Positions 1 through 64,000 of a DNA stretch of 64,000 nucleotides are shown piece after piece. The stretch lies in NCBI RefSeq assembly GCF_036373705.1, contig NC_089856.1, positions 26,932,798 through 26,996,797 on the forward strand. The letters run 5' to 3'. The notes beneath the pieces are model-generated. The model was not told the DNA's origin, searched no databases, and saw nothing but the letters and a program-made list of their open reading frames with translations. A program made the position numbers and the translations under genes. Within the stretch, counting starts at the first letter, position 1, and every line of letters starts with the position of its first letter. The DNA is from Amia ocellicauda. Its lineage: Eukaryota > Chordata > Actinopteri > Amiiformes > Amiidae.

Positions 1-43
1 TCTGTCCTATTCCTGAGGCCTCATCTGTTTCAACAGCCCAGCG

Positions 44-45
<2 letters not shown>

Positions 46-76
<31 letters not shown>
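46..76. repeat. (TA)n microsatellite
   Basis: Simple TA run that directly abuts the left end of the transposon at 77. TA is also the target site of Tc1/mariner elements, so the run is a natural landing site. Confidence 0.9.
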
Positions 77-78
<2 letters not shown>

Positions 79-814
79 GGTCAAATGTTTTAGAACACCC
101 CAGTTTTTCCAGTTTTGTTTTTAATTTAAGCAGGTCAAGTCCAGATAATAACCTGAAATGGTACAAAGGTAAGCGGTAAACTGCCAGAGGTTAAATCAAA
201 GTTTAGGTAACCAAAAACTCAAAATAAATGTACATTTCAGAGTTACTACATACAGCTCTGGAAAATGAGACCACTTAACATTGATTTCTGAACTTGGAGT
301 GGTCTCTTAATTTTTTCCAGAGCTGTGTATACTCTGTTACTACACCCTCTTAAGCATTATCTGGCAGTGTTACACACAGCTCCTGTGCATAGAAGTTACA
401 CTGTATTCCTACAATGTGTACATCGTTTGAAAGCTTATTCTCTTGGCTACCAGCGCATTTAATTCTCAAACACATCCAAATTAGTTTCCGTGTTACAGAA
501 GTCTTCTCCGGGGGGGGGGGGGCATTCAGACGGTCACAGATCACTCAGTTTTGATCTGATTTCTTTGCAAATAGGCTTTTTTTGTTCAGAACAACCTAAC
601 AATCAAACACAGAGAAGATCCAATTATGTAAAAGAGATTTCCATCTTAACCTTTTGAGCTCTCTACGGGTTGCTTCTACCAAAACGTGGATGGTCTTGTT
701 TTGATCAGTAGACTGTCTAGTTCCGGAATATTTTCTGAGATTTTGTATCTCTACTCAGACCAAGTATTACCGCACCCCCCCAAAAAACTGAGGTGTTGTA
801 AAACTTTTGACTGG
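77..814. mobile_element. Non-autonomous Tc1/mariner-like element with imperfect terminal inverted repeats
   Basis: The left end reads CCGGTCAAATGTTTTAGAAC and the reverse complement of the right end begins CCAGTCAAAAGTTTTACAAC. Both ends are flanked by TA (75-76 and 815-816), as expected of a Tc1/mariner target duplication. No transposase reading frame is present. A 16-base G run lies near 508-523 and a second, smaller element is nested inside at 253-327. I infer a deleted, non-autonomous copy. Confidence 0.65.
253..327. mobile_element. Short MITE nested in the element at 77-814
   Basis: About 75 bp with terminal inverted repeats: CAGCTCTGGAAAATGAGACC on the left and its complement (AGTGGTCTCTTAATT, then TTCCAGAGCTG) on the right, flanked by TA. 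The same termini occur in the truncated element at 33698-33926, so the two belong to one family. Confidence 0.65.
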
Positions 815-839
815 TAGTGTGTACGTATATATATATATA

Positions 840-2060
840 CACTCACCTAAAGGATTATTAGGAACACCATACTAATACTGTGTTTGACCCCCTTTCGCCT
901 TCAGAACTGCCTTAATTCTACGTGGCATTGATTCAACAAGGTGCTGAAAGCATTCTTTAGAAATGTTGGCCTATATTGATAGGATAGCATCTTGCAGTTG
1001 ATGGAGATTTGTGGGATGCACATCCAGGGCACGAAGCTCCCGTTCCACCACATCCCAAAGATGCTCTATTGGGTTGAGATCTGGTGACTGTGGGGGCCAG
1101 TTTAGTACAGTGAACTCATTGTCATGTTCAAGAAACCAATTTGAAAGTATTCGACCTTTGTGACATGGTGCATTATCCTGCTGGAAGTAGCCATCAGAGG
1201 ATGGGTACATGGTGGTCATAAAGGGATGGACATGGTCAGAAACAATGCTCAGGTAGGCCGTGGCATTTAAACGATGCCCAATTGGCACTAAGGGGCCTAA
1301 AGTGTGCCAAGAAAACATCCCAAACACCTTTACACCACCACCACCAGCCTGCACAGTGGTAACAAGGCATGATGGATCCATGTTCTCATTCTGTTTACGC
1401 CAAATTCTGACTCTACCATCTGAATGTCTCAACAGAAATCGAGACTCATCAGACCAGGCAACATTTTTCCAGTCTTCAACTGTCCAATTTTGGTGAGCTT
1501 GTGCAAATTGTAGCCTCTTTTTCCTATTTGTAGTGGAGATGATTGGTACCCGGTGGGGTCTTCTGCTGTTGTAGCCCATCCGCCTCAAGGTTGTACGTGT
1601 TGTGGCTTCACAAATGCTTTGCTGCATACCTCGGTTGTAACGAGTGGTTATTTCAGTCAAAGTTGCTCTTCTATCAGCTTGAATCAGTCGGCCCATTCTC
1701 CTCTGACCTCTAGCATCAACAAGGCATTTTCGCCCACAGGACTGCCGCATACTGAATGTTTTTCCCTTTTCACACCATTCTTTGTAAACCCTAGAAATGG
1801 TTGTGCGTGAAAATCCCAGTAACTGAGCAGATTGTGAAATACTCAGACCGGCCCGTCTGGCACCAACAACCATGCCACGCTCAAAATTGCTTAAATCACC
1901 TTTCTTTCCCATTCAGACATTCAGTTTGGAGTTCAGGAGATTGTCTTGACCAGGACCACACCCCTAAATGCATTGAAGCAACTGCCATGTGATTGGTTGG
2001 TTAGATAATTGCATTAATGAGAAATTGAACAGGTGTTCCTAATAATCCTTTAGGTGAGTG
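840..2060 (-). mobile_element. Tc1/mariner DD36E element, copy 1 (1,221 bp)
   Basis: Terminal inverted repeats start CACTCACCTAAAGGATTATT and the copy has exactly the same length as copy 2 at 32443-33663, which is in the opposite orientation. It carries a transposase gene on the minus strand that is broken near its 3' end. The left TA flank is at 838-839 inside a TA microsatellite. Confidence 0.92.
874..1912 (-). pseudogene. Tc1/mariner DD36E transposase, truncated by a premature stop
   Basis: Transposases of this family cut and paste their own element, with an N-terminal paired-type DNA-binding region and a DDE catalytic domain. The frame starts at the ATG at 1910-1912 and runs 313 codons. 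It has the helix-turn-helix region, the first Asp (AWSDES), the second Asp (FQQDNAPCH) and the Glu (NPIEHLWD). It stops where copy 2 has Trp-314: the TGG codon has become TAG. Homologous sequence continues to about 874. Other private changes include KVFGMFS in place of MVWGMFS. The product would lack about 33 C-terminal residues and is probably inactive. Confidence 0.88.
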
Positions 2061-2738
2061 TGTGTATATATATATAAAGAATTGTTTTTTACAGAAAGTG
2101 CAGGAATAACAACCAGCACTCTCACTTTGACTAAAGTGTAATCTTTAATATAATTCAGTACAAATATTGCAGGCTGGATTAAAATGTGTTTGCTATGTAT
2201 TAGTAATTACAGAAGCACATACATTTAACAAGAAAAAACAGTGGAGAGTTACTATGCAGCTCTCAGGTGGTTCAGGTCATGTAACCTGTCAGTCAGTCAT
2301 TCACAGTGGACAGTTTTCATTGCAATGGAATGTTTTTTGATGTTCTCTTCATTCCAACAAACACTTTGGAGCTGTATTAAGCCATCTTCTCCAAGATGTC
2401 TCTTTGCTGTTTGGTTTGAAGTGGAAGAAGCAGAACTGATTTTCTCCCTGCATCTCCATTTCGTAAAGCTCTTGCGAGGTTTCACTACACACCAAAAGTC
2501 AATGATTTGCTTTTAAAAATCAATTTCTGCAACACTCTTTGCAGGTTTTTTCAGGAATGTTCAGGATCCTGAAAATTGTCTGTATCCTGGAATGATAGAA
2601 AAATAAGCTCACATTTGAGACAGACAGTAACAAAGTAACACCTCAACAACAATACGAAAGTTGTCAGTCGAGTGCTTTTGTGTGCAGGGTCTCCCCCAGG
2701 GAAGCTACCAATTAGAGGACCAAGATAGCAGGAGAACT
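2061..2738. other. GPR160 3' flank and probable 3' UTR
   Basis: No coding sequence recognised. A possible ATTAAA polyadenylation signal for the minus strand lies at 2144-2149 (TTTAAT on the plus strand). If it is used, the 3' UTR is about 590 bases and ends close to the transposon at 840-2060. Confidence 0.35.
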
Positions 2739-3761
2739 TCAAGGATCCTCAGTTCCTGAGCTTGAAAGGGCTTTATAATCAGGAGCAAACATAGTGTCTC
2801 TGGGATCTGTGCTGCAATTCCAGTTGCAGAAACCATCTGGAAATAAGATGCCCTTTTCAACTTTAAACACCTGGTATTGGAGCCAGTAAACTGCTCCAAT
2901 CAGAAAACTGTTCAAGAAGCAGAGCCAAGGAACGTTCATGTCCAGGTAGGCAGGGATCTCAGCTCTCAGCAGCAAGATCGCCAACTGTAGACACACAAAG
3001 GGAAACCAGGTGCTGAGGAAACACACTGTTACCCTAAACAACACTTGTTGCTTTGACTCAGGATTTGCTTTGGATTGCGTTAATGTCCACATGGGCTCCC
3101 CAGAGATGGACTTTCCATGATCAATGAAGCAGTAGAGTACAATTTCAGGGATACAGTAGAGGAGAGCACAGCTCAGAACCATGAGGAGGCCCAGGGAGAG
3201 ACAGAAACTCTGGAAGCTAGTGGAGATAAAGCACTCAAATAAGAGGAGGTGGAAACTCGGCCACACTTCAGGATAGAAGTTAGAAGCCAAGAAGACATAG
3301 AGCAGGGCGAGGATCCAAACTATGGCCACAGACAGTATGTAGGTCAGCTTCCAGGCCCAGTGCAAAGGCCGATGACGAGAGGACAGGGTGCAGTAGTAAT
3401 CAAGGCCCGTGAGGAGGAACACGGGCCAGTGCAGGATCTCATAAGTGAAGCAGGCCACCTGTACCAGGGTGCAGATGTGATATTTTGTGAAACGGAAACC
3501 CAAAAGGCAGAAGTCCTCCAGGAAGTAAATGAGGGAGAAGATGAGAATTAGCAGGGTATCGATCAGCGTCAGGGAAATGCAGAAGTAGCCAAGGAAGCTT
3601 TTGTTCACTTGGCCTCTCTTCAGGAGCACGAGGGCCCAGTTCAGCAGGCCTTTTCCAGCCAGGACCAGTAGTAAGGAGGAAATGGTGTTGGCCAGTGGGT
3701 CAGCAGTCTCCTGCTGTGACTGCAGCCCCTCAGAACAGTTCTGACATGCAGAGACAGCCAT
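2739..3761 (-). CDS. gpr160: GPR160, orphan class A-like G protein-coupled receptor
   Basis: Seven-pass plasma-membrane receptor of the GPR160 family; a role as a CART peptide receptor has been proposed in mammals but it is still classed as an orphan. The single coding exon gives 340 aa, against 338 in human. Family blocks are clear: YFCISL in TM2, RFTKYHIC before TM3 (residues 90-97), FLSTWFPFV in TM6 (about 248-256), and IPAYLDMNVPWL plus NSFLIGAVYW in TM7 (about 269-293). An N-glycosylation sequon NCS is at residue 8. As in human GPR160, the DRY motif is absent (LDY instead) and no NPxxY is seen. I chose the ATG at 3759-3761 because the reading MAVSACQNCS aligns with the human start and a splice acceptor (tgatgcctcag) abuts it. 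The frame stays open to an upstream ATG at 3833, which would add 24 residues. Confidence 0.94.
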   Translation of the reverse strand: MAVSACQNCSEGLQSQQETADPLANTISSLLLVLAGKGLLNWALVLLKRGQVNKSFLGYFCISLTLIDTLLILIFSLIYFLEDFCLLGFRFTKYHICTLVQVACFTYEILHWPVFLLTGLDYYCTLSSRHRPLHWAWKLTYILSVAIVWILALLYVFLASNFYPEVWPSFHLLLFECFISTSFQSFCLSLGLLMVLSCALLYCIPEIVLYCFIDHGKSISGEPMWTLTQSKANPESKQQVLFRVTVCFLSTWFPFVCLQLAILLLRAEIPAYLDMNVPWLCFLNSFLIGAVYWLQYQVFKVEKGILFPDGFCNWNCSTDPRDTMFAPDYKALSSSGTEDP

Positions 3762-6700
3762 CTGAGGCATCACAGGAGTAAGACTGCAGCAGGTACCCTT
3801 TGTGTCACCTGCCAAGGCAAAATGGTGTACCATTCAATTAGAAGGCAATGAAATAAGGCGATAAGCAACTTTTAAGAGTCCAAAATCAACTGCTCTATGA
3901 GTACTATAGCCAAACAGGACTCAGCATGCACAAAACCCCTATCACTGGTTTCCTGTGTGTTTTTCTTCCTCGCCTTTAATGATAAGATAATGTAATGCAA
4001 ACAAGTCACCTAATGCAGCCACATCTTGATTAGCTGGTTTTCTTTTTCTCTCAGTAAAAGTGCTCAACTGTAGATGTTTCAGATGCTTCTAACACCTCTG
4101 CAAAAATCCCAGAAGACTCCAGGTCTCTTACAGTGTGACCCCACCTCTTGTATTGCTTTGTGCTGGTAAGGTTCAAGGTTCAGTGAAATATAAGAACATA
4201 ATCACTTTCAAATGGCCCCAGACCCTCCTACAATCTTATTATGTTAGCCAAAGAGAATACACACAGACAAAAGGGTCTGTTAATGGTTAATGAGCCATTT
4301 TCTAGGTAACGGGTTTAATGTAGTAGGGCTTGTATTTAGTAGAGCTACAGACATGAGGTGTTAGGTTCAAGCTTTGTTCATTTTGTCTGTCAAAACCTTT
4401 GTCATAGGCCTTGACCAGATCAAAACTTAAGCCTGCCCACAAAATATAAATAATTTGTACTCGATTACCATTTAATTTATTGTAAGAAGTTTATTTCTAC
4501 TACTTAAAAATAAAAACAATAGCATACAAGTTTGTAATTTGGAATTAACAGGTAGGTCAAACCTTGTGCTTTGGTCTAGACCACAGTCGCCATCAATTCC
4601 CCAAATGTGAAAGTTTGTCTCAGTCTGTGTAGTTAAGTCATGCTCACTGGTCCAGTCACCTGAAACAATAAAAAGTTTTAGTTTAAGGATATTGCTTAAA
4701 GGCCAGGTGAACTAAACAGAAAACAATGAGGGGCCATTTAAGGATCCCCTAAATTTCCCACTTAATTTTCCTTGAGTCTGCATTAATTACATGAATATGC
4801 TTATTTAAGGACAAGCTGCTGCAATTAAAACTGCAGTTACAATACTTAAGGGTTTTAAGCAACTGGCCACAGGCCTTGTTTGTTCTCAATTTATATATAC
4901 AATTGTGGTGAAAATTATTCCCTGGAATCCTTCAAGAAACAACTTGCCTAAGATTCAAAGATCAAAGTTCGACAGGAAAAACAAGCCCTGCAAGATAAGT
5001 AGACTTGCTCCCTCTTGATTTTAAATATTTCCTATGATTTTAAATGCTGCCTATTGTCAGATGCCTGCAGAGGCTTCCTTATGGACCCTCAGAATAATTA
5101 TAATCTCTAAGGTGCACAGTAATGCTAAGTACTGGTGAAAGGTAATAATCCTCACAGGTGTGTCTCTCTGAAAGGGTTGGATGAAACAGCAGCAATACAA
5201 ACAAATTAGGCAAAAGCGATTAGGACTTTAAAAAATAATCAAATACACTATTTTTTAATTTGGGGATTGTATGGATTTGGTGTGTGTATTAACCTAGATG
5301 GGAAAGTGGGAGTTGCCTGTTTCCTAATCATTTATAATGCCTTCAAGACTTGTATATTTAACATTTTTTTTAACTGTAATGTAACTCTTTCTACTAGACT
5401 AAAGGATTATTCTGAAAATGTGTTGCCTTTTTAAAGTATGTTTATAATATATGGCGACCTTTATGATGTAAAATAAACTCTAACAAAAATACAATTTAAT
5501 GGTCAAAATACCCTATTGTTTACTAATATTGTGAACAAAAATCCCTCTTTTTTGTTTTTTTCTTGTCAAAGGAAGCTGGAATATTTCTAAGCATACACAA
5601 TTTGTATTTGTTTAAGACAAATATAGATAAGAAAGTCATAATTAAAATTATTCTTAGGCTATTTTCTTAAGAGGTTTATATTACTGGAGCTGCTAATCGG
5701 GGGAGGTTTTACTGAAGTAAGGATAAATTTGATTTAACAAATGTTTACTGTCTTGTTTTAATGTAAACTTATAGCTTTTACTCCTTTTGTCGTAATGATC
5801 ATTATACACTGACACCTCTGCAATTAGACGTTAGGCAGCCAACTTGTTGATGAGCGTTGTCAAGGCGGAGCAACTAAGGACTGGAATTTGATTGGTTAGA
5901 TCAATTATTTACACCCGACTTGCACGCAATGCATCCAGTGTGAATACGAAAGACCCTAATAGTAGGTCCCCCAAGAAGTAACAGTATGTTTGAAGTTAAG
6001 CAAGCCAGAAACATTGTATATAATGCATACAGTAAAATAATAGAAAATAATGGTAAGATTGTGGTTCTTTTGCCAGTGAAACAGACACAAAGGTTAAGGC
6101 TACATTTTAAAAGGGAAAACAATTATTCGACTATTTTGTGTTATGCATGTACTACACTCATAAAGCGTCCATAAAGTGAGGACGTCAGCATATCAATGTT
6201 CTAGGAGAGGATTCAGACTCAATGAACAAAAATATATTGTAATATACTGCTTATATTTTGGAGCAGTATGCCAAGAGTAAGTGCTGCTATGATTGCTCTC
6301 TAATGGGGAATTATGGTAAGAATGGTCTGAAGGCAAAACATCTGCTGCTGCATTTTCTTTTGAGATGATTATAAAAGCTTTAGATACAAATCAATAGTTT
6401 ATTTCTGGTGCTTTGGCTTTTGCTAGTATTTCAGGAAAGGTGGACCAGCCCATAAGAAAGTTTGCCTATGCTACACAATGTATTGTTAATAATCCCATGA
6501 TGCACCATGTACCATGATATTATTGACAATACACTGTGTACTATAGTTTATACAAATACCATGGTATGATGGCTCATATGGTAAATATTATCCTAGGTTA
6601 GTGAAACTGTCTATAGTACTATACAATATTGCATACTAAACAAATCGAGCAGATGCTTTCTGTAAGCTACTGTGATACTATGCTATTCGATTTAACTTGT

Positions 6701-7694
6701 ATCACCATTATTTCATTATTCCCACCATGTATATATTACCAAAACATTCATTGCTTGTTAATTTAAATGTCATGGTTGTAACAATTTCAGAGACATTATG
6801 AAAGGCTCCAACACAAGGTAAAATGAATAAAATATTTAACATTTTCAAAATTATTAATTTCATATAAAAATGTAAAATTACAACTTAACCTTATTTAAGA
6901 TTTTTTGTTTTGTTTTGTCTCAATTGCTTTGATAAACCCTTAAATCAACAAACAACAACCATTTTAAAACGTAAAATGGCGAGAAAAAATATATAGTACA
7001 AAGTCGAGCACTTTAAAAACCGTTTATTACTATTTTAACATTTTATTTTTTAAGTGGTCTTTTGACCTCGGATAAAAACAATCTGTAACAATTTAATGCG
7101 CGTCTTTCTAAACGGTCTTTCTAGTAACCATTTCTGGAAACAAATGTATTTGAAAAATAAACAGATTTTTGATCAATGTAAGGTTTTCATATTTATAAAA
7201 CAAATGTGGTCCAAGACTTTACAAACTACACATATTTAAAAGTTATAAGATATTTAGCAGGATTTAATTAATTATATATAGCCTTGTCAACCACTCTGTA
7301 TAGAAAGTCAAATTGTAGGTTGAACAGTAGGTTATATTGTACCATGGTAACAATTATATTATTTTATTTACACTATATTGTGGTATTTTATGAAGATTTT
7401 CAGTTTTCAGTCTGGTATACTGCTTTTATTATTAGTAGTACACCATGCTAAACTTTCATATGGGTTAGCTGACTTCCACAAAAAGGTGGAACGATGGAGA
7501 GATAAGACGGTGTATGAAAATACAATAGGTCGGCTACATGTATACTGAACTATTGACCAGTTTAATGCGTTCATACTGGAATGTCCACATAAACACAAAA
7601 ATGTAAATTGGGAAGAGAGAAATGAAATGTGGGTGTCGTTAGGTTTACATAATAAATAAAACGCCCTTTCTCGTTATCAATTATTGTTTTAATT
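3762..7694. other. GPR160 upstream region, AT-rich, no gene recognised
   Basis: About 3.9 kb between GPR160 and the first SINE. It should contain the GPR160 5' UTR exons and promoter. One candidate non-coding exon is listed separately at 4563-4659. A relatively GC-rich patch with an ATTGG box lies near 5820-5900. No open frame here resembles a known protein. Confidence 0.5.
4563..4659 (-). other. Possible non-coding 5' exon of GPR160
   Basis: On the minus strand a good acceptor (attgtttcag) precedes 4659 and a donor (ACAAG then gtttga) follows 4563, giving a 97-base exon candidate. It could splice to the acceptor at 3762. This rests on splice-site appearance only. Confidence 0.22.
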
Positions 7695-7845
7695 TTTCTT
7701 AGCAGACGCCCTTATCCAGGGTGACTTACAGTTGTCACAATATATCACATTATCCATGCACACAATTACCCATTTGTACCCGTGCTTATTATTTACAGGC
7801 AATGCAGGTAAAGCACTCAAGGGAACAGCACCCTCCTCTAGCACT
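7695..7845 (-). repeat. tRNA-derived SINE fragment with L2-like tail, reverse orientation
   Basis: The tail AGCAGACGCCCTTATCCAGG is the complement of the 3' tail of the SINE at 59065-59296. The next bases (cacaatatatcacattat, then acccatttgtaccc, then gtaaagcactcaaggg) follow that SINE in reverse order. The head with the B box has decayed or is missing. Confidence 0.65.
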
Positions 7846-8918
7846 TATACCAATTTATGTATATAAGTTGGTAGGGGGAAGGATATGCATAAAAACACTT
7901 AACCCTTACAGGTTAACATACAGAAAACACAAACCCTTTCACCCACCCTACTAAAACCAACCAACCAACAAAAGCACACTGAAATATATACAAATATATC
8001 AAAGACCGTGTATTTCCCACACGTATATAATGAAACACATCACCTGGTTTACCATGGATCCGACCGTAGGCATGTGTACGACCACAGGCTGATTTGCAGT
8101 CTTCAACCTGTAACGCAACTAGTTCTCCGTATGGTATAATAATAATTATTATTATTATAGACTTGTGAATGTTTTGATACAGAAACTCAAACCCTCTGAT
8201 GGTAGCAGCTTCAACTGGAGACTACTTTTAAAGGAAGAGGTATTCATAAGGAGGAGCCTCCGGGTGGAGGAGGTTGTTCATCGGTAAAACGGTAAAACCT
8301 GAAATGCAGCATAACACAAAAAAAGACACTGAGACTTTGCTCAGAGGACAATATTAAGTAGTTTCCTATTGTATCGGTTTATTCAGAAGTGTTATGGATA
8401 ATGCCACACAGCCTTCTTATTCCTGGGGTGGGCTCAGTACTATTCACAGGTGCATTGTTCCAGTAACCCGAACCTGTTTACATACTGAATAGGCAGATCC
8501 CGATAATAACCCGGGTTTCAAGGTTGAATTATTCTGGTTAAAACGGACTCGTTTGTAGCATATGTTCCTTTGAAAACTTACAGTTGTATTGCTGGTACAT
8601 TTTTGTCAGGAAGTATGAACAAGTCTAAATCACCAAACCAATCCGAACATCTTTCATATGCACTTTACCGAGTATGATAATACAGATTTATTACACAACA
8701 ATTGAAACCGTACCCTGTTGATGAGTTTAAAGTACTGTTCCTAATATGAATGTCGCGAAAATGACGTCATGTAGACTTGAATAATGTTTGGCAGTTAAGT
8801 TTTAATTATATTTAAAGTTATTATGGCTGCAGTATTTACATTATTATAATATTTCAACTTATGTAGTTTCTAACGTACTGATTTCCATGGTCCCTTAGAG
8901 TACTTAAGTGGACCTGTA
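7846..8918. other. Intergenic, nothing recognised
   Basis: AT-rich DNA with short ATT runs near 8140-8158. No coding sequence, RNA gene or clear transposon found. Confidence 0.5.
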
Positions 8919-10065
8919 CAGTGCCTATAGAAACTTTACACACCCTTCACATTTGTCTGTTTCATAGTTTCATGCACTTAAGTTACATACAAAACAACAA
9001 TAATTGGTTAGGTCTCCACCCGCTTGAGTTCATACTTGGTGGAAGCCCATTTGGCAGCAATTACAGCTGGGATAGGTCTCTACTAACTTTGCAAAGAGAG
9101 CTGGCAATATTTGTCCATTCTTCTTTACCAAACTGTTCAAGCTCTGTCAAGTTCCTTGGGGAGCATTGATGGACAGCAATCTTCAAGTCATGCCACAAAT
9201 GTTCACATGGATTTAGGTTGAGGCTCTGACTGGGCCACTCATGGACATTTACCTATTTTTTTACTTAGCCACTTCCTAATAGTTTTGGCTGTATGTTTTG
9301 GGTTGTCATGCTGAAAGGTAAACTTTTGTTTCAGTTTCAGTTTCTTGCAGAGGACAACAGGTTTTCCCTGAGGACTTTTCTATTCTTTGCTCCATTCATT
9401 TTCCTTTCTATCCTGTCAAATGTCCCAGTCCTTGCTGTTGAGAAACATCCCCATAACATGATGCTGGCACCTCCATACTTCACACCAGGGATGATGCTTT
9501 GGTTTAGATGCTGTGTTGGGTTTGCGCAAAAGATAATACTTTAAATTGAAGAACAAAATACTATTTTTGTTTAGTTAGACAAAGAAACTTCTTGCCACTT
9601 CTTGCTTGGTCATCCAGTTTGAAGGGATGGTTTGATCTAGTCAGGGTCTTAGTGGTGTCATTCACCTTCCACTTTTTAATAATAATCTTGACCATGCTCC
9701 AAGGGATATTCAAGGCCTTTGTTTGTGTATTCCCTCCCCCTGATCTGTGCCTTTAAACAACTTTGTACCAGAGTTAATTTGAAAGCTCCTTGGTGCTCAT
9801 GAGTCTTTGCTTTGAAATGCATCACCCAGCAGAGGCAATCTACGGAAACTGATGATTTTATAGTGAAATTCACATTTAACACAGGTGGAGGCCACTTAAT
9901 TGGTTTGTGATCTTGAAGGCAATTGCTTAAAGCTAAGTTAGGAAGGCTATTACAAGGGGGTGGCCAGTTTATCCAACCAAGCTATTGCAGTTTTGATTTT
10001 TAATATATTTTCTACAAATGTCTAGAATATATATATTTTTCAATTGGAAGTTGTAAGGAATTGAA
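8919..10065 (-). mobile_element. Decayed Tc1-like element, minus strand, right end missing
   Basis: The left end CAGTGCCTATAGAAACTTTA sits after a TA and is a typical fish Tc1 terminus. Downstream the complement of Tc1 transposase is visible in pieces: the C-terminal block near 9040-9180, the region before it to 9550, and the N-terminal region near 9680-9880. Many frameshifts and stops are present. The expected matching right terminus is not visible, so the end near 10065 is approximate. Confidence 0.7.
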
Positions 10066-10640
10066 TGGGAATATGTGGGAATAATTGAAGAATCATTGAA
10101 TATGCATTAAATACTGATTAATAATCTAACAGATTATACTGGCTACTGAATAATAAACAATATAGCTAATTAGTAGATAGGTCAAACCCTCTAGTACATT
10201 TCACTGCACCACTTCTGTAACCTTGTGGACGGCTGTCAGAAACAAAAGGAATTTTTGTTATCAATATATCCATGTTTACCTCATTCTCTCAAAGGGTCAA
10301 GGCAAGGGAAATCAAATGTTATGAGAACTGAGTGTCTCTGTCTGCTACAGACTTCTCAAGACACAGACAGAAAGGCAGATACACACAGCCAAATTAATTA
10401 ATTTCGAATAGTCCAATATAGTTACTGATCAATACTAGAAGTTCTTACAATACTGTAAAATTGATTAATCTTTATTTAAATTAACCAGGTGATACATGCA
10501 CGTAGCGCTTAATCGATAACCATAGGGTGAACTAGAGAATGAACATCCAGCATATATAGCAAACTACACTATTAGTATGTATTGTATAAATAAATGTTTA
10601 TAAATTGAAGTTTATAAATTAACTGACAGGGGAACCTTAG
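10066..10640. other. Intergenic, AT-rich, nothing recognised
   Basis: No open frame, RNA gene or repeat could be supported here. Confidence 0.45.
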
Positions 10641-10689
10641 ACAACATAAACGTAACAGTACGCCCACCCATGGCCCGTCACTGTTTGAA

Positions 10690-10908
10690 CCTGCTACGAT
10701 TGGTGCAGATGACTGGTCGTGTTCGTGCTGCGCAGATGTCCGCAGTCCTGCGCGGATCTGCGCAGCTTCACCAATGGGATCTGCGAACTTCATCAGATCT
10801 GCGCAGAGCAGTGGAAATCTGCGCAACAATAACGTGACTAGTGTTCCTGTTCAAGGCCCAATGACAGCCTACTCGTAAAGGCAACGGCTGCGTCTGTTAT
10901 TTTTAAAG
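10690..10908 (+). promoter_or_regulatory. Candidate promoter and first non-coding exon of the NAD kinase gene
   Basis: A GC-richer island in AT-rich surroundings. TGCGCA, the half-site of the NRF1 motif, occurs at 10729-10734, 10759-10764, 10800-10805 and 10820-10825, with TGCGCG at 10749-10754. CCAAT boxes lie at 10771-10775 and near 10859, and an inverted one at about 10699-10703. A donor-like AAAG-gtacat ends a possible non-coding exon at 10908. It is 1.4 kb upstream of the acceptor at 12286, on the same strand as the kinase. The function is inferred from composition and position only. Confidence 0.4.
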
Positions 10909-12286
10909 GTACATGATAACTGTGTTACTGTTTGTTTATTGCTATTTTTGGATGCACTTTAATTTAAAAGCACATTTATTATGAAATCGGTACTTCTATA
11001 GTATTATCCTAATATGAAAGCCTAAACCGGAAAACATCTCAAGTCAAGGTTTACAATAATGTCAGATCTGAGATATTGGTAGCTAGAAAAAGGCAAAGCT
11101 AGTATCTGTCTTACGGAGCTGCAACTATACCAGCGGTTCTAGCTAGTGCACCTATTATTAAGCTTTTGTTTTTCTGTCGTGATTTGTTTCTTGTTCAGAA
11201 ACCCTTTCGTTCGACCGTAAAACGTGTTTGTTTGGACATCCGTTTTATTTTCCACGCTAATATACATACCCTTGACACTTCCTGCAACACCGCTCTACAT
11301 TTCACCTGTAAGTGCTACCGTAACAAATTGTAAAGATACTACCAGTTAATGATTTATTTTATACATTTGATGATGGCAAGAAGTGGCCACAATAATAAAA
11401 ATAATACTCGGTATCACAAACCGTAGCAATTGTGAAGCTACAATGATTTCCAGCTGCCCTAACATTGTCCCTTTGTTGTTTACTGTAAAATGTATGATTT
11501 GGTTCATGTCGGGACGCTTGCGTATGTTCGTAGGTGTTCACCATGCACTCTTGATTAAATTGGGTGCATGGACTATGTATATGTTGTGATCAATATTGAT
11601 TAGTCATACATTTTTCTTTCCAACCATATTGTTAATCCCTTTCCTCTATAACATCTATAATAGACGTTATAATATTTTAAAATGGAAAATATAAAAAAAA
11701 TCAAGATTACAAAGACAAGTTCTGGTCCAACTGTCATGTCTATTGCATATTTATTATGTTGCTAATGTTATAGCACTGAGGCACAGAAACAGCAGCTTTG
11801 GTTTCTCAAGTGCTTATTGCTTTCAGAATTGAAGGCAGCCTACAATCATCATTGTCCTCCCAGGAGTATTAATTACAACATTGCATTGTCTGTAGCTTCG
11901 CTGAACCAGAGCGTCCTTTCTCAGAAATGTTTGTTTACAAGAAAAGAAACCCACTTGATCAGGAAGCACTTTTACTGTTATTTTTTAAAAAGCAGACCAT
12001 AAAAGCCACCAATTGTACTACTTATTCCTGTTCTTCTTAGGCCATATTTGCTATCTCCTGTGTTTTAAGATTTAATGCAACAGTGTATTCAAATGGCAAT
12101 AATGTTCTATTTTCTAAGACTACCATCTATGTATATTTTATCTTATAATACCTACATGTTAGGACTAAATACTACAGAACACTCCAACAAAATTAGTCTA
12201 AACATGTAAACATGTAATGTGTGTTTGTGTAGGAATGTGGAACATGCTTATTTTTGTCACTTTGTGAGTGTGCCTCTTCTTTGTAG
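10909..12286. other. Probable first intron of the NAD kinase gene
   Basis: AT-rich sequence between the candidate promoter and the acceptor gtgcctcttctttgtag ending at 12286. No coding sequence or clear transposon seen. Confidence 0.4.
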
Positions 12287-12353
12287 TTTTTCCTCACCAT
12301 GATCTAAGGAGATCTGTTTGAGATCTTTGTTTGTTTGGACAGTGTAGTGCAGC
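12287..12353 (+). promoter_or_regulatory. 5' UTR part of NAD kinase exon, with a two-codon upstream ORF
   Basis: A strong acceptor ends at 12286, so the leader probably begins at 12287. It contains CACC-ATG-ATC-TAA (ATG at 12299-12301), a minimal upstream ORF with A at -3. The main ATG at 12354 also has a good context (A at -3, G at +4). An alternative acceptor (agtgcag) lies just before the main ATG and would splice the upstream ORF out. Confidence 0.4.
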
Positions 12354-12592
12354 ATGGAGGGAGTGGGGGAGAACGACAGGGAGCAGCATAGCTCTGGTGG
12401 GCCCCAGCGGAGGAGGGAGCGGCAGGGCAAGTCTCCTAGGAGGCGGCGAGATGTGAAGAGGCCACAGCGGCAGCAGGAGGAAAAGGAGGAAAGAGAACGC
12501 CCATTGTTACCCAGGCAGCCAGTGATCTCTGAGCCCTCAACCCACAACTCGGAGTCTTCAGACTCTTCTGCGAAAAGAAGGGATGGGTGCAG
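12354..12592 (+). CDS. nadk: NAD kinase coding exon 1 (residues 1-79)
   Basis: ATG to the donor CAG-gtacat, 79 codons plus 2 nt. The product is rich in Arg, Glu and Gln, with clusters such as [11 protein letters not shown], then a Ser-rich acidic stretch (SESSDSS). It does not resemble the human NADK N-terminus beyond the last two residues, but the phase fits exon 2 exactly and the join restores the conserved Arg-Arg. Confidence 0.78.
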
Positions 12593-14490
12593 GTACATTA
12601 AATACAGAACTAAATTGACTGGGACTTTGCCCTGTTTAGCCTATACACCCAGGTGTGTCTGGGTCTGTTAAGTTTCTTTTGCTATTTTACCATTTCAAAA
12701 TCAGCCCTCTCTCTCAATTTTAAGAGTCATGTATGCTACAAAAAAAAGTATTTCCAGATGAATACATTTTTGTCAGCTATTATGTAAAACACAAAAACAT
12801 ACACACATTATCTACAGCAAGTGTCTCCAGTACCTGAAGAGATACAGGTCTTTAGGTTTCATTCCAGCTGCTATAACATTTAATTAATCGAAACCATGTT
12901 GATTTAATACATCAATATGAATGTGAACCTTAGTGATATAATCTGATTGACTAGGTATTTCCAGGATCAAGGTTAGGGACTGAATTTCAAATATACATGC
13001 AAATATTCTGTTGTATCTTTTACGCCTGAAACAAGTAATGTGTGTTTGGAAGGTCAAGAGGGTCTTGACCAAATAAAAACTTTGATAGAACTGCAAATCA
13101 CAAATTAAAAATTACATTAGTTTAAAAAAATATATATTTGTATGTGGTAGAAAACACATTTTCATTTTGGGATTGATGGGCAATTAAATATACATCTTTA
13201 GAACCATTTGACTAAGGAGACAAAGACCAAAGTATTATATTACATGGTTTATACAGGAGGTGTATTGACTACATGTATTATTTTTCTTTCTAACAAGAGG
13301 TGCATCCTGTGTATTGCAGTTTGGTTTACTCTTAATCCATACAATGACTGAATTGATTGGTGTTTTCTTTTCTTTTTCTCTTTCTTTGTGTCATTTATTT
13401 TATTTTGTTGTGCAGAAGACCTCATTTTCTACATGGACCATATCCAGCAACACACTTTGGACCCAAAGCCTGCATATTACCTAACCCGACTTCAGTTATG
13501 TAAGAGACTCTATTTTTTGATACAAAAACATATAAAAAATGAACAGAACAGAAATTTTATACTGAAAATAGCACTTACAAAATGAATCAAAGGCTGTATT
13601 CAAACCATAGTTTCTGCAAAAGTAAACAGTACAGTGTAATATATGTGTATATGTGTGTGTGTGTGTGTGTTTAACCTTTGTGTGTGATCCTGAGCCATTT
13701 ACTTGTTTTACAAGAACAGTTGCATTACCACAGATTATGTTGCAATTTTTTTATTTTTAGGATTGAAAGTGGAAATACCTTTTACCACAAACCACTAATG
13801 CTCAATAGATGGGTAACACGGTTTCTTTGATATATTCATGTTTGAAGATTGAAGTAATTTTTTCTCTTGGGGGAGAAAAAAAACAACACAGCAATGATGT
13901 ACCTTTTAAGATAAGCTTCAAGAAAGCAGAAAAGATCAGTTATGAAAAGATTGTCATCTTGGCTAAATTTGCAATTCATAAACCATGCAAATTCTACCAG
14001 CTGACGTGATACGTTCATCCAGATACAGTTATACAGAAAAAAATATTGTACGTTCATTGTGGCAATGTTCCTGCTATAGCACACAGTATGTTTATACATG
14101 AATTTGCTAACAGTTTTGAAACACATTATTAGGGCAACTGACCAAACTTTTTGCTGCACTGCAAAATCTTTTCCACATTTGCTGACCTCTGTTATTGCCT
14201 CTTGCTACATTTGCACCTTTAATGTACCACAGTTCCTAGACTGCAGACAGATACATTAAAAAGAGGGGCAACAAAGCTTAGAAAGTAACTATGTATATGT
14301 AATTGCAATCACTTTTACAGTAGAAGCCGTTCATTATGTTACAACATGGTCAACAACAAAAACTCAAACCAAGAAACAACCACTAGATACAAACATTACA
14401 TTTTTGTGTGTGAATAATTGAAGAGAACAAGCCCCGAAATAGATTATACCTTTTTGGTTTGTAAGTTTCAAAAGGGAAACTATCAGAGCA

Positions 14491-14534
<44 letters not shown>

Positions 14535-17500
14535 AGGGTAAAGCATTACAAAATAGAAAATAAACATACAATTAGGAATTTGAAAAATCCCAGAACACAC
14601 ATTAATTACACATTCTAGAACCTTGATTACATACACCAGTTTCACAGATAAGGTAAGGGCAAAGTTACAATACAAACCTGTGATTGGTTCGTGTAGGAAC
14701 TATGGACAATGGTGCTGGGTATTCCAAAGGTTCTGATGTGCTTGTGTGTGTGCACAGTCCACAGAAATCCTTCCTGCCCAGCACCAAATCCATACACCTG
14801 CAGAGATAGCAACTTACCATAGCTGACCTGGCACTAAAAATGCCATGTATCCATCCTCCAAACCAGGACACAGAAGAGAGGTAATGTATTTTGTGGCTCT
14901 CAGTCTATCAAATCAGTGAAATGTTTAAAACAGACATAGAAATGCAATCTCTCATCATGTTCTTCTATGTTTTGAAATGCATTTTACTGGAATAATGAGA
15001 AAAAAATGGTTGGCTGGAATTTGGACCCTGAAAGAGAAAGTTATACAAATATATTTGTATAAACCAGACTTTTACCAGAGACTCGCTGAACACTGTTACA
15101 CATAGTACAAAGGGTAATGAGATCATTATAAAGCAAAAGTTGAAAATAAGTATAAGTATAAGTAAAATAATAATTCAATAAGATTAATGTACTCTGTTTA
15201 GACTGAGAGCTCAGTATTCCATGGACATGGACAGTTATAACAGTATAAAATAGGTGTCAGAAGCAGAAGTAAAACAAACAGTGAGTCAATGTGTATCTAG
15301 AGCAATACTAAGTTGATATGTAAAGAAAATAATCACATTGATTTTGTAATCATACATTGCAGCAGTTAAACAGGAGTAGTGTCAATACTTTGCAGTGTCA
15401 ATCTTTACTTTATGTAAGGAAAAGGTTTTAAACTCCAGTTCCAGTTTACTTAATTAGTCTGATTACAAAGTTAATGAGCTACATTTAATACTTCTCTCCA
15501 GGCTCTAAATATTCTGTGGGTTCTATATCTATATATGGGAGCCTGCAGCATATTTTGAGTAATTAAATATAATAAAGAAACATGCATCTTAAATAAGCCT
15601 GGCTGAGAAAATAATGACATTCATTTAGTAGCTTGATTACTCCAGTTGGACCCAAAATCAGAAGACAACATGGCCCTCTGGGAACTGAGTTTGACACCCC
15701 CTAAAGACACACACTTAATGTATTGTTTTGTAGGGATTGCAACCCTTACTTGAATAGATGTAAATCGGAAGAGAAAAATAAATGTGTGATAAATGTGTGT
15801 GTTTTAAAGAAAGACTTAGAAAAGCATAGGGGTGTCCCACGGCTACAATGCGGTTGTCACTGTGTGCAGATGCTATAGAGCTACTATTCTGACTGCAGGC
15901 ACATCCAGGATCCAGCCAGTCAGCGACTGACTTGGAGTAAGCCTCCCGTCAATGTGCTGGTCATTAAGAAGATCCGCGATGAGAGTCTGCTGGAGCCATT
16001 CAAACAACTCTGCAGGTTCCTGATAGAGGTAACCCTCCCTGCCTGTGGCACCTATAACTCTGTAAAGTATCATTCAGAACAACACATTATACATTTATTT
16101 TATATAGTGCTTTTAATCAGGAACTGATCTTGGGGCCTTTTATAAATGCTAGTTTACAATGATAATTTTGAAAAAAAAAAGACTGATTCAGTTGCTGAAT
16201 GGTCTAAACCAAAGTGGGTGGGAATTCCCTAAAGTGAAGAATTTGATGAAGACTACAAGTTAGTTTGGCATGAGCATTTGTAGGACTGTTTGGAGACCAT
16301 TATCTTTTGGATTTGACACAAATGGCAAATTTATCAGATGGCTAACTATTAAGCGGATGGTTGTGGTATTTCCTTCCTTAGTAAAGCAGGTTCTGCCTTA
16401 ACCCACTGATTCAATCAGTTCACAGTCTTGCCAGAGAAGTAATGGGATTTACCTTCAGAGTTTAAAAGATAGAGCAGCTGACCCACACCTCTCTCTCAAA
16501 GCTAGCATTCCATTCCCCCAATACACCCCTCACCCTCCCTCTCCTTGCAGGAAAAGCAGCTTGTGGTTTATGTGGAGAAGAAAGTGGAAGAGGATGCCAC
16601 CCTCTCTAAGGACGAGGCATTTGGCTCCATCCGAAACCAGCTGTGCACTTTCAGAGAAGGTAGTGCAGCCCAGTGTGAGCCAAGGCAGTCGACGTGTTTT
16701 GCCTTTCACACTATTTACATTCAACCTAGCAGCAATCTCATTCATGCATGGCACTGGTTGATTTGCTTATCTGGGCTAATGGGACAATTAGTAATGAGGG
16801 CTGTGGCTCCCCATGTTGTGTAAGTTTCTGTGGTTGTGTTTTTAGATTCCCAGCTCTGAAGTCAGAACACAAATGCCATAGCCCAAATGTGTGTCTCACT
16901 TAGAATTCCAGATCATTCCAAATCCAAAACTGAAATATATTTAACAGCAATAACCTCACAAGTTCAAGGAGGATGTTAAAATAATCTAATGAAATGTTTG
17001 CCACAAGCCAGGGCAAAAATTTCAATAGACCAAGCTGCTATCATCATCGGCAAGCTGAAGTAGAGTTATGTTATCAACTGTAAAAATAAAAATAGATTGT
17101 GTGGGAAAATAAATAAGTGATCATGTGACTGGCTGGGCATTATACAGTAGTTATCTTCAGTCCTGATTCTGGACATACCCAGTCTTTCATATTTTGTATG
17201 TGTCTTTAATCAGAATTTAAGGATAATTAGGATGGTAAATGATTCAGTTATGTAATTGAGAGCTTAGTTGGACAGAAAACTAGAAACCTCGGGCATACAA
17301 GACTCAAGGTTGGAGACCCTTGCCTACCAAGGAAGTAATTCATTTCATTCTCGAAAAAAAAAAAAAAATACATGTTTAAAGCATTTTATCTTTTAACAGA
17401 GTTTTACTTGTTTTCCTAAACAGGCCCACTCACCCCGTTCTTAAAGCGATCCTTGCATATTAACGTTTCATTTCATAGACATTAGTTTTGTATTTCCAAT

Positions 17501-20500
17501 TAACAAGGCTGATAGCTAAAAGAGACAATCAGAGAAGAGGAGTGGTAGTGGGAATTCTGGCAGTTAACCACCAAGCAGAATAAAGTGCCATTTATGACCT
17601 TAATAAAATAATACAATTAAATTAAATAAATAGCTTGCAACGCATTGTTTCCCTTCAGCTTTGAAAACGAAAAAAGAAAGCCGCACGCCCTCCAAGCACT
17701 CCAAAATTAAAAACATTACCTGGTTTCGTTTTGCCTAATAAAATTAATTGTTTTTCATTTGAGTGTTTGAAGTGTGTGTGGCTTTCTTTTTCCTTTTCAA
17801 TTGAGATTCAGTTCTGTTGGCTTCTAATTTTGGATGTGCGTCCTCTTCCAAATATTCGGTTCTGTACTAACACTGTTTTTTCTTTTTCTTTCTTTTTTTT
17901 TGTAAAGGTTATGATGACATTTCGGATTGTATAGACCTGATTATCTGTCTAGGAGGGGATGGGACTCTGCTGTATGCTTCCTCTTTATTCCAGGTAAAAA
18001 GAGAGTAGCACAATGATCTTTAATAAAACTGTAGTTACATATGCCTTTCTTATCTAAAACTTAAAGATCCCAAAAGAGGACTTTAATGTAGATTAACTGT
18101 CAAACTCTTTTAATAAATTCAAGGATTGATCATTTTTTAAGATCTCCCAATGTAATTTGTCTATGCTCATTTACTGGTCTAAGCCATGCCTGGTAAATTG
18201 ACATTCTTGTGATCAGTTGTAAGCTTTCATTTATTTTGGAGCTACCAAGAAATATATATTTTCAGAACAAACATTGCTTACAATATTTCAGAGGTTTGGA
18301 AGAACAATAAAACAATATATAAAACGTCCTCTTGCCATTTAGACTCATCTATTTCATTTAGCCAGTGGTTCATTTATAAAGTAGGCACTGATAATGGCAT
18401 TGAAAAAATTTGTTATCAACCTCAACCTCTCCTGGTAAGAGGAGTGTTTTAGGCTTTATTTGTACTGTCAACATTACTGTTTGATTTACAGTGCCTTGCG
18501 AAAGTATTCACCCCCCTTGGCATTTTTCCTATTTTGTTGCCTTACAACCTGGAATTAAAATTGATTTTTTTGGGGGGTTTGTATCATTTGATTTACATAA
18601 CATGCCTACCACTTTGAAGTTGCAAAATATTTTATTGTGAAACAAACAAGAAATAAGACAATAAAACAGAAAACTTGAGCATGCATAACTATTCACCCCC
18701 CCAAAGTCAATACTTTGTAGAGCCACCTTTTGCAGCAATTACAGCTGCAAGTCTCTTGTGGTACGTCTCTATAAGCTTGGCACATCTAGCCACTGGGATT
18801 TTTGCCCATTCTTCAAGGCAAAACTGCTCCAGCTCCTTCAAGTTGGACGGGTTCTGCTGGTGTACGGCATAGTCATACCACAGATTCTCAATTGGATTGA
18901 GGTCTGGGCTTTGACTAGGCCATTCCAAGACATTTAAATGTTTCCCCTTAAACCACTCGAGTATTGCTTTAGCAGTATGCTTAGGGTCATTGTCCTGCTG
19001 GAAGGTGAACCTCAAAACTCAAATCTCTGGAAGACTGAAACAGGTTTCCCTCAAGAATTGCCCTGTATTTAGTGCCATCCATCATTCCTTCAATTCTGAC
19101 CAGTTTCCCAGTCCCTGCCGATGAAAAACATGGTGTTCTCGGGGTGATGAGAGGTATTGGGTTTGCACCAGACATAGCGTTTTCTTTCTGGCCAAAAAGC
19201 TCAATTTTAGTCTTATCTGACCAGAGAACCTTCTTCCATATGTTTGGGGAGTCTCCCACATGCCTTTTGGCGAACAGCAAACGTGTTTGCTTATTTTTTT
19301 CTTCAAGCAATGGCTTTTTTCTGGCCACTCTTCCGTAAAGCCCAGCTCTGTGGAGTGTACAGCTTAAAGTGGTTCTATGGACAGATACTCCAATCTCCAC
19401 TTTGGAGCTTTGCAGCTCCTTGAGGGTTATTGTTGGCCTTTTTGTTGCCTCTGATTAATGCCCTCCTTGCTTGGTCTGTGAGTTTTGGTGGGCGGCCCTC
19501 TCTTGCCAGGTTTTTTGTGGTGACATATTCTTTCCATTTTTGAATAATGGATTTAATGGTACTAATGGTGGGATGTTCAAAGTTTTGGATATTTTTTTAT
19601 AACCCAACCCTGATCTGTACTTCTCCACAACTTTGTCCCTGACCTGTTTGGAGAGCTCCTTGGTCTTCATGGTGCCGCTTGCTTGGTGGTGCCTCTTGCT
19701 CAGTGGTGTTGCAGACTCTGGGGCCTTTCAGAATAGGTGTATATATGCTGAGATCATTTGACAGATCATGTGACACTTAGATTGCACACAGATTAACTTT
19801 ATTTAACTAATTATGTGACTTCTGAAGGTAATTGGTTGCACCAGATCTTATTTAGAGGCTTCATAGCAAAGGGGGTGAATACATATGCACGCACCACTTT
19901 TCTGTTTTTTATTTTTTTCATTTCACTTCACCAGTTTGGACTATTTTGTGTATGTCCATTACATGAAATCCAAATAAAAATCCATTTAAATTACAGGTTG
20001 TAATGCAACAAAATAGGAAAAATGCCAAGGGGGGTGAATACTTTTGCAAGGCACTGTAGGCCTTACACTTTCCAGTTTCAATGAAAGGCAATGAAAAGAT
20101 CACTATGTTATGCATAACAATGTATTATTGTTTCATTATAAACATTAAGATGATGTACTGTTTTGTATGCTTGATCATATTATCTAATTTTAGTTGTTAG
20201 ATAAATAAATAAATAGAAGTCTGTCTGAACCATTTCCACTTCACTAAACCTTTTTTATGTTAAAAATATTGAATACTAAGAAGTGAATAATGTTTGTTTT
20301 GTTTTTGTTTACAGTATTTAATCATTTGAAATACAGCTCTAGAGCTTTTTTAATGTTTTTTGAGTAGAGATTAGAATTGTCTAACAATTGTCTGTCTGCA
20401 GGGCAGTGTCCCCCCCGTCATGGCATTCCATCTGGGCTCTCTGGGGTTTCTCACGCCATTTAAATTTGAATCTTACAAGACAGAAGTCGCCAAAGTTTTT

Positions 20501-23500
20501 GAAGGTATGGTGAGATCCCATGCTACATGTCGAATAGTCCTGATTCCCTCAGGTATCCATCCAGTTCTCCTCTCTTGCACCACATTTGTGGAATGAACTG
20601 CCCAAGAGCATTATTATACCTACACCGTGTCCTATCGCCTTTTGACACATCCATTTAGATTAGACCTGTATATTTTATACCTTAATTTAACACTGCAATG
20701 TAAAGGTGTTTTATTTTTAGTGATGCTCTTGAAATATTGTTTTATGAGAAGTGTTAGTGCAATTGCTATTTTATCCATACTTATTTGTTGCAAACATATG
20801 TTATGAAACATAAGTAAGTAGGCTAATGATTACTTACTTTTTTAGAATGCCAGGAACAGAAATATGTAATCATTACTTATTTTTTTAACAACCTTTTACT
20901 TTTCATAGTATTGCCAATTGCTATTTTATCGATATATGAAAAACAAGTAATGGGAACTGTTGCCTATTATCTATTATCGATGTACTGAGTTTAAAACTAA
21001 CATACAACCCAATCACGCTTCACTCCTAGTACAAGCACAACCAACAGGATGAACACTATCAGAGATTTTTAATATGCATTGCATTAATAATATTACAAAT
21101 AAAAACAATACAGAGTAACAGTTGCAAAAAGTGCGAAGTGTCTATGACAATTAAAAAAGTACATTATAGAACAACCTTTAAAAACATACAAGCACACCAT
21201 TAGATTCAATAAGTTCCTTCCCCTGCACTGCAATGCTCTATATCGCTGCAGCCCCGCTCCCTCTTGCTAAAATTGGAGAGAGAGCTGGGGGTGGGGGGGG
21301 TCCATGGCCAGGATGTCCTTCCCTCTGCCAAGTGGCTTAAGGCCAAAATACCTCTATTACTTTAATCTAAGTCTTCCACTGACTTCTATAGGGGGGTTGC
21401 CTGAACTAGCCTACTGAAGTAAACAGTGCATGATGAGATGTTCTGTATGTACTTTTTATTGATATATAAACATAAGTAAACATAAGTGTCATTAAACTGT
21501 GAAATTAAAATAAAGATAACGTAAGCATCACTAATGTTTTGAAAAACTGCCATATAGCCTATCTTCGTTCAGTGACTGACTTCCCTGCACAAATCCATAG
21601 CAGATTTTTGAGCCCTCCTGCTTCATTTTGTCAATTACCTTTTATCCTCGTATAAAGAATAAGTAATGAGAACTATTGTCATATGTTATTGTATCGATGT
21701 GTATGTAATGGTGTTCTCCTGTAAATCCTTATATTCAGAAATTCTGTGAAATAAGTAACCATTACTTATTTAGTGTAAAACAGGGTTATAGAAAAAAGGA
21801 ATGAGTAACCATTACTTATTTATTGAAAAAATGTAACTGAAAAAAATACTTTAATAAAAAACAGGCAAACAGAAAAAGTAACCAACAGGGAAACTTAAAA
21901 ATAAGTAACCATTACTTATATTTTGAAAACCAGTAAACAGAAATAAGTAAGCATTAAGGAATGAGTAACCATTATTAATAATTGAAAAATAAAGAAGAAT
22001 ATAAAAATAAGTACTCATTACTTATTTTTCAAAAGAAAGGGAAATAAGGAATGAGTAACCATTACTTAGTTTTTGATAACCATGAATCAGAAATAAAAAG
22101 ATAAGTAAACATTACTTATTTTGCAGAAAATAACTAAAACAGTAACAAGAAATAAGTATCCATTATTCATTTATTGAGAAACAGTGAAAAATATAACAAT
22201 TATTATAATTACTTATTTTGAGAAAAATCTGAAATAAGTAATAAGTAACCATTACTTATTTTGTGAAAAATAAAGAATGCAATCAACTTCACGGAGGTTG
22301 TGAACATTACACATGCAAAGACTGCATGAACAGTGAAAATCCAGGGCTTAATTTGTGCCAGATCATGCCTCTCAATTTGAGACTGTCTGCGCTCTAGGAC
22401 CTCTTAGCTCACAGCTCTGGCACCCCCCCCCTGTAACATGAAAAAATGTACATTGGGTTACAAACCCAGTGAGTGTTTTGTTTTGTTTTGCTTTGTTTAT
22501 TTGCTTGTTTTATACCTGAAGTTTACCCTTTTAAGGCCAAGGCTTTTTTAATTTCACACCTTGAAATAAAGCCATTTATTTTTTCACCAAAGTTCCGAGT
22601 GGAATCTGTGGGCCAAGTTTAATTATTGCCGCCCTTCCAGAGCTCGGCAAAGAAGTGGAGGGTGACAAACCTACATATTGAATTGATGATCATTAGCACC
22701 TGTTTGGTAAAATAGTTTAATCATACACATGACTATATGCTTACAAATTCCCTGACTTTTTGCAAGTGTATCTAGAAGAATTGATGCTGTTTTGAAGGCA
22801 AAGGGTGGTCACACCAAATATGGATTTGATTTAGATTATTCTTCTGTTCACTCACTTTGCATTTAGTTAATTGATAAATATAATCTATTAACATGTCTAT
22901 TTTTGACACTATATCTAAATGAACAGGAAGTCATTTGCAGATATCTCTAAATGATTTGCAGGTATCTCTAAGTCATTTAAAGATATCTTCAAATCATTTA
23001 GAGATATCTGCAAATCATTTAGATATCTTTACAAAGCACCTGATTTAGATATCTCTAAATGGTTTGCAGATATCTGTAAATGATTTAAAGATATCTTTAA
23101 ATGACTTAGAGATATCTCAAAATATTTAAAGATATCTTGAAATGCATTTAGAGATATCTCTAAATTATAATTTGGCTTGCCATAGCGCTCCGGCACCTTG
23201 CAATTTACAAATTGAATCTTCATTATATTTTATAGTTGTGGTTGTTGAGATAAATAAAATCAACAGTAGTAGTAGTACTCTTGCTATCTTTTTGTGACCT
23301 TTTGTGATCACGTTTGTGACGATTAGATAGCAGTCATGTACGCAAGTCATGCTGTTTTTGGCAATAATAATCAGTTTCACTACCAGTTGAAGGGGGATGA
23401 GATCTGTACTCCCACCTGCTGGACATTGCGGGGGAGTACAAAAGCCAAACCTTGAGTACATGGACTGTTTTAGGATTGCTGAAGAAAATGCATTAATTAA

Positions 23501-26500
23501 ATGAACTTAAACAATGAATAGAGAATGTGTTTCACCTGTTTTTTAAGATTAACAAAGTAAAACCTATAATGAAACTTGTCCCTACTGCAATGTTGAACTC
23601 TGTCCCCAGGCTACCACTGGGATCATGTTGCACATGTTGTGGGAATGCCCTGATGTGGTATTCTGGAATCAGGTCTTCTCAACAGTATCTACTATTCTTG
23701 ACAAAGACATTCCTTCTTCTCCTAGGATATTATTATGGAATAATGTGTTTTTTCTTCAACAATAATTGATATAATTGGCTGACCTCAAGCAGCCAAAACA
23801 ATTATTGCATTCCGGTGGCAAATTCTACACTTTCTTCTCTGGCCTCAGTGGACTGCATGGTTCTGTGGAACAAGGATGAGGACTATACTGGTTTGGAAGA
23901 CAGTTGCAGACTTTGATTTGTTAGTTTTGATGCATTGTATTGATACTGTTTTTCTTTTCTTCCTGTGAGATCCTTATTGGGGTGGATTATTTATCACATT
24001 GCATCTTCTTCACAATTAACAAGGAGTGTTCTCAGCAGTTACACTTAACCCTTTTTCTTTTCTTTATAAAAATAGGTTACAGTACATGTTTACAGATAAA
24101 CAATTGTTAATTTAATGGAAACAAATGCTGCATTATAGTCTACAATAAGCAATACATTTAGTGGTACCATACTTACAAGTCCACATATTTTTTAAAGTAG
24201 CCTATGTTTTGGTAGAATTCTTGTGCAGATATATTTTCTTTTAATTACAATCTTGGCAAAACCAAAAAATAAAGTTTTTCTTTGCTCCACACCTTTCAAA
24301 AATGCATCTGAAGGAATTGGTCAGCCCTTAGCACAGTTGAAACCAGCTATAAACAAATGTATTGTTTTCTAACGTTGGCAGGTATGTGTTTTATATGTAT
24401 GTTATGTGTAAAAAACTATCAATTTAAAACTGCTATACTGCACGATTTTCTTACCTGCTGTGCTTAAATGTTAATGGTTGCTTGTTGTAGTCTGATGTGG
24501 TCATTTTTACATTGAAAATCGATGTTTCAGTGTAAAATACCCATACAGAAGGATTTACAAGTTGCCGTAGACAGACACAGCTGCTGTTAAGAAAGAGCTG
24601 CACTGTTTCTCTGTGACAAAAAAGTAAAGCAGATGACCAGGGGACAGAAACCAATTGCCCAATAAATAAACAAATAAAAAAACTTGCAAAATTTAGAAGC
24701 ATGTGGCCACTACATGTCATGTTTACCGAATGATTGCCTTCCTGGATGAACTCATCCAAGATTTCATTTGTGAACGTTGTCAGCATTTTGAAATCCTAGA
24801 GATCAAGGCCTGTCATGTTGAGGCTCAGCTTGTTTATCTGCGCTCTATTAGTGATATGGAAGAATTAGTCAATCAGCATTAGAGAGATGGTATGCACACC
24901 AAAACCTAGGAGAGCTGAGACCTTAGAGCAGGAAAGAGTACAGAACTGCTGGGTTACAGTAGGTTGTAACCGCAGAAAAGGGTGCACACAACCCTTAAGA
25001 GACATCCCAAGAGCTAGAAATGCCCAACAGGTTCCAAATGGTGGACACAGAGTTGGACAGTGACAGCTCCGATGGGTGATGGGAGGGCAGTTGAGCACCA
25101 GAGTGTCCACTCCCCCCCAGAACAGGGAGGTAGTTATAGTAGAAGACTCGATTCTTAGAGGTGTAGATCACACATTGTGTTCTAGTGATAAGGAGACCCG
25201 CATGGTATCTTGCCTGCCTGGTGCTGGTGTAGACGAACTACTGGCCAAAGCCAGGGGGAATCCACTGGTCCAATTTGGAACCAATAACATAGGAAAAGGA
25301 AGGGCAGAGGTTCTGCAAGACAAATGTAAAGAGTTAGGAAAGAAACTAAAGAGCAGAACCTCCACTGTAGTTTCCTCTGAAATACTCCTCTAAATCCTCC
25401 GGTACCACGTGCATGGCCAGGGAGACAGGCAGAGATTAGAAAGTTTAACATGTGGTTGAAATCTTGGTGTAGGGAAGAGGGTTTTAGGTTTATGGAGCAT
25501 TGGTCTTTCTTCTGAGATAGTTGGGACCAGTACAAACTGGATGGTCTACATCAAAACAGAAGGGGGGCTAATGCATTGGGAGAGAGTATGTGTAGAGTAA
25601 TTGAGAATCTTTTAAATTAGGGACTGGGGGGCAGGGAGCTCTGACAATGTTTTGTCTCATAATGGTGTTTCACATTGGCACTTTTAATAAGTGCCACGGT
25701 TTCTGAACATATGAGACACACTGGTTTAGTGCTCCCTGTGGGAAGTATGAACAGAAATAAGTCTGTCCATTCTGGATTAAATGCTCTGTTTTCACTGTCC
25801 ACTTTTCTTTTTTTGGAGAGCGCCATTTGTTCCTTATTTTTCTCTCCCTTTCTCCGTCTCACCCATCTTTTTCTCAACTTTTTCCGGCGCAGTCGTCTGT
25901 ATCTCTCCCTTTGTTTTCTCTACATGTATTGCTATCTCTATTTTTCTTTCTACCATCTTTTCATGTGTAACTTGCCTCTAACTCTCTCATCTGTCTGCAC
26001 TGTAGAGTTCAATGTTTACCGCCTGCAAGGTACAGACTTGATTGGCTGAGTGGTATCACGTGGGATGGCTTAATTCACATGCAATTGGTCTATGCGTTTC
26101 CTCATCCACTAAACCACTACCGTAAAGACTACAAAAGCTGCGCTGGGTAAAACAAGAAGCGCCCCGTCAGGTATTAAAACATAACCTTCTGTTTTGGCTG
26201 TAGGTCCGGGTCCGTATGGGACAGCTTCTGGGTCCGGACCCGGACCTCTGATCTACAGCCTTAGGCTGAATTAATGGAGGATAAACTGCCATGTACAATT
26301 TACAAACAATTACTTTAAATACATTCAAACGAGTAGAGTTAACCCACTATCAGTAGCAGTAAGTTTGATCCAGTGTATTTACCTCTAGGTTTGAGGAGGC
26401 ATCTTGGTGCTTATATCCCAGTTTGTGAACAACACTCCTGCTGAGGAAAAGAATATAAACCAGCACAACTGCAGATCTTGAGGGTTTTTAGTGTAACAGG

Positions 26501-26834
26501 TCAAATCACAGGTTTTATGTGACTATAAAGCCTTCAGGATTTAAGCCCTCGAGGACTGGAATTACCTACCCCTGATGTAAAAGGCTATACATGCACTGTG
26601 CTGAGTGTCTTTTTGTTTGTTTGTGTTATTTTGCAGGGAATGCAGCAATTATCCTGCGCAGCCGTTTGAAAGTCAAGGTTGTGAAGGATATATCGCACGT
26701 GCAGGAGGCTGCCCAGCACTACAAGGCAGAGGAGAATGGGCTGGTGCCACATAGCCACATGGACAGTGAAGCTGGGAAGATCACTTTACAGTTACAGGTA
26801 GTTCTGGATTCTTCACTGAAAGAGGCCTTAACAC

Positions 26835-26882
<48 letters not shown>

Positions 26883-26968
26883 TTGAGTAGAAGAAGAAGA
26901 AACTGATGATGATATTATTATTATTATTATTATTATTATCATCATCAGTTTCTTCTTCTTCTACTCAA

Positions 26969-27011
<43 letters not shown>

Positions 27012-29946
27012 AATAATTCTCTCACAATGAAAACCTCACAACCTACTCTAAGTTAAGATTTTATTGGCCCATCCTGTGTATATATTGTGTGTTTGGGTGG
27101 GAAAAAAAAAAACTAGTTGTATCCTTCCCCCCCTCCATAAAGTCCAAAGAAATGTCTTGGCTTTACAGGTGTGTAAGGCAAGGTGAAATGTATCACAAGG
27201 TCCTGAAATGTATTCTCTGACACTTTGCATCCATGCCGTCTGTGATACTTGGATAGCATTCAAACATTAATTTTGAGAACTGTTATAGATAATCATATAA
27301 ACATTCTTTCTGTTTTAGTTTTAGAAAATCCAATCAAAGGAAAAAGGAATTGTACACCCACTCTCTCTCTTATAATGCATCTTCAGTTTCTACAGTTAAG
27401 TGATAATAGGCCTTGAATAATTCCCTCAGGTGCTCAATGAGGTGGTTGTTGACAGAGGCCCTTCTTCATACCTGTCCAACGTGGATTTGTATCTAGATGG
27501 CAGGCTGATCACGTCTGTGCAGGGAGACGGTGAGTGCCTACTGGGAGAGCAGACCTTGTATTTAATGTGATGTCTAGGCTATCGTTTTCATCCTGGATAT
27601 TCATCTGATTACCATTCAGCCCTCAAGGACTGTAGATCCCTTGATTTTAGTGACATTTAAATGGATCGATAACTAACATCCAGTGGCCAGTCTTCAGAAA
27701 CTGATGACTAAGGGGTGAATCAGAAAACCAACTGGATTCAGGCTCACAAGGTCCATTGTTTCACCTATTTGTATGCTTCAGATTTTCATGCCACTTGAGT
27801 GCTTAATAACTACCTAATTCAGCTTTCTGAATTCTGTCTCCTTGGTCCAGGGGTGATCGTGTCCACGCCCACAGGCAGTACTGCATATGCGGCGGCAGCT
27901 GGAGCCTCCATGATCCACCCCAACGTTCCGGCAATAATGGTCACCCCCATCTGCCCTCACTCACTCTCCTTCAGACCCATTGTGGTGCCAGCTGGGGTGG
28001 AGCTCATGGTGAGAGAGAGAAAGAGAGGAGGAAGGGAGGGAGAATTTGACTGAATAATGTCCCGTTTCCACTGGCGGACGCGTCCGGCCCCTGACGCTTA
28101 AACGAGTGTTTCCACTGACGCGTCCATGTTTTGTGGACGGTTAACTATCTGGTGTCAGACGTGGCTGTAAGCGTCCATCACACCCACTGAGGAAATACTT
28201 CGCTTTCAGAAGCGGAGGTGTGTGCTAGACTTGTAGACAGACAGGGAAGAGATCAGATACATTGTGACGGAAGATATAATCTCAAGTGCCCTATGAGATC
28301 ACGAAGAAATTACAGTTTTATTAGCAGCATGGAGTGAAATCCACGTACAGAAACAATGACTGCTTACAGTTAATATCAGTGTAGTAAAAACTTGGATTTC
28401 ACAGGACCGGTGCAGTGCACTGACTAGTTAAAAATAAATTGAAGGATAATAATCAAAACGGTAGCAGACGATTTTTTAAATATTTTATGAACAACTGGAT
28501 GGTGTTTCAGGCTGTGTTTTGTGAATGGTGTGCAGGAATAAATAAATACAGCAGATCTGGGTTTCCCTCTAAAACATTAAGGACTGGTTTAATAAATGCA
28601 TCCATAAACGCCATGACTGGAACGTGCACACTTTAGTTAAATTATAACCTGCTATATTGTAGCTGAATGATTAATCGTGAAACGTGTGTATTTTGTTTCA
28701 AATGTAATTTGCCCTGCTTAAGGATGTCTGTTAAGTAAATTATAAATAATATGGCAAAAAGTATTGTTTGCAGTTATAAATCTGCAGAAAGAGTAATAAG
28801 TTAAGGGAGCCATGTTGTGCCATTTAAAATACATATATACTATCACAAATGATGATGATGATGATAATAATACTAAATAGCAAATATGTATTGTTATTGT
28901 TGCACATGGAAACGTATTCTTATGGGGACGTGCTTGTCTGAGTATAATGTTGTCTATACACGTTTAGCTCTTCCTAATCTCTCTTAACAGAAACGTGCAT
29001 TTATTATGCTGTTTACAATCATGTAAAGCAGAAAGAATAAAATAGACACAAAAGTCCTCTCCACGGCTGGCTGTATAGCTCGTAGTGTTGTTTCTGTCTT
29101 TGTTTTTAAAACTAAACACAAACCAAACTCACAATCGCTCTGCTCCTCCCATAAGAGGGGATGGACTTCACAATGGCCTGGTTTTACAAAAAAAGCTCTG
29201 GGACCATGGCATGGCACGACACGGACGCTTAAGCCAGTGGAACCGAGGCATAAGTGAGGGGAACATGACTGACCGACTGACAAAGAGCGAGCGAGAGGGA
29301 GAGGGGGACGGAGGGAGATGCAGAAAAGTGGAGGGTACAAAAAGAACGAGAGAGGCACTGAAAAAGATTGAGAGTTATTCAGAAGACCCTTTGACTCCAT
29401 TTAACCTGTTTCAAGCCACATTACTTACATGAATTCAAGATGTATTGCAGAATTAATACTGAACCCTGCTGTCTATGTAATTAGAATGCAATGCAATGCA
29501 TATTTGTAATATAATTTTCTAGTTTGAGTCAAGTTTCCATACACCTCATATTACTATTATTTTTTAGTAGTAATTGAAAGTTCTGTTTTTACCTCCAGAT
29601 AATGTTGTCTCCCGGGGCCAGAAACACAGCTTGGGTGTCATTCGATGGGAGAAAGAGACAGGAGATTCAGCATGGTGACAGGTATACTCAGTGAGTTTGT
29701 AAACTGCAGTCAAGTAGCATGATCATGCAGAAAATGGTGGTTAATTAACTTCTGTTTTTCTGTTTTTCTTCCCTCAAACATTCTAGCATTAAAATCACAA
29801 CATCCTGCTATCCCGTCCCCTCCATTTGTTGCCATGACCTGGTGTATGACTGGTTCGAGAGTCTAGCCGAGTGTCTGCACTGGAACATTCGCAAGAAGCA
29901 GACAAGACTTATGGATGTCACTGACTCCTCTGACACAGAGAACTGA
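12354..29946 (+). CDS. nadk: Cytosolic-type NAD kinase, NADK paralogue (11 coding exons, 470 aa)
   Basis: NAD kinases phosphorylate the 2'-hydroxyl of NAD with ATP to give NADP and so feed the NADPH pool. This is the NADK type, not the mitochondrial NADK2. The 11 coding exons total 1,413 nt and join in frame throughout. Residues 1-79 are basic and low-complexity; family similarity begins at RR-x-x-x-LHGP (80-88) and continues to the end. Key motifs are intact: GGDGT at 203-207 (nucleotide binding and catalytic Asp-205), NE at 307-308, and PTGSTAY at 344-350. The segment 267-304 is variable, as in human. It lies head-to-head with GPR160 and tail-to-tail with SEC62. The human cytosolic NADK maps to 1p36, not beside these genes, so this is probably a second NADK gene. 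Candidate AATAAA signals are at 30328-30333 and 30377-30382. The family call is near certain; the paralogue status is inferred. Confidence 0.95.
13416..13499 (+). CDS. nadk: NAD kinase coding exon 2 (residues 80-108)
   Basis: Acceptor tgttgtgcag, donor AT-gtaaga. It encodes the conserved block [20 protein letters not shown], which in human reads LHGPCPVTTFGPKACVLQNP. Confidence 0.92.
13648..14532. repeat. (GT)n and (TA)n microsatellites in NAD kinase intron 2
   Basis: GT run at 13648-13670 and TA run at 14495-14532. The TA run explains small tyrosine/isoleucine-repeat open frames on both strands. Confidence 0.9.
15899..16028 (+). CDS. nadk: NAD kinase coding exon 3 (residues 108-151)
   Basis: Acceptor ctgactgcag, donor GAG-gtaacc. 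It encodes [12 protein letters not shown] and [20 protein letters not shown], the start of the kinase domain. Confidence 0.97.
16551..16659 (+). CDS. nadk: NAD kinase coding exon 4 (residues 152-188)
   Basis: Acceptor ctccttgcag, donor G-gtagtg. It encodes [11 protein letters not shown] and NQLCTFRE, matching the human VYVEKKVLED and CTFRE blocks. Confidence 0.97.
17908..17993 (+). CDS. nadk: NAD kinase coding exon 5, GGDGT motif (residues 188-216)
   Basis: Acceptor tttttgtaaag, donor CAG-gtaaaa. It encodes [20 protein letters not shown], with the signature GGDGT at 203-207. Confidence 0.98.
18489..20056 (-). mobile_element. Tc1-like DD34E element in NAD kinase intron 5 (1,568 bp)
   Basis: Terminal inverted repeats CAGTGCCTTGCGAAAGTATT at the left and the complement at the right, with TA at 18487-18488 and 20057-20058. 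It lies antisense to the host gene, inside the intron 17994-20401. The length is typical of full Tc1 elements. Confidence 0.93.
18707..19670 (-). pseudogene. Tc1 DD34E transposase remnant
   Basis: Read from right to left, the start [20 protein letters not shown] is near 19670, a middle part with [11 protein letters not shown] follows at about 19200-19230, and the catalytic end FQQDNDPKH to [13 protein letters not shown] lies at 18880-19015. Exactly 34 residues separate the second Asp from the Glu. The gene is split over at least three frames by indels, so it is dead. Confidence 0.88.
20402..20504 (+). CDS. nadk: NAD kinase coding exon 6 (residues 217-251)
   Basis: Acceptor tgtctgcag, donor G-gtatgg. 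It encodes [20 protein letters not shown], nearly identical to human. Confidence 0.98.
20560..20665 (+). repeat. L2-type LINE reverse transcriptase scrap
   Basis: A short plus-strand frame reads [14 protein letters not shown], resembling the C-terminal PPxLWNxLP block of L2/CR1-clade reverse transcriptases. It ends at a TGA. Only about 100 bases remain. Confidence 0.5.
21740..22270. repeat. About 50-bp tandem repeat with a perfect palindromic core
   Basis: Cores start near 21750, 21800, 21900, 21960, 22006, 22050, 22100, 22150 and 22240, so the spacing is close to 50 bp with degenerate units between. The best core is AATAAGTAA, a three-base spacer CCA, then TTACTTATT, a perfect inverted repeat. 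Looser copies of the same core appear upstream at about 20812-20885, 20945 and 21655. No coding potential. Confidence 0.85.
22935..23165. repeat. 21-bp tandem array of GATATC palindromes
   Basis: GATATC or a one-base variant starts at 22940, 22961 (GGTATC), 22982, 23003, 23022, 23048, 23069, 23090, 23111, 23131 and 23153. Spacings are 21, 21, 21, 19, 26, 21, 21, 21, 20 and 22. Between centres lie AAATGATTT or AAATCATTT blocks, themselves near-palindromic. The array is open in one minus-strand frame only because 21 is a multiple of three. Confidence 0.9.
23580..23960 (+). repeat. L1/Tx1-type LINE, 3' end of reverse transcriptase ORF
   Basis: A plus-strand frame reads [19 protein letters not shown], then [10 protein letters not shown], typical of the C-terminal region of fish L1-clade ORF2 proteins (a cysteine-containing H-x-L-W-x-C-P block). 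It is broken by several stops and a frameshift. Confidence 0.72.
24700..25616 (+). pseudogene. LINE ORF1-like remnant with coiled-coil and SGNH-esterase-type domain
   Basis: The 5' part (24720-24880) has a Cys-rich start ([11 protein letters not shown]) and a coiled-coil-like stretch ending in a stop. A second part (25076-25393) reads [11 protein letters not shown], then [15 protein letters not shown] third, in another frame (25395-25616), reads [14 protein letters not shown], then [14 protein letters not shown]. This order of blocks (GDS, G-x-N, D-x-x-H) is that of SGNH hydrolases, which occur in ORF1 proteins of some LINEs. The Gly of GDS is Glu here. At least two stops and one frameshift make it non-functional. 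The parent family is inferred. Confidence 0.55.
25617..25877 (-). pseudogene. hAT transposase fragment with BED-like zinc finger
   Basis: The frame reads [20 protein letters not shown], then [20 protein letters not shown] and YETKH. This is the N-terminal zinc-finger region of hAT transposases and their domesticated relatives (GTF2IRD2 and ZBED-like proteins). The catalytic part is missing: the frame ends at the junction with the LINE remnant near 25630. Confidence 0.72.
26202..26247. repeat. Short GC-rich inverted repeat near the hAT fragment
   Basis: AGGTCCGGGTCCG at 26202-26214 and its exact complement CGGACCCGGACCT at 26235-26247, with 20 bases between. CTGTA before and TACAG after extend the symmetry with a small gap. 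It stands out in AT-rich DNA and may be the terminal part of the hAT element. Confidence 0.6.
26637..26797 (+). CDS. nadk: NAD kinase coding exon 7 (residues 251-304)
   Basis: Acceptor ttattttgcag, donor CAG-gtagtt. It begins [17 protein letters not shown] and then carries a variable linker of about 36 residues. Confidence 0.96.
26836..27009. repeat. Long hairpin built on an AAT/ATT microsatellite
   Basis: The 34 bases at 26881-26914 (key parts TTGAGTAGAAGAAGAAG and CTGATGATGATA) are the exact reverse complement of 26937-26970. Outside them, (AAT)n on the left pairs with (ATT)n on the right, giving a stem of about 74 bp around a 22-base TTA loop. It begins 38 bases after the exon 7 donor of the NAD kinase gene. 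Confidence 0.92.
27010..27429. other. Rest of NAD kinase intron 7
   Basis: Nothing recognised apart from an A run near 27102-27111. Intron 8 (27530-27850) likewise holds nothing I can name. Confidence 0.5.
27430..27529 (+). CDS. nadk: NAD kinase coding exon 8, NE motif (residues 305-338)
   Basis: Acceptor ttccctcag, donor G-gtgagt. It encodes [20 protein letters not shown] and ends QGD before the split Gly. Confidence 0.98.
27851..28008 (+). CDS. nadk: NAD kinase coding exon 9, PTGSTAY motif (residues 338-390)
   Basis: Acceptor ccttggtccag, donor ATG-gtgaga. It encodes [20 protein letters not shown] and the following PNVPAIM and [13 protein letters not shown] blocks. Purine-rich (GAGAGA) sequence follows the donor. 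Confidence 0.98.
28061..29246. mobile_element. Possible 1.2-kb non-autonomous DNA transposon in NAD kinase intron 9
   Basis: CGTTTCCACTGGC at 28063-28075 is matched by the complement of GCCAGTGGAACCG at 29233-29245 (12 of 13 bases). GACGCTTAA and ACGCGTCC motifs recur near both ends, and TTTCCACTG is repeated at about 28109. There is no transposase. The GC-rich, CpG-containing ends differ sharply from the AT-rich interior. The superfamily is unclear; no target duplication could be fixed. Confidence 0.45.
28700..28760 (+). repeat. L2/SINE tail-like scrap
   Basis: CTTAAGGATGTCTGTTAAGT resembles the shared L2/SINE tail seen at 30830-30895. Weak match, within the element at 28061-29246. Confidence 0.3.
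29599..29681 (+). CDS. nadk: NAD kinase coding exon 10 (residues 391-418)
   Basis: Acceptor tttacctccag, donor AG-gtatac. It encodes [20 protein letters not shown] and then QEIQHGD. Confidence 0.97.
29787..29946 (+). CDS. nadk: NAD kinase coding exon 11 and stop (residues 418-470)
   Basis: Acceptor aacattctag, stop TGA at 29944-29946. It encodes [18 protein letters not shown], matching the human C-terminal DWFESLAQCLHWNVRKKQ. The human poly-Glu tail is replaced by a short acidic end (VTDSSDTEN). Confidence 0.97.
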
Positions 29947-30400
29947 CACACCCAGAGGATGGGAAGGGAGGGAGGGTATTGTGTCACATTCATTTAAAAC
30001 TTCCAAACACAAGGTGCTTGAAAGGCATGCCAAATTTAAGCACATTATTGTTACGTATTGTTATTATAACTGTCACTGATTCAACAGGGCTTCCCATATT
30101 ATTGTGCTGAGACAGACACTAAAGCACTAAACCAGTCCTATAGGAAAACATGCACTGGTCCCATCTTCTACTCCACAGTTGAAACATATACTCAGAGAGA
30201 CAGAAGTCCAATTCTCATTTAAACCATTCTTGGAAGACAAAACAAAAATGCCCATATACATGCATGTAGCAGTAATATCTGCTGGCTGTTCTTGCTATCT
30301 TCTTAAAGATGAACAGACTTGCTTTTCAATAAACAAGATGCTTCAATTTCTTCATCAGATATGATGCATCCAGGTAAATAAACATGATAACTATGTTATG
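29947..30400 (+). other. NAD kinase 3' UTR with polyadenylation signals
   Basis: AATAAA at 30328-30333 and again at 30377-30382 give a 3' UTR of about 400-460 bases. Further AATAAA motifs at about 30528-30570 allow a longer form. Confidence 0.55.
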
Positions 30401-30814
30401 TATATTATTTGAGATCTTTGCTCTTTAAGTTATTATACCATTTATTGAAATACAGGGTATCAATATAGCATGTCCATATTTAAGTGTAAAGGATAGTAGT
30501 TTTAGAATTTAACAATTGCATCCTTTTTAATAAATGCTTTAAACTTTGTTGTCTTCTTCCTTAATAAATGTGCTAAATCTATATATTGAAAGGTGCACAA
30601 TATGGACTTGCATCATGTTGGCTGAAATAATGACTTGCAGTTCCTTTATCAACCTGTAGACACACATTTAACCATTACATGCACAGATGTTTTTATACAC
30701 ACACACATGAAAAATTATTAATAATATAAACCAGGTGTACACATACACACACATATAAACACTTTTATTTATGTATATTTACAATAATACATAAAATGTG
30801 AATCTGTAATTCCA

Positions 30815-30895
30815 GACTGTATTGCACTTTTATAATGCTCTTATGTTTTGTAAGTTGCTCTGGATAAGGGTGTCTGCTAAGAAATAAATAATAAT
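30815..30895 (+). repeat. L2/SINE tail fragment
   Basis: TGTAAGTTGCTCTGGATAAG followed by GGTGTCTGCTAAGAAATAA and an AAT-rich end. This is the conserved 3' tail of fish L2-type LINEs and of the SINEs they mobilise. Confidence 0.65.
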
Positions 30896-30929
30896 AATAT
30901 AAATATATGTAAATATTTCAATGTGTATA

Positions 30930-32169
30930 CAGTGCATCCGGAAAGTATTCACAGCGCTTCACTTTTTCCACATTTTGTTATGTTACAGCCTTAATCCAAA
31001 ATGGATTAAATTAATTATTTTCCTCAAAATTCTACAAACAATACCCCATAATGACAACGTGAAAGAAGTTTGTTTGAAATCTTTGCAAATTTATTAAAAA
31101 AAAAAAAAAACATAAGTATTCACAGCCTTTGCCATGACACTCAAAATTGAGCTCAGGTGCATCCTGTTTCCACTGATCATCCTTGAGATGTTTCTACAAC
31201 TTGATTGGAGTCCACCTGTGGTAAATTCAGTTGATTGGACATGATTTGGAAAGGCACACACCTGTCTATATAAGGTCCCACAGTTAACAGTGCATGTCAG
31301 AGCACAAACCAAGCCATGAAGTCCAAAGAATTGTCTGTAGACCTCTGAGACAGGATTGTATTGATGCACAGATCTGGGGAAGGGTACAGAAAAATGTCTG
31401 CAGCATTGAAGGTGCCAATGAGCACAGTGGCCTCCATCATCCGTAAATGGAAGAAGTTTGGAACCACCAGGACTCTTCCTAGAGCTGGCCGCCCGGCCAA
31501 ACTGAGTGATCGGGGAGAAGGGCCTTAGTCAGGGAGGTGACCAAGAACCCGATGGTCACTCTGACAGAGCTCCAGCATGTCTCTGTGATGAGGTTTTCTT
31601 GATGAAAACCTGCTCCAGAGTGCTCTGGACCTCAGACTGGGGCCAAGGTTCATCTTCCAACAGGACAACGACCCTAAGCACACAGCCAAGATGACAAAGT
31701 AGTGGCTACAAGACAACTCTGTGAATGTCCTTGAGTGGCCCAGCCAGAGCCCAGACTTGAACCCGATTGAACATCTCTGGAGAGATCTGAAAATGGCTGT
31801 GCACTGACACTCCCCATCCAACCTGATGGAGCTTGAGAGGTCCTGCAAAGAAGAATGGGAGAAACTGCCCAAAAATAGGTGTGCCAAGCTTGTAGCATCA
31901 TACTCAAAAAGACTTGAGGCTGTAATTGGTGCCAAAGGTGCTTCAACAAAGTATTGAGCAAAGGCTGTGAATACTTATGTACATGTGCTTTTTTTGTTTT
32001 TTATTTTTAATAAATTTGCAAAGATTTCAAACAAACTTCTTTCACGTTGTCATTATGGGGTATTGTATTGTTTGTAGAATTCTGAAGAAAATTAATTTTA
32101 ATCAATTTTGGAATAACATAACAAAATGTGGAAAAAGTGAAGTGCTGTGAATACTTTCCAGATGCAATG
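30930..32169 (+). mobile_element. Tc1-like DD34E element, internally deleted (1,240 bp)
   Basis: Ends CAGTGCATCCGGAAAGTATT and the complement CTTTCCAGATGCAATG, with TA at 30928-30929 and 32170-32171. It is about 350 bp shorter than full Tc1 elements, so an internal part is lost. It lies between the NAD kinase and SEC62 3' ends. Confidence 0.92.
31300..31957 (+). pseudogene. Tc1 DD34E transposase remnant
   Basis: The N-terminal part (helix-turn-helix region to RKWKKFGTTRTLPRAGRPAK) lies at about 31310-31505. The catalytic end [12 protein letters not shown] to [14 protein letters not shown] lies at 31655-31790, with 34 residues between Asp and Glu but a stop (TAG) in that interval. The region carrying the first Asp appears deleted. 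Confidence 0.85.
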
Positions 32170-32442
32170 TATATGTATGTATATATGCATCTGTAAATGT
32201 GTATATACATGTATAGTAACAAGTGTAATATATTCAAAAATATATATCTTTGCATATATACATTGATTGATTTATATTTGTATTTAAGTGTGTTTATATA
32301 TAACATGCTTACAAATATGCATAATCAAATGTTTACATATATATTATTTTAGACGTGTGTGTGTGTGTGTGTATATATATAATATATAGATACGAGGTCA
32401 TATATATTTTTGTGTGTGTATTATGTATTATATATATATACA

Positions 32443-33663
32443 CACTCACCTAAAGGATTATTAGGAACACCTGTTCAATTTCTCATTAATGCAATTATCT
32501 AACCAACCAATCGCATGGCAGTTGCTTCAATGCATTTAGGGGTGTGGTCCTGGTCAAGACAATCTCCTGAACTCCAAACTGAATGTCTGAATGGGAAAGA
32601 AAGGTGATTTAAGCAATTTTGAGCGTGGCATGGTTGTTGGTGCCAGACGGGCCGGTCTGAGTATTTCACAATCTGCTCAGTTACTGGGATTTTCACGCAC
32701 AACCATTTCTAGGGTTTACAAAGAATGGTGTGAAAAGGGAAAAACATCCAGTATGCGGCAGTCCTGTGGGCGAAAATGCCTTGTTGATGCTAGAGGTCAG
32801 AGGAGAATGGGCCGACTGATTCAAGCTGATAGAAGAGCAACTTTGACTGAAATAACCACTCGTTACAACCGAGGTATGCAGCAAAGCATTTGTGAAGCCA
32901 CAACACGTACAACCTTGAGGCGGATGGGCTACAACAGCAGAAGACCCCACCGGGTACCACTCATCTCCACTACAAATAGGAAAAAGAGGCTACAATTTGC
33001 ACAAGCTCACCAAAATTGGACAGTTGAAGACTGGAAAAATGTTGCCTGGTCTGATGAGTCTCGATTTCTGTTGAGACATTCAGATGGTAGAGTCAGAATT
33101 TGGCGTAAACAGAATGAGAACATGGATCCATCATGCCTTGTTACTACTGTGCAGGCTGGTCGTGGTGTTGTAATGGTGTGGGGGATGTTTTCTTGGCACA
33201 CTTTAGGCCCCTTAGTGCCAATTGGGCATTGTTTAAATGCCACGGCCTACCTGAGCATTGTTTCTGACCATGTCCATCCCTTTATGACCACCATGTACCC
33301 ATCCTCTGATGGCTACTTCCAGCAGGATAATGCACCATGTCACAAAGGTCGAATCATTTCAAATTGGTTTCTTGAACATGACAGTGAGTTCACTGTACTA
33401 AACTGGCCCCCACAGCCACCAGATCTCAACCCAATAGAGCATCTTTGGGATGTGGTGGAACGGGAGCTTCGTGCCCTGGATGTGCATCCCACAAATCTCC
33501 ATCAACTGCAAGATGCTATCCTATCAATATGGGCCAACATTTCTAAAGAATGCTTTCAGCACCTTGTTGAATCAATGCCACGTAGAATTAAGGCAGTTCT
33601 GAAGGCGAAAGGGGGTCAAACACAGTATTAGTATGGTGTTCCTAATAATCCTTTAGGTGAGTG
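32443..33663 (+). mobile_element. Tc1/mariner DD36E element, copy 2 (1,221 bp, intact gene)
   Basis: Terminal inverted repeats CACTCACCTAAAGGATTATT at both ends, same length as copy 1. The two copies differ at only scattered positions over the whole element, which suggests recent mobility. Inserted in TA-rich microsatellite DNA. Confidence 0.94.
32591..33631 (+). CDS. Tc1/mariner DD36E transposase, uninterrupted (346 aa)
   Basis: Catalyses excision and TA-target insertion of its element. The N-terminal half has two helix-turn-helix regions (about residues 5-45 and 70-115) and basic stretches (RRPHRVP, NRKKRL). The catalytic triad is Asp-155 (AWSDES), Asp-246 (FQQDNAPCH) and Glu-283 (NPIEHLWD). 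There are 36 residues between the second Asp and the Glu, so it is DD36E, the spacing of the Incomer (IC) family, and not the DD34E of classical Tc1. The frame is full length with no stop. A possible weak point is [10 protein letters not shown], where copy 1 and the family usually have QSPDLNP. Whether it is active cannot be told from sequence. Confidence 0.93.
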   Translation: MGKKGDLSNFERGMVVGARRAGLSISQSAQLLGFSRTTISRVYKEWCEKGKTSSMRQSCGRKCLVDARGQRRMGRLIQADRRATLTEITTRYNRGMQQSICEATTRTTLRRMGYNSRRPHRVPLISTTNRKKRLQFAQAHQNWTVEDWKNVAWSDESRFLLRHSDGRVRIWRKQNENMDPSCLVTTVQAGRGVVMVWGMFSWHTLGPLVPIGHCLNATAYLSIVSDHVHPFMTTMYPSSDGYFQQDNAPCHKGRIISNWFLEHDSEFTVLNWPPQPPDLNPIEHLWDVVERELRALDVHPTNLHQLQDAILSIWANISKECFQHLVESMPRRIKAVLKAKGGQTQY

Positions 33664-33697
33664 TATATAATTTATACTAATACACATTTCTATATTC

Positions 33698-33926
33698 ATC
33701 GTGAAAAAATAAGAGACCACTGCAAAATGATCAGTTTCTCTGGTTTTACTATTTAGAGGTATGTGTTTGGGTAAAATTAACTTTTTTTTTATTTTATAAA
33801 TTACTGACAACATTTCTCCCAAATTCCAAATAAAAATATGAATGGAATGGAATGATTGCCATACATGTAGAGATGCTGATTTAAGAAAAGATTGCAGTGG
33901 TCTCTTAATTTGTTCCAGAGCTGTAT
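33698..33926. mobile_element. Truncated non-autonomous element, same family as the MITE at 253-327
   Basis: Left part GAAAAAATAAGAGACCACTG and right end AGTGGTCTCTTAATT followed by TTCCAGAGCTG before TA. The outermost left terminus (CAGCTCTG) is missing. It lies 35 bases after DD36E copy 2. Confidence 0.6.
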
Positions 33927-33929
33927 ATG

Positions 33930-35280
33930 GGTCAGTGACGAATAAGGATTTTAATGTGGTAAACAAAAAGTATTGGTTTAAAATACAAATCAAAGCTCTC
34001 TCTACCTTCATTAGAATGTTATGTATATATTTAAAAAAGTTTTATTTCTGAAAATAATAATTTATACTTTTTTGTATCAATTTCTAGTATCAAAACTGTA
34101 ATACTGTGACAAAAATGTTATACCGGATAACAATGATAGATTTGCAAATTATTTGACTTTAGTTTTTTGTCAGCATAAAGTTGGGGGTTATAAGTAGCTC
34201 AGGAAAAAAAAAACACAATTAATCTCACAAATTTGGGCTTTTCTATTGACACATCTATTGGCACATTTTTTGAAGTTAGTTACCCAAAACATATGCTGGG
34301 AAAAGTCTGAAAATGCTATCTAGTAAAAAAATATATAATTATTATTGTATCCTTAACTCAAGGACACTGACATGTATTTTTAGAAGAAAAATATGTGATA
34401 TTCTACTTGAATGATATTGTTACTCGGAATGACATACTGTGAGGTTTCGTATGGAATGTTATCTAAAGATTATCTCCGCAACAAATATGTACAGAAACAC
34501 TCATTCTGTATTTAACCGAGAGTGAGAGACACTAAATGTGTCAATTGTTTTGAATTAACAGTAAATAATCAGAAGTGAAATCGAAATACTCCTAATTATA
34601 AATACTCCTAAAAACTCCTAATAAAATGATTAGCAAGTCACTCCGGATAACAAGTCACATTGTTGGAAAACAGAAAGTAATCGTTTTCTGGTATGACAAA
34701 ATCGTTTTCCAGTATGACAAAATACAAGTATTAATTTATGAATCAGGCAATTACTTGACTACTTATGTAAATTTATTAATTTGACCTACAGGTATTCAAT
34801 GTCATCTTTCACATGAAATCTATTTTGTTTTTAAAATGATTTTAATGCTTTTTAAGTGTTGTCCAGTATGACACAGAATTATGTACCCAAGTGCACCAGT
34901 GATCGAAAAGGTCAAATTATCAACATTTTAGGATAGACTTACTAAACTTTCTGCACAGCCTGGGGGTCCTTCATGACCTTCTGAACGATGCAATGTCCTG
35001 TCACATGGCTAGCAAAATGCAATCTGATGTAAAAATGCTCCTGAATGTCTGTTGTCTGGAATGACATTGGAAGAAATCCCAATATAGGGACAAAGGTTTT
35101 TTTCGTGTAAAAATTAAATTAAATTAAGAATCTTTGCAATATTTGTATACATTAATGTAAACATTCACACAATTATGCCCAACTGTTAGATCTAAGGTTT
35201 TATAGTTTTTTATGTATGTTTTTTTTATCATTTTTGAATTTTCATTTTAGGTGTGGACAGTTATACAGTATGACATTTTG
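33930..35280. repeat. AT-rich region with scattered copies of a GTATGACA-type motif
   Basis: Variants of TCCAGTATGACA occur near 34422-34434, 34686-34698, 34707-34719, 34861-34872, 35053-35066 and 35264-35275. CCGGATAACAA also appears twice (about 34124 and 34643). No reading frame of note. This may be the inside of an old, unclassified transposon. Confidence 0.4.
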
Positions 35281-35312
35281 GATGATTGGAGATTAATAGC
35301 TTTCAGTGATTC

Positions 35313-35430
35313 AGGAAAAATGGGCAAGCGTAAGGATCTGAGCGACTTTGACAAGGGCCAAATTGTGATGGCTAGATGACTGGGTCAGAGCATCTTCAAA
35401 ACTGCAGCTCTTGTGGGGTGTTCCCATTAA
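35313..35430 (+). mobile_element. 5' fragment of a Tc1-like element (same family as 61876-62776)
   Basis: Reads [19 protein letters not shown] then a stop, LGQS and KTAALVGCS. The element at 61876-62776 has [19 protein letters not shown] in the same place. The fragment ends abruptly at about 35430. Confidence 0.8.
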
Positions 35431-38400
35431 ATATATATTTATATATACAATTTATGAACTTTGAAATAGTGTGGATCATTGGGAGCAAGTGCAAAGCGTC
35501 ATTGTAGGATATGAGGTTTGTTGGACCTTTCCAGCTATATTCAATATATATTGAAAAAGGTTGTCTTGTGTCCCAACCCACGTCATCCCAGCATACATAC
35601 ACACACACACATACATACATACAGGTATATGTATACATGTGAATATTTATGTACATGCATACTTAAAAAACAAACAAACAAAAAACACTATTGCTTTCTA
35701 TATATTTATTGCAATAAAAGGATACAGATATACTTTCAGATAGACATTATTTATTTATATTATATTCCAGTAACTGCAAAGACAATCCTTTAAATTATAT
35801 CAATCCAAATATGGACAACTAAGTGGTTAAGGAAGTTAAAATTGCCAAAAAGGTAAGGGATAGTCTTTCGTCTGAAATGTGTGAAGTGAAGCAGCATATA
35901 TACTACAATATACAACATACTGATACTGTGCAACACTCAAATACAATTTGAGATTTTGAAGTAATGTACCTGCCAATATCTACAATACAGCTACTGGCAA
36001 ATCTTTCTTTTAGAAAGACAGATGGAAACACAGAAAATGCATGTCTTGTTCAGGGAAAAAAGTATAGAAAACTATGCTACTTTCTGTGCAGTTGTAACTA
36101 CAGATGGCATGGTCCTCTCTGAAGAGTTACACTTTGGAAAATAAATTGGAGTAACAAGCCAATGAGGGAAAACAAAGTGTAAGTGTTACGTTTTGCAGGA
36201 GGGTTGGCTTAGAAGTATCCAGATCTCTTGTTTGGTGAGCATTTTAAGGGGGGAAAGCAATTCTTTCCTCTTTCACTAACACAACAGCCACCAAGTTAAG
36301 GATTACACAATAATATTTGACAGTATGCAAGTGGGATTATTTTGTTATTTTTACACTGAAGGCATCAAATATTATAGACAAAGGTGGATACAATCGCAAA
36401 AGAACACTGCCAAGTTGAATGACAGGAGTTGGCACTACCAAGACCAATTCACAGTTACATTGTGGATGATTTCTGCTTACCAACCAGCTGTATTAAACGA
36501 GACAAAAATCTGACCATGTAAATCAAGAAAAAAAGGTTCAGTATACAATACATTTGATTTGACAAAAGTGTGTTAGAGTACGGTCCATGGACACACATTA
36601 AACAAGAAATTAAACATTTTTCTTTTAAATAAATTAGTATTTGAAAAGGTTTAATTAAAAAACAGGTGCTATGAAATTCATAATAAGGATGTATACACTA
36701 CTTGCAATTTTTACCAGCTGTTATAAACCAGCTACACAATTATTGTCCACACATTTCATATAAACCTTATGAAGAAGCACTGGATATCAAATTATGGAAT
36801 ATGAAGAAACTAAACTACAATTCTCTATGCCTTTTACAATGTTATTTCAATACCAGATGTCTAAAAGTTACAAGCACTTCTAAACCACTGTTTTAATTTA
36901 ATTTAATTTCTTGATTTTCAGAGGGAGGTTTAAAAATGGTATCCAATGAAAATAAATCAACATAATGACACTAATGTAACTGTGTATAAACAAATAGTTG
37001 CTTCACATAAGGGTCATGGGTGTTTGACAGAAATATTTTCAATGGAAAACATAGTCATGCCCTAACATTTTTGCCTTAATTGACTTAAAACAATATTTTC
37101 AAAATAAAACTGTCATACGCTGTAATGATCTGAAGTCTACATGGACTGTAATCCCCATTTCAGATGTATATATTTTTTAAATCTACTTTAAAATGTTACA
37201 TAGTACACTGTGATGAAAACTCTTTACAACCTTTTTACATTTTACAATGTCAAAAATCAACAGACGCCACTAAGTGTCAGGAGAGAAGCACTAAAGTCTT
37301 CATGAAAAAAAATATATATATATGAATAGGTTTTTATAATTCTAGACAATTTGAAAAAATAACTGCAGTTTAAGAAACGTTTCAGTCAATGCAGGACAGG
37401 AATGCTTTTGTGTACCAAGAATTACTGCAACTGTAAAATGAATTTAGTTTGCTGTGGTGTTTAGTACTCGATATGATATTAAGCTACTATCAAGTGTACA
37501 CACAAGATTGTCCAATATCATTTATAGCTTCTTTTAATTTGATATCAAAATAACTTCTGGTGTTTGGCACAGTTTTGCATTAAATTAATTACACCAGGAA
37601 CTACCTGTGATGCACATGATAAGATGGAAAACATTTTACTTTGCAGAAAAAAAACAGAGAAAAAACATGCACCCCGTCCTATTTTTCGACAGTGATGAGA
37701 TGAGTGAAGTGCCACATAGACTGCTTTAGCAATGTTGGGGTCATTCTGTATGTAAAATAAACACTCTTCCTCCAAAGGGTTGTATTACTTTTAATGTTCT
37801 CTTTCCATGTTTAATTCAAGTAAGCAATGGAAATAAAAATGTGGACTTACCTGGTACATGGCAAGGTTACCATGGAAAGAGATTCTTAAGATTAAGACAT
37901 CCCAACAGAGTAACTAAAACACAATAGGACTGAGTAGAGCACACAAGCTCCTACACCCCCATTACGGCTATAGCGTTTTTTTACTCCAAGTTTGATCCAA
38001 ACATCGGCCAGCTGCATGTGGCAATGGGGCAACGGACAGAATTCACTGAAGAGAATTCAGATTTTCTATGTTGGTGACCAACAAAAACAATCTAACATCG
38101 TTGGTCTTAATTAGAAAATACAGGGGAGAAAGAGAGTTCTCAAATAAGCAGATTTTTTCGAACCATTATACATAACTACAATGTTTATGGTTGCTACAAC
38201 CCAGGTGATTATAAAGTTGGCCCTTTTTTCTGTATTTTTTAATACAGTAGTCTATCAAGACCATGAGAAACAAAGGACTACAATATTGTTATTGGGTAGG
38301 GGGGGTTAAATTGATCTTTCTTCATACATTCTTCATTAAACTGGAATGCAACATTGTACATAGCACTGTTAAAATGTTTAAGGTCCACAGACAGAAACAT

Positions 38401-39462
38401 ACACATGGCTAACCGTTACATAGCCTACTCAGTGTTAGGCACTGTTCTAGCATGAAGTAATTCAGAGTGAAACATTTATAGCACTTTTAGAGCAGGCAGT
38501 TTTATTTTTTTTTATTTGATAGTATCTGACTTTTGCACAGTGGGTCTAGAGTGGCTGGGGATTCACAATAGGAATCCATCAGTTACTGTTGTGTATTCTA
38601 ATTAACCATTATTGAGTGATGCATGCCAGGTCACTTTGTCTATTACACAGGTCACTCATTTGCATAATGTATATATCATTACTGTACTATTTCTTCATAC
38701 TCTTGAATTCTGCATTTACATTAGAGAGCCCCCTTAGAAAATGTCTCTAAACTCCCTAATCATTAACCATTCTTAAAACAAAATGTATTGTTTCAGAAAA
38801 GTAAATGCAATTTCAATAGAAGCCTGGAATTTCCTAGTGCGTGCCCATGTACAATACACATGTTTAAGCATCAATTAGCCAATTGCTTTGGTGTGTCAAA
38901 ACGTTTCTACTCCAATACCTCAAATCAAATCGAATCCGCTTATTTCTACTCTTTCAATTATACACACACAGAAATATAACTTTGCATATATTCTATGGGG
39001 GGCCCAAACAAGACGATGGTAATACACATATATATTTTATAAGGTTACAAAAACATATTCAAGACATCAGAATACTTAAATCGAGACAGCTATTACGCTG
39101 ACAGCTTCAGAAGTTTCTTAAAACAGGAACTGTTTGAATAACAAAGACACCACAACAGAACTGAGAGAGCAAGGAAAAAACAAAAACAAAACAAAAACAG
39201 TTTATCCAAGGGGAAAGTGTAAATCTTCAAATTGTGTGAGTCATTTGACAGAGGGAGGGATTCAGAATAACAATAAGGCTGATTTTGTTTATTATAACTA
39301 TTTTTTGTGTGTCTTTGCGGTATCTTTTCAGATATAATTGCCAGGTGTGTTTCAACATAAATCGGAAGATCAACCAACATAGACAAGCTTCTCTCTTCTG
39401 CATGGTAGAAGCAGCAGTCCATGTGGAGAGCAGAAGTTTTTTTTTTTTCTGTTTAAATTTTT
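35431..39462. other. SEC62 downstream region, probably long 3' UTR plus intergenic
   Basis: AT-rich with no recognised gene. CA/CATA repeats at about 35590-35625 and a G run near 38298. Many TTTATT motifs (AATAAA on the minus strand) occur, the first at 39288-39293, 170 bases past the SEC62 stop. Mammalian SEC62 has a multi-kilobase 3' UTR, so transcription may run far into this stretch; the sequence alone does not decide. Confidence 0.4.
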
Positions 39463-39989
39463 TTAAGTTTTTTTGTGTAAAGGCTTTGACTCGTCTTCAT
39501 CCTCGTCCTCTTCCTCATACTCGCCCTCCTCCTCCTCCTCCTCCTCCTCCTCCTCTTCCTCCGTGTGCTGCTCCAGCTCCTCCCTCGTGATCATCTCAAA
39601 GTCGTTGCCGTTGCTGTGCTGAGATCCCTCGTCCTCCCGCCGGTCGCTGTCCGTGTCCGACTGCCTCTCCGCCCCTGAGCCCTCTGCTGCCGAGCTGATG
39701 GCTGCCTTACCGTCCTCCTCCTCTCCTTCCTTCTTCTCGCCGTCGGACTTCTCCTCACTGTCGGACTTCTGGCCCTTCACTGCCACCGTGGCGGTCGGCA
39801 AAGGCTCGGCTGTGTCCGCCTTGTCCACCACAGCCTTCTTAGAGTCCGAGCGAGGGCCAGTGTACTCATGGGTGTAGAGAGGCCTGAAGGAGTCAATGAA
39901 TCCCACATCAGCAGTCAAGTTGGGGAGGAACCAGAAGTGATGGCGCCCACCAGTAACCACCCAAATGATCAGGAACAGAATACACCGAG
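39463..39989 (-). CDS. sec62: SEC62 coding exon 8 and stop (residues 244-418)
   Basis: Acceptor ctcgtctccag, stop TAA at 39463-39465. Encodes RCILFLIIWVVTGGRHHFWF, the acidic tail, the LIR FEMI and an E-rich end coded by a CTC/CCT microsatellite (about 39498-39560). Confidence 0.97.
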
Positions 39990-42116
39990 CTGGAGACGAG
40001 AAAAGGACAAATAAATAAGTTCATAAATAATAAACTGCAGTGTTCAGAGCTTCTTGTGTGATAGATTTTGCTTGTGAAGAGAACAGATCAGGCTACTTAC
40101 CAACTGCAAGCATAAGGATACTGGCAACAAAGCATCCAGCTGCAACACTCAGATAGTACACGCCAACGCGCATTTCAGCTGGCCATAACGGGAACAGGGT
40201 GGCTGCGATCACTGCGATCACTATCACAAAATAACACAAAAGTTTGAATGCAAATAAAGGCAGATTCATCACAAACCACCATCTTTATACATACATTACA
40301 GACATCAACATAGATGCATCTATCTTCTACAGCTTCTATCAGGTAGATAACTTGACTTTTCTGTCAATAACATATGAGACTTGCTGAGTGTAACATTTTC
40401 TATTAAAACTAGCACCATGGTGAATGTCTTAAGCATCCTCACATAGGCAATCCCTCATCTGTTAACCTTAATCTTGGATAATGAATGCTTGACTAGTTTC
40501 AATAGAGAGGATTTTCAATTTCCTCTTGCAGAGTTGATTAACACTTTCTATAGAAAACTATGAATTAATAAGAACTCACTATAAAGCAGGGATTTTGCTT
40601 TCAAGCTCCAATTAAGTAGGGAGGACTGTATTCAGATGTTAAATTGATGGACACAGCCCTGAAAAAGCCCGCTCATCTTTATTTGCAATTTTACAGTTAC
40701 CGCTGCCCCCCTTTTTCTAGAGAACTTAGATTTGGCTCATTTAGAATTATTTTTATGTGCCAATTATATAAAATACATTATAAACAATTTACTGAATAGC
40801 AGTCATAAAAACTAAAAACAAAGTCCCAAACACCCTTTTACTGTGAAAATAAAATATGCAGCACACTTCTAAAATCTATGATCTTTTTAAATATTCCCTT
40901 TGGATCACTATATGATCTAATTACCATCTGAAGAAAGTTTGTATAAACTAAACACCAACCTAATATCAGGCCCATGGCAAATGTTTTAAAGTGAACTGGG
41001 TCATAAATCCAAACATATACCTGCAGAGAGAATAAATAAGTGGTTATCAACAATGACAAAGTACATCTATTAACACGGAGGTGTGCAAGTAAAAAACAGG
41101 CACGTGAGCATATCTCCTATTATTTAGTGTGTTTTTCTTTTCACTTTATATCTATAACATTTATGGCAGTCTGACAAGATATGAAATGTATTAATTTAAT
41201 AAGCAAGTAGCGGTCATTCTAAATGACCTTTGGAAATAATATGGAATACTGATTAGGCTTTTGTCTATCTTCAAATACTAATATATTCATAATGCACCCT
41301 ACAATGGAGTTCAGGAGTGATCTAGAGACATGCAATTAATGCTGACACGAATTTAGCCCAGTGTCAGAATGATATTTTGTCAGCTTCCTTGACTTACTTG
41401 CTTGCTTATTATCTAAAATGATTATGCAATAAGAGGGCATTCAAGGTCTAATTGCAGAATGGTATAGTTATAAAACTGGAAAATGTGGCACTGCCAACGG
41501 TATGATACTTTTAAATAACTGACCTCACTACCATCCAAAAACAACTGCTCATCATGTGGCTCCAGTTTGAATTTTTTCTTAGTCTCTTTTTTCTTCTTTG
41601 GCGTTCCAGGACTTTCATCCTAAAGAGATGCATGGATTTAGACTGTGTTTCCACTATAACTATTAAAAACATAAGATACACAGTATTAAACAGCTGGACA
41701 GAGAAACAAGGAATTCCAAATATGTCAGTGTGTATGCCAGTATGTCAATCAACTGTAGATTTGATTAAAAAGGTAAACGTAACAGGACGTGATGCAAATG
41801 TTTCTGTATAGCTCAATAATAAAGGAAATGGACTTATCATTGAATGTTTCCAATTTGTGATTTTAATTAACTATGCTGATTTATGACTCTCGTATTGCCA
41901 CAGGAGAGATGCAAACAGACACAGCTTATTAAATGTACCTGTAAAGACTATCTGCTTTTTACGCTGTATGGAGCACTAATGCATAACCCTCTAGAGCTGA
42001 CAGACACCTTGGTAAGGCACCGGACAGAGCCAATCAACCCAGGCAGGAGCAGTCGTGCACCAGAAAATCCCAGTCTAAGTCAATTATGACTATAAGTGCA
42101 CATTCTAACCAGGTGA

Positions 42117-42147
<31 letters not shown>

Positions 42148-45100
42148 CCTCTCATGCACCATGAAAACAAATCCCTTCTTACACTTTTCTCCTTCTTGGT
42201 GTCTGTAGCCTCAGCTTCCTTTTTCTTCTCTTTCTCCTTCTTGCTCTTCTTGTCCTCCTCCTTTCCACTGTCACTCTTGGGTTTTTCCTTCTCTTTCTCC
42301 TTCTCTTTCTCTCTCTTGATTTCCTTTTCTGGTTTCTTCTTCATCACTTTCAAAGCTCGATGGAAAAATTGTTTCTTCAGAAGTCTGGGAGGAGAGAAGA
42401 AGGGGTTAAGGTATATAGGCTGGTGGGGGTCGGTGCAGTTGAATCACCATTGCAATTGAGACATTTTAAAAGATAAAACAAGCAAATAGGGTAAATAGCC
42501 AAGAAAAAGAAAAATATTTCAGTAGATCTAGGAGGTAGTAAGTGAATGCATTGAACTGGGCACACTCTAAGCAGCCCAGCCATTACACACTGACCCTCTC
42601 TCCCAGCACAGACACTGAGTCAGACACATGCCTTCCTGCACACAATGCAGGGTCTGTATGAGGCCACCTCAGGACGCTCGCTCACACAGTGGAAGCTGTT
42701 CCAAAAGTAGAGCCCTGGGAAACGCAGACATTTTCAAGTCCTGTTAATGTACTAAACGGTTTCTTCTGTGAAAAGCAATATTCATTTCTATTTATTCTTT
42801 TCTGTAATTGCATAATTGAAGGTAATGTTAACCCCTCTGCAGCCCACAACTTTGGCACAAGTCCGGTTCCATTTGCATTCTTGATAAAACTGCAAAATAC
42901 ATCTGATTGATTGTACCAGTCATAGTAAATCATTTACAAAGTGAGTTGGACAGACCTGTAATTGCCATTTGTTTGTGTTGCAACTAATTCTGTAGGGGCT
43001 TTATTTAACGTGCTGTTGAGGGTTTAATTACCTAAAACAGTGACATGCTTAATGATCTAATAAACCACACACTCCCCGGCAGAGCCAGTACCTGTTGCAG
43101 TAATCAACCACAGACTCTCTGGTAGTGAACAATGCTTCTTCTCCTTTCTTTGCTTTTGCCCACTTGGAATCCAGAAGACAGTCCACTGCTTTCAAAGCTG
43201 AAGAATGAAATACAAAGATAACACACAAGGATCAACTATAAATCCTATCTGTCCATAAATAACAATGATTGATTAATTCTGCAGTGATGGAGCTACAGGT
43301 AAAAAATATACAAGATGGTTAGTTTGTGGTGAGGTGGATTTTGATGAATTGCTAATTTACTAATCTAACATCTGTTATCACAGTGAAGTACAGATAACAG
43401 AAGAATTTATGTGGAGAGAGATGTACCAGTGCAACCTAATGCAAGGCCTCTAAGAATGTTTGTGCACAAGCTCAAGCATTCATTTAAATACATTTTACCT
43501 AATTTTAATATGGGGCCATCTGCTTTGGAATTGTACATATGTGTTACAATAAAATTAAATGTTTGTCACATCTCTGAATGCCAATAAAACATAAGTTACC
43601 CTTCAATATAATTGTGCTGCTAGAATGTTTTCCAATTAGCAGATTAATATTGTGCGGTGTGCACCAATTATATAAAATGTGGTCTAAAACCTGGTCTACC
43701 TAATAATGTTAGAGTAATTAAATGTGCATCAGTCATGTTTTCTTAATATTTCATGTCTGACTGTAGGAATTTTACTGTAGGTTTTTCCCTGGTTCTTGGT
43801 TATTTCTTCAATTATTTTCTAACAGTTTTGGGCTAATGTCATTTCTGAAATGATATTATGAAATACAACAGTTCTCAAGGTCAGATTAAAAAATTGCCAA
43901 TTATATACAAATCAATCGCAGTGTAATGGAGTGTGTATTTTGACTTTAGCAGAAGTGTCACTGTGACTCAAGGCTGATGTATTGTTGGGGAAAAAGACTT
44001 ACAAATAAAATTTAGTATAATCAAATATATTCTTAATTTCTTTTAACAAAAAACATTAATAATCTGGTCCCATATATTAAAATTATGTGATACTGAGAAG
44101 TGTCACTCACCTGTGTGAGTAGTTTGCCAGTGGGTAATAAAGCAAAGCATGAAGAAAATTAATATTCCTTAGTACAACTCTTAAATATTAGCTTTCAGAA
44201 AGTGTTTTCAGAACTTATTGATTTAGTGAGCATTGTAAACAATAAAAACCAACAGCAGGGAGTCATGCAGAAGATACAGTGAAGTGCTACACTATGAAAT
44301 ACATATAAAATCATATCAAAACTCAGTAGATTGAAATGACTCTTAAGAACAAGTAATGTAGGCTTAGTTGGGGACTATGACAGCTGAACATATACCTATG
44401 AAGTACTCCACTCTATGACCCATCATGTTGGTGGATTTGGTGGGGCAGTTGAATCGCAGATACTTGGCAACAGCCTTCTCCTCCTTGGTGGGCTCACCCA
44501 CCTCCTGTAACAAACAGGAGTTTTCTTTTTAGATTATTATTTTTACTATTGGAAAAACCAACACAAAAACATTGTTTAAAAAGACATTAAACCCTATTAA
44601 CTTTTAATTAGCCCTTTTTCCCTCCAGTTTTATGGTATATGCTGGCAGTGTAAAAAGGACATCTCATATGGTCAAAAGTACTATGGAATCAATGGATCTT
44701 TTCTTACTTTCCACTTTGACTAACATCAATTTACACTGGAGTGGGCAGTTTGCCCACCAAGCAAATAACCTGTCTTTACAGTATGGAATGATATACATCA
44801 ATACATTACCCCCGTACATATATGCGAGTGCCACTTCCTACAGCTGGGATGTATGTAATACCAGGGTATTATGTGATTGTTACCTTATTCACGGAACATG
44901 CATACAGAAAAATGTGCCAAGATTATTTTTAAATTGTTTCCATTTAGTCCATTGCCATTTTAAAGCAGCATATGGCTTGTAAAAAACATACATTGATCAA
45001 ACTGCTCTGCAATGGACATCTCGTATCTACGCCTATAATACCACATTGACATATGAATGTCATTTTCAGCTTTCATTTGCATCCAATGTATTCTTAATGG

Positions 45101-47481
45101 GACACAATTGTCTGTTCTATTTTTGTGTCTTCTGCCCTATTAGGTAGGTGCAGTGGGTTGATGTGGCCCATGAAATTAAATTAAAGTGGGAGAGTTCCAT
45201 GTTAAACACAGAGCAGGTAAAATAATGTCCTGTATATAAGACAGCCTTGTTCAGTAGGAGTTTTTAATAAGATCCGTGTAAAAAACAAAAAGACATGGTA
45301 TAGACATTAAAATAATTAGTCTGACCAACTACTTAAGCTCTAACAAATTGTAATATGAAGTTACCAGCGTTAGACTTCATATACCCATGCTATCCTGAGG
45401 AATACACAATACCAACCAAAGAAAACATAATTGACATCAACCCTGCTGCCACATAGCTAGTTAATTAACAGACAGACAGGCACCAGGATTGCAACATGAT
45501 GCTCAATAAAACTTTCCCCTCTACCTATATTATCCTTACATAAGACTGCCAAGTGAGAGGGAAAGAGTGCACGAACAGCTTAACTTGAAAAATGTCACAG
45601 AAATTACAACCTACAGCATTCTGGAAGGCACAGTCAAATACCAAAACCTCAGCCTTTCTAAAACTCATGGGATTATCTGTCAGGTAGCCTTAGTGAGAAG
45701 CAATTGCAGAAGGCTCCGACCCATCATCATATTAATGTACCCGGTCTCCCTTTTCAAATGTCTATCAATCCTCTTGCAAAAGATAATCATGTAACAGTTC
45801 ACAAATGATCAGCAGCCAATTAAAGTGAAGGCAGGACACCAGCTGCATTTTGTTCAGTAATCTGTATGTAGCAACAATACCTGGGGCATACAAAATGAAA
45901 CAACCCACAAGTCTCCAATCCTTCGATGTCCTTAGTGGCAAACAAAACTTGACTCCCTTCTTCCTCTGAATGACACATATTCATTGTATGGCAATTAACT
46001 TAACAGATACTGACTTGCTTTATCACATGACAGAATTAAAAAGATGAATCCAATCCAACATGTGCTGCATTTTTAATAAATTCAAGACAATACACAGGTT
46101 CTGAATCCAGTTAGAAAATAGTCTGAATATTCATTATCTATTTATCGAAATTGATTAGATACATCAAATACATTTCCATGTAAATACCTGGTTTACATAT
46201 ATATTTACATGTACACGTTGTTGTTGTTGTTTTAAGATAGACATCATGGCTTATTTAGCCAATATAATTCAATACAGGGGAATAACTCATAGGAAACTCT
46301 CTCTCTCTCTCCCTTACAGACACATATTCCAACTGATTTCACGGGTAGGGGATGTGGATTTAAGTAAAAGACATGAACTGTAACTATTGTCTGCATGCAC
46401 AAGTTAAATATATACCACAGTGTCGACATTCACACAAACATTAAAAAGTGTGGTAAACAGACAACTAGGGAAGATGCAACACATATACAACAAGTGCCAA
46501 AAGGGAGCTTAATCTTCCCAAATTGCGTCCTCATGGGGCATCTGATATTACTGTAGCGATTCCTATAGTTCCCTTAATGCTGAGGAGTCCTGTCAAGCTT
46601 GCAACTGAGATTAAACATTGGGTTTTGCATACAAAATATCGCCGACAGACACTGCGATAATATGCAGGTCTATTATCAAATTTAATGTAACACGGATGCT
46701 ATTGTGTTTTTAGATAATAAAGCTAACGTTAAAACACATGATTAGTAGTTACTGGAAGCATGTCATATTAAAATACATCTACAAGCTGTGTCTATGATTT
46801 ACAGATGTTTGTCTGCACACTGAAAATGACACGTAACTGCTGCTGCTATGCAAATATGTCATTTTCAGCACACTTATCAAAATAGGCTGATTTGTTTATG
46901 TATGTTAAGCGCTTCACTTTCTAATGCTAGAGCTGGTGCAAAAAGGTAAGACTGGGCTTGGCTTTTTCAATAGGTTTAGGCATTTACTTGTATTTTTATT
47001 TCTGAAGCAAAAAGTGCCAACACATCTGGTCAGTAGCAGAGTGGTACCCCCTTTAAATCAATGTGCTGCTCAGATTCACTGGCGACAGGCAACATCAAAC
47101 GCATCCGAGCACAAACAGTGCCCCAGAACCAGGAATCCAGAAAAGTCAGTCCAGCTTAACGTCTACGTTTATTTGTCAGTGCCTTCTGTCTGATCAAACA
47201 CCAAAATGAGTATATTCGTCAATACAGCATTGCCAAATTACTTCCTGCAAAAAAAATTCAGGTCTTTACTGTCCCCGCCTCCAGTCTCTCGTTATAACAC
47301 AGAAATAAATAAATAAACAGTGTTAGTTCCAGTTCTCAAATTGAATTCTTACTAACTCTGTAGCCCATGAGCTCTTCCTGCTATTGATAGTTTGTATTTT
47401 AAATGTATTTCTTGTGGCTTTATGTGGATTATTATCTTTTTTTACCTGAATTCGCTTCTTGTGTCTCCTGCGCTCCGCCAT
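39463..47481 (-). CDS. sec62: SEC62, ER translocon component and ER-phagy receptor (8 exons, 418 aa)
   Basis: SEC62 works with SEC61 and SEC63 in post-translational protein import into the ER, and in mammals also as a receptor for recovery ER-phagy. The eight exons total 1,257 nt and join in frame. Order: a basic N-terminus (MAERRRHKKRIQ), the cytosolic domain conserved with human (KYLRFNCPTKSTNMMGHRVE, residues 27-46), a Lys/Glu-rich linker (about 98-175), two membrane segments (about 194-216 and 224-256), the conserved GGRHHFWFLPNLTADVGFID block, and an acidic cytosolic tail. The LC3-binding motif FEMI is at 374-377 within NDFEMI. Human has 399 residues; the extra length here is mainly a longer Glu tract near the C-terminus. 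The start has a strong Kozak context. The gene is tail-to-tail with the NAD kinase and on the same strand as SAMD7. Confidence 0.97.
40101..40220 (-). CDS. sec62: SEC62 coding exon 7, membrane segments (residues 204-244)
   Basis: Acceptor ttttgtgatag, donor G-gtaagt. Encodes IAVIAATLFPLWPAEMRVGV and YYLSVAAGCFVASILMLAV. Confidence 0.97.
40960..41020 (-). CDS. sec62: SEC62 coding exon 6, start of first membrane segment (residues 184-204)
   Basis: Acceptor ctctctgcag, donor G-gttggt. Encodes VYVWIYDPVHFKTFAMGLIL, near-identical to human. Confidence 0.97.
41524..41619 (-). CDS. sec62: SEC62 coding exon 5 (residues 152-183)
   Basis: Acceptor gcatctctttag, donor GAG-gtcagt. Encodes PGTPKKKKETKKKFKLEPHD, then EQLFLDGSE. 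Confidence 0.96.
42183..42384 (-). CDS. sec62: SEC62 coding exon 4, charged linker (residues 84-151)
   Basis: Acceptor ctcctcccag, donor AAAAGT-gtaaga. Begins LLKKQFFHRALKVMK, then runs into Lys/Glu repeats with SDSGKEEDKKSKKE as in human. A 27-base T run (A on the gene strand) follows about 40 bases into the next intron. Confidence 0.95.
43092..43197 (-). CDS. sec62: SEC62 coding exon 3 (residues 49-84)
   Basis: Acceptor cattcttcag, donor AG-gtact. Encodes KAVDCLLDSKWAKAKKGEEA and ESVVDYCN. Confidence 0.97.
44396..44504 (-). CDS. sec62: SEC62 coding exon 2 (residues 13-49)
   Basis: Acceptor gtttgttacag, donor G-gtata. Encodes EVGEPTKEEKAVAKYLRFNC onward. Confidence 0.97.
44505..47445. other. 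SEC62 intron 1
   Basis: A 2.9-kb AT-rich intron. A short CT run lies at 46298-46312. Several open frames of 60-116 codons here match no family I know. Confidence 0.6.
47446..47481 (-). CDS. sec62: SEC62 coding exon 1 (residues 1-12)
   Basis: ATG at 47479-47481, donor CAG-gtaaa. Encodes MAERRRHKKRIQ, identical to human. Confidence 0.96.
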
Positions 47482-47560
47482 GTTTCGCCAGTTCAGTCTC
47501 CGTGTGACGTGGACAGGAAACGAAACATCGCGAGGCGGAACGAGATGAGAGACGAGCCCT
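47482..47560 (-). promoter_or_regulatory. SEC62 5' UTR and promoter, with a UPR-type element
   Basis: TGACGTGG at 47505-47512 (CCACGTCA on the gene strand) matches the ATF6/XBP1 unfolded-protein-response element core, 23 bases before the ATG. ATCGCGAGG at about 47526-47534 resembles the TCTCGCGAGA core promoter motif. The stretch is CpG-rich compared with its surroundings. TGACGT is also a CRE half-site, so the factor is uncertain. Confidence 0.45.
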
Positions 47561-49754
47561 GTAACAGACCTGGTTTATGTGATACAACCACACACAAGCA
47601 TGTCCCAAACTAATCCCAGGACCCCAAACTGTTTAGCCTTTCTTACGGACGCTTTTGCTGGAGATACGCTGTCTGTGCGGTCGGTGCTGTTTCTAGCATC
47701 TGCACACTTCTGTTTTACAATTCTATTATCTTTTGACTATTTGTTAAGGGCCACTGCTATTCTATATGCCAATGCTATGTTGACGAATATACTCACTGGT
47801 TAGCATTGAGATAATTTACGATCTCATTGCTAACCATCACAAATGCATGGGCATTTATGTGGAATCCCTATTTTGCTTTTGATGTCATTTGATACTAACC
47901 AAAACTTACAATCCAATATGAGGCCTCTGAACGTCATCCGGGTAGTATTGTATTCCACTGTCAGGCTTTTGTTTTTTCTTCTACCCTGGCTTTGATGATT
48001 CATAGCCATAGATTTTATACATACCTTCAAATAGTGAACGAGAAGCTTAAAAATCTGTCTTCATTGTAGTATTTGCTGTTCTATGCAAATATAGCTTTGG
48101 ATAAATGCATCTGTTAAATTACTTAAAAGTCATTTGTTATTTCTTTAAATAAAATCTATTTGTAGTTATTACTTTTGTAGGACTGCAGCTGATTAAAGTA
48201 TTTCACTGCAAATGCAAGAAAACATTTGGCAAAATCTATGTAACATTTCCGATTTGACAATCCTGTAAGTTTTAAGCAACAACCGTGAGACAACCGATGG
48301 GTATAATAGCTGTTTTGAGCCACCTTAAATGTGCAATCCAATAACTTTGTCCCTTAAATGTGCCAGTATTATAATATGATGATGAAAGGTCACTGACCAA
48401 CACACTTTCACACTAGTTTATAATGAAGCATTATTTTTACTTAACTGAGTGTGCTTGCGGTTTACGTTCAGACACTGCTCTGGGACTACTCTTGTCTTAG
48501 CTCTCCAGAAATAATAACACTACGAATTATCTATTTTCAACGTTTAAAACAATCTGTCAATGCATGATAAATTGAAAGGAGCAAAGAGAATACCCCCAGA
48601 TTCATAATGCTATTTGTGTTATGATCACAAGAATAGTCAAGAATAACAAGAACAGCATGCTGGAAAGGAAAAAATGGAAAAGTCCATAAAATTGAATGTA
48701 TTTATTGTAACAAACATTAGCAAAACCATATATTACAAAAATACAATACTTTCATTTGGGTATTTGAACAGTTCCTATACAATACAAACATTTTTGTTTT
48801 CTCTCAAGAATACATACAACCAGCAACTTTCATTTAATAATGGAGATGTATAAATATTAAGTAATGCACCACGAACAAAAACAACAATGAAAATAGTGAT
48901 GGCTCCAGTTTTCTCTTAAATAACTGTTTTCCATGAAATAGTCCTTCACCTTCAAGGCTAATTGAGGACATTTGTTCCAGTGCATACATAGATTCAGATA
49001 TGGAACTGTCTCTTTACTTGTGAACAGGTTGGTTTCTTTAACACAAGCTAACATGCTGTCCAAGAAAAAGGAATCTTGTTATGTATTGTAATCTCCTAAA
49101 GGCAAGGGTGAAAATACCCCCAGTTAAGGCTGGGAGAGCAGAGATCCTCTTTGGTCAGAAAAACAAAAAAAAGACAGTCCGATTTTTAAGTGGATTCTAG
49201 ACACTTGCTAGTTACAAATACAAGTTCAGCTTGGAAATCTTCTTGGCCCAATGATTCCAGAATGCTTTGACAAAGAATGTGTTTTTAAAATTGCCTCTAT
49301 AATTACTATGCGGCATGAAACACTTGTAAGATTTATAGTATTGCTTATTTAGAAGCAATTGCTTCTCACTTATTTAGTATTTTATTTTTTAATTAAAAAA
49401 GATTACTATCCCTCCTACCAATCAGAGCAAACATCAGTATTTAATTCATGTAGGTAAGTGGGTTAAATATATATAGAGAATTAAAAATATATATATATAT
49501 ATATATATTATAGTGTTATGATGTTGTCTGGTAATGTAGCAACAATATCAGTTTAGCAAGCCTTCAGTGTTCACATTCCTTTCACATTTGAATTCATAGG
49601 GGCTTAGTTAAAAACCTGACCTGTTTCACAGCATCCTGGAATGATGGTGTTGGAAATCAAGACCCATCAGACAACTCAAACAACTGAAGTTGAAGGGCAT
49701 TCAAAATGAAAATGGAGAGTGAATAATTCATTTAGGGCACATATGTCCCTGATG
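47561..49754. other. SEC62-SAMD7 intergenic region and SAMD7 3' UTR
   Basis: The lower part is SEC62 upstream sequence. TTTATT at 48701-48706 (AATAAA on the minus strand) is a plausible SAMD7 polyadenylation signal, about 1 kb past its stop; another is at 49381-49386. A TA run lies at 49478-49509. No gene recognised. Confidence 0.45.
48080..48125 (+). repeat. L2/SINE tail scrap
   Basis: GCTTTGGATAAATGCATCTG then TTAAAT, the degraded tail motif of L2-related repeats. Confidence 0.5.
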
Positions 49755-49994
49755 TCAGGCTGTTGTTTCAGTGAGCGTAGGCGGGTTTTCAAGGCTTGCG
49801 TTGTGTTCGGGAGGTTTGGTGCTCTCCGTTTCCCGGGCACAGGGACTGCCTAGCAGATCCACGTTGTTGCAGTTGAGCGGGGAGTTGATGTCAGATGACT
49901 GGTCTCCGCAGGCTTTCTCTGGGGTGGCCTGCAGGGAAGTGGCAGCGAGAGGCAGGTTCATCATGTAGAACACACTGCCCAGCCTCCGCGACAC
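49755..49994 (-). CDS. samd7: SAMD7 coding exon 8 and stop (residues 452-530)
   Basis: Acceptor ccttgattcag, stop TGA at 49755-49757. Begins VSRRLGSVFYMMNLPL, the last SAM helix, then a variable tail. Confidence 0.94.
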   Translation of the reverse strand: MSRRLGSVFYMMNLPLAATSLQATPEKACGDQSSDINSPLNCNNVDLLGSPCARETESTKPPEHNASLENPPTLTETTA

Positions 49995-52504
49995 CTGAAT
50001 CAAGGCAAACCAGGGGATTTTAATGCATTTTACAGAGAAACAGTTAAAAACAAAAGCAGTTAACCGGCTGGCTTTGGTAAGTATCAGCTGAGGGAGCTCT
50101 GCTGAAAGGATTCCCCTTTGGAGTTTGCACGTGCGCAGTTCGCACTCCGCTGTAGCCTACATGGCAGTGTCTGGAATAAAATAATGTAAAACAATAGGGA
50201 CAGTTCTGGGTTGGTGAAATATACTTTTTATGACTATAAGCTGATGGATCTTTCGGAAAAAATAGGGTGATGGGGCAATATAACATGCATAAAATGTTAT
50301 TTTTTAATGATTTTTGTGACTTTTCTGATATTCTCCATTGACTTCCAGCAAAGCAACTCCAGAGTTAGCACCCCCATGACAATCTCTGATTTCTGGTAGA
50401 TAGTGAATACTGCCCCCCTGTACTGTATGATAAATACAGTAATCGTGGAAGGAGAGAGGAGCAAAGACTAATGTCTCCAATAGATTGAATTCTGTGTCCC
50501 AGTGAGCCTGTTCCAGGGATGTTAACTCTCCTGGATTTTGTGTGGAGACATGGCTTGTGAGAGAAGCCTAACCTTTTGGAGAAGTGGGTTTGTGGTTCAG
50601 GAGCTTGGAGGTATAGTGATTTAAGGAGGGATCCAACCATACACACTGCACAAGCAAAAGCACATACCTGAGATCGGATTTTCAAAGCCGGCCCTAGTTT
50701 CAAACCCAAAGTGTCCAGAAGATGATCCTCTGTCAGGAGGGGTAAGGTCTCCCCATCGATGACATGATCTTTGAAAGTCTGTGGAGGTTTAAAGGCATTA
50801 TCAACCTCAGGTGACTACAAGTGTGTCAGTGTGAAAATGAACCAACAACTACACAAAGTTACAATGTACATTAAAAAAAACTGAGAAAGTATGAAATACC
50901 AACCTGAGCATATTCTGAACAACCTGGGATGTTGTTGATGAAGTTGTAGACATCTTCCACTGTCCACTTCCGTATGTCTTCAACAGAGGACATCTCTTCC
51001 CCATTGAGGAAAACACTGTGAGACCCTAAGACAAACACACAAAAATAAATATTTAATATTTATAAGATAGGCAGGGGCATTTACAACATTCTGTGATCAT
51101 TTCCTGAATTACTTCCTGATTGAATTATGCTGTAAATGTTATCTACCATATTGAATAACATTTGTTTTGTTGTGGATACAATAGTTTGACCATTTAAATA
51201 TAAATGCAATACTTCACATTTGTCAGTAGTAATCGTACTATTAATAATAAAAGAGAAGGGAGTTTCAAAGAAAGAAATAGATAATGTTAAAGTGGGGGGT
51301 TTAAATTGTCACCAAATCTTATCCAAATCAAATCGTAGCAATTGTAATTTGTGTCTTGTGGAATTGAACTCACCAGGAGGTAACAGTCCATTTCCAGGGA
51401 TAGGAAACCCATAAGGTAAGTTTGACAGGGGGTTGGCTGAAGGGTAGTATTTGTCATGGAAGGTGGAGCAGGGGTTTGGGAGGTCTTTGTCACTGGTGCT
51501 GCAGGTGGTGTTGCAGTTGGGTGTCTCTGTACAGCTCTCATGATTACTGCAGCTCTTCCTCAGCCCGGGCTCACACTCCTTATAGTTTTTCACACTTCCT
51601 GAAGACAGCTCAACGTCCATTTTAACTTGATCCGGTTTGCTTGTGGTCTCGTTCCCTGACTCCACTTTGCCCTCTGCCTCCTTCTCTTCCCCTGAAGCTC
51701 CTGGACTCTGCTCCACGTTCTTGTCTTCTGATTGGCCTTTGGGGCCCAGGGCGTTCCCATCCACACTCTTGTGATTGGTTGCCCTCCTCCCAGGTCTCCG
51801 TGCCCTTTCTCTGTGCAGCGTGCTGATTGGAGGGTAGGGGCTGGTGGACATGAGCACAGCATTGCCCTGCAGGTCCTCCAGGGTGGAGCGGTGCACAAAC
51901 ACATCACTTGGAAGGTGGCCCTCAGGGAGTCTTTGCCTGCCACGGAACGCCATGGCATTGGCGGGGATGCCGGGGTACATCATGGGCGCCTCCATTCCCA
52001 TCAGGCCTTTCTGGTGGGCATTCTCCAGCTCCTTCTGGTGCAGGATGGCATTCATTTCCATCCTGGGAAAAAAGGGAGGAGAAAACAAAGACACAGGCAT
52101 GGTTACATCTGGTAAAAGTCCATCTCATTTGCTAGGGTAAAGATCTTGCATTTTTCATTACTGCCATTCCTTCATGTATTGAAGAATGTATTAATCCCAC
52201 CAGTAAGACATACAAGTAATTATTTGTATTAAATCTATTTAACATTGGCAAATAGGTTTTCCATTCCACCTTCCCAATTCTGAACTGTCAATTATTGGCT
52301 CACTTACGCTGTAAATACTTATTTCCCTCATTAACATGCAAATCAATTTATAACTTTTTTGAAATGCATTTTTCTGGATTTTTTTGTTGTTATTCTGTCT
52401 CTCACTGTTAAAATACACCTACCATTAAAATTATAGACTGATCATTTCTTTGTCAGTGGGCAAACGTACAAAATCAGCAGGGGATCAAATACTTTTTTCC
52501 GCCA

Positions 52505-52542
<38 letters not shown>

Positions 52543-55090
52543 TGAACAAGAGCTGCTACCTGGCCAGATTCTGCTTATGGATCATCTCCTGTCGCCTAGC
52601 TACAGATTCCATGGGCTCAGAGGGCAGGAATCCATATCCTGTGGATGGACAAACAGACAGTAAGACCCCAGGACACTGAACACAAGGAAGACAATCTTCT
52701 ACTGCCAATGTGAATAGAAACTTAAACTTCTTTGTTTCTGTTAAGCTTATTTATTTTGTATGTATTTATTTAAGCTTACCTGCTCCAGGAAAGCCTCTCC
52801 CTGGCAGGACATTGGAGTGTGGAGGGATGGGGGGGCCCAGGTGGGAGCCCATGTGTATCTGCCTGGCTTCAGAGGGCACCATTTCAGTTGGAGGCACAAG
52901 CTCCCTAAATGCCAGAAAAAAAGTGAATCAGTTTTCATGACTTTCAGTTCAGTTTTAATGACTTGAATTGAGTAACACTCTTTCCAGTATGTGTCAAGTA
53001 AAGAGTAGAGAGAACATACAAATAATATACTCAGAATAATTAAATAACCAGACTTAGAAGGCTGCCGATGTAAAAATTCAACAGATTTAATAATTCACAG
53101 GAGCTTGACTATAGGCTGCTGTTGTAACAAATCAAGGGACACATGAGCTAGAATGGGTAAACTTTTTTTTAGATAATGCACATAATTCATGAACTTATAA
53201 TAACTAGGGATTAACACAAAATATACATGTGCATAATCATCCTTTCATTAACAACATGCAATTAATCATCAGTAGAGGCCATTGACAACAACCAAAAAAC
53301 TATTTATTATAATAAGTTAATTAATTCCAGGATAGGAAGCAAGAATTTGTAAAACGCAAGTTATGTACCCTTATGAAACAATGCCATCAGTGATAAGAAT
53401 TTTTACATAACATTACACAAAAACAACACAATTGTTTTTAATAGTTTAGTTATTAAAGTGAACCATCAGTTGTAGAGTGCTAGAGAGGTGTTGCTTTATG
53501 AGGTACAAAGTGCTAGCAGTGTACCGTGTGAGCTTCCTGCCACAGTTCTGCAGAAATACACGCTCTTGTTCTTGATTTGAACACCTGATATTTCCTCCAG
53601 GGCTTATGCTCGAATCAGACAGCCCGAATCGGGTGGAATCTGACAGGGTTTGTCACGCCTGGCTGAGGTGAGACCACTGAGTAGGGCCTAGGCGCAAAGT
53701 CTTGCAGGAACCGTGCCTGGGACGCCCATAAAAACTGACACCAGTACAATACCCTGAGAGAGGTGTGAAAGAACTCTGTAAATGATATCTGTAACCCCAT
53801 TTTATAGTCATTAACAGATACTCATGATTGTAGATGTTGTCGGTCAGAGGTAAGGAGGGGGCTTTGCTAAGAAGACTCAGTGAAATGAATAGACTCTAGT
53901 TACCTCTCCATGAACCGGGGCTCAAACTGAGTAGGAATGCCTTGTAGCCTATGCTGACTGGGAGCTAGAAGCTGAGGGTTCATGGCCATCTGGCTCCGCA
54001 TTATCAGCTCCTGTCTCTGTCTCAATTCTGTCAAAACAACCAGAAACACACTCGATCATTCCTCAAGCCAAACCTCCATCTGTGTTTAACCTGTTCTCCT
54101 CTGGAATAGGAAGAATTATATTACAATGAACATAGAGAGAAAACTCTTGGGTTACATTTCAAATAGTTATTTAAATGTAATAATTACATAGCTAGTATCC
54201 ATAATGAATTATAATTATATTGTTCTTAGCAACCAACTTACAATTGTTACAGCATATCATATTAATTTTACATAGCCATTTATACAGCTGGGTTTTTACT
54301 AGGTAAAGTACCTTGCTCAGCAGGGGTCCCAACAACCTTCTGCTCAGGAGATCAAAGGCCTACCCACTACTGCTGTTGATAGCTTTGTATGGGTTTCTCT
54401 ACAACATAACATTAGTTTATTTTGGAGGAACAGTTTTTACAGCAGCTCCATATGGACAAAAACCAACTGGAGCTACTGAACCAACTAGGTATGAAACAGA
54501 CTGGAAACTACGAAGCTCATGTTTAAACCAAAAAGAGAGAGCGAGACTGGAACTGCTATTAATTAGTTCAATGTTTCAAAAATTTATAAAAATCAAACTC
54601 CCTAACCAAGTGAATTTGGAAGCAATCTGTATATCTTTAGTTAAGATTAAAAAAAAAAAAAAATGAATCCAAGTATGTGGAGCTGAGTGAGAAGTTTGAA
54701 AGTTTGTCATGTGAATTCCCAAATTTAATATACATTTATCACATTTTATAAATGTGCTTGCAAGTTTTGCCCAATCAGGTACACAGTCTCTCACACTTAC
54801 CAATATAATGAGCATACAATGAGATTGCTCTTTATGCTCCTGTGTTGCAATCTACCCTAATTTAGTGGGCACGTACATGCCTACCTGCGTGGCAAAATAT
54901 GTGATTTCTAGTGCACTAACTTGCATATTAATATGTCTCAGATATGCTGTGGAAACCTAGACACAGATGCCATTGCCTGACTCTTACCCCCTGCTGCCAT
55001 GCCATTAACCAGGCGATACCAGTGCTTCTCATCCAGAGCTCCCTGCTCTCCCAATGCTGACATCTTTCTCAGCTGCTCTCGCGGTGTCAT
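49755..55090 (-). CDS. samd7: SAMD7, photoreceptor SAM-domain Polycomb-associated repressor (8 coding exons, 530 aa)
   Basis: SAMD7 is a nuclear transcriptional repressor of photoreceptors. In mouse it is under CRX control and joins Polycomb PRC1 through its SAM domain to silence non-rod genes. Eight coding exons total 1,593 nt and join in frame. The SAM domain is at about residues 389-456 (DIRKWTVEDVYNFINNIPGC, then LGLKLGPALKI), split over the last three exons. Upstream matches to human include RQ near residue 90, VARRQEMIHK at about 131-140 and FVHRSTLEDLQGN in exon 5. The ATG at 55088-55090 (MTPREQLRKM) precedes the residue matching the human start (MAMNP here, MAVNP in human) by about 48 codons. 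The frame is also open upstream through the exon start at 55126, so a still longer N-terminus is possible. Confidence 0.95.
50668..50778 (-). CDS. samd7: SAMD7 coding exon 7, second half of SAM domain (residues 415-451)
   Basis: Acceptor acctccacag, donor CAG-gtatgt. Encodes TFKDHVIDGETLPLLTEDHL and LGLKLGPALKIRSQ. Confidence 0.97.
50904..51025 (-). CDS. samd7: SAMD7 coding exon 6, first half of SAM domain (residues 374-414)
   Basis: Acceptor gtttgtcttag, donor CAG-gttggt. Encodes SVEDIRKWTVEDVYNFINNI and PGCSEYAQ. Confidence 0.96.
51374..52062 (-). CDS. samd7: SAMD7 coding exon 5, low-complexity middle (residues 144-374)
   Basis: Acceptor ccttttttcccag, donor G-gtgagt. Starts MEMNAILHQKELENAHQKGL and holds VFVHRSTLEDLQGN. 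The rest is charged and Ser/Pro-rich, poorly conserved, with a Cys-rich stretch (CTETPNCNTTC) and ends LSNLPYGFPIPGNGLLPP. Confidence 0.95.
52300..52507. mobile_element. Terminal fragment of a Tc1-like element in SAMD7 intron 4
   Basis: GGATCAAATACTTTTTTCCG before CACTGTA is a known type of fish Tc1 terminus, preceded by CTGTCTCTCACTGTTAAAAT. Only one end is present. A (TA)n run at 52508-52540 follows. Confidence 0.6.
52560..52638 (-). CDS. samd7: SAMD7 coding exon 4 (residues 118-144)
   Basis: Acceptor ccatccacag, donor AG-gtagca. Encodes YGFLPSEPMESVARRQEMIH, matching human GWGILPPESIKAVARRNEMI. Confidence 0.94.
52780..52904 (-). CDS. samd7: SAMD7 coding exon 3 (residues 76-118)
   Basis: Acceptor ctggcatttag, donor G-gtaagc. 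Encodes ELVPPTEMVPSEARQIHMGS, then a Pro/Gly-rich stretch ending GRGFPGA. Confidence 0.93.
52905..53903. other. SAMD7 intron 2
   Basis: AT-rich, nothing recognised. A GC-richer patch at 53590-53760 shows no protein similarity I know. The smaller introns 49995-50667, 51026-51373 and 52063-52299 also hold nothing notable. Confidence 0.5.
53904..54027 (-). CDS. samd7: SAMD7 coding exon 2 (residues 35-76)
   Basis: Acceptor gttttgacag, donor AG-gtaact. Encodes LRQRQELIMRSQMAMNPQLL and PTQFEPRFMER. Confidence 0.93.
54222..54375 (-). repeat. SINE fragment, reverse orientation, in SAMD7 intron 1
   Basis: CTTACAATTGTTACAGCATA, then ATTTATACAGCTG and GTAAAGTACCTTGCTCA, are the complement of the SINE at 59065-59296 in the right order. 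The head is degraded. The rest of the intron, 54376-54987, ends in an A run and holds nothing else recognised. Confidence 0.7.
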
Positions 55091-55126
55091 GACACTCAGG
55101 GTTCGTCCCGGCACACTGCAACGTCT
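54988..55126 (-). CDS. samd7: SAMD7 exon with the likely start (residues 1-34 from 55090)
   Basis: Acceptor gatttttgcag at 55127, donor G-gtaaga. From the ATG at 55090 it encodes MTPREQLRKMSALGEQGALD and KHWYRLVNGMAAG. The 36 bases at 55091-55126 are in frame without a stop and may be 5' UTR or coding. Confidence 0.85.
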
Positions 55127-56532
55127 CTGCAAAAATCATCACAACAATTTAATTGACTGCCACCTCTGCAATCCTCAGACCTGCACAGCCACAGGCCCTT
55201 CTGATAATCCTGCCAGCTGAGCTCTAAATGACTGGAAGCCCAGCAGGAGCAGGCTTCATCGTCATATTAACTCCAGTGTATTACTCCAGTAGTGTTTGTT
55301 TGCTTTTATTCTCCCATAAAGAGCATACAATTGTATAAAAGGTTTGTAAATCAGCATCTAAAAGACACATATTTATTAATATATTCATGTAATTAAATAA
55401 AATATTGCAAATTGTATACTTCAATATGACTCTGGGGGAACATATATTTATAGCTACAGCAGTTCTTGTGTGTAAGACATTATGTACAATATATTAGCAT
55501 GCAGCATGAAAAAATGCTTAATTGTATATCATAGTCTGTCAGATTACAAGAATTACTGCACAGTGGTTAAAGATGTAAGGCATTTCTTCAGAGGCCTTCA
55601 AAATAAACTAAAATCTAAAAATTGCTGTTCTATTATGTTGTAATTTGTAACCTCATATTTTTAGAAGATAATCCTTCCACATGACAGGCATTTGCTTTTT
55701 TTTTTTTTTGCAAATCCATTATCCTCATGCCAAATCTTTCCTGAACCCAAATGTAATCCTATTCAATATATGTATTCTTCTCCGTGGACCCCCATGACAC
55801 CTCTGACTCTTTAAATAATACAGGAATGGAAGTAAGAGAACCAATTGCTCTCTGGCTAGGATATTGTGAGATTGTATTGAGTATTTTATTTATTAAAATA
55901 ATAACAACAAAAACATAACTTTATCAAATAAAAACAATCAGGGTAAGCCCACCACCTGACAGTTTTACAAAACACACTTAAAATGCCTTAAACTGACACC
56001 CTACATACATGCATACGAAACTCCTTCAGATACAAACCCACATTAGTTTTGGTTTAATTAAGTGCACAGTGCAACATAGGGAAAATATTTCTCACAGCAA
56101 GAATAACCCTCCTGCCTACCAGTTTGTCTATAACAAATGACATTTAGGTCCCATACCAAATTATGTATGTGAAAGTCCTGGCAAGGTCTCTAATAAGGCA
56201 GTCATATCCCTGTATTTAAAATAATGCCCATACATGTTTTTATATTTTTAAAAGCTATCAGATTTGATTATATCTGCACCTTCTTGCACAAACACCTAAA
56301 CCAGCAACTTAATACAGACAGCAACAGACATTAAGTTAAAAGGATTATGGGGTTTGGATGAAAGTCAAATGAAATAATAAATCCAGTCTACTGCTCTTTG
56401 AAAAATTATGTTAAACTTAAAAGATTTTATTATATTTTCAATATAGATTTAGTGCTGGTGCAAAAGACGTTTTAGTTTTAACTATTAACTTTTTTTGTGG
56501 TTTCTCTCTCTTTGAATATGTCTATCACATAC
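55127..56532. other. SAMD7 5' intron
   Basis: AT-rich; a T run lies at about 55697-55709. Nothing else recognised. Confidence 0.5.
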
Positions 56533-56619
56533 CTGCAGGAGCCTCGCTGTATGTTCTGACTCTCCCCCTCCAACGTTTTCACTCTCAGGTAGCTGCCCTT
56601 GTTTCGTTTTTTGTCTTTC
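56533..56619 (-). other. samd7: Probable upstream 5' exon of SAMD7 (87 nt)
   Basis: On the minus strand an acceptor (ttattgaaacag, after a CT-rich tract at 56640-56666) precedes 56619, and a good donor (CTGCAG-gtatgtg) follows 56533. It is 29 codons in phase with the next exon and open throughout, with no ATG in frame. It is either 5' UTR or part of a longer coding region starting upstream. Confidence 0.5.
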
Positions 56620-57601
56620 CTGTTTCAATAATAGCCGAAAGCAGAGAGAAAGAGAGAGAGAGAGACGTTCAGTGCGAGCCTGATCGGAGCCCCAGTGACT
56701 TGTCTTTTTGGTAGCACGGTTAAAAGGCCTAAGCGGTTAAAAGGTCTCAGTCTGACAGCATCACAAGACAAGCGGAAAGTCCCAGCTCAGATTTACCACT
56801 GCACCACAGTGGAAAGTTGAGAGAGGGCGCTTTAAACTCCTTTCGAGTGTGCTCTGCAAAAGAAAGCACCACAAGGGAAGCTCACTTTACAAACAGACTT
56901 GAAAAAATTATAATAATAATAACTGAAAAACAAAACAAAACAAAAAGCAATCTTTGCTTTTACCCCAGGGGTGTAGATGGTTGGTGATCTTATCTCCTTG
57001 TTTGAGGCCTTTAGTTGCGCATGTGGTCACTATCTTAAAGTTATAACAGCTTTGTCATCAAAGTGAACTGGGATACAGCAACATCAAGATACATTTTGCA
57101 CGTACATATAAACATATACACATCCTGTTAGGGTTGTACAATATGTTTATTTTGTGGTGGGGAGACATCAAGGATGTCTGTGCAGCACTCTCTTTGCTGA
57201 TCACAAGCAGGATGGAGTGGTATTAGGGTCTCGGTGCCCTAGAGACAAATATAGCAATGCCACTGCCCCCCATGTCCTGAATGAATATATTCTATTTTAT
57301 TTACTTTTCCCTTAAGACATTGGTAAAAAAGAGGCTTCATCCTTCAATCCACTGCATTGAATAACTAAATATTCTCCATGTCAATCAGGAGTTTTTCTTT
57401 CTTTTTTTTTAATTAGCAGCTGTTAATTAATAAATTATAATAAACCTGTATAATAAAGACTGTATTTTATGCTCCTCATATTTTTTCTTGCATCCTTATG
57501 ACTGGAATTTTTGAAACAGGCCTCTATCAACTACTATAAAGGTGAAAAAGAGCTGATCATCACAAAGAGATCATGATCATATTTCTGAACTAGGGCTGGG
57601 A

Positions 57602-58009
57602 GGGATTACACCTAGTTCATCCAGAAGGGCAATTATCCGATTCGTCTTGCTGGCATGTTAGCAACCAACCCAGAGTTCCTTATGAAACTCATCTAATCCC
57701 TGCATTTTAATCCCGTTAGTCCAAAAGTCTGCCAGTAACATCTGTCAACCTCTATATACAGTGTTGTTACCCTCCACCCGCCCTCTCCTCCCCTTCTTCT
57801 CCTGTGATCCTATTAGCTAAATCCTGGCTATACAGCAGTTTAAAGAGATGTGTTCGAGTTAATCTCAGCCTTTAGAGTTTTACCCTCAGCAAACCCTGCC
57901 TGTAAGCAGCCCTAACAATACACTCAAGTGCTAAATCTTATCTCCCTCCATTAGTCTCCAGGACGTCCTGAAAACACCTTTGGATCAAATCTGCGCCGTA
58001 ATCAGATTA
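57602..58009. promoter_or_regulatory. Cluster of CRX/OTX-type homeodomain sites upstream of SAMD7
   Basis: GGGATTA at 57602-57608, TAATCCC at 57694-57700 and 57708-57714, and the perfect palindrome TAATC-A-GATTA at 57999-58009. TAATCC is the preferred site of K50 homeodomains (CRX, OTX2) and TAATC-N-GATTA is their dimer-type site. The cluster is 1.0-1.4 kb upstream of the probable SAMD7 5' exon. Mouse Samd7 is a known CRX target. The function here is inferred. Confidence 0.45.
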
Positions 58010-58059
58010 CTTAAGAGTGTCAAAATGTGGCGCAGACACACATCCCAGAAAATAAATAA

Positions 58060-58062
58060 ATC

Positions 58063-58107
<45 letters not shown>

Positions 58108-58174
58108 AATCATTGTTTTGGAAACACCATTCCATTTTTGGTGTTTATTTCTCCTGAAACCTTCATGTATACAA

Positions 58175-58252
<78 letters not shown>
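58060..58252. repeat. (TA)n and long (CA)n microsatellites
   Basis: A TA run at about 58066-58099 and an uninterrupted CA run at about 58175-58252. Confidence 0.95.
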
Positions 58253-58258
<6 letters not shown>

Positions 58259-58637
58259 TAATATATAAATAACAATGTTACAGTGTGGTAGTGTCCTTGT
58301 TTGGGAATGCTATAGTGACTTCATTGTTTTTTAATTTCTCTAATTCTCTTTCACATGCTAGGAAATGGAAACACACTGATACAAGATTAGAAGATACCCT
58401 GCAAAGTAGGCCTCTATAGACAAAAGAGAGAAAGAGGTGGCTCAGACCTCTCTCTGAGTGTTTGAGTAGGAGGGGGAAGCTCATCAGGTATTCATACTGA
58501 GTTTCCTGAAGATTTCACCATTAGGAAAAACCCCACAAACCCACACATCCATGCAAACAGTGAGACACAGCCTACAGACTGTTCTCACTTTTTCCAGCAC
58601 TGTGGCTGCAAACTTGAAAACAATACCAAGTACCCTT

Positions 58638-58644
58638 AAAAAAA

Positions 58645-58710
<66 letters not shown>
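58638..58710. repeat. A run followed by (TA)n
   Basis: About 25 A then about 48 bases of TA. It may be the remains of a retrotransposon tail, but no body was recognised upstream. Confidence 0.9.
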
Positions 58711-58711
<1 letters not shown>

Positions 58712-59064
58712 TCTCATAATGGTCTACATGTATGTGGTCTCTGTATATCACTGATTGCTCCCCTTGACCACTTTCCTTATACTTTCTTCACTGAATCAAG
58801 ATCTCCATCCATCAACCTGAAATATCAGATTTGTTAATCCTTCATTGAGTATCAATTTCAATAATAATGAATATTAATAATCATAAAGTATCAAATCAAG
58901 CACAACTACAGCTCAAAAGACACTTGATCAGTTCACAGAATAAAATATTGTATTTCTTTTTTTGTCATTGGAGGGTGATGCAATAAACGTCAGCGGTGAG
59001 ACTGTATTACTTTCATATGGGTAACAATGCAGAATTCAAGCCAACCCACCAATTCCCCTCAGCA

Positions 59065-59296
59065 GTGGGCAGCACTGTGGAATAGTGGTCAGGGCTCTGG
59101 ACTCCAGAGAGGAGGGTTGTGGGTTTAATCCCAGGTGGGGGACACTGCTGTTGTACCCTTGAGCAAGGCACTTTACCTAGATTGCTCCAGTAAATGCACA
59201 GCTGTATAAATGGGTAAAAATAATATGATATACTGTAACAATTGTAAGTCACCCTGTATAAGGGTATCTGCTAAGAAATTGAGTAATAATAACAAT
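59065..59296 (+). repeat. tRNA-derived SINE with L2-like tail
   Basis: The head GCAGCACTGTGGAATAGTGG and GGGTTTAATCCC (B-box-like, about 59121-59132) have the layout of a tRNA-derived pol III promoter. The tail TGTAAGTCACCCTGTATAAG, then GTATCTGCTAAGAAAT, is L2-like and ends in AAT repeats. This is the most complete of the SINE copies in the window. Confidence 0.82.
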
Positions 59297-60403
59297 TCTA
59301 AGAAACAACCACAAAGTTATGTGTAACATAAAATCTGAGGTGAAACAATCCTTCAGTTTTCTGTACTTTACAAACCCATCAGGAAAAGCAACACTTGTTT
59401 AAACTTGTCAAATAGGCCTTATGGTGCAAATATTGTGCATGTGTACATCTGTATGAGTGACTCATGCAAAAACCTGGTATGACTAATTTTATTTTTCTCT
59501 GGCGTACTAGATATTGCCTGTGTTTGGTTAGTAATATTGATTTGTAAACCACCTGCCTTTTATTCAGCTCCAATTCCAACTGCGTGACACCTTGATGTAT
59601 TGAAATAGAACCATGTGATATAGTTTGGGCCTGTGCTCAAGTTGTGTTTTTGTTTTTTGGACAGAAAACTACTGCAATAATCAATTATGAGAGGTGTCAT
59701 CAGTGTCAACACACTTCAATTAAAACAAACAAACAAAAATTGTTACAAATGAAGTAGTTCCCCATTTTTTTAAAGCAGAATAGATTATACATTTGACACA
59801 GATGGAAGACATATAGCACTATCTCTGAGTATGTGCACAACGTTAACTTCATATAGAAAATGTACAAAAACAGGATTTTGTAAAGTTGCACCTCTCTAGA
59901 AAGCAAGCCAGCTCTTTTCAAACACCACAAATGACCTCTAGGATTGACAGGAATACTATAAAATAATCGCAAACCACAAAATCACTTAGGCCAGTGTGTA
60001 GGACATAATAAGCCAGGAAGTCAATGTTGTCTGTCAAAGCATGATAGAAAATGTTTTCCATACTGAATTGCTAGGTAGCTTTAACAACCAGTTCCTAGGA
60101 GCTTAGTTAAATAAGTATTTAAATTAAGCCTGTTTTTGCAACCCAACCAGCACCAAGCTGCCTCCATTATATGTACAGAAACATGTTTTCACATCTAGGG
60201 CTGTCAGTGAGATAGCCTGTATTTCTGAATGAAAGAACACAATGCTGCCACAAATAATTTTCAAAGAAAGGTGAAGGTTTGTGGAGCACATGGAGGAACT
60301 GATACTATCTTTACAGCAGCCAACTGAAAGAGGGGCAGAAAGCCTGACCACATCACAGAACACCAAAAGGAGGACAAGTAAAAACCAGATGGTTCACACT
60401 CAC
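59297..60403. other. SAMD7 upstream region, nothing recognised
   Basis: AT-rich with short open frames that match no family. The stretches 56620-57601 and 58253-59064 are similar apart from the features listed there. Confidence 0.45.
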
Positions 60404-60479
60404 CTACTGACGAGCCTGCAGAGAGCAATGGGACCAAGTCATCTTCTAGCCAGCATGCAGAGCAACAACGCAACTCCTT
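60404..60479 (-). other. Possible non-coding first exon of SAMD7
   Basis: A 76-base candidate with a textbook acceptor (tttttattattttag) and donor (GTCAGTAG-gtgagtg) on the minus strand. Its only ATG frame closes at a TAG at the donor, so it would be non-coding, and having an acceptor it would need a further exon upstream. Splice-site evidence only. Confidence 0.25.
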
Positions 60480-61875
60480 CTAAAATAATAAAAATATAAA
60501 AAAACCCGCAAAAACCAAACACTTCAGTTCCCCTCAACCGCTGAGGCACTTTCGCTTCAGCGCCAAAGACACAGTGCCCTGGCAGCTTAGAGGAGAAAAA
60601 AAACAACAAAACCCCGCCTGCTCCTTCTGTGCCAGAAATGCTGCCTTAACTAAAACTGAACTTTAAATACAGATTCATTTTATCTCCATTAGTGTTCTTC
60701 ATCCCCTTGGTTAAGCCCTCCCTCTTTCCTGACATCACAGCAATTTCCCCTCCAACCCCACAATGGTGAAAATGTAATTACATGAGTAGTGTCTAAGCTG
60801 GGAAGGTTAATACTCTTCCAACATTTACCCTGATAATCTCTTGTTAGCACTTAAGACAGTGTGTAAGACAACTAAATACACTGTTTCCTTTCAACAGCAG
60901 GAGGATCCAAACACTGACTGTAGCAGCTGGAATCTGACAGTTTTTTTGTTTGTTTGTTTGTTTGTTTGTTTGTTTTGCTTAAGCCTTTTTAATAGTTTTC
61001 TTCAGTAGTTTGTTGTTGTGGCGGGTTGTAGCAAGAATCAATTATCAGCTGTGTGGCTTAGAATCTTGGCCTAAGACCGTCGACTGCTAGTTTGCAAAAA
61101 TCCTACTAAATGTGTTGCCGGGATCATCTTCTCAGACTTCCTAATCTGACAGTTTGTGCTTAAACGCTTACAGCTTGCAAGCAGTACCTAGAATTATTAT
61201 TTTAAAAATACTGCCAGGATCAAGAGTATTAGTCTATAGTTAGGTATACAAGATTTGCATTTGGATGCTCCTGTTCTTGCTAATTAGAGACTGAACATTT
61301 GGCTGGGGAGTGCCTTTTTCAGTTTGCAAAACCAATACAGCGCTTAGACATGTCTTTCCACTGATCTAATTGCTTTAATACAAGGCTCCTGTAGACCTCG
61401 TTGAATTACCCACACATAACTGCCAATATTAAGGTGAATAATTATCTGAAAGTTAACATTTTAAAACTCCTAAATAACTCCAGTTGGAATACTATGGAAA
61501 ACAAGTTTGAGTTTCCAAAATGGAAAAAGTGTTTGCTGCGAATATTTATTTTTACTCTGAAATGTGGTTTTCCCAATGGAATACATTTTGCCTTGTGTTA
61601 TTTTGCTCTTGCTGTAACCATTGCACAGTGTAGCTTAATAAACAAAAATAATAATGCTAACACAGAAACTTCTATTTATAATACACAGTAAGCAGCAATC
61701 AAAGCAAATATGTTCTGTGTAGCAGGTGTTCAGATTTCAAATATGTATTTCTCCTTCTGTGCATGCATTTAAGTAAAGCTAAATACAAAAGCAGGTCAGG
61801 TGAAACAAGGTATTTGGTCTGTCTGCATTTCATATAAACCATGCAACAGACACATAAAAAAAGGTTATTAATATA
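60480..61875. other. Upstream region, nothing recognised
   Basis: A slightly GC-richer patch lies at 60500-60640 and a (TTTG)n run at 60948-60974. A 96-codon open frame at 61401-61691 shows no known similarity. Confidence 0.45.
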
Positions 61876-62776
61876 CACCGATCAGTCATAACATTGTGAG
61901 CACCTGCCTAATATTGTGTAGGTCTCCCTTTTGCCACCAAAACAGCACTGACCCATCGAGGCATGGACTCCACTAGACCTCTGAAGGTGTGCTGTGGTAT
62001 CTGGCACCAAGACGTTAGCAGCAGATCCTTTAAGTCCTGTAAATTGTGAGGTGGGGCATCCATGGATCGGACTTGTTTGTCCAGCACATCCCACAGATGC
62101 TTGATTGGATTGAGATCTGGGGAATTTGGAGGCCAAGTCAACACCCTGAACTCGTGATTCATCAGACCAAGCCACCTTCATCCATTGCTCCGTGGTCCAG
62201 TTCTGATGCTCACGTGCCCATTGTAGGCGCTTTCAGCAGTGGACAGGGGTCAGCATGGTCACCCTGACTGGTCTACGGCTATGCAGCTACATATGCAACA
62301 AACTGCGATGCACTGTGTGTTCTGACACCTTTCTATCAGAGCCAGCATAAACTTTTTCAGCAATTTGAGCTACAGTAGCTCGTCTGTTGGATCGGACCAC
62401 ACGGGCCAGCCTTCGTTCCCCACGTTCATCAATGAGCCTTGGCTGCCCATGACCCTGTCGCCGGTTCACCGCTTTTCCTTCCTTGGACCACTTTTGATAG
62501 GTACTGACCACTGCAGACCGGGAACACCCCACAAGAGCTGCAGTTTTGGAGACGCTCTGACCCAGTCGTCTAGCCATCACAATTTGGCCCTTGTCAAAGT
62601 CGCTCAGATCCTTACACTTGCCCATTTTTCCTGCTCCTAACACATCGACTTTGAGGACAAAATATCCACTTGCTGCCAAGTATATCCCAACCACTGACAG
62701 GTGCCATGATAACGAGATTATCAGTGTTATTCACTTCACCTGTCAGTGGTCATAATGTTATGGCTGATCGGTTTAT
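61876..62776 (-). mobile_element. Tc1-like element with central deletion (about 900 bp)
   Basis: Left terminus CACCGATCAGTCATAACATT and right terminus CATAATGTTATGGCTGATCG are inverted copies. On the minus strand the N-terminal half ([20 protein letters not shown], then [20 protein letters not shown]) ends near 62287, and the next recognisable part is the C-terminal NHEFRVLTWPPNSPDLNPIK at about 62162. The core with the two Asp residues is gone. The catalytic Glu is Lys (NPIKHLWD). Confidence 0.9.
61908..62624 (-). pseudogene. Tc1-like transposase remnant, catalytic core deleted
   Basis: The start at about 62624 ([10 protein letters not shown]) leads into an intact helix-turn-helix region of some 110 residues. 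After the deletion, the C-terminal part continues to GRPTQY at 61908. With both Asp residues lost and Glu changed to Lys, it cannot be catalytic. The DNA-binding half is open for over 100 codons. Confidence 0.88.
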
Positions 62777-63827
62777 ATAAATCCCCTTTACTGCAAACTA
62801 CAAAATGCATTTATACAACAACATATAAGACACTCCTTACATTTGGTTAATGCATTAGCACAAAGGTATATATCATATGAGATGCAATTAGCTTTAAAAT
62901 CATAACTTTGATTAATATGTAGTATCCTGAATACATTCATTCTGAAACTTGCTAGGTAGTATTTGAAATTTAGGGGGCAGCAGTGAGTTACAAACCGTCC
63001 AGCTCGACAAGGGCAAATCCGCAGCAGCCTGCAGCCACTGTCAGCATTTTTGCATTCTGTCGACCAAGCAACGAAGTACTTGTCGCCTAATCCTGGTTCA
63101 TGTTTTCTGGGTGGGTCTAAATCTACGCTTAAGGTTCCTACAAATGAGACAACTATAATTCACAGGCCGACATGTAGGCCATCCGATGTCCTGCACCGTC
63201 TACAGTTTTGTTGCATATTTTAAAAAGAGTGCGTCTGTCAGGACAGGATCTAATTAGCCTGCGCATGTGTCAGTCCCCTGTAAGGTTCACTTTTTTAATT
63301 TCTGGACATTATTAATATTACTACCGTCCAGGCGAGCCACTTTCTCCCTCCACTAATGGACGCACCCCGATATTACTAATTAGTTTGTGGGTTTGAGTGT
63401 TTATTGTTATCGTGCATATCCAAGTTCGTGCCCAACTGTCAAGGCATTAGCTGCAAGCAATACCCTCAACACGTCCAGGTGTTGTTAAATGACAAATAAC
63501 GTGTCAAATGACGTGGCGCATTAGCAACCAGCCCACGTTGCCTTCAAACCAGATAACCACAATAGAAACCTGATAAGGACGACTAACATTTGCATTACAT
63601 ACATAACTGCAGTTTGAAAACATACACCTTTCTGGCACTTTGGCAATTAGGAATGCAATGAGGGAGCAAGTTTAATTTTATTTGAGCAATCCAGACCTGG
63701 CATGCAAGTATAAATCATAAAACATAGGCAACTGAACTGAAATTGAAACCATGCACGCTAGGTCTTTTCTATTTCTCGGCTGTCGCACAGAGACAATTCA
63801 GATGAGCGATGGGGCTGCAAAAAAAAA

Positions 63828-63858
<31 letters not shown>

Positions 63859-64000
63859 CACACACACAAACCCCAGTGGATTAAGCGAGCTTTGTTGTCC
63901 GTTTTAAACAGATCCTTGCTGGGTCCTAATGTCCCAACAAGCACATAATTAGGCGCCTTGTTCAATATGCGTGATCCGGTGTCGAAGACTTAAAATGCAA
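62777..64000. other. End region, nothing recognised
   Basis: The part from about 62980 to 63560 is richer in CpG than the rest of the flank, which may mark a regulatory region, but no exon could be supported. An A run followed by (CA)n lies at 63818-63868. Confidence 0.4.

What the first reader, a model, noticed from the sequence alone, without database searches (positions are those of the whole stretch)
12354..29946. A complete second-type NADK gene between GPR160 and SEC62, likely a genome-duplication paralogue lost in human
The sequence shows an intact 11-exon, 470-aa cytosolic NAD kinase with all motifs (GGDGT, NE, PTGSTAY). Its neighbours GPR160, SEC62 and SAMD7 are adjacent at human 3q26.2, where there is no NADK. 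Human NADK is at 1p36.33 near SAMD11, GNB1 and PRKCZ; these have paralogues SAMD7, GNB4 and PRKCI at 3q26. That is what an ancient duplication with loss of the 3q26 NADK copy in the human line would leave. It would mean this fish has an extra cytosolic NADP source with its own regulation.
Basis: partly seen in the sequence, partly recalled or inferred. Interest (0 to 1): 0.75.

Follow-up and report, generated by a model that had tools for sequence, protein, structure and literature searches.

The report
Second NAD kinase gene in fish
This fish carries two intact genes for cytosolic-type NAD kinase; the one in the window is most likely a copy left by the ancient vertebrate genome duplications that the human line has lost, and its altered front end suggests it is controlled differently.

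Summary
In detail: window 12354-29946 (+) carries an intact 11-exon, 470-aa NAD kinase with GT-AG junctions and the catalytic motifs. A genome search found one other cytosolic-type NADK, on contig C24, between CDK11 and GNB1 as expected of the human NADK orthologue. That copy is closer to human NADK (core 315/385 identical) than to the window copy (282/386) and has the human-type first exon. So this is no translocation and no recent duplicate (dS saturated). C7 (window) and C24 share three other gene pairs: GNB4-like/GNB1, PRKCI/PRKCZ, SAMD7/SAMD11-like. NADK sits inside, so an early-vertebrate genome-duplication origin is the best reading (0.85). A tree could not settle it: with yeast and bacterial outgroups all three rootings fit equally. 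The gene is not new: a teleost paper lists nadkb with sec62 and gpr160 (PMC6325677). What is added: both copies occur in a genome where the neighbours tested show no teleost-type doubling, so nadka/nadkb probably predate the teleost duplication; and the window copy lacks the human N-terminal kinase-site motifs (prediction only).

The parts
12354..12592 (+). NADK exon 1 (start codon; N-terminus unlike that of human or C24 NADK)
   Evidence: the open frame begins at 12348 after a stop; no significant match in the C24 region or elsewhere in the genome
13416..13499 (+). NADK exon 2 (RRPHFLHGP...; Phe where human has Ser64)
15899..16028 (+). NADK exon 3
16551..16659 (+). NADK exon 4
17908..17993 (+). 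NADK exon 5 (GGDGT motif)
20402..20504 (+). NADK exon 6
26637..26797 (+). NADK exon 7
27430..27529 (+). NADK exon 8 (NE motif)
27851..28008 (+). NADK exon 9 (PTGSTAY motif)
29599..29681 (+). NADK exon 10
29787..29946 (+). NADK exon 11 with stop codon
2739..3833 (-). 7TM-like single-exon ORF, read as GPR160
39583..44510 (-). SEC62, exon matches to recalled human SEC62
50659..50778 (-). SAMD7 SAM-domain exon match

Best explanation
The window gene is a working cytosolic-type NAD kinase (ATP + NAD+ to NADP+) and the ohnologue of human-type NADK, made when the blocks now at human 1p36.33 / C24 and 3q26.2 / C7 separated in the early vertebrate genome duplications. Ray-finned fishes kept both (teleost name nadkb); the human line kept only the C24 type. 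Shown: intact gene, second copy at the human-type locus, paired flanking families, saturated synonymous divergence with low dN. Inferred: catalytic activity (from motifs and identity), timing, loss in human. Predicted only: lacking the basophilic motifs of the human N-terminus, it is probably not activated by Akt-type phosphorylation and supplies NADP under other control.
For: Intact 11-exon model; best PDB matches are human NADK. 21 protein matches in the 988-Mb genome fall in two places only, C7 and C24:19199068-19214627. On C24 CDK11, NADK and GNB1 lie in this order, all minus, as in human 1p36.33 (human order recalled). Paired neighbours: GNB4-like C7:40.72 Mb / GNB1 C24:19.22 Mb; PRKCI C7:26.884 Mb, 44 kb left of the window / PRKCZ C24:20.40 Mb; SAMD7 in the window / SAMD11-like C24:17.34 Mb. 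Under uniform placement a stray copy would fall in the 145-kb C7 cluster with probability 1.5e-4, in the 13.9-Mb block with 0.014 (intervals chosen after the fact, the 145-kb one bounded by an unverified PHC3-like hit). Core identity C24-human 315/385, C7-C24 282/386, C7-human 279/387; 8 of 11 exon lengths equal. dN 0.19-0.20, dS 1.7-2.9 over 386 codons. Teleost nadkb is listed with sec62 and gpr160 (PMC6325677 section 6).
Against: The rooted tree does not support it: the best tree joined C7 with C24 (support 62/31); C24+human was 0.48 log units worse (AU p 0.30), i.e. no resolution. At the 52 sites where C7 alone differs and an outgroup has a residue, outgroups favour C7 at 14 and the human/C24 state at 10; where human alone differs (15 sites), 8 favour human and 3 the fish state: noise. 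The C7 branch is faster (51 against 14 private core changes, chi2 21), so its distance cannot date the split. In the 200 kb round C24 NADK only 2 of 7 other genes sought were found (CDK11, GNB1; not SSU72, aPKC, RER1, UBE2J2, DVL1). The SAMD11-like match is one 41-residue exon, and which G-beta is which on C7, C20 and C1 was not tested. Human loss was not tested.
Confidence: 0.85

Rival explanations
1. A later DNA-level duplication in the ray-finned line copied NADK, introns included, into the SEC62-GPR160 gap by chance, followed by fast evolution.
For: The tree does not exclude it (best tree C7+C24, support 62/31), and the C7 branch is accelerated.
Against: The site lies among paralogues of the other copy's linked genes, improbable by chance. 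C24 and human share the first exon and two one-residue gaps against C7 (direction of change unknown), and C24 is nearer to human than to C7.
Confidence: 0.1
2. The pair stems from the teleost genome duplication, as the names nadka/nadkb suggest.
For: Only the naming.
Against: The searches showed one high-identity set each for GNB1, GNB4-like, PRKCI, PRKCZ, SAMD7 and SAMD11-like (lists for GNB and PRKC were capped), unlike a genome holding teleost duplicates; and the two NADK loci have different neighbours, which in human lie on different chromosomes (human map recalled).
Confidence: 0.03
3. Translocation: the only NADK orthologue moved to the SEC62 locus.
For: None found.
Against: A second, human-like NADK lies between CDK11 and GNB1 in the same genome.
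Confidence: 0.01

Closest known systems
teleost nadkb (PMC6325677, section 6)
   Same: Listed with samd7, sec62, gpr160, skila, prkci and phc3; here SEC62 and SAMD7 exons and the GPR160-like ORF are in the window and PRKCI is 44 kb away.
   Different: No teleost sequence could be compared here; the section read says nothing more on NADK.
human NADK (PDB 8kgc, 9cr3, 3pfn)
   Same: Core 279 of 387 residues identical, same motifs.
   Different: First exon not recognisably related (forced alignment 7 of 44); no R-x-x-S/T motif in the first 107 residues, Phe at the Ser64 position.
C24 NADK of the same genome
   Same: Same 11-exon layout, 8 of 11 exon lengths equal.
   Different: C24 has the human-type N-terminus (30 of 57) and lies between CDK11 and GNB1.
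NADK2 (mitochondrial)
   Same: Distant relative.
   Different: E 4e-4 only; not searched for in this genome.

Membership tests
Cytosolic-type (cyto-clade) NAD kinase | NAD_kinase and NAD_kinase_C domains over curated cut-offs | tested here: met
   68.2 and 132.2 bits against 25.5 and 23.7
Cytosolic-type (cyto-clade) NAD kinase | catalytic motifs GGDGT, NE, PTGSTAY | tested here: met
Cytosolic-type (cyto-clade) NAD kinase | closer to human NADK than to NADK2 | tested here: met
   5e-192 against 4e-4
Cytosolic-type (cyto-clade) NAD kinase | enzyme activity and cytosolic location | not testable with these tools
   needs a bench assay
2R ohnologue of human NADK | lies in a block whose other genes are paired with those round the orthologue | tested here: met
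   GNB, aPKC and SAMD7/11-like pairs on C7 and C24; pairs chosen beforehand, not a blind census
2R ohnologue of human NADK | gene tree splits before the fish-tetrapod split | tested here: inconclusive
   three rootings within 0.5 log units
2R ohnologue of human NADK | absence of the partner in human | not tested
   human gene order recalled; no human genome on hand
Teleost-duplication (TGD) pair | both copies in doubled versions of one ancestral block | tested here: not met
   different blocks; no doubling seen of the neighbours tested
Recent lineage-specific duplicate | low synonymous divergence | tested here: not met
   dS 1.7-2.9

The most novel reading that the evidence does not exclude
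The two vertebrate cytosolic NADKs split duties after 2R: the human/C24 type is held back by its N-terminus and released by growth-signal kinases, while the SEC62-linked type lost (or never had) that switch, carries a basic RRRR run that could be a nuclear localisation signal, and makes NADP outside PI3K-Akt control, perhaps in the nucleus. The line leading to human would then have lost an Akt-independent NADP source. A point against: the C24 copy itself has Ala at the human Ser44 position and no strict R-x-R-x-x-S motif, so Akt control may not hold in this fish at all.
Probability: 0.2. Interest if true: 0.55.

Novelty: new member of a known kind. Interest (0 to 1): 0.35.

Why it matters
If right, the teleost names nadka/nadkb mislead: they would be early-vertebrate ohnologues, so zebrafish nadkb would not be a co-orthologue of human NADK, and work on it should treat it as a gene that humans lost. 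A 2019 NADK phylogeny (PMC6675116; passages with Table 1 seen) lists no vertebrate duplication there. The pair also offers a natural comparison for the N-terminal self-inhibition reported for NADK.

Tried and rejected
The family search PF01513 on the own genome gave no match, probably because single exons are too short; the protein search found both loci. Outgroups: viral contigs scanned three times (no relative; 2 loci at 32% identity, not used) and genome contigs twice (none; 80 loci kept of 506, bacterial by title). Of those 80, 53 gave an ORF by my motif filter; I named 16, of which 7 were among the 53 and entered the tree with POS5, human, C7 and C24: no resolution. Paper searches: nadkb with zebrafish (1), SEC62+GPR160+NADK (0), nadka/nadkb (12,824, swamped by other words, 20 listed), NAD kinase+ohnolog+vertebrate (0), nadkb whole word (2), Akt and NAD kinase, 3q26/1p36/paralogon/two rounds/PRKCI (14, 10 listed, none on NADK by title), nadk+sec62 (4), nadka+zebrafish whole word (0). 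The Hox13 count meant to settle teleost or not did not complete. Mitochondrial NADK2 was not searched for. No structure was predicted, since human NADK is solved.

Full report
What is there. The window carries a complete NAD kinase gene on the + strand. Eleven exons between 12354 and 29946 splice to 1413 nt and 470 aa, with GT-AG at all ten introns and no internal stop. Against the PDB it matches NAD kinase chains 8kgc and 9cr3 with E 5e-192 (human by comparison with recalled human NADK) and NADK2 only at 4e-4; both Pfam NAD kinase domains pass their cut-offs. SEC62 exons and a SAMD7-type SAM exon follow on the other strand; a 7TM-like ORF read as GPR160 precedes it (weak on its own).

A second copy in the same genome. 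A protein search of the 988-Mb own assembly gave 21 matches at E <= 1 (24 of 24 candidates scored), 11 on C7 (the window) and 10 on C24. The C24 gene spans 19199068-19214627 on the minus strand; its 11 exons give 447 aa, and 8 of 11 exon lengths equal those of the window gene. In the 200 kb fetched round it, CDK11 lies on one side and GNB1 on the other, all on the minus strand. That fits the human 1p36.33 order (CDK11, SLC35E2, NADK, GNB1; recalled; SLC35E2 not tested). Of seven non-NADK queries run on those 200 kb these two were found; SSU72, the aPKC kinase, RER1, UBE2J2 and DVL1 were not. So the C24 gene is the human-type NADK and the window gene an additional one.

How the three relate. 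Over the core, C24 and human agree at 315 of 385 positions, C7 and C24 at 282 of 386, C7 and human at 279 of 387. At the N-terminus C24 and human agree at 30 of 57, including RGRAK-x-RSLSASPALG and RTRSLHGP. The window gene's first exon finds no significant match in the C24 region or the genome; forced into alignment it agrees with C24 at 15 of 48 and with human at 7 of 44. C24 and human share two one-residue gaps against C7, while human alone lacks one further residue; the direction of these changes is unknown. Private changes in the core: C7 51, C24 14, human 18, with 38 sites all different and 264 the same. C7 is therefore both distant and fast. Synonymous sites are saturated (dS 1.7-2.9) and dN is 0.19-0.20 over 386 codons, so the split is old and the proteins have been under purifying selection.

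Origin. C7 and C24 share other families as pairs: a GNB4-like set at C7:40.72 Mb and GNB1 at C24:19.22 Mb, with two further G-beta sets on C20 and C1 and a more distant, GNB5-like one on C4 (which of the C7, C20 and C1 sets is GNB2, 3 or 4 was not tested, the C7 name follows its place); PRKCI at C7:26.884-26.889 Mb and PRKCZ at C24:20.40-20.43 Mb; SAMD7 in the window and a SAMD11-like exon of 41 residues, 71% identical, at C24:17.34 Mb. Weaker SAM matches at C7:26.84, C24:23.56 and C1:62.42 Mb look like polyhomeotic genes, a possible fourth pair that I did not verify. That these families are two-round ohnologues is recalled. NADK sits inside this pairing; under uniform placement a stray copy would land in the 145-kb C7 cluster with probability 1.5e-4, in the wider 13.9-Mb block with 0.014 (both intervals were drawn after the fact).

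What the tree says. With yeast POS5 and seven bacterial NADKs as outgroups (11 rows, 289 columns) the three vertebrate rows form a supported set (96/96), but their order is open: C7+C24 best at 62/31, the other two arrangements 0.47-0.48 log units worse, AU p 0.32 and 0.30. I found no animal outgroup in the collections on hand. The early-vertebrate origin therefore rests on gene order and on the closeness of C24 to human, not on a resolved tree.

Which fish. The searches showed one high-identity set each of GNB1, GNB4-like, PRKCI, PRKCZ, SAMD7 and SAMD11-like (the first two lists scored only part of their candidates). That fits a ray-finned fish outside the teleosts; 988 Mb with contig numbers up to 29 among the hits would fit a gar (inference). 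The Hox count that would have settled it did not complete.

What is known. A 2019 study of ApoD clusters (PMC6325677; [quoted passage not shown] The gene is thus already annotated. An NADK phylogeny (PMC6675116; passages) lists no vertebrate duplication in Table 1 as seen; single-species duplications are left out of that table. My searches showed no paper that states a two-round origin of the pair; the library holds open-licence papers only.

How it probably works. Motifs and core identity make NAD phosphorylation very likely. [quoted passage not shown] the sites Ser44/46/48 and Ser64 are recalled. In the first 107 residues of the window protein a pattern scan found no R-x-R-x-x-S/T, no basic-basic-x-S/T and no R-x-x-S/T; in the first 88 residues human has one R-x-R-x-x-S/T and three R-x-x-S/T, C24 none and two. 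At the human Ser44, 46, 48 and 64 columns C24 has Ala, Ser, Ser, Ser and the window protein Ser, Asp, Ser, Phe (the first three in a forced alignment). So the window protein has lost the basophilic setting, but the C24 copy has also lost the strict Akt motif, and Akt control in this fish is itself unproven. The simple prediction is an NAD kinase outside that control. The basic run RRRR at residues 29-32 could serve nuclear import; that is a guess.

Verdict. Observation confirmed; interpretation largely borne out by gene order but not by a tree, and the gene is not new. The useful point is that the teleost names nadka and nadkb most likely hide a pair that predates the teleost duplication.

Noticed in passing
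The one read (L127, 518 aa) has a Pfam kinase domain and, by eye, an N-terminal hydrophobic stretch.
   Followed up: partly
window 971-1912 (-) and 32591-33631 (+): Two Tc1/mariner-type transposase ORFs, 97% identical over 313 aa; the second is an open 346-aa frame.
   Followed up: partly
window about 18480-20060, inside NADK intron 5: A Tc1-like element with transposase pieces on the minus strand (read by eye) sits inside the gene.
   Followed up: no
window 21955-22122 and 22939-23165: Two tandem arrays in NADK intron 6: a 94-bp unit (1.8 copies) and a 21-bp unit (10.7 copies).
   Followed up: no
own genome C7:26838067, C24:23555493, C1:62424726: SAM-domain matches (49-53%) that may be polyhomeotic genes (PHC3, PHC2, PHC1), a possible further ohnologue set linking C7, C24 and C1.
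   Followed up: no
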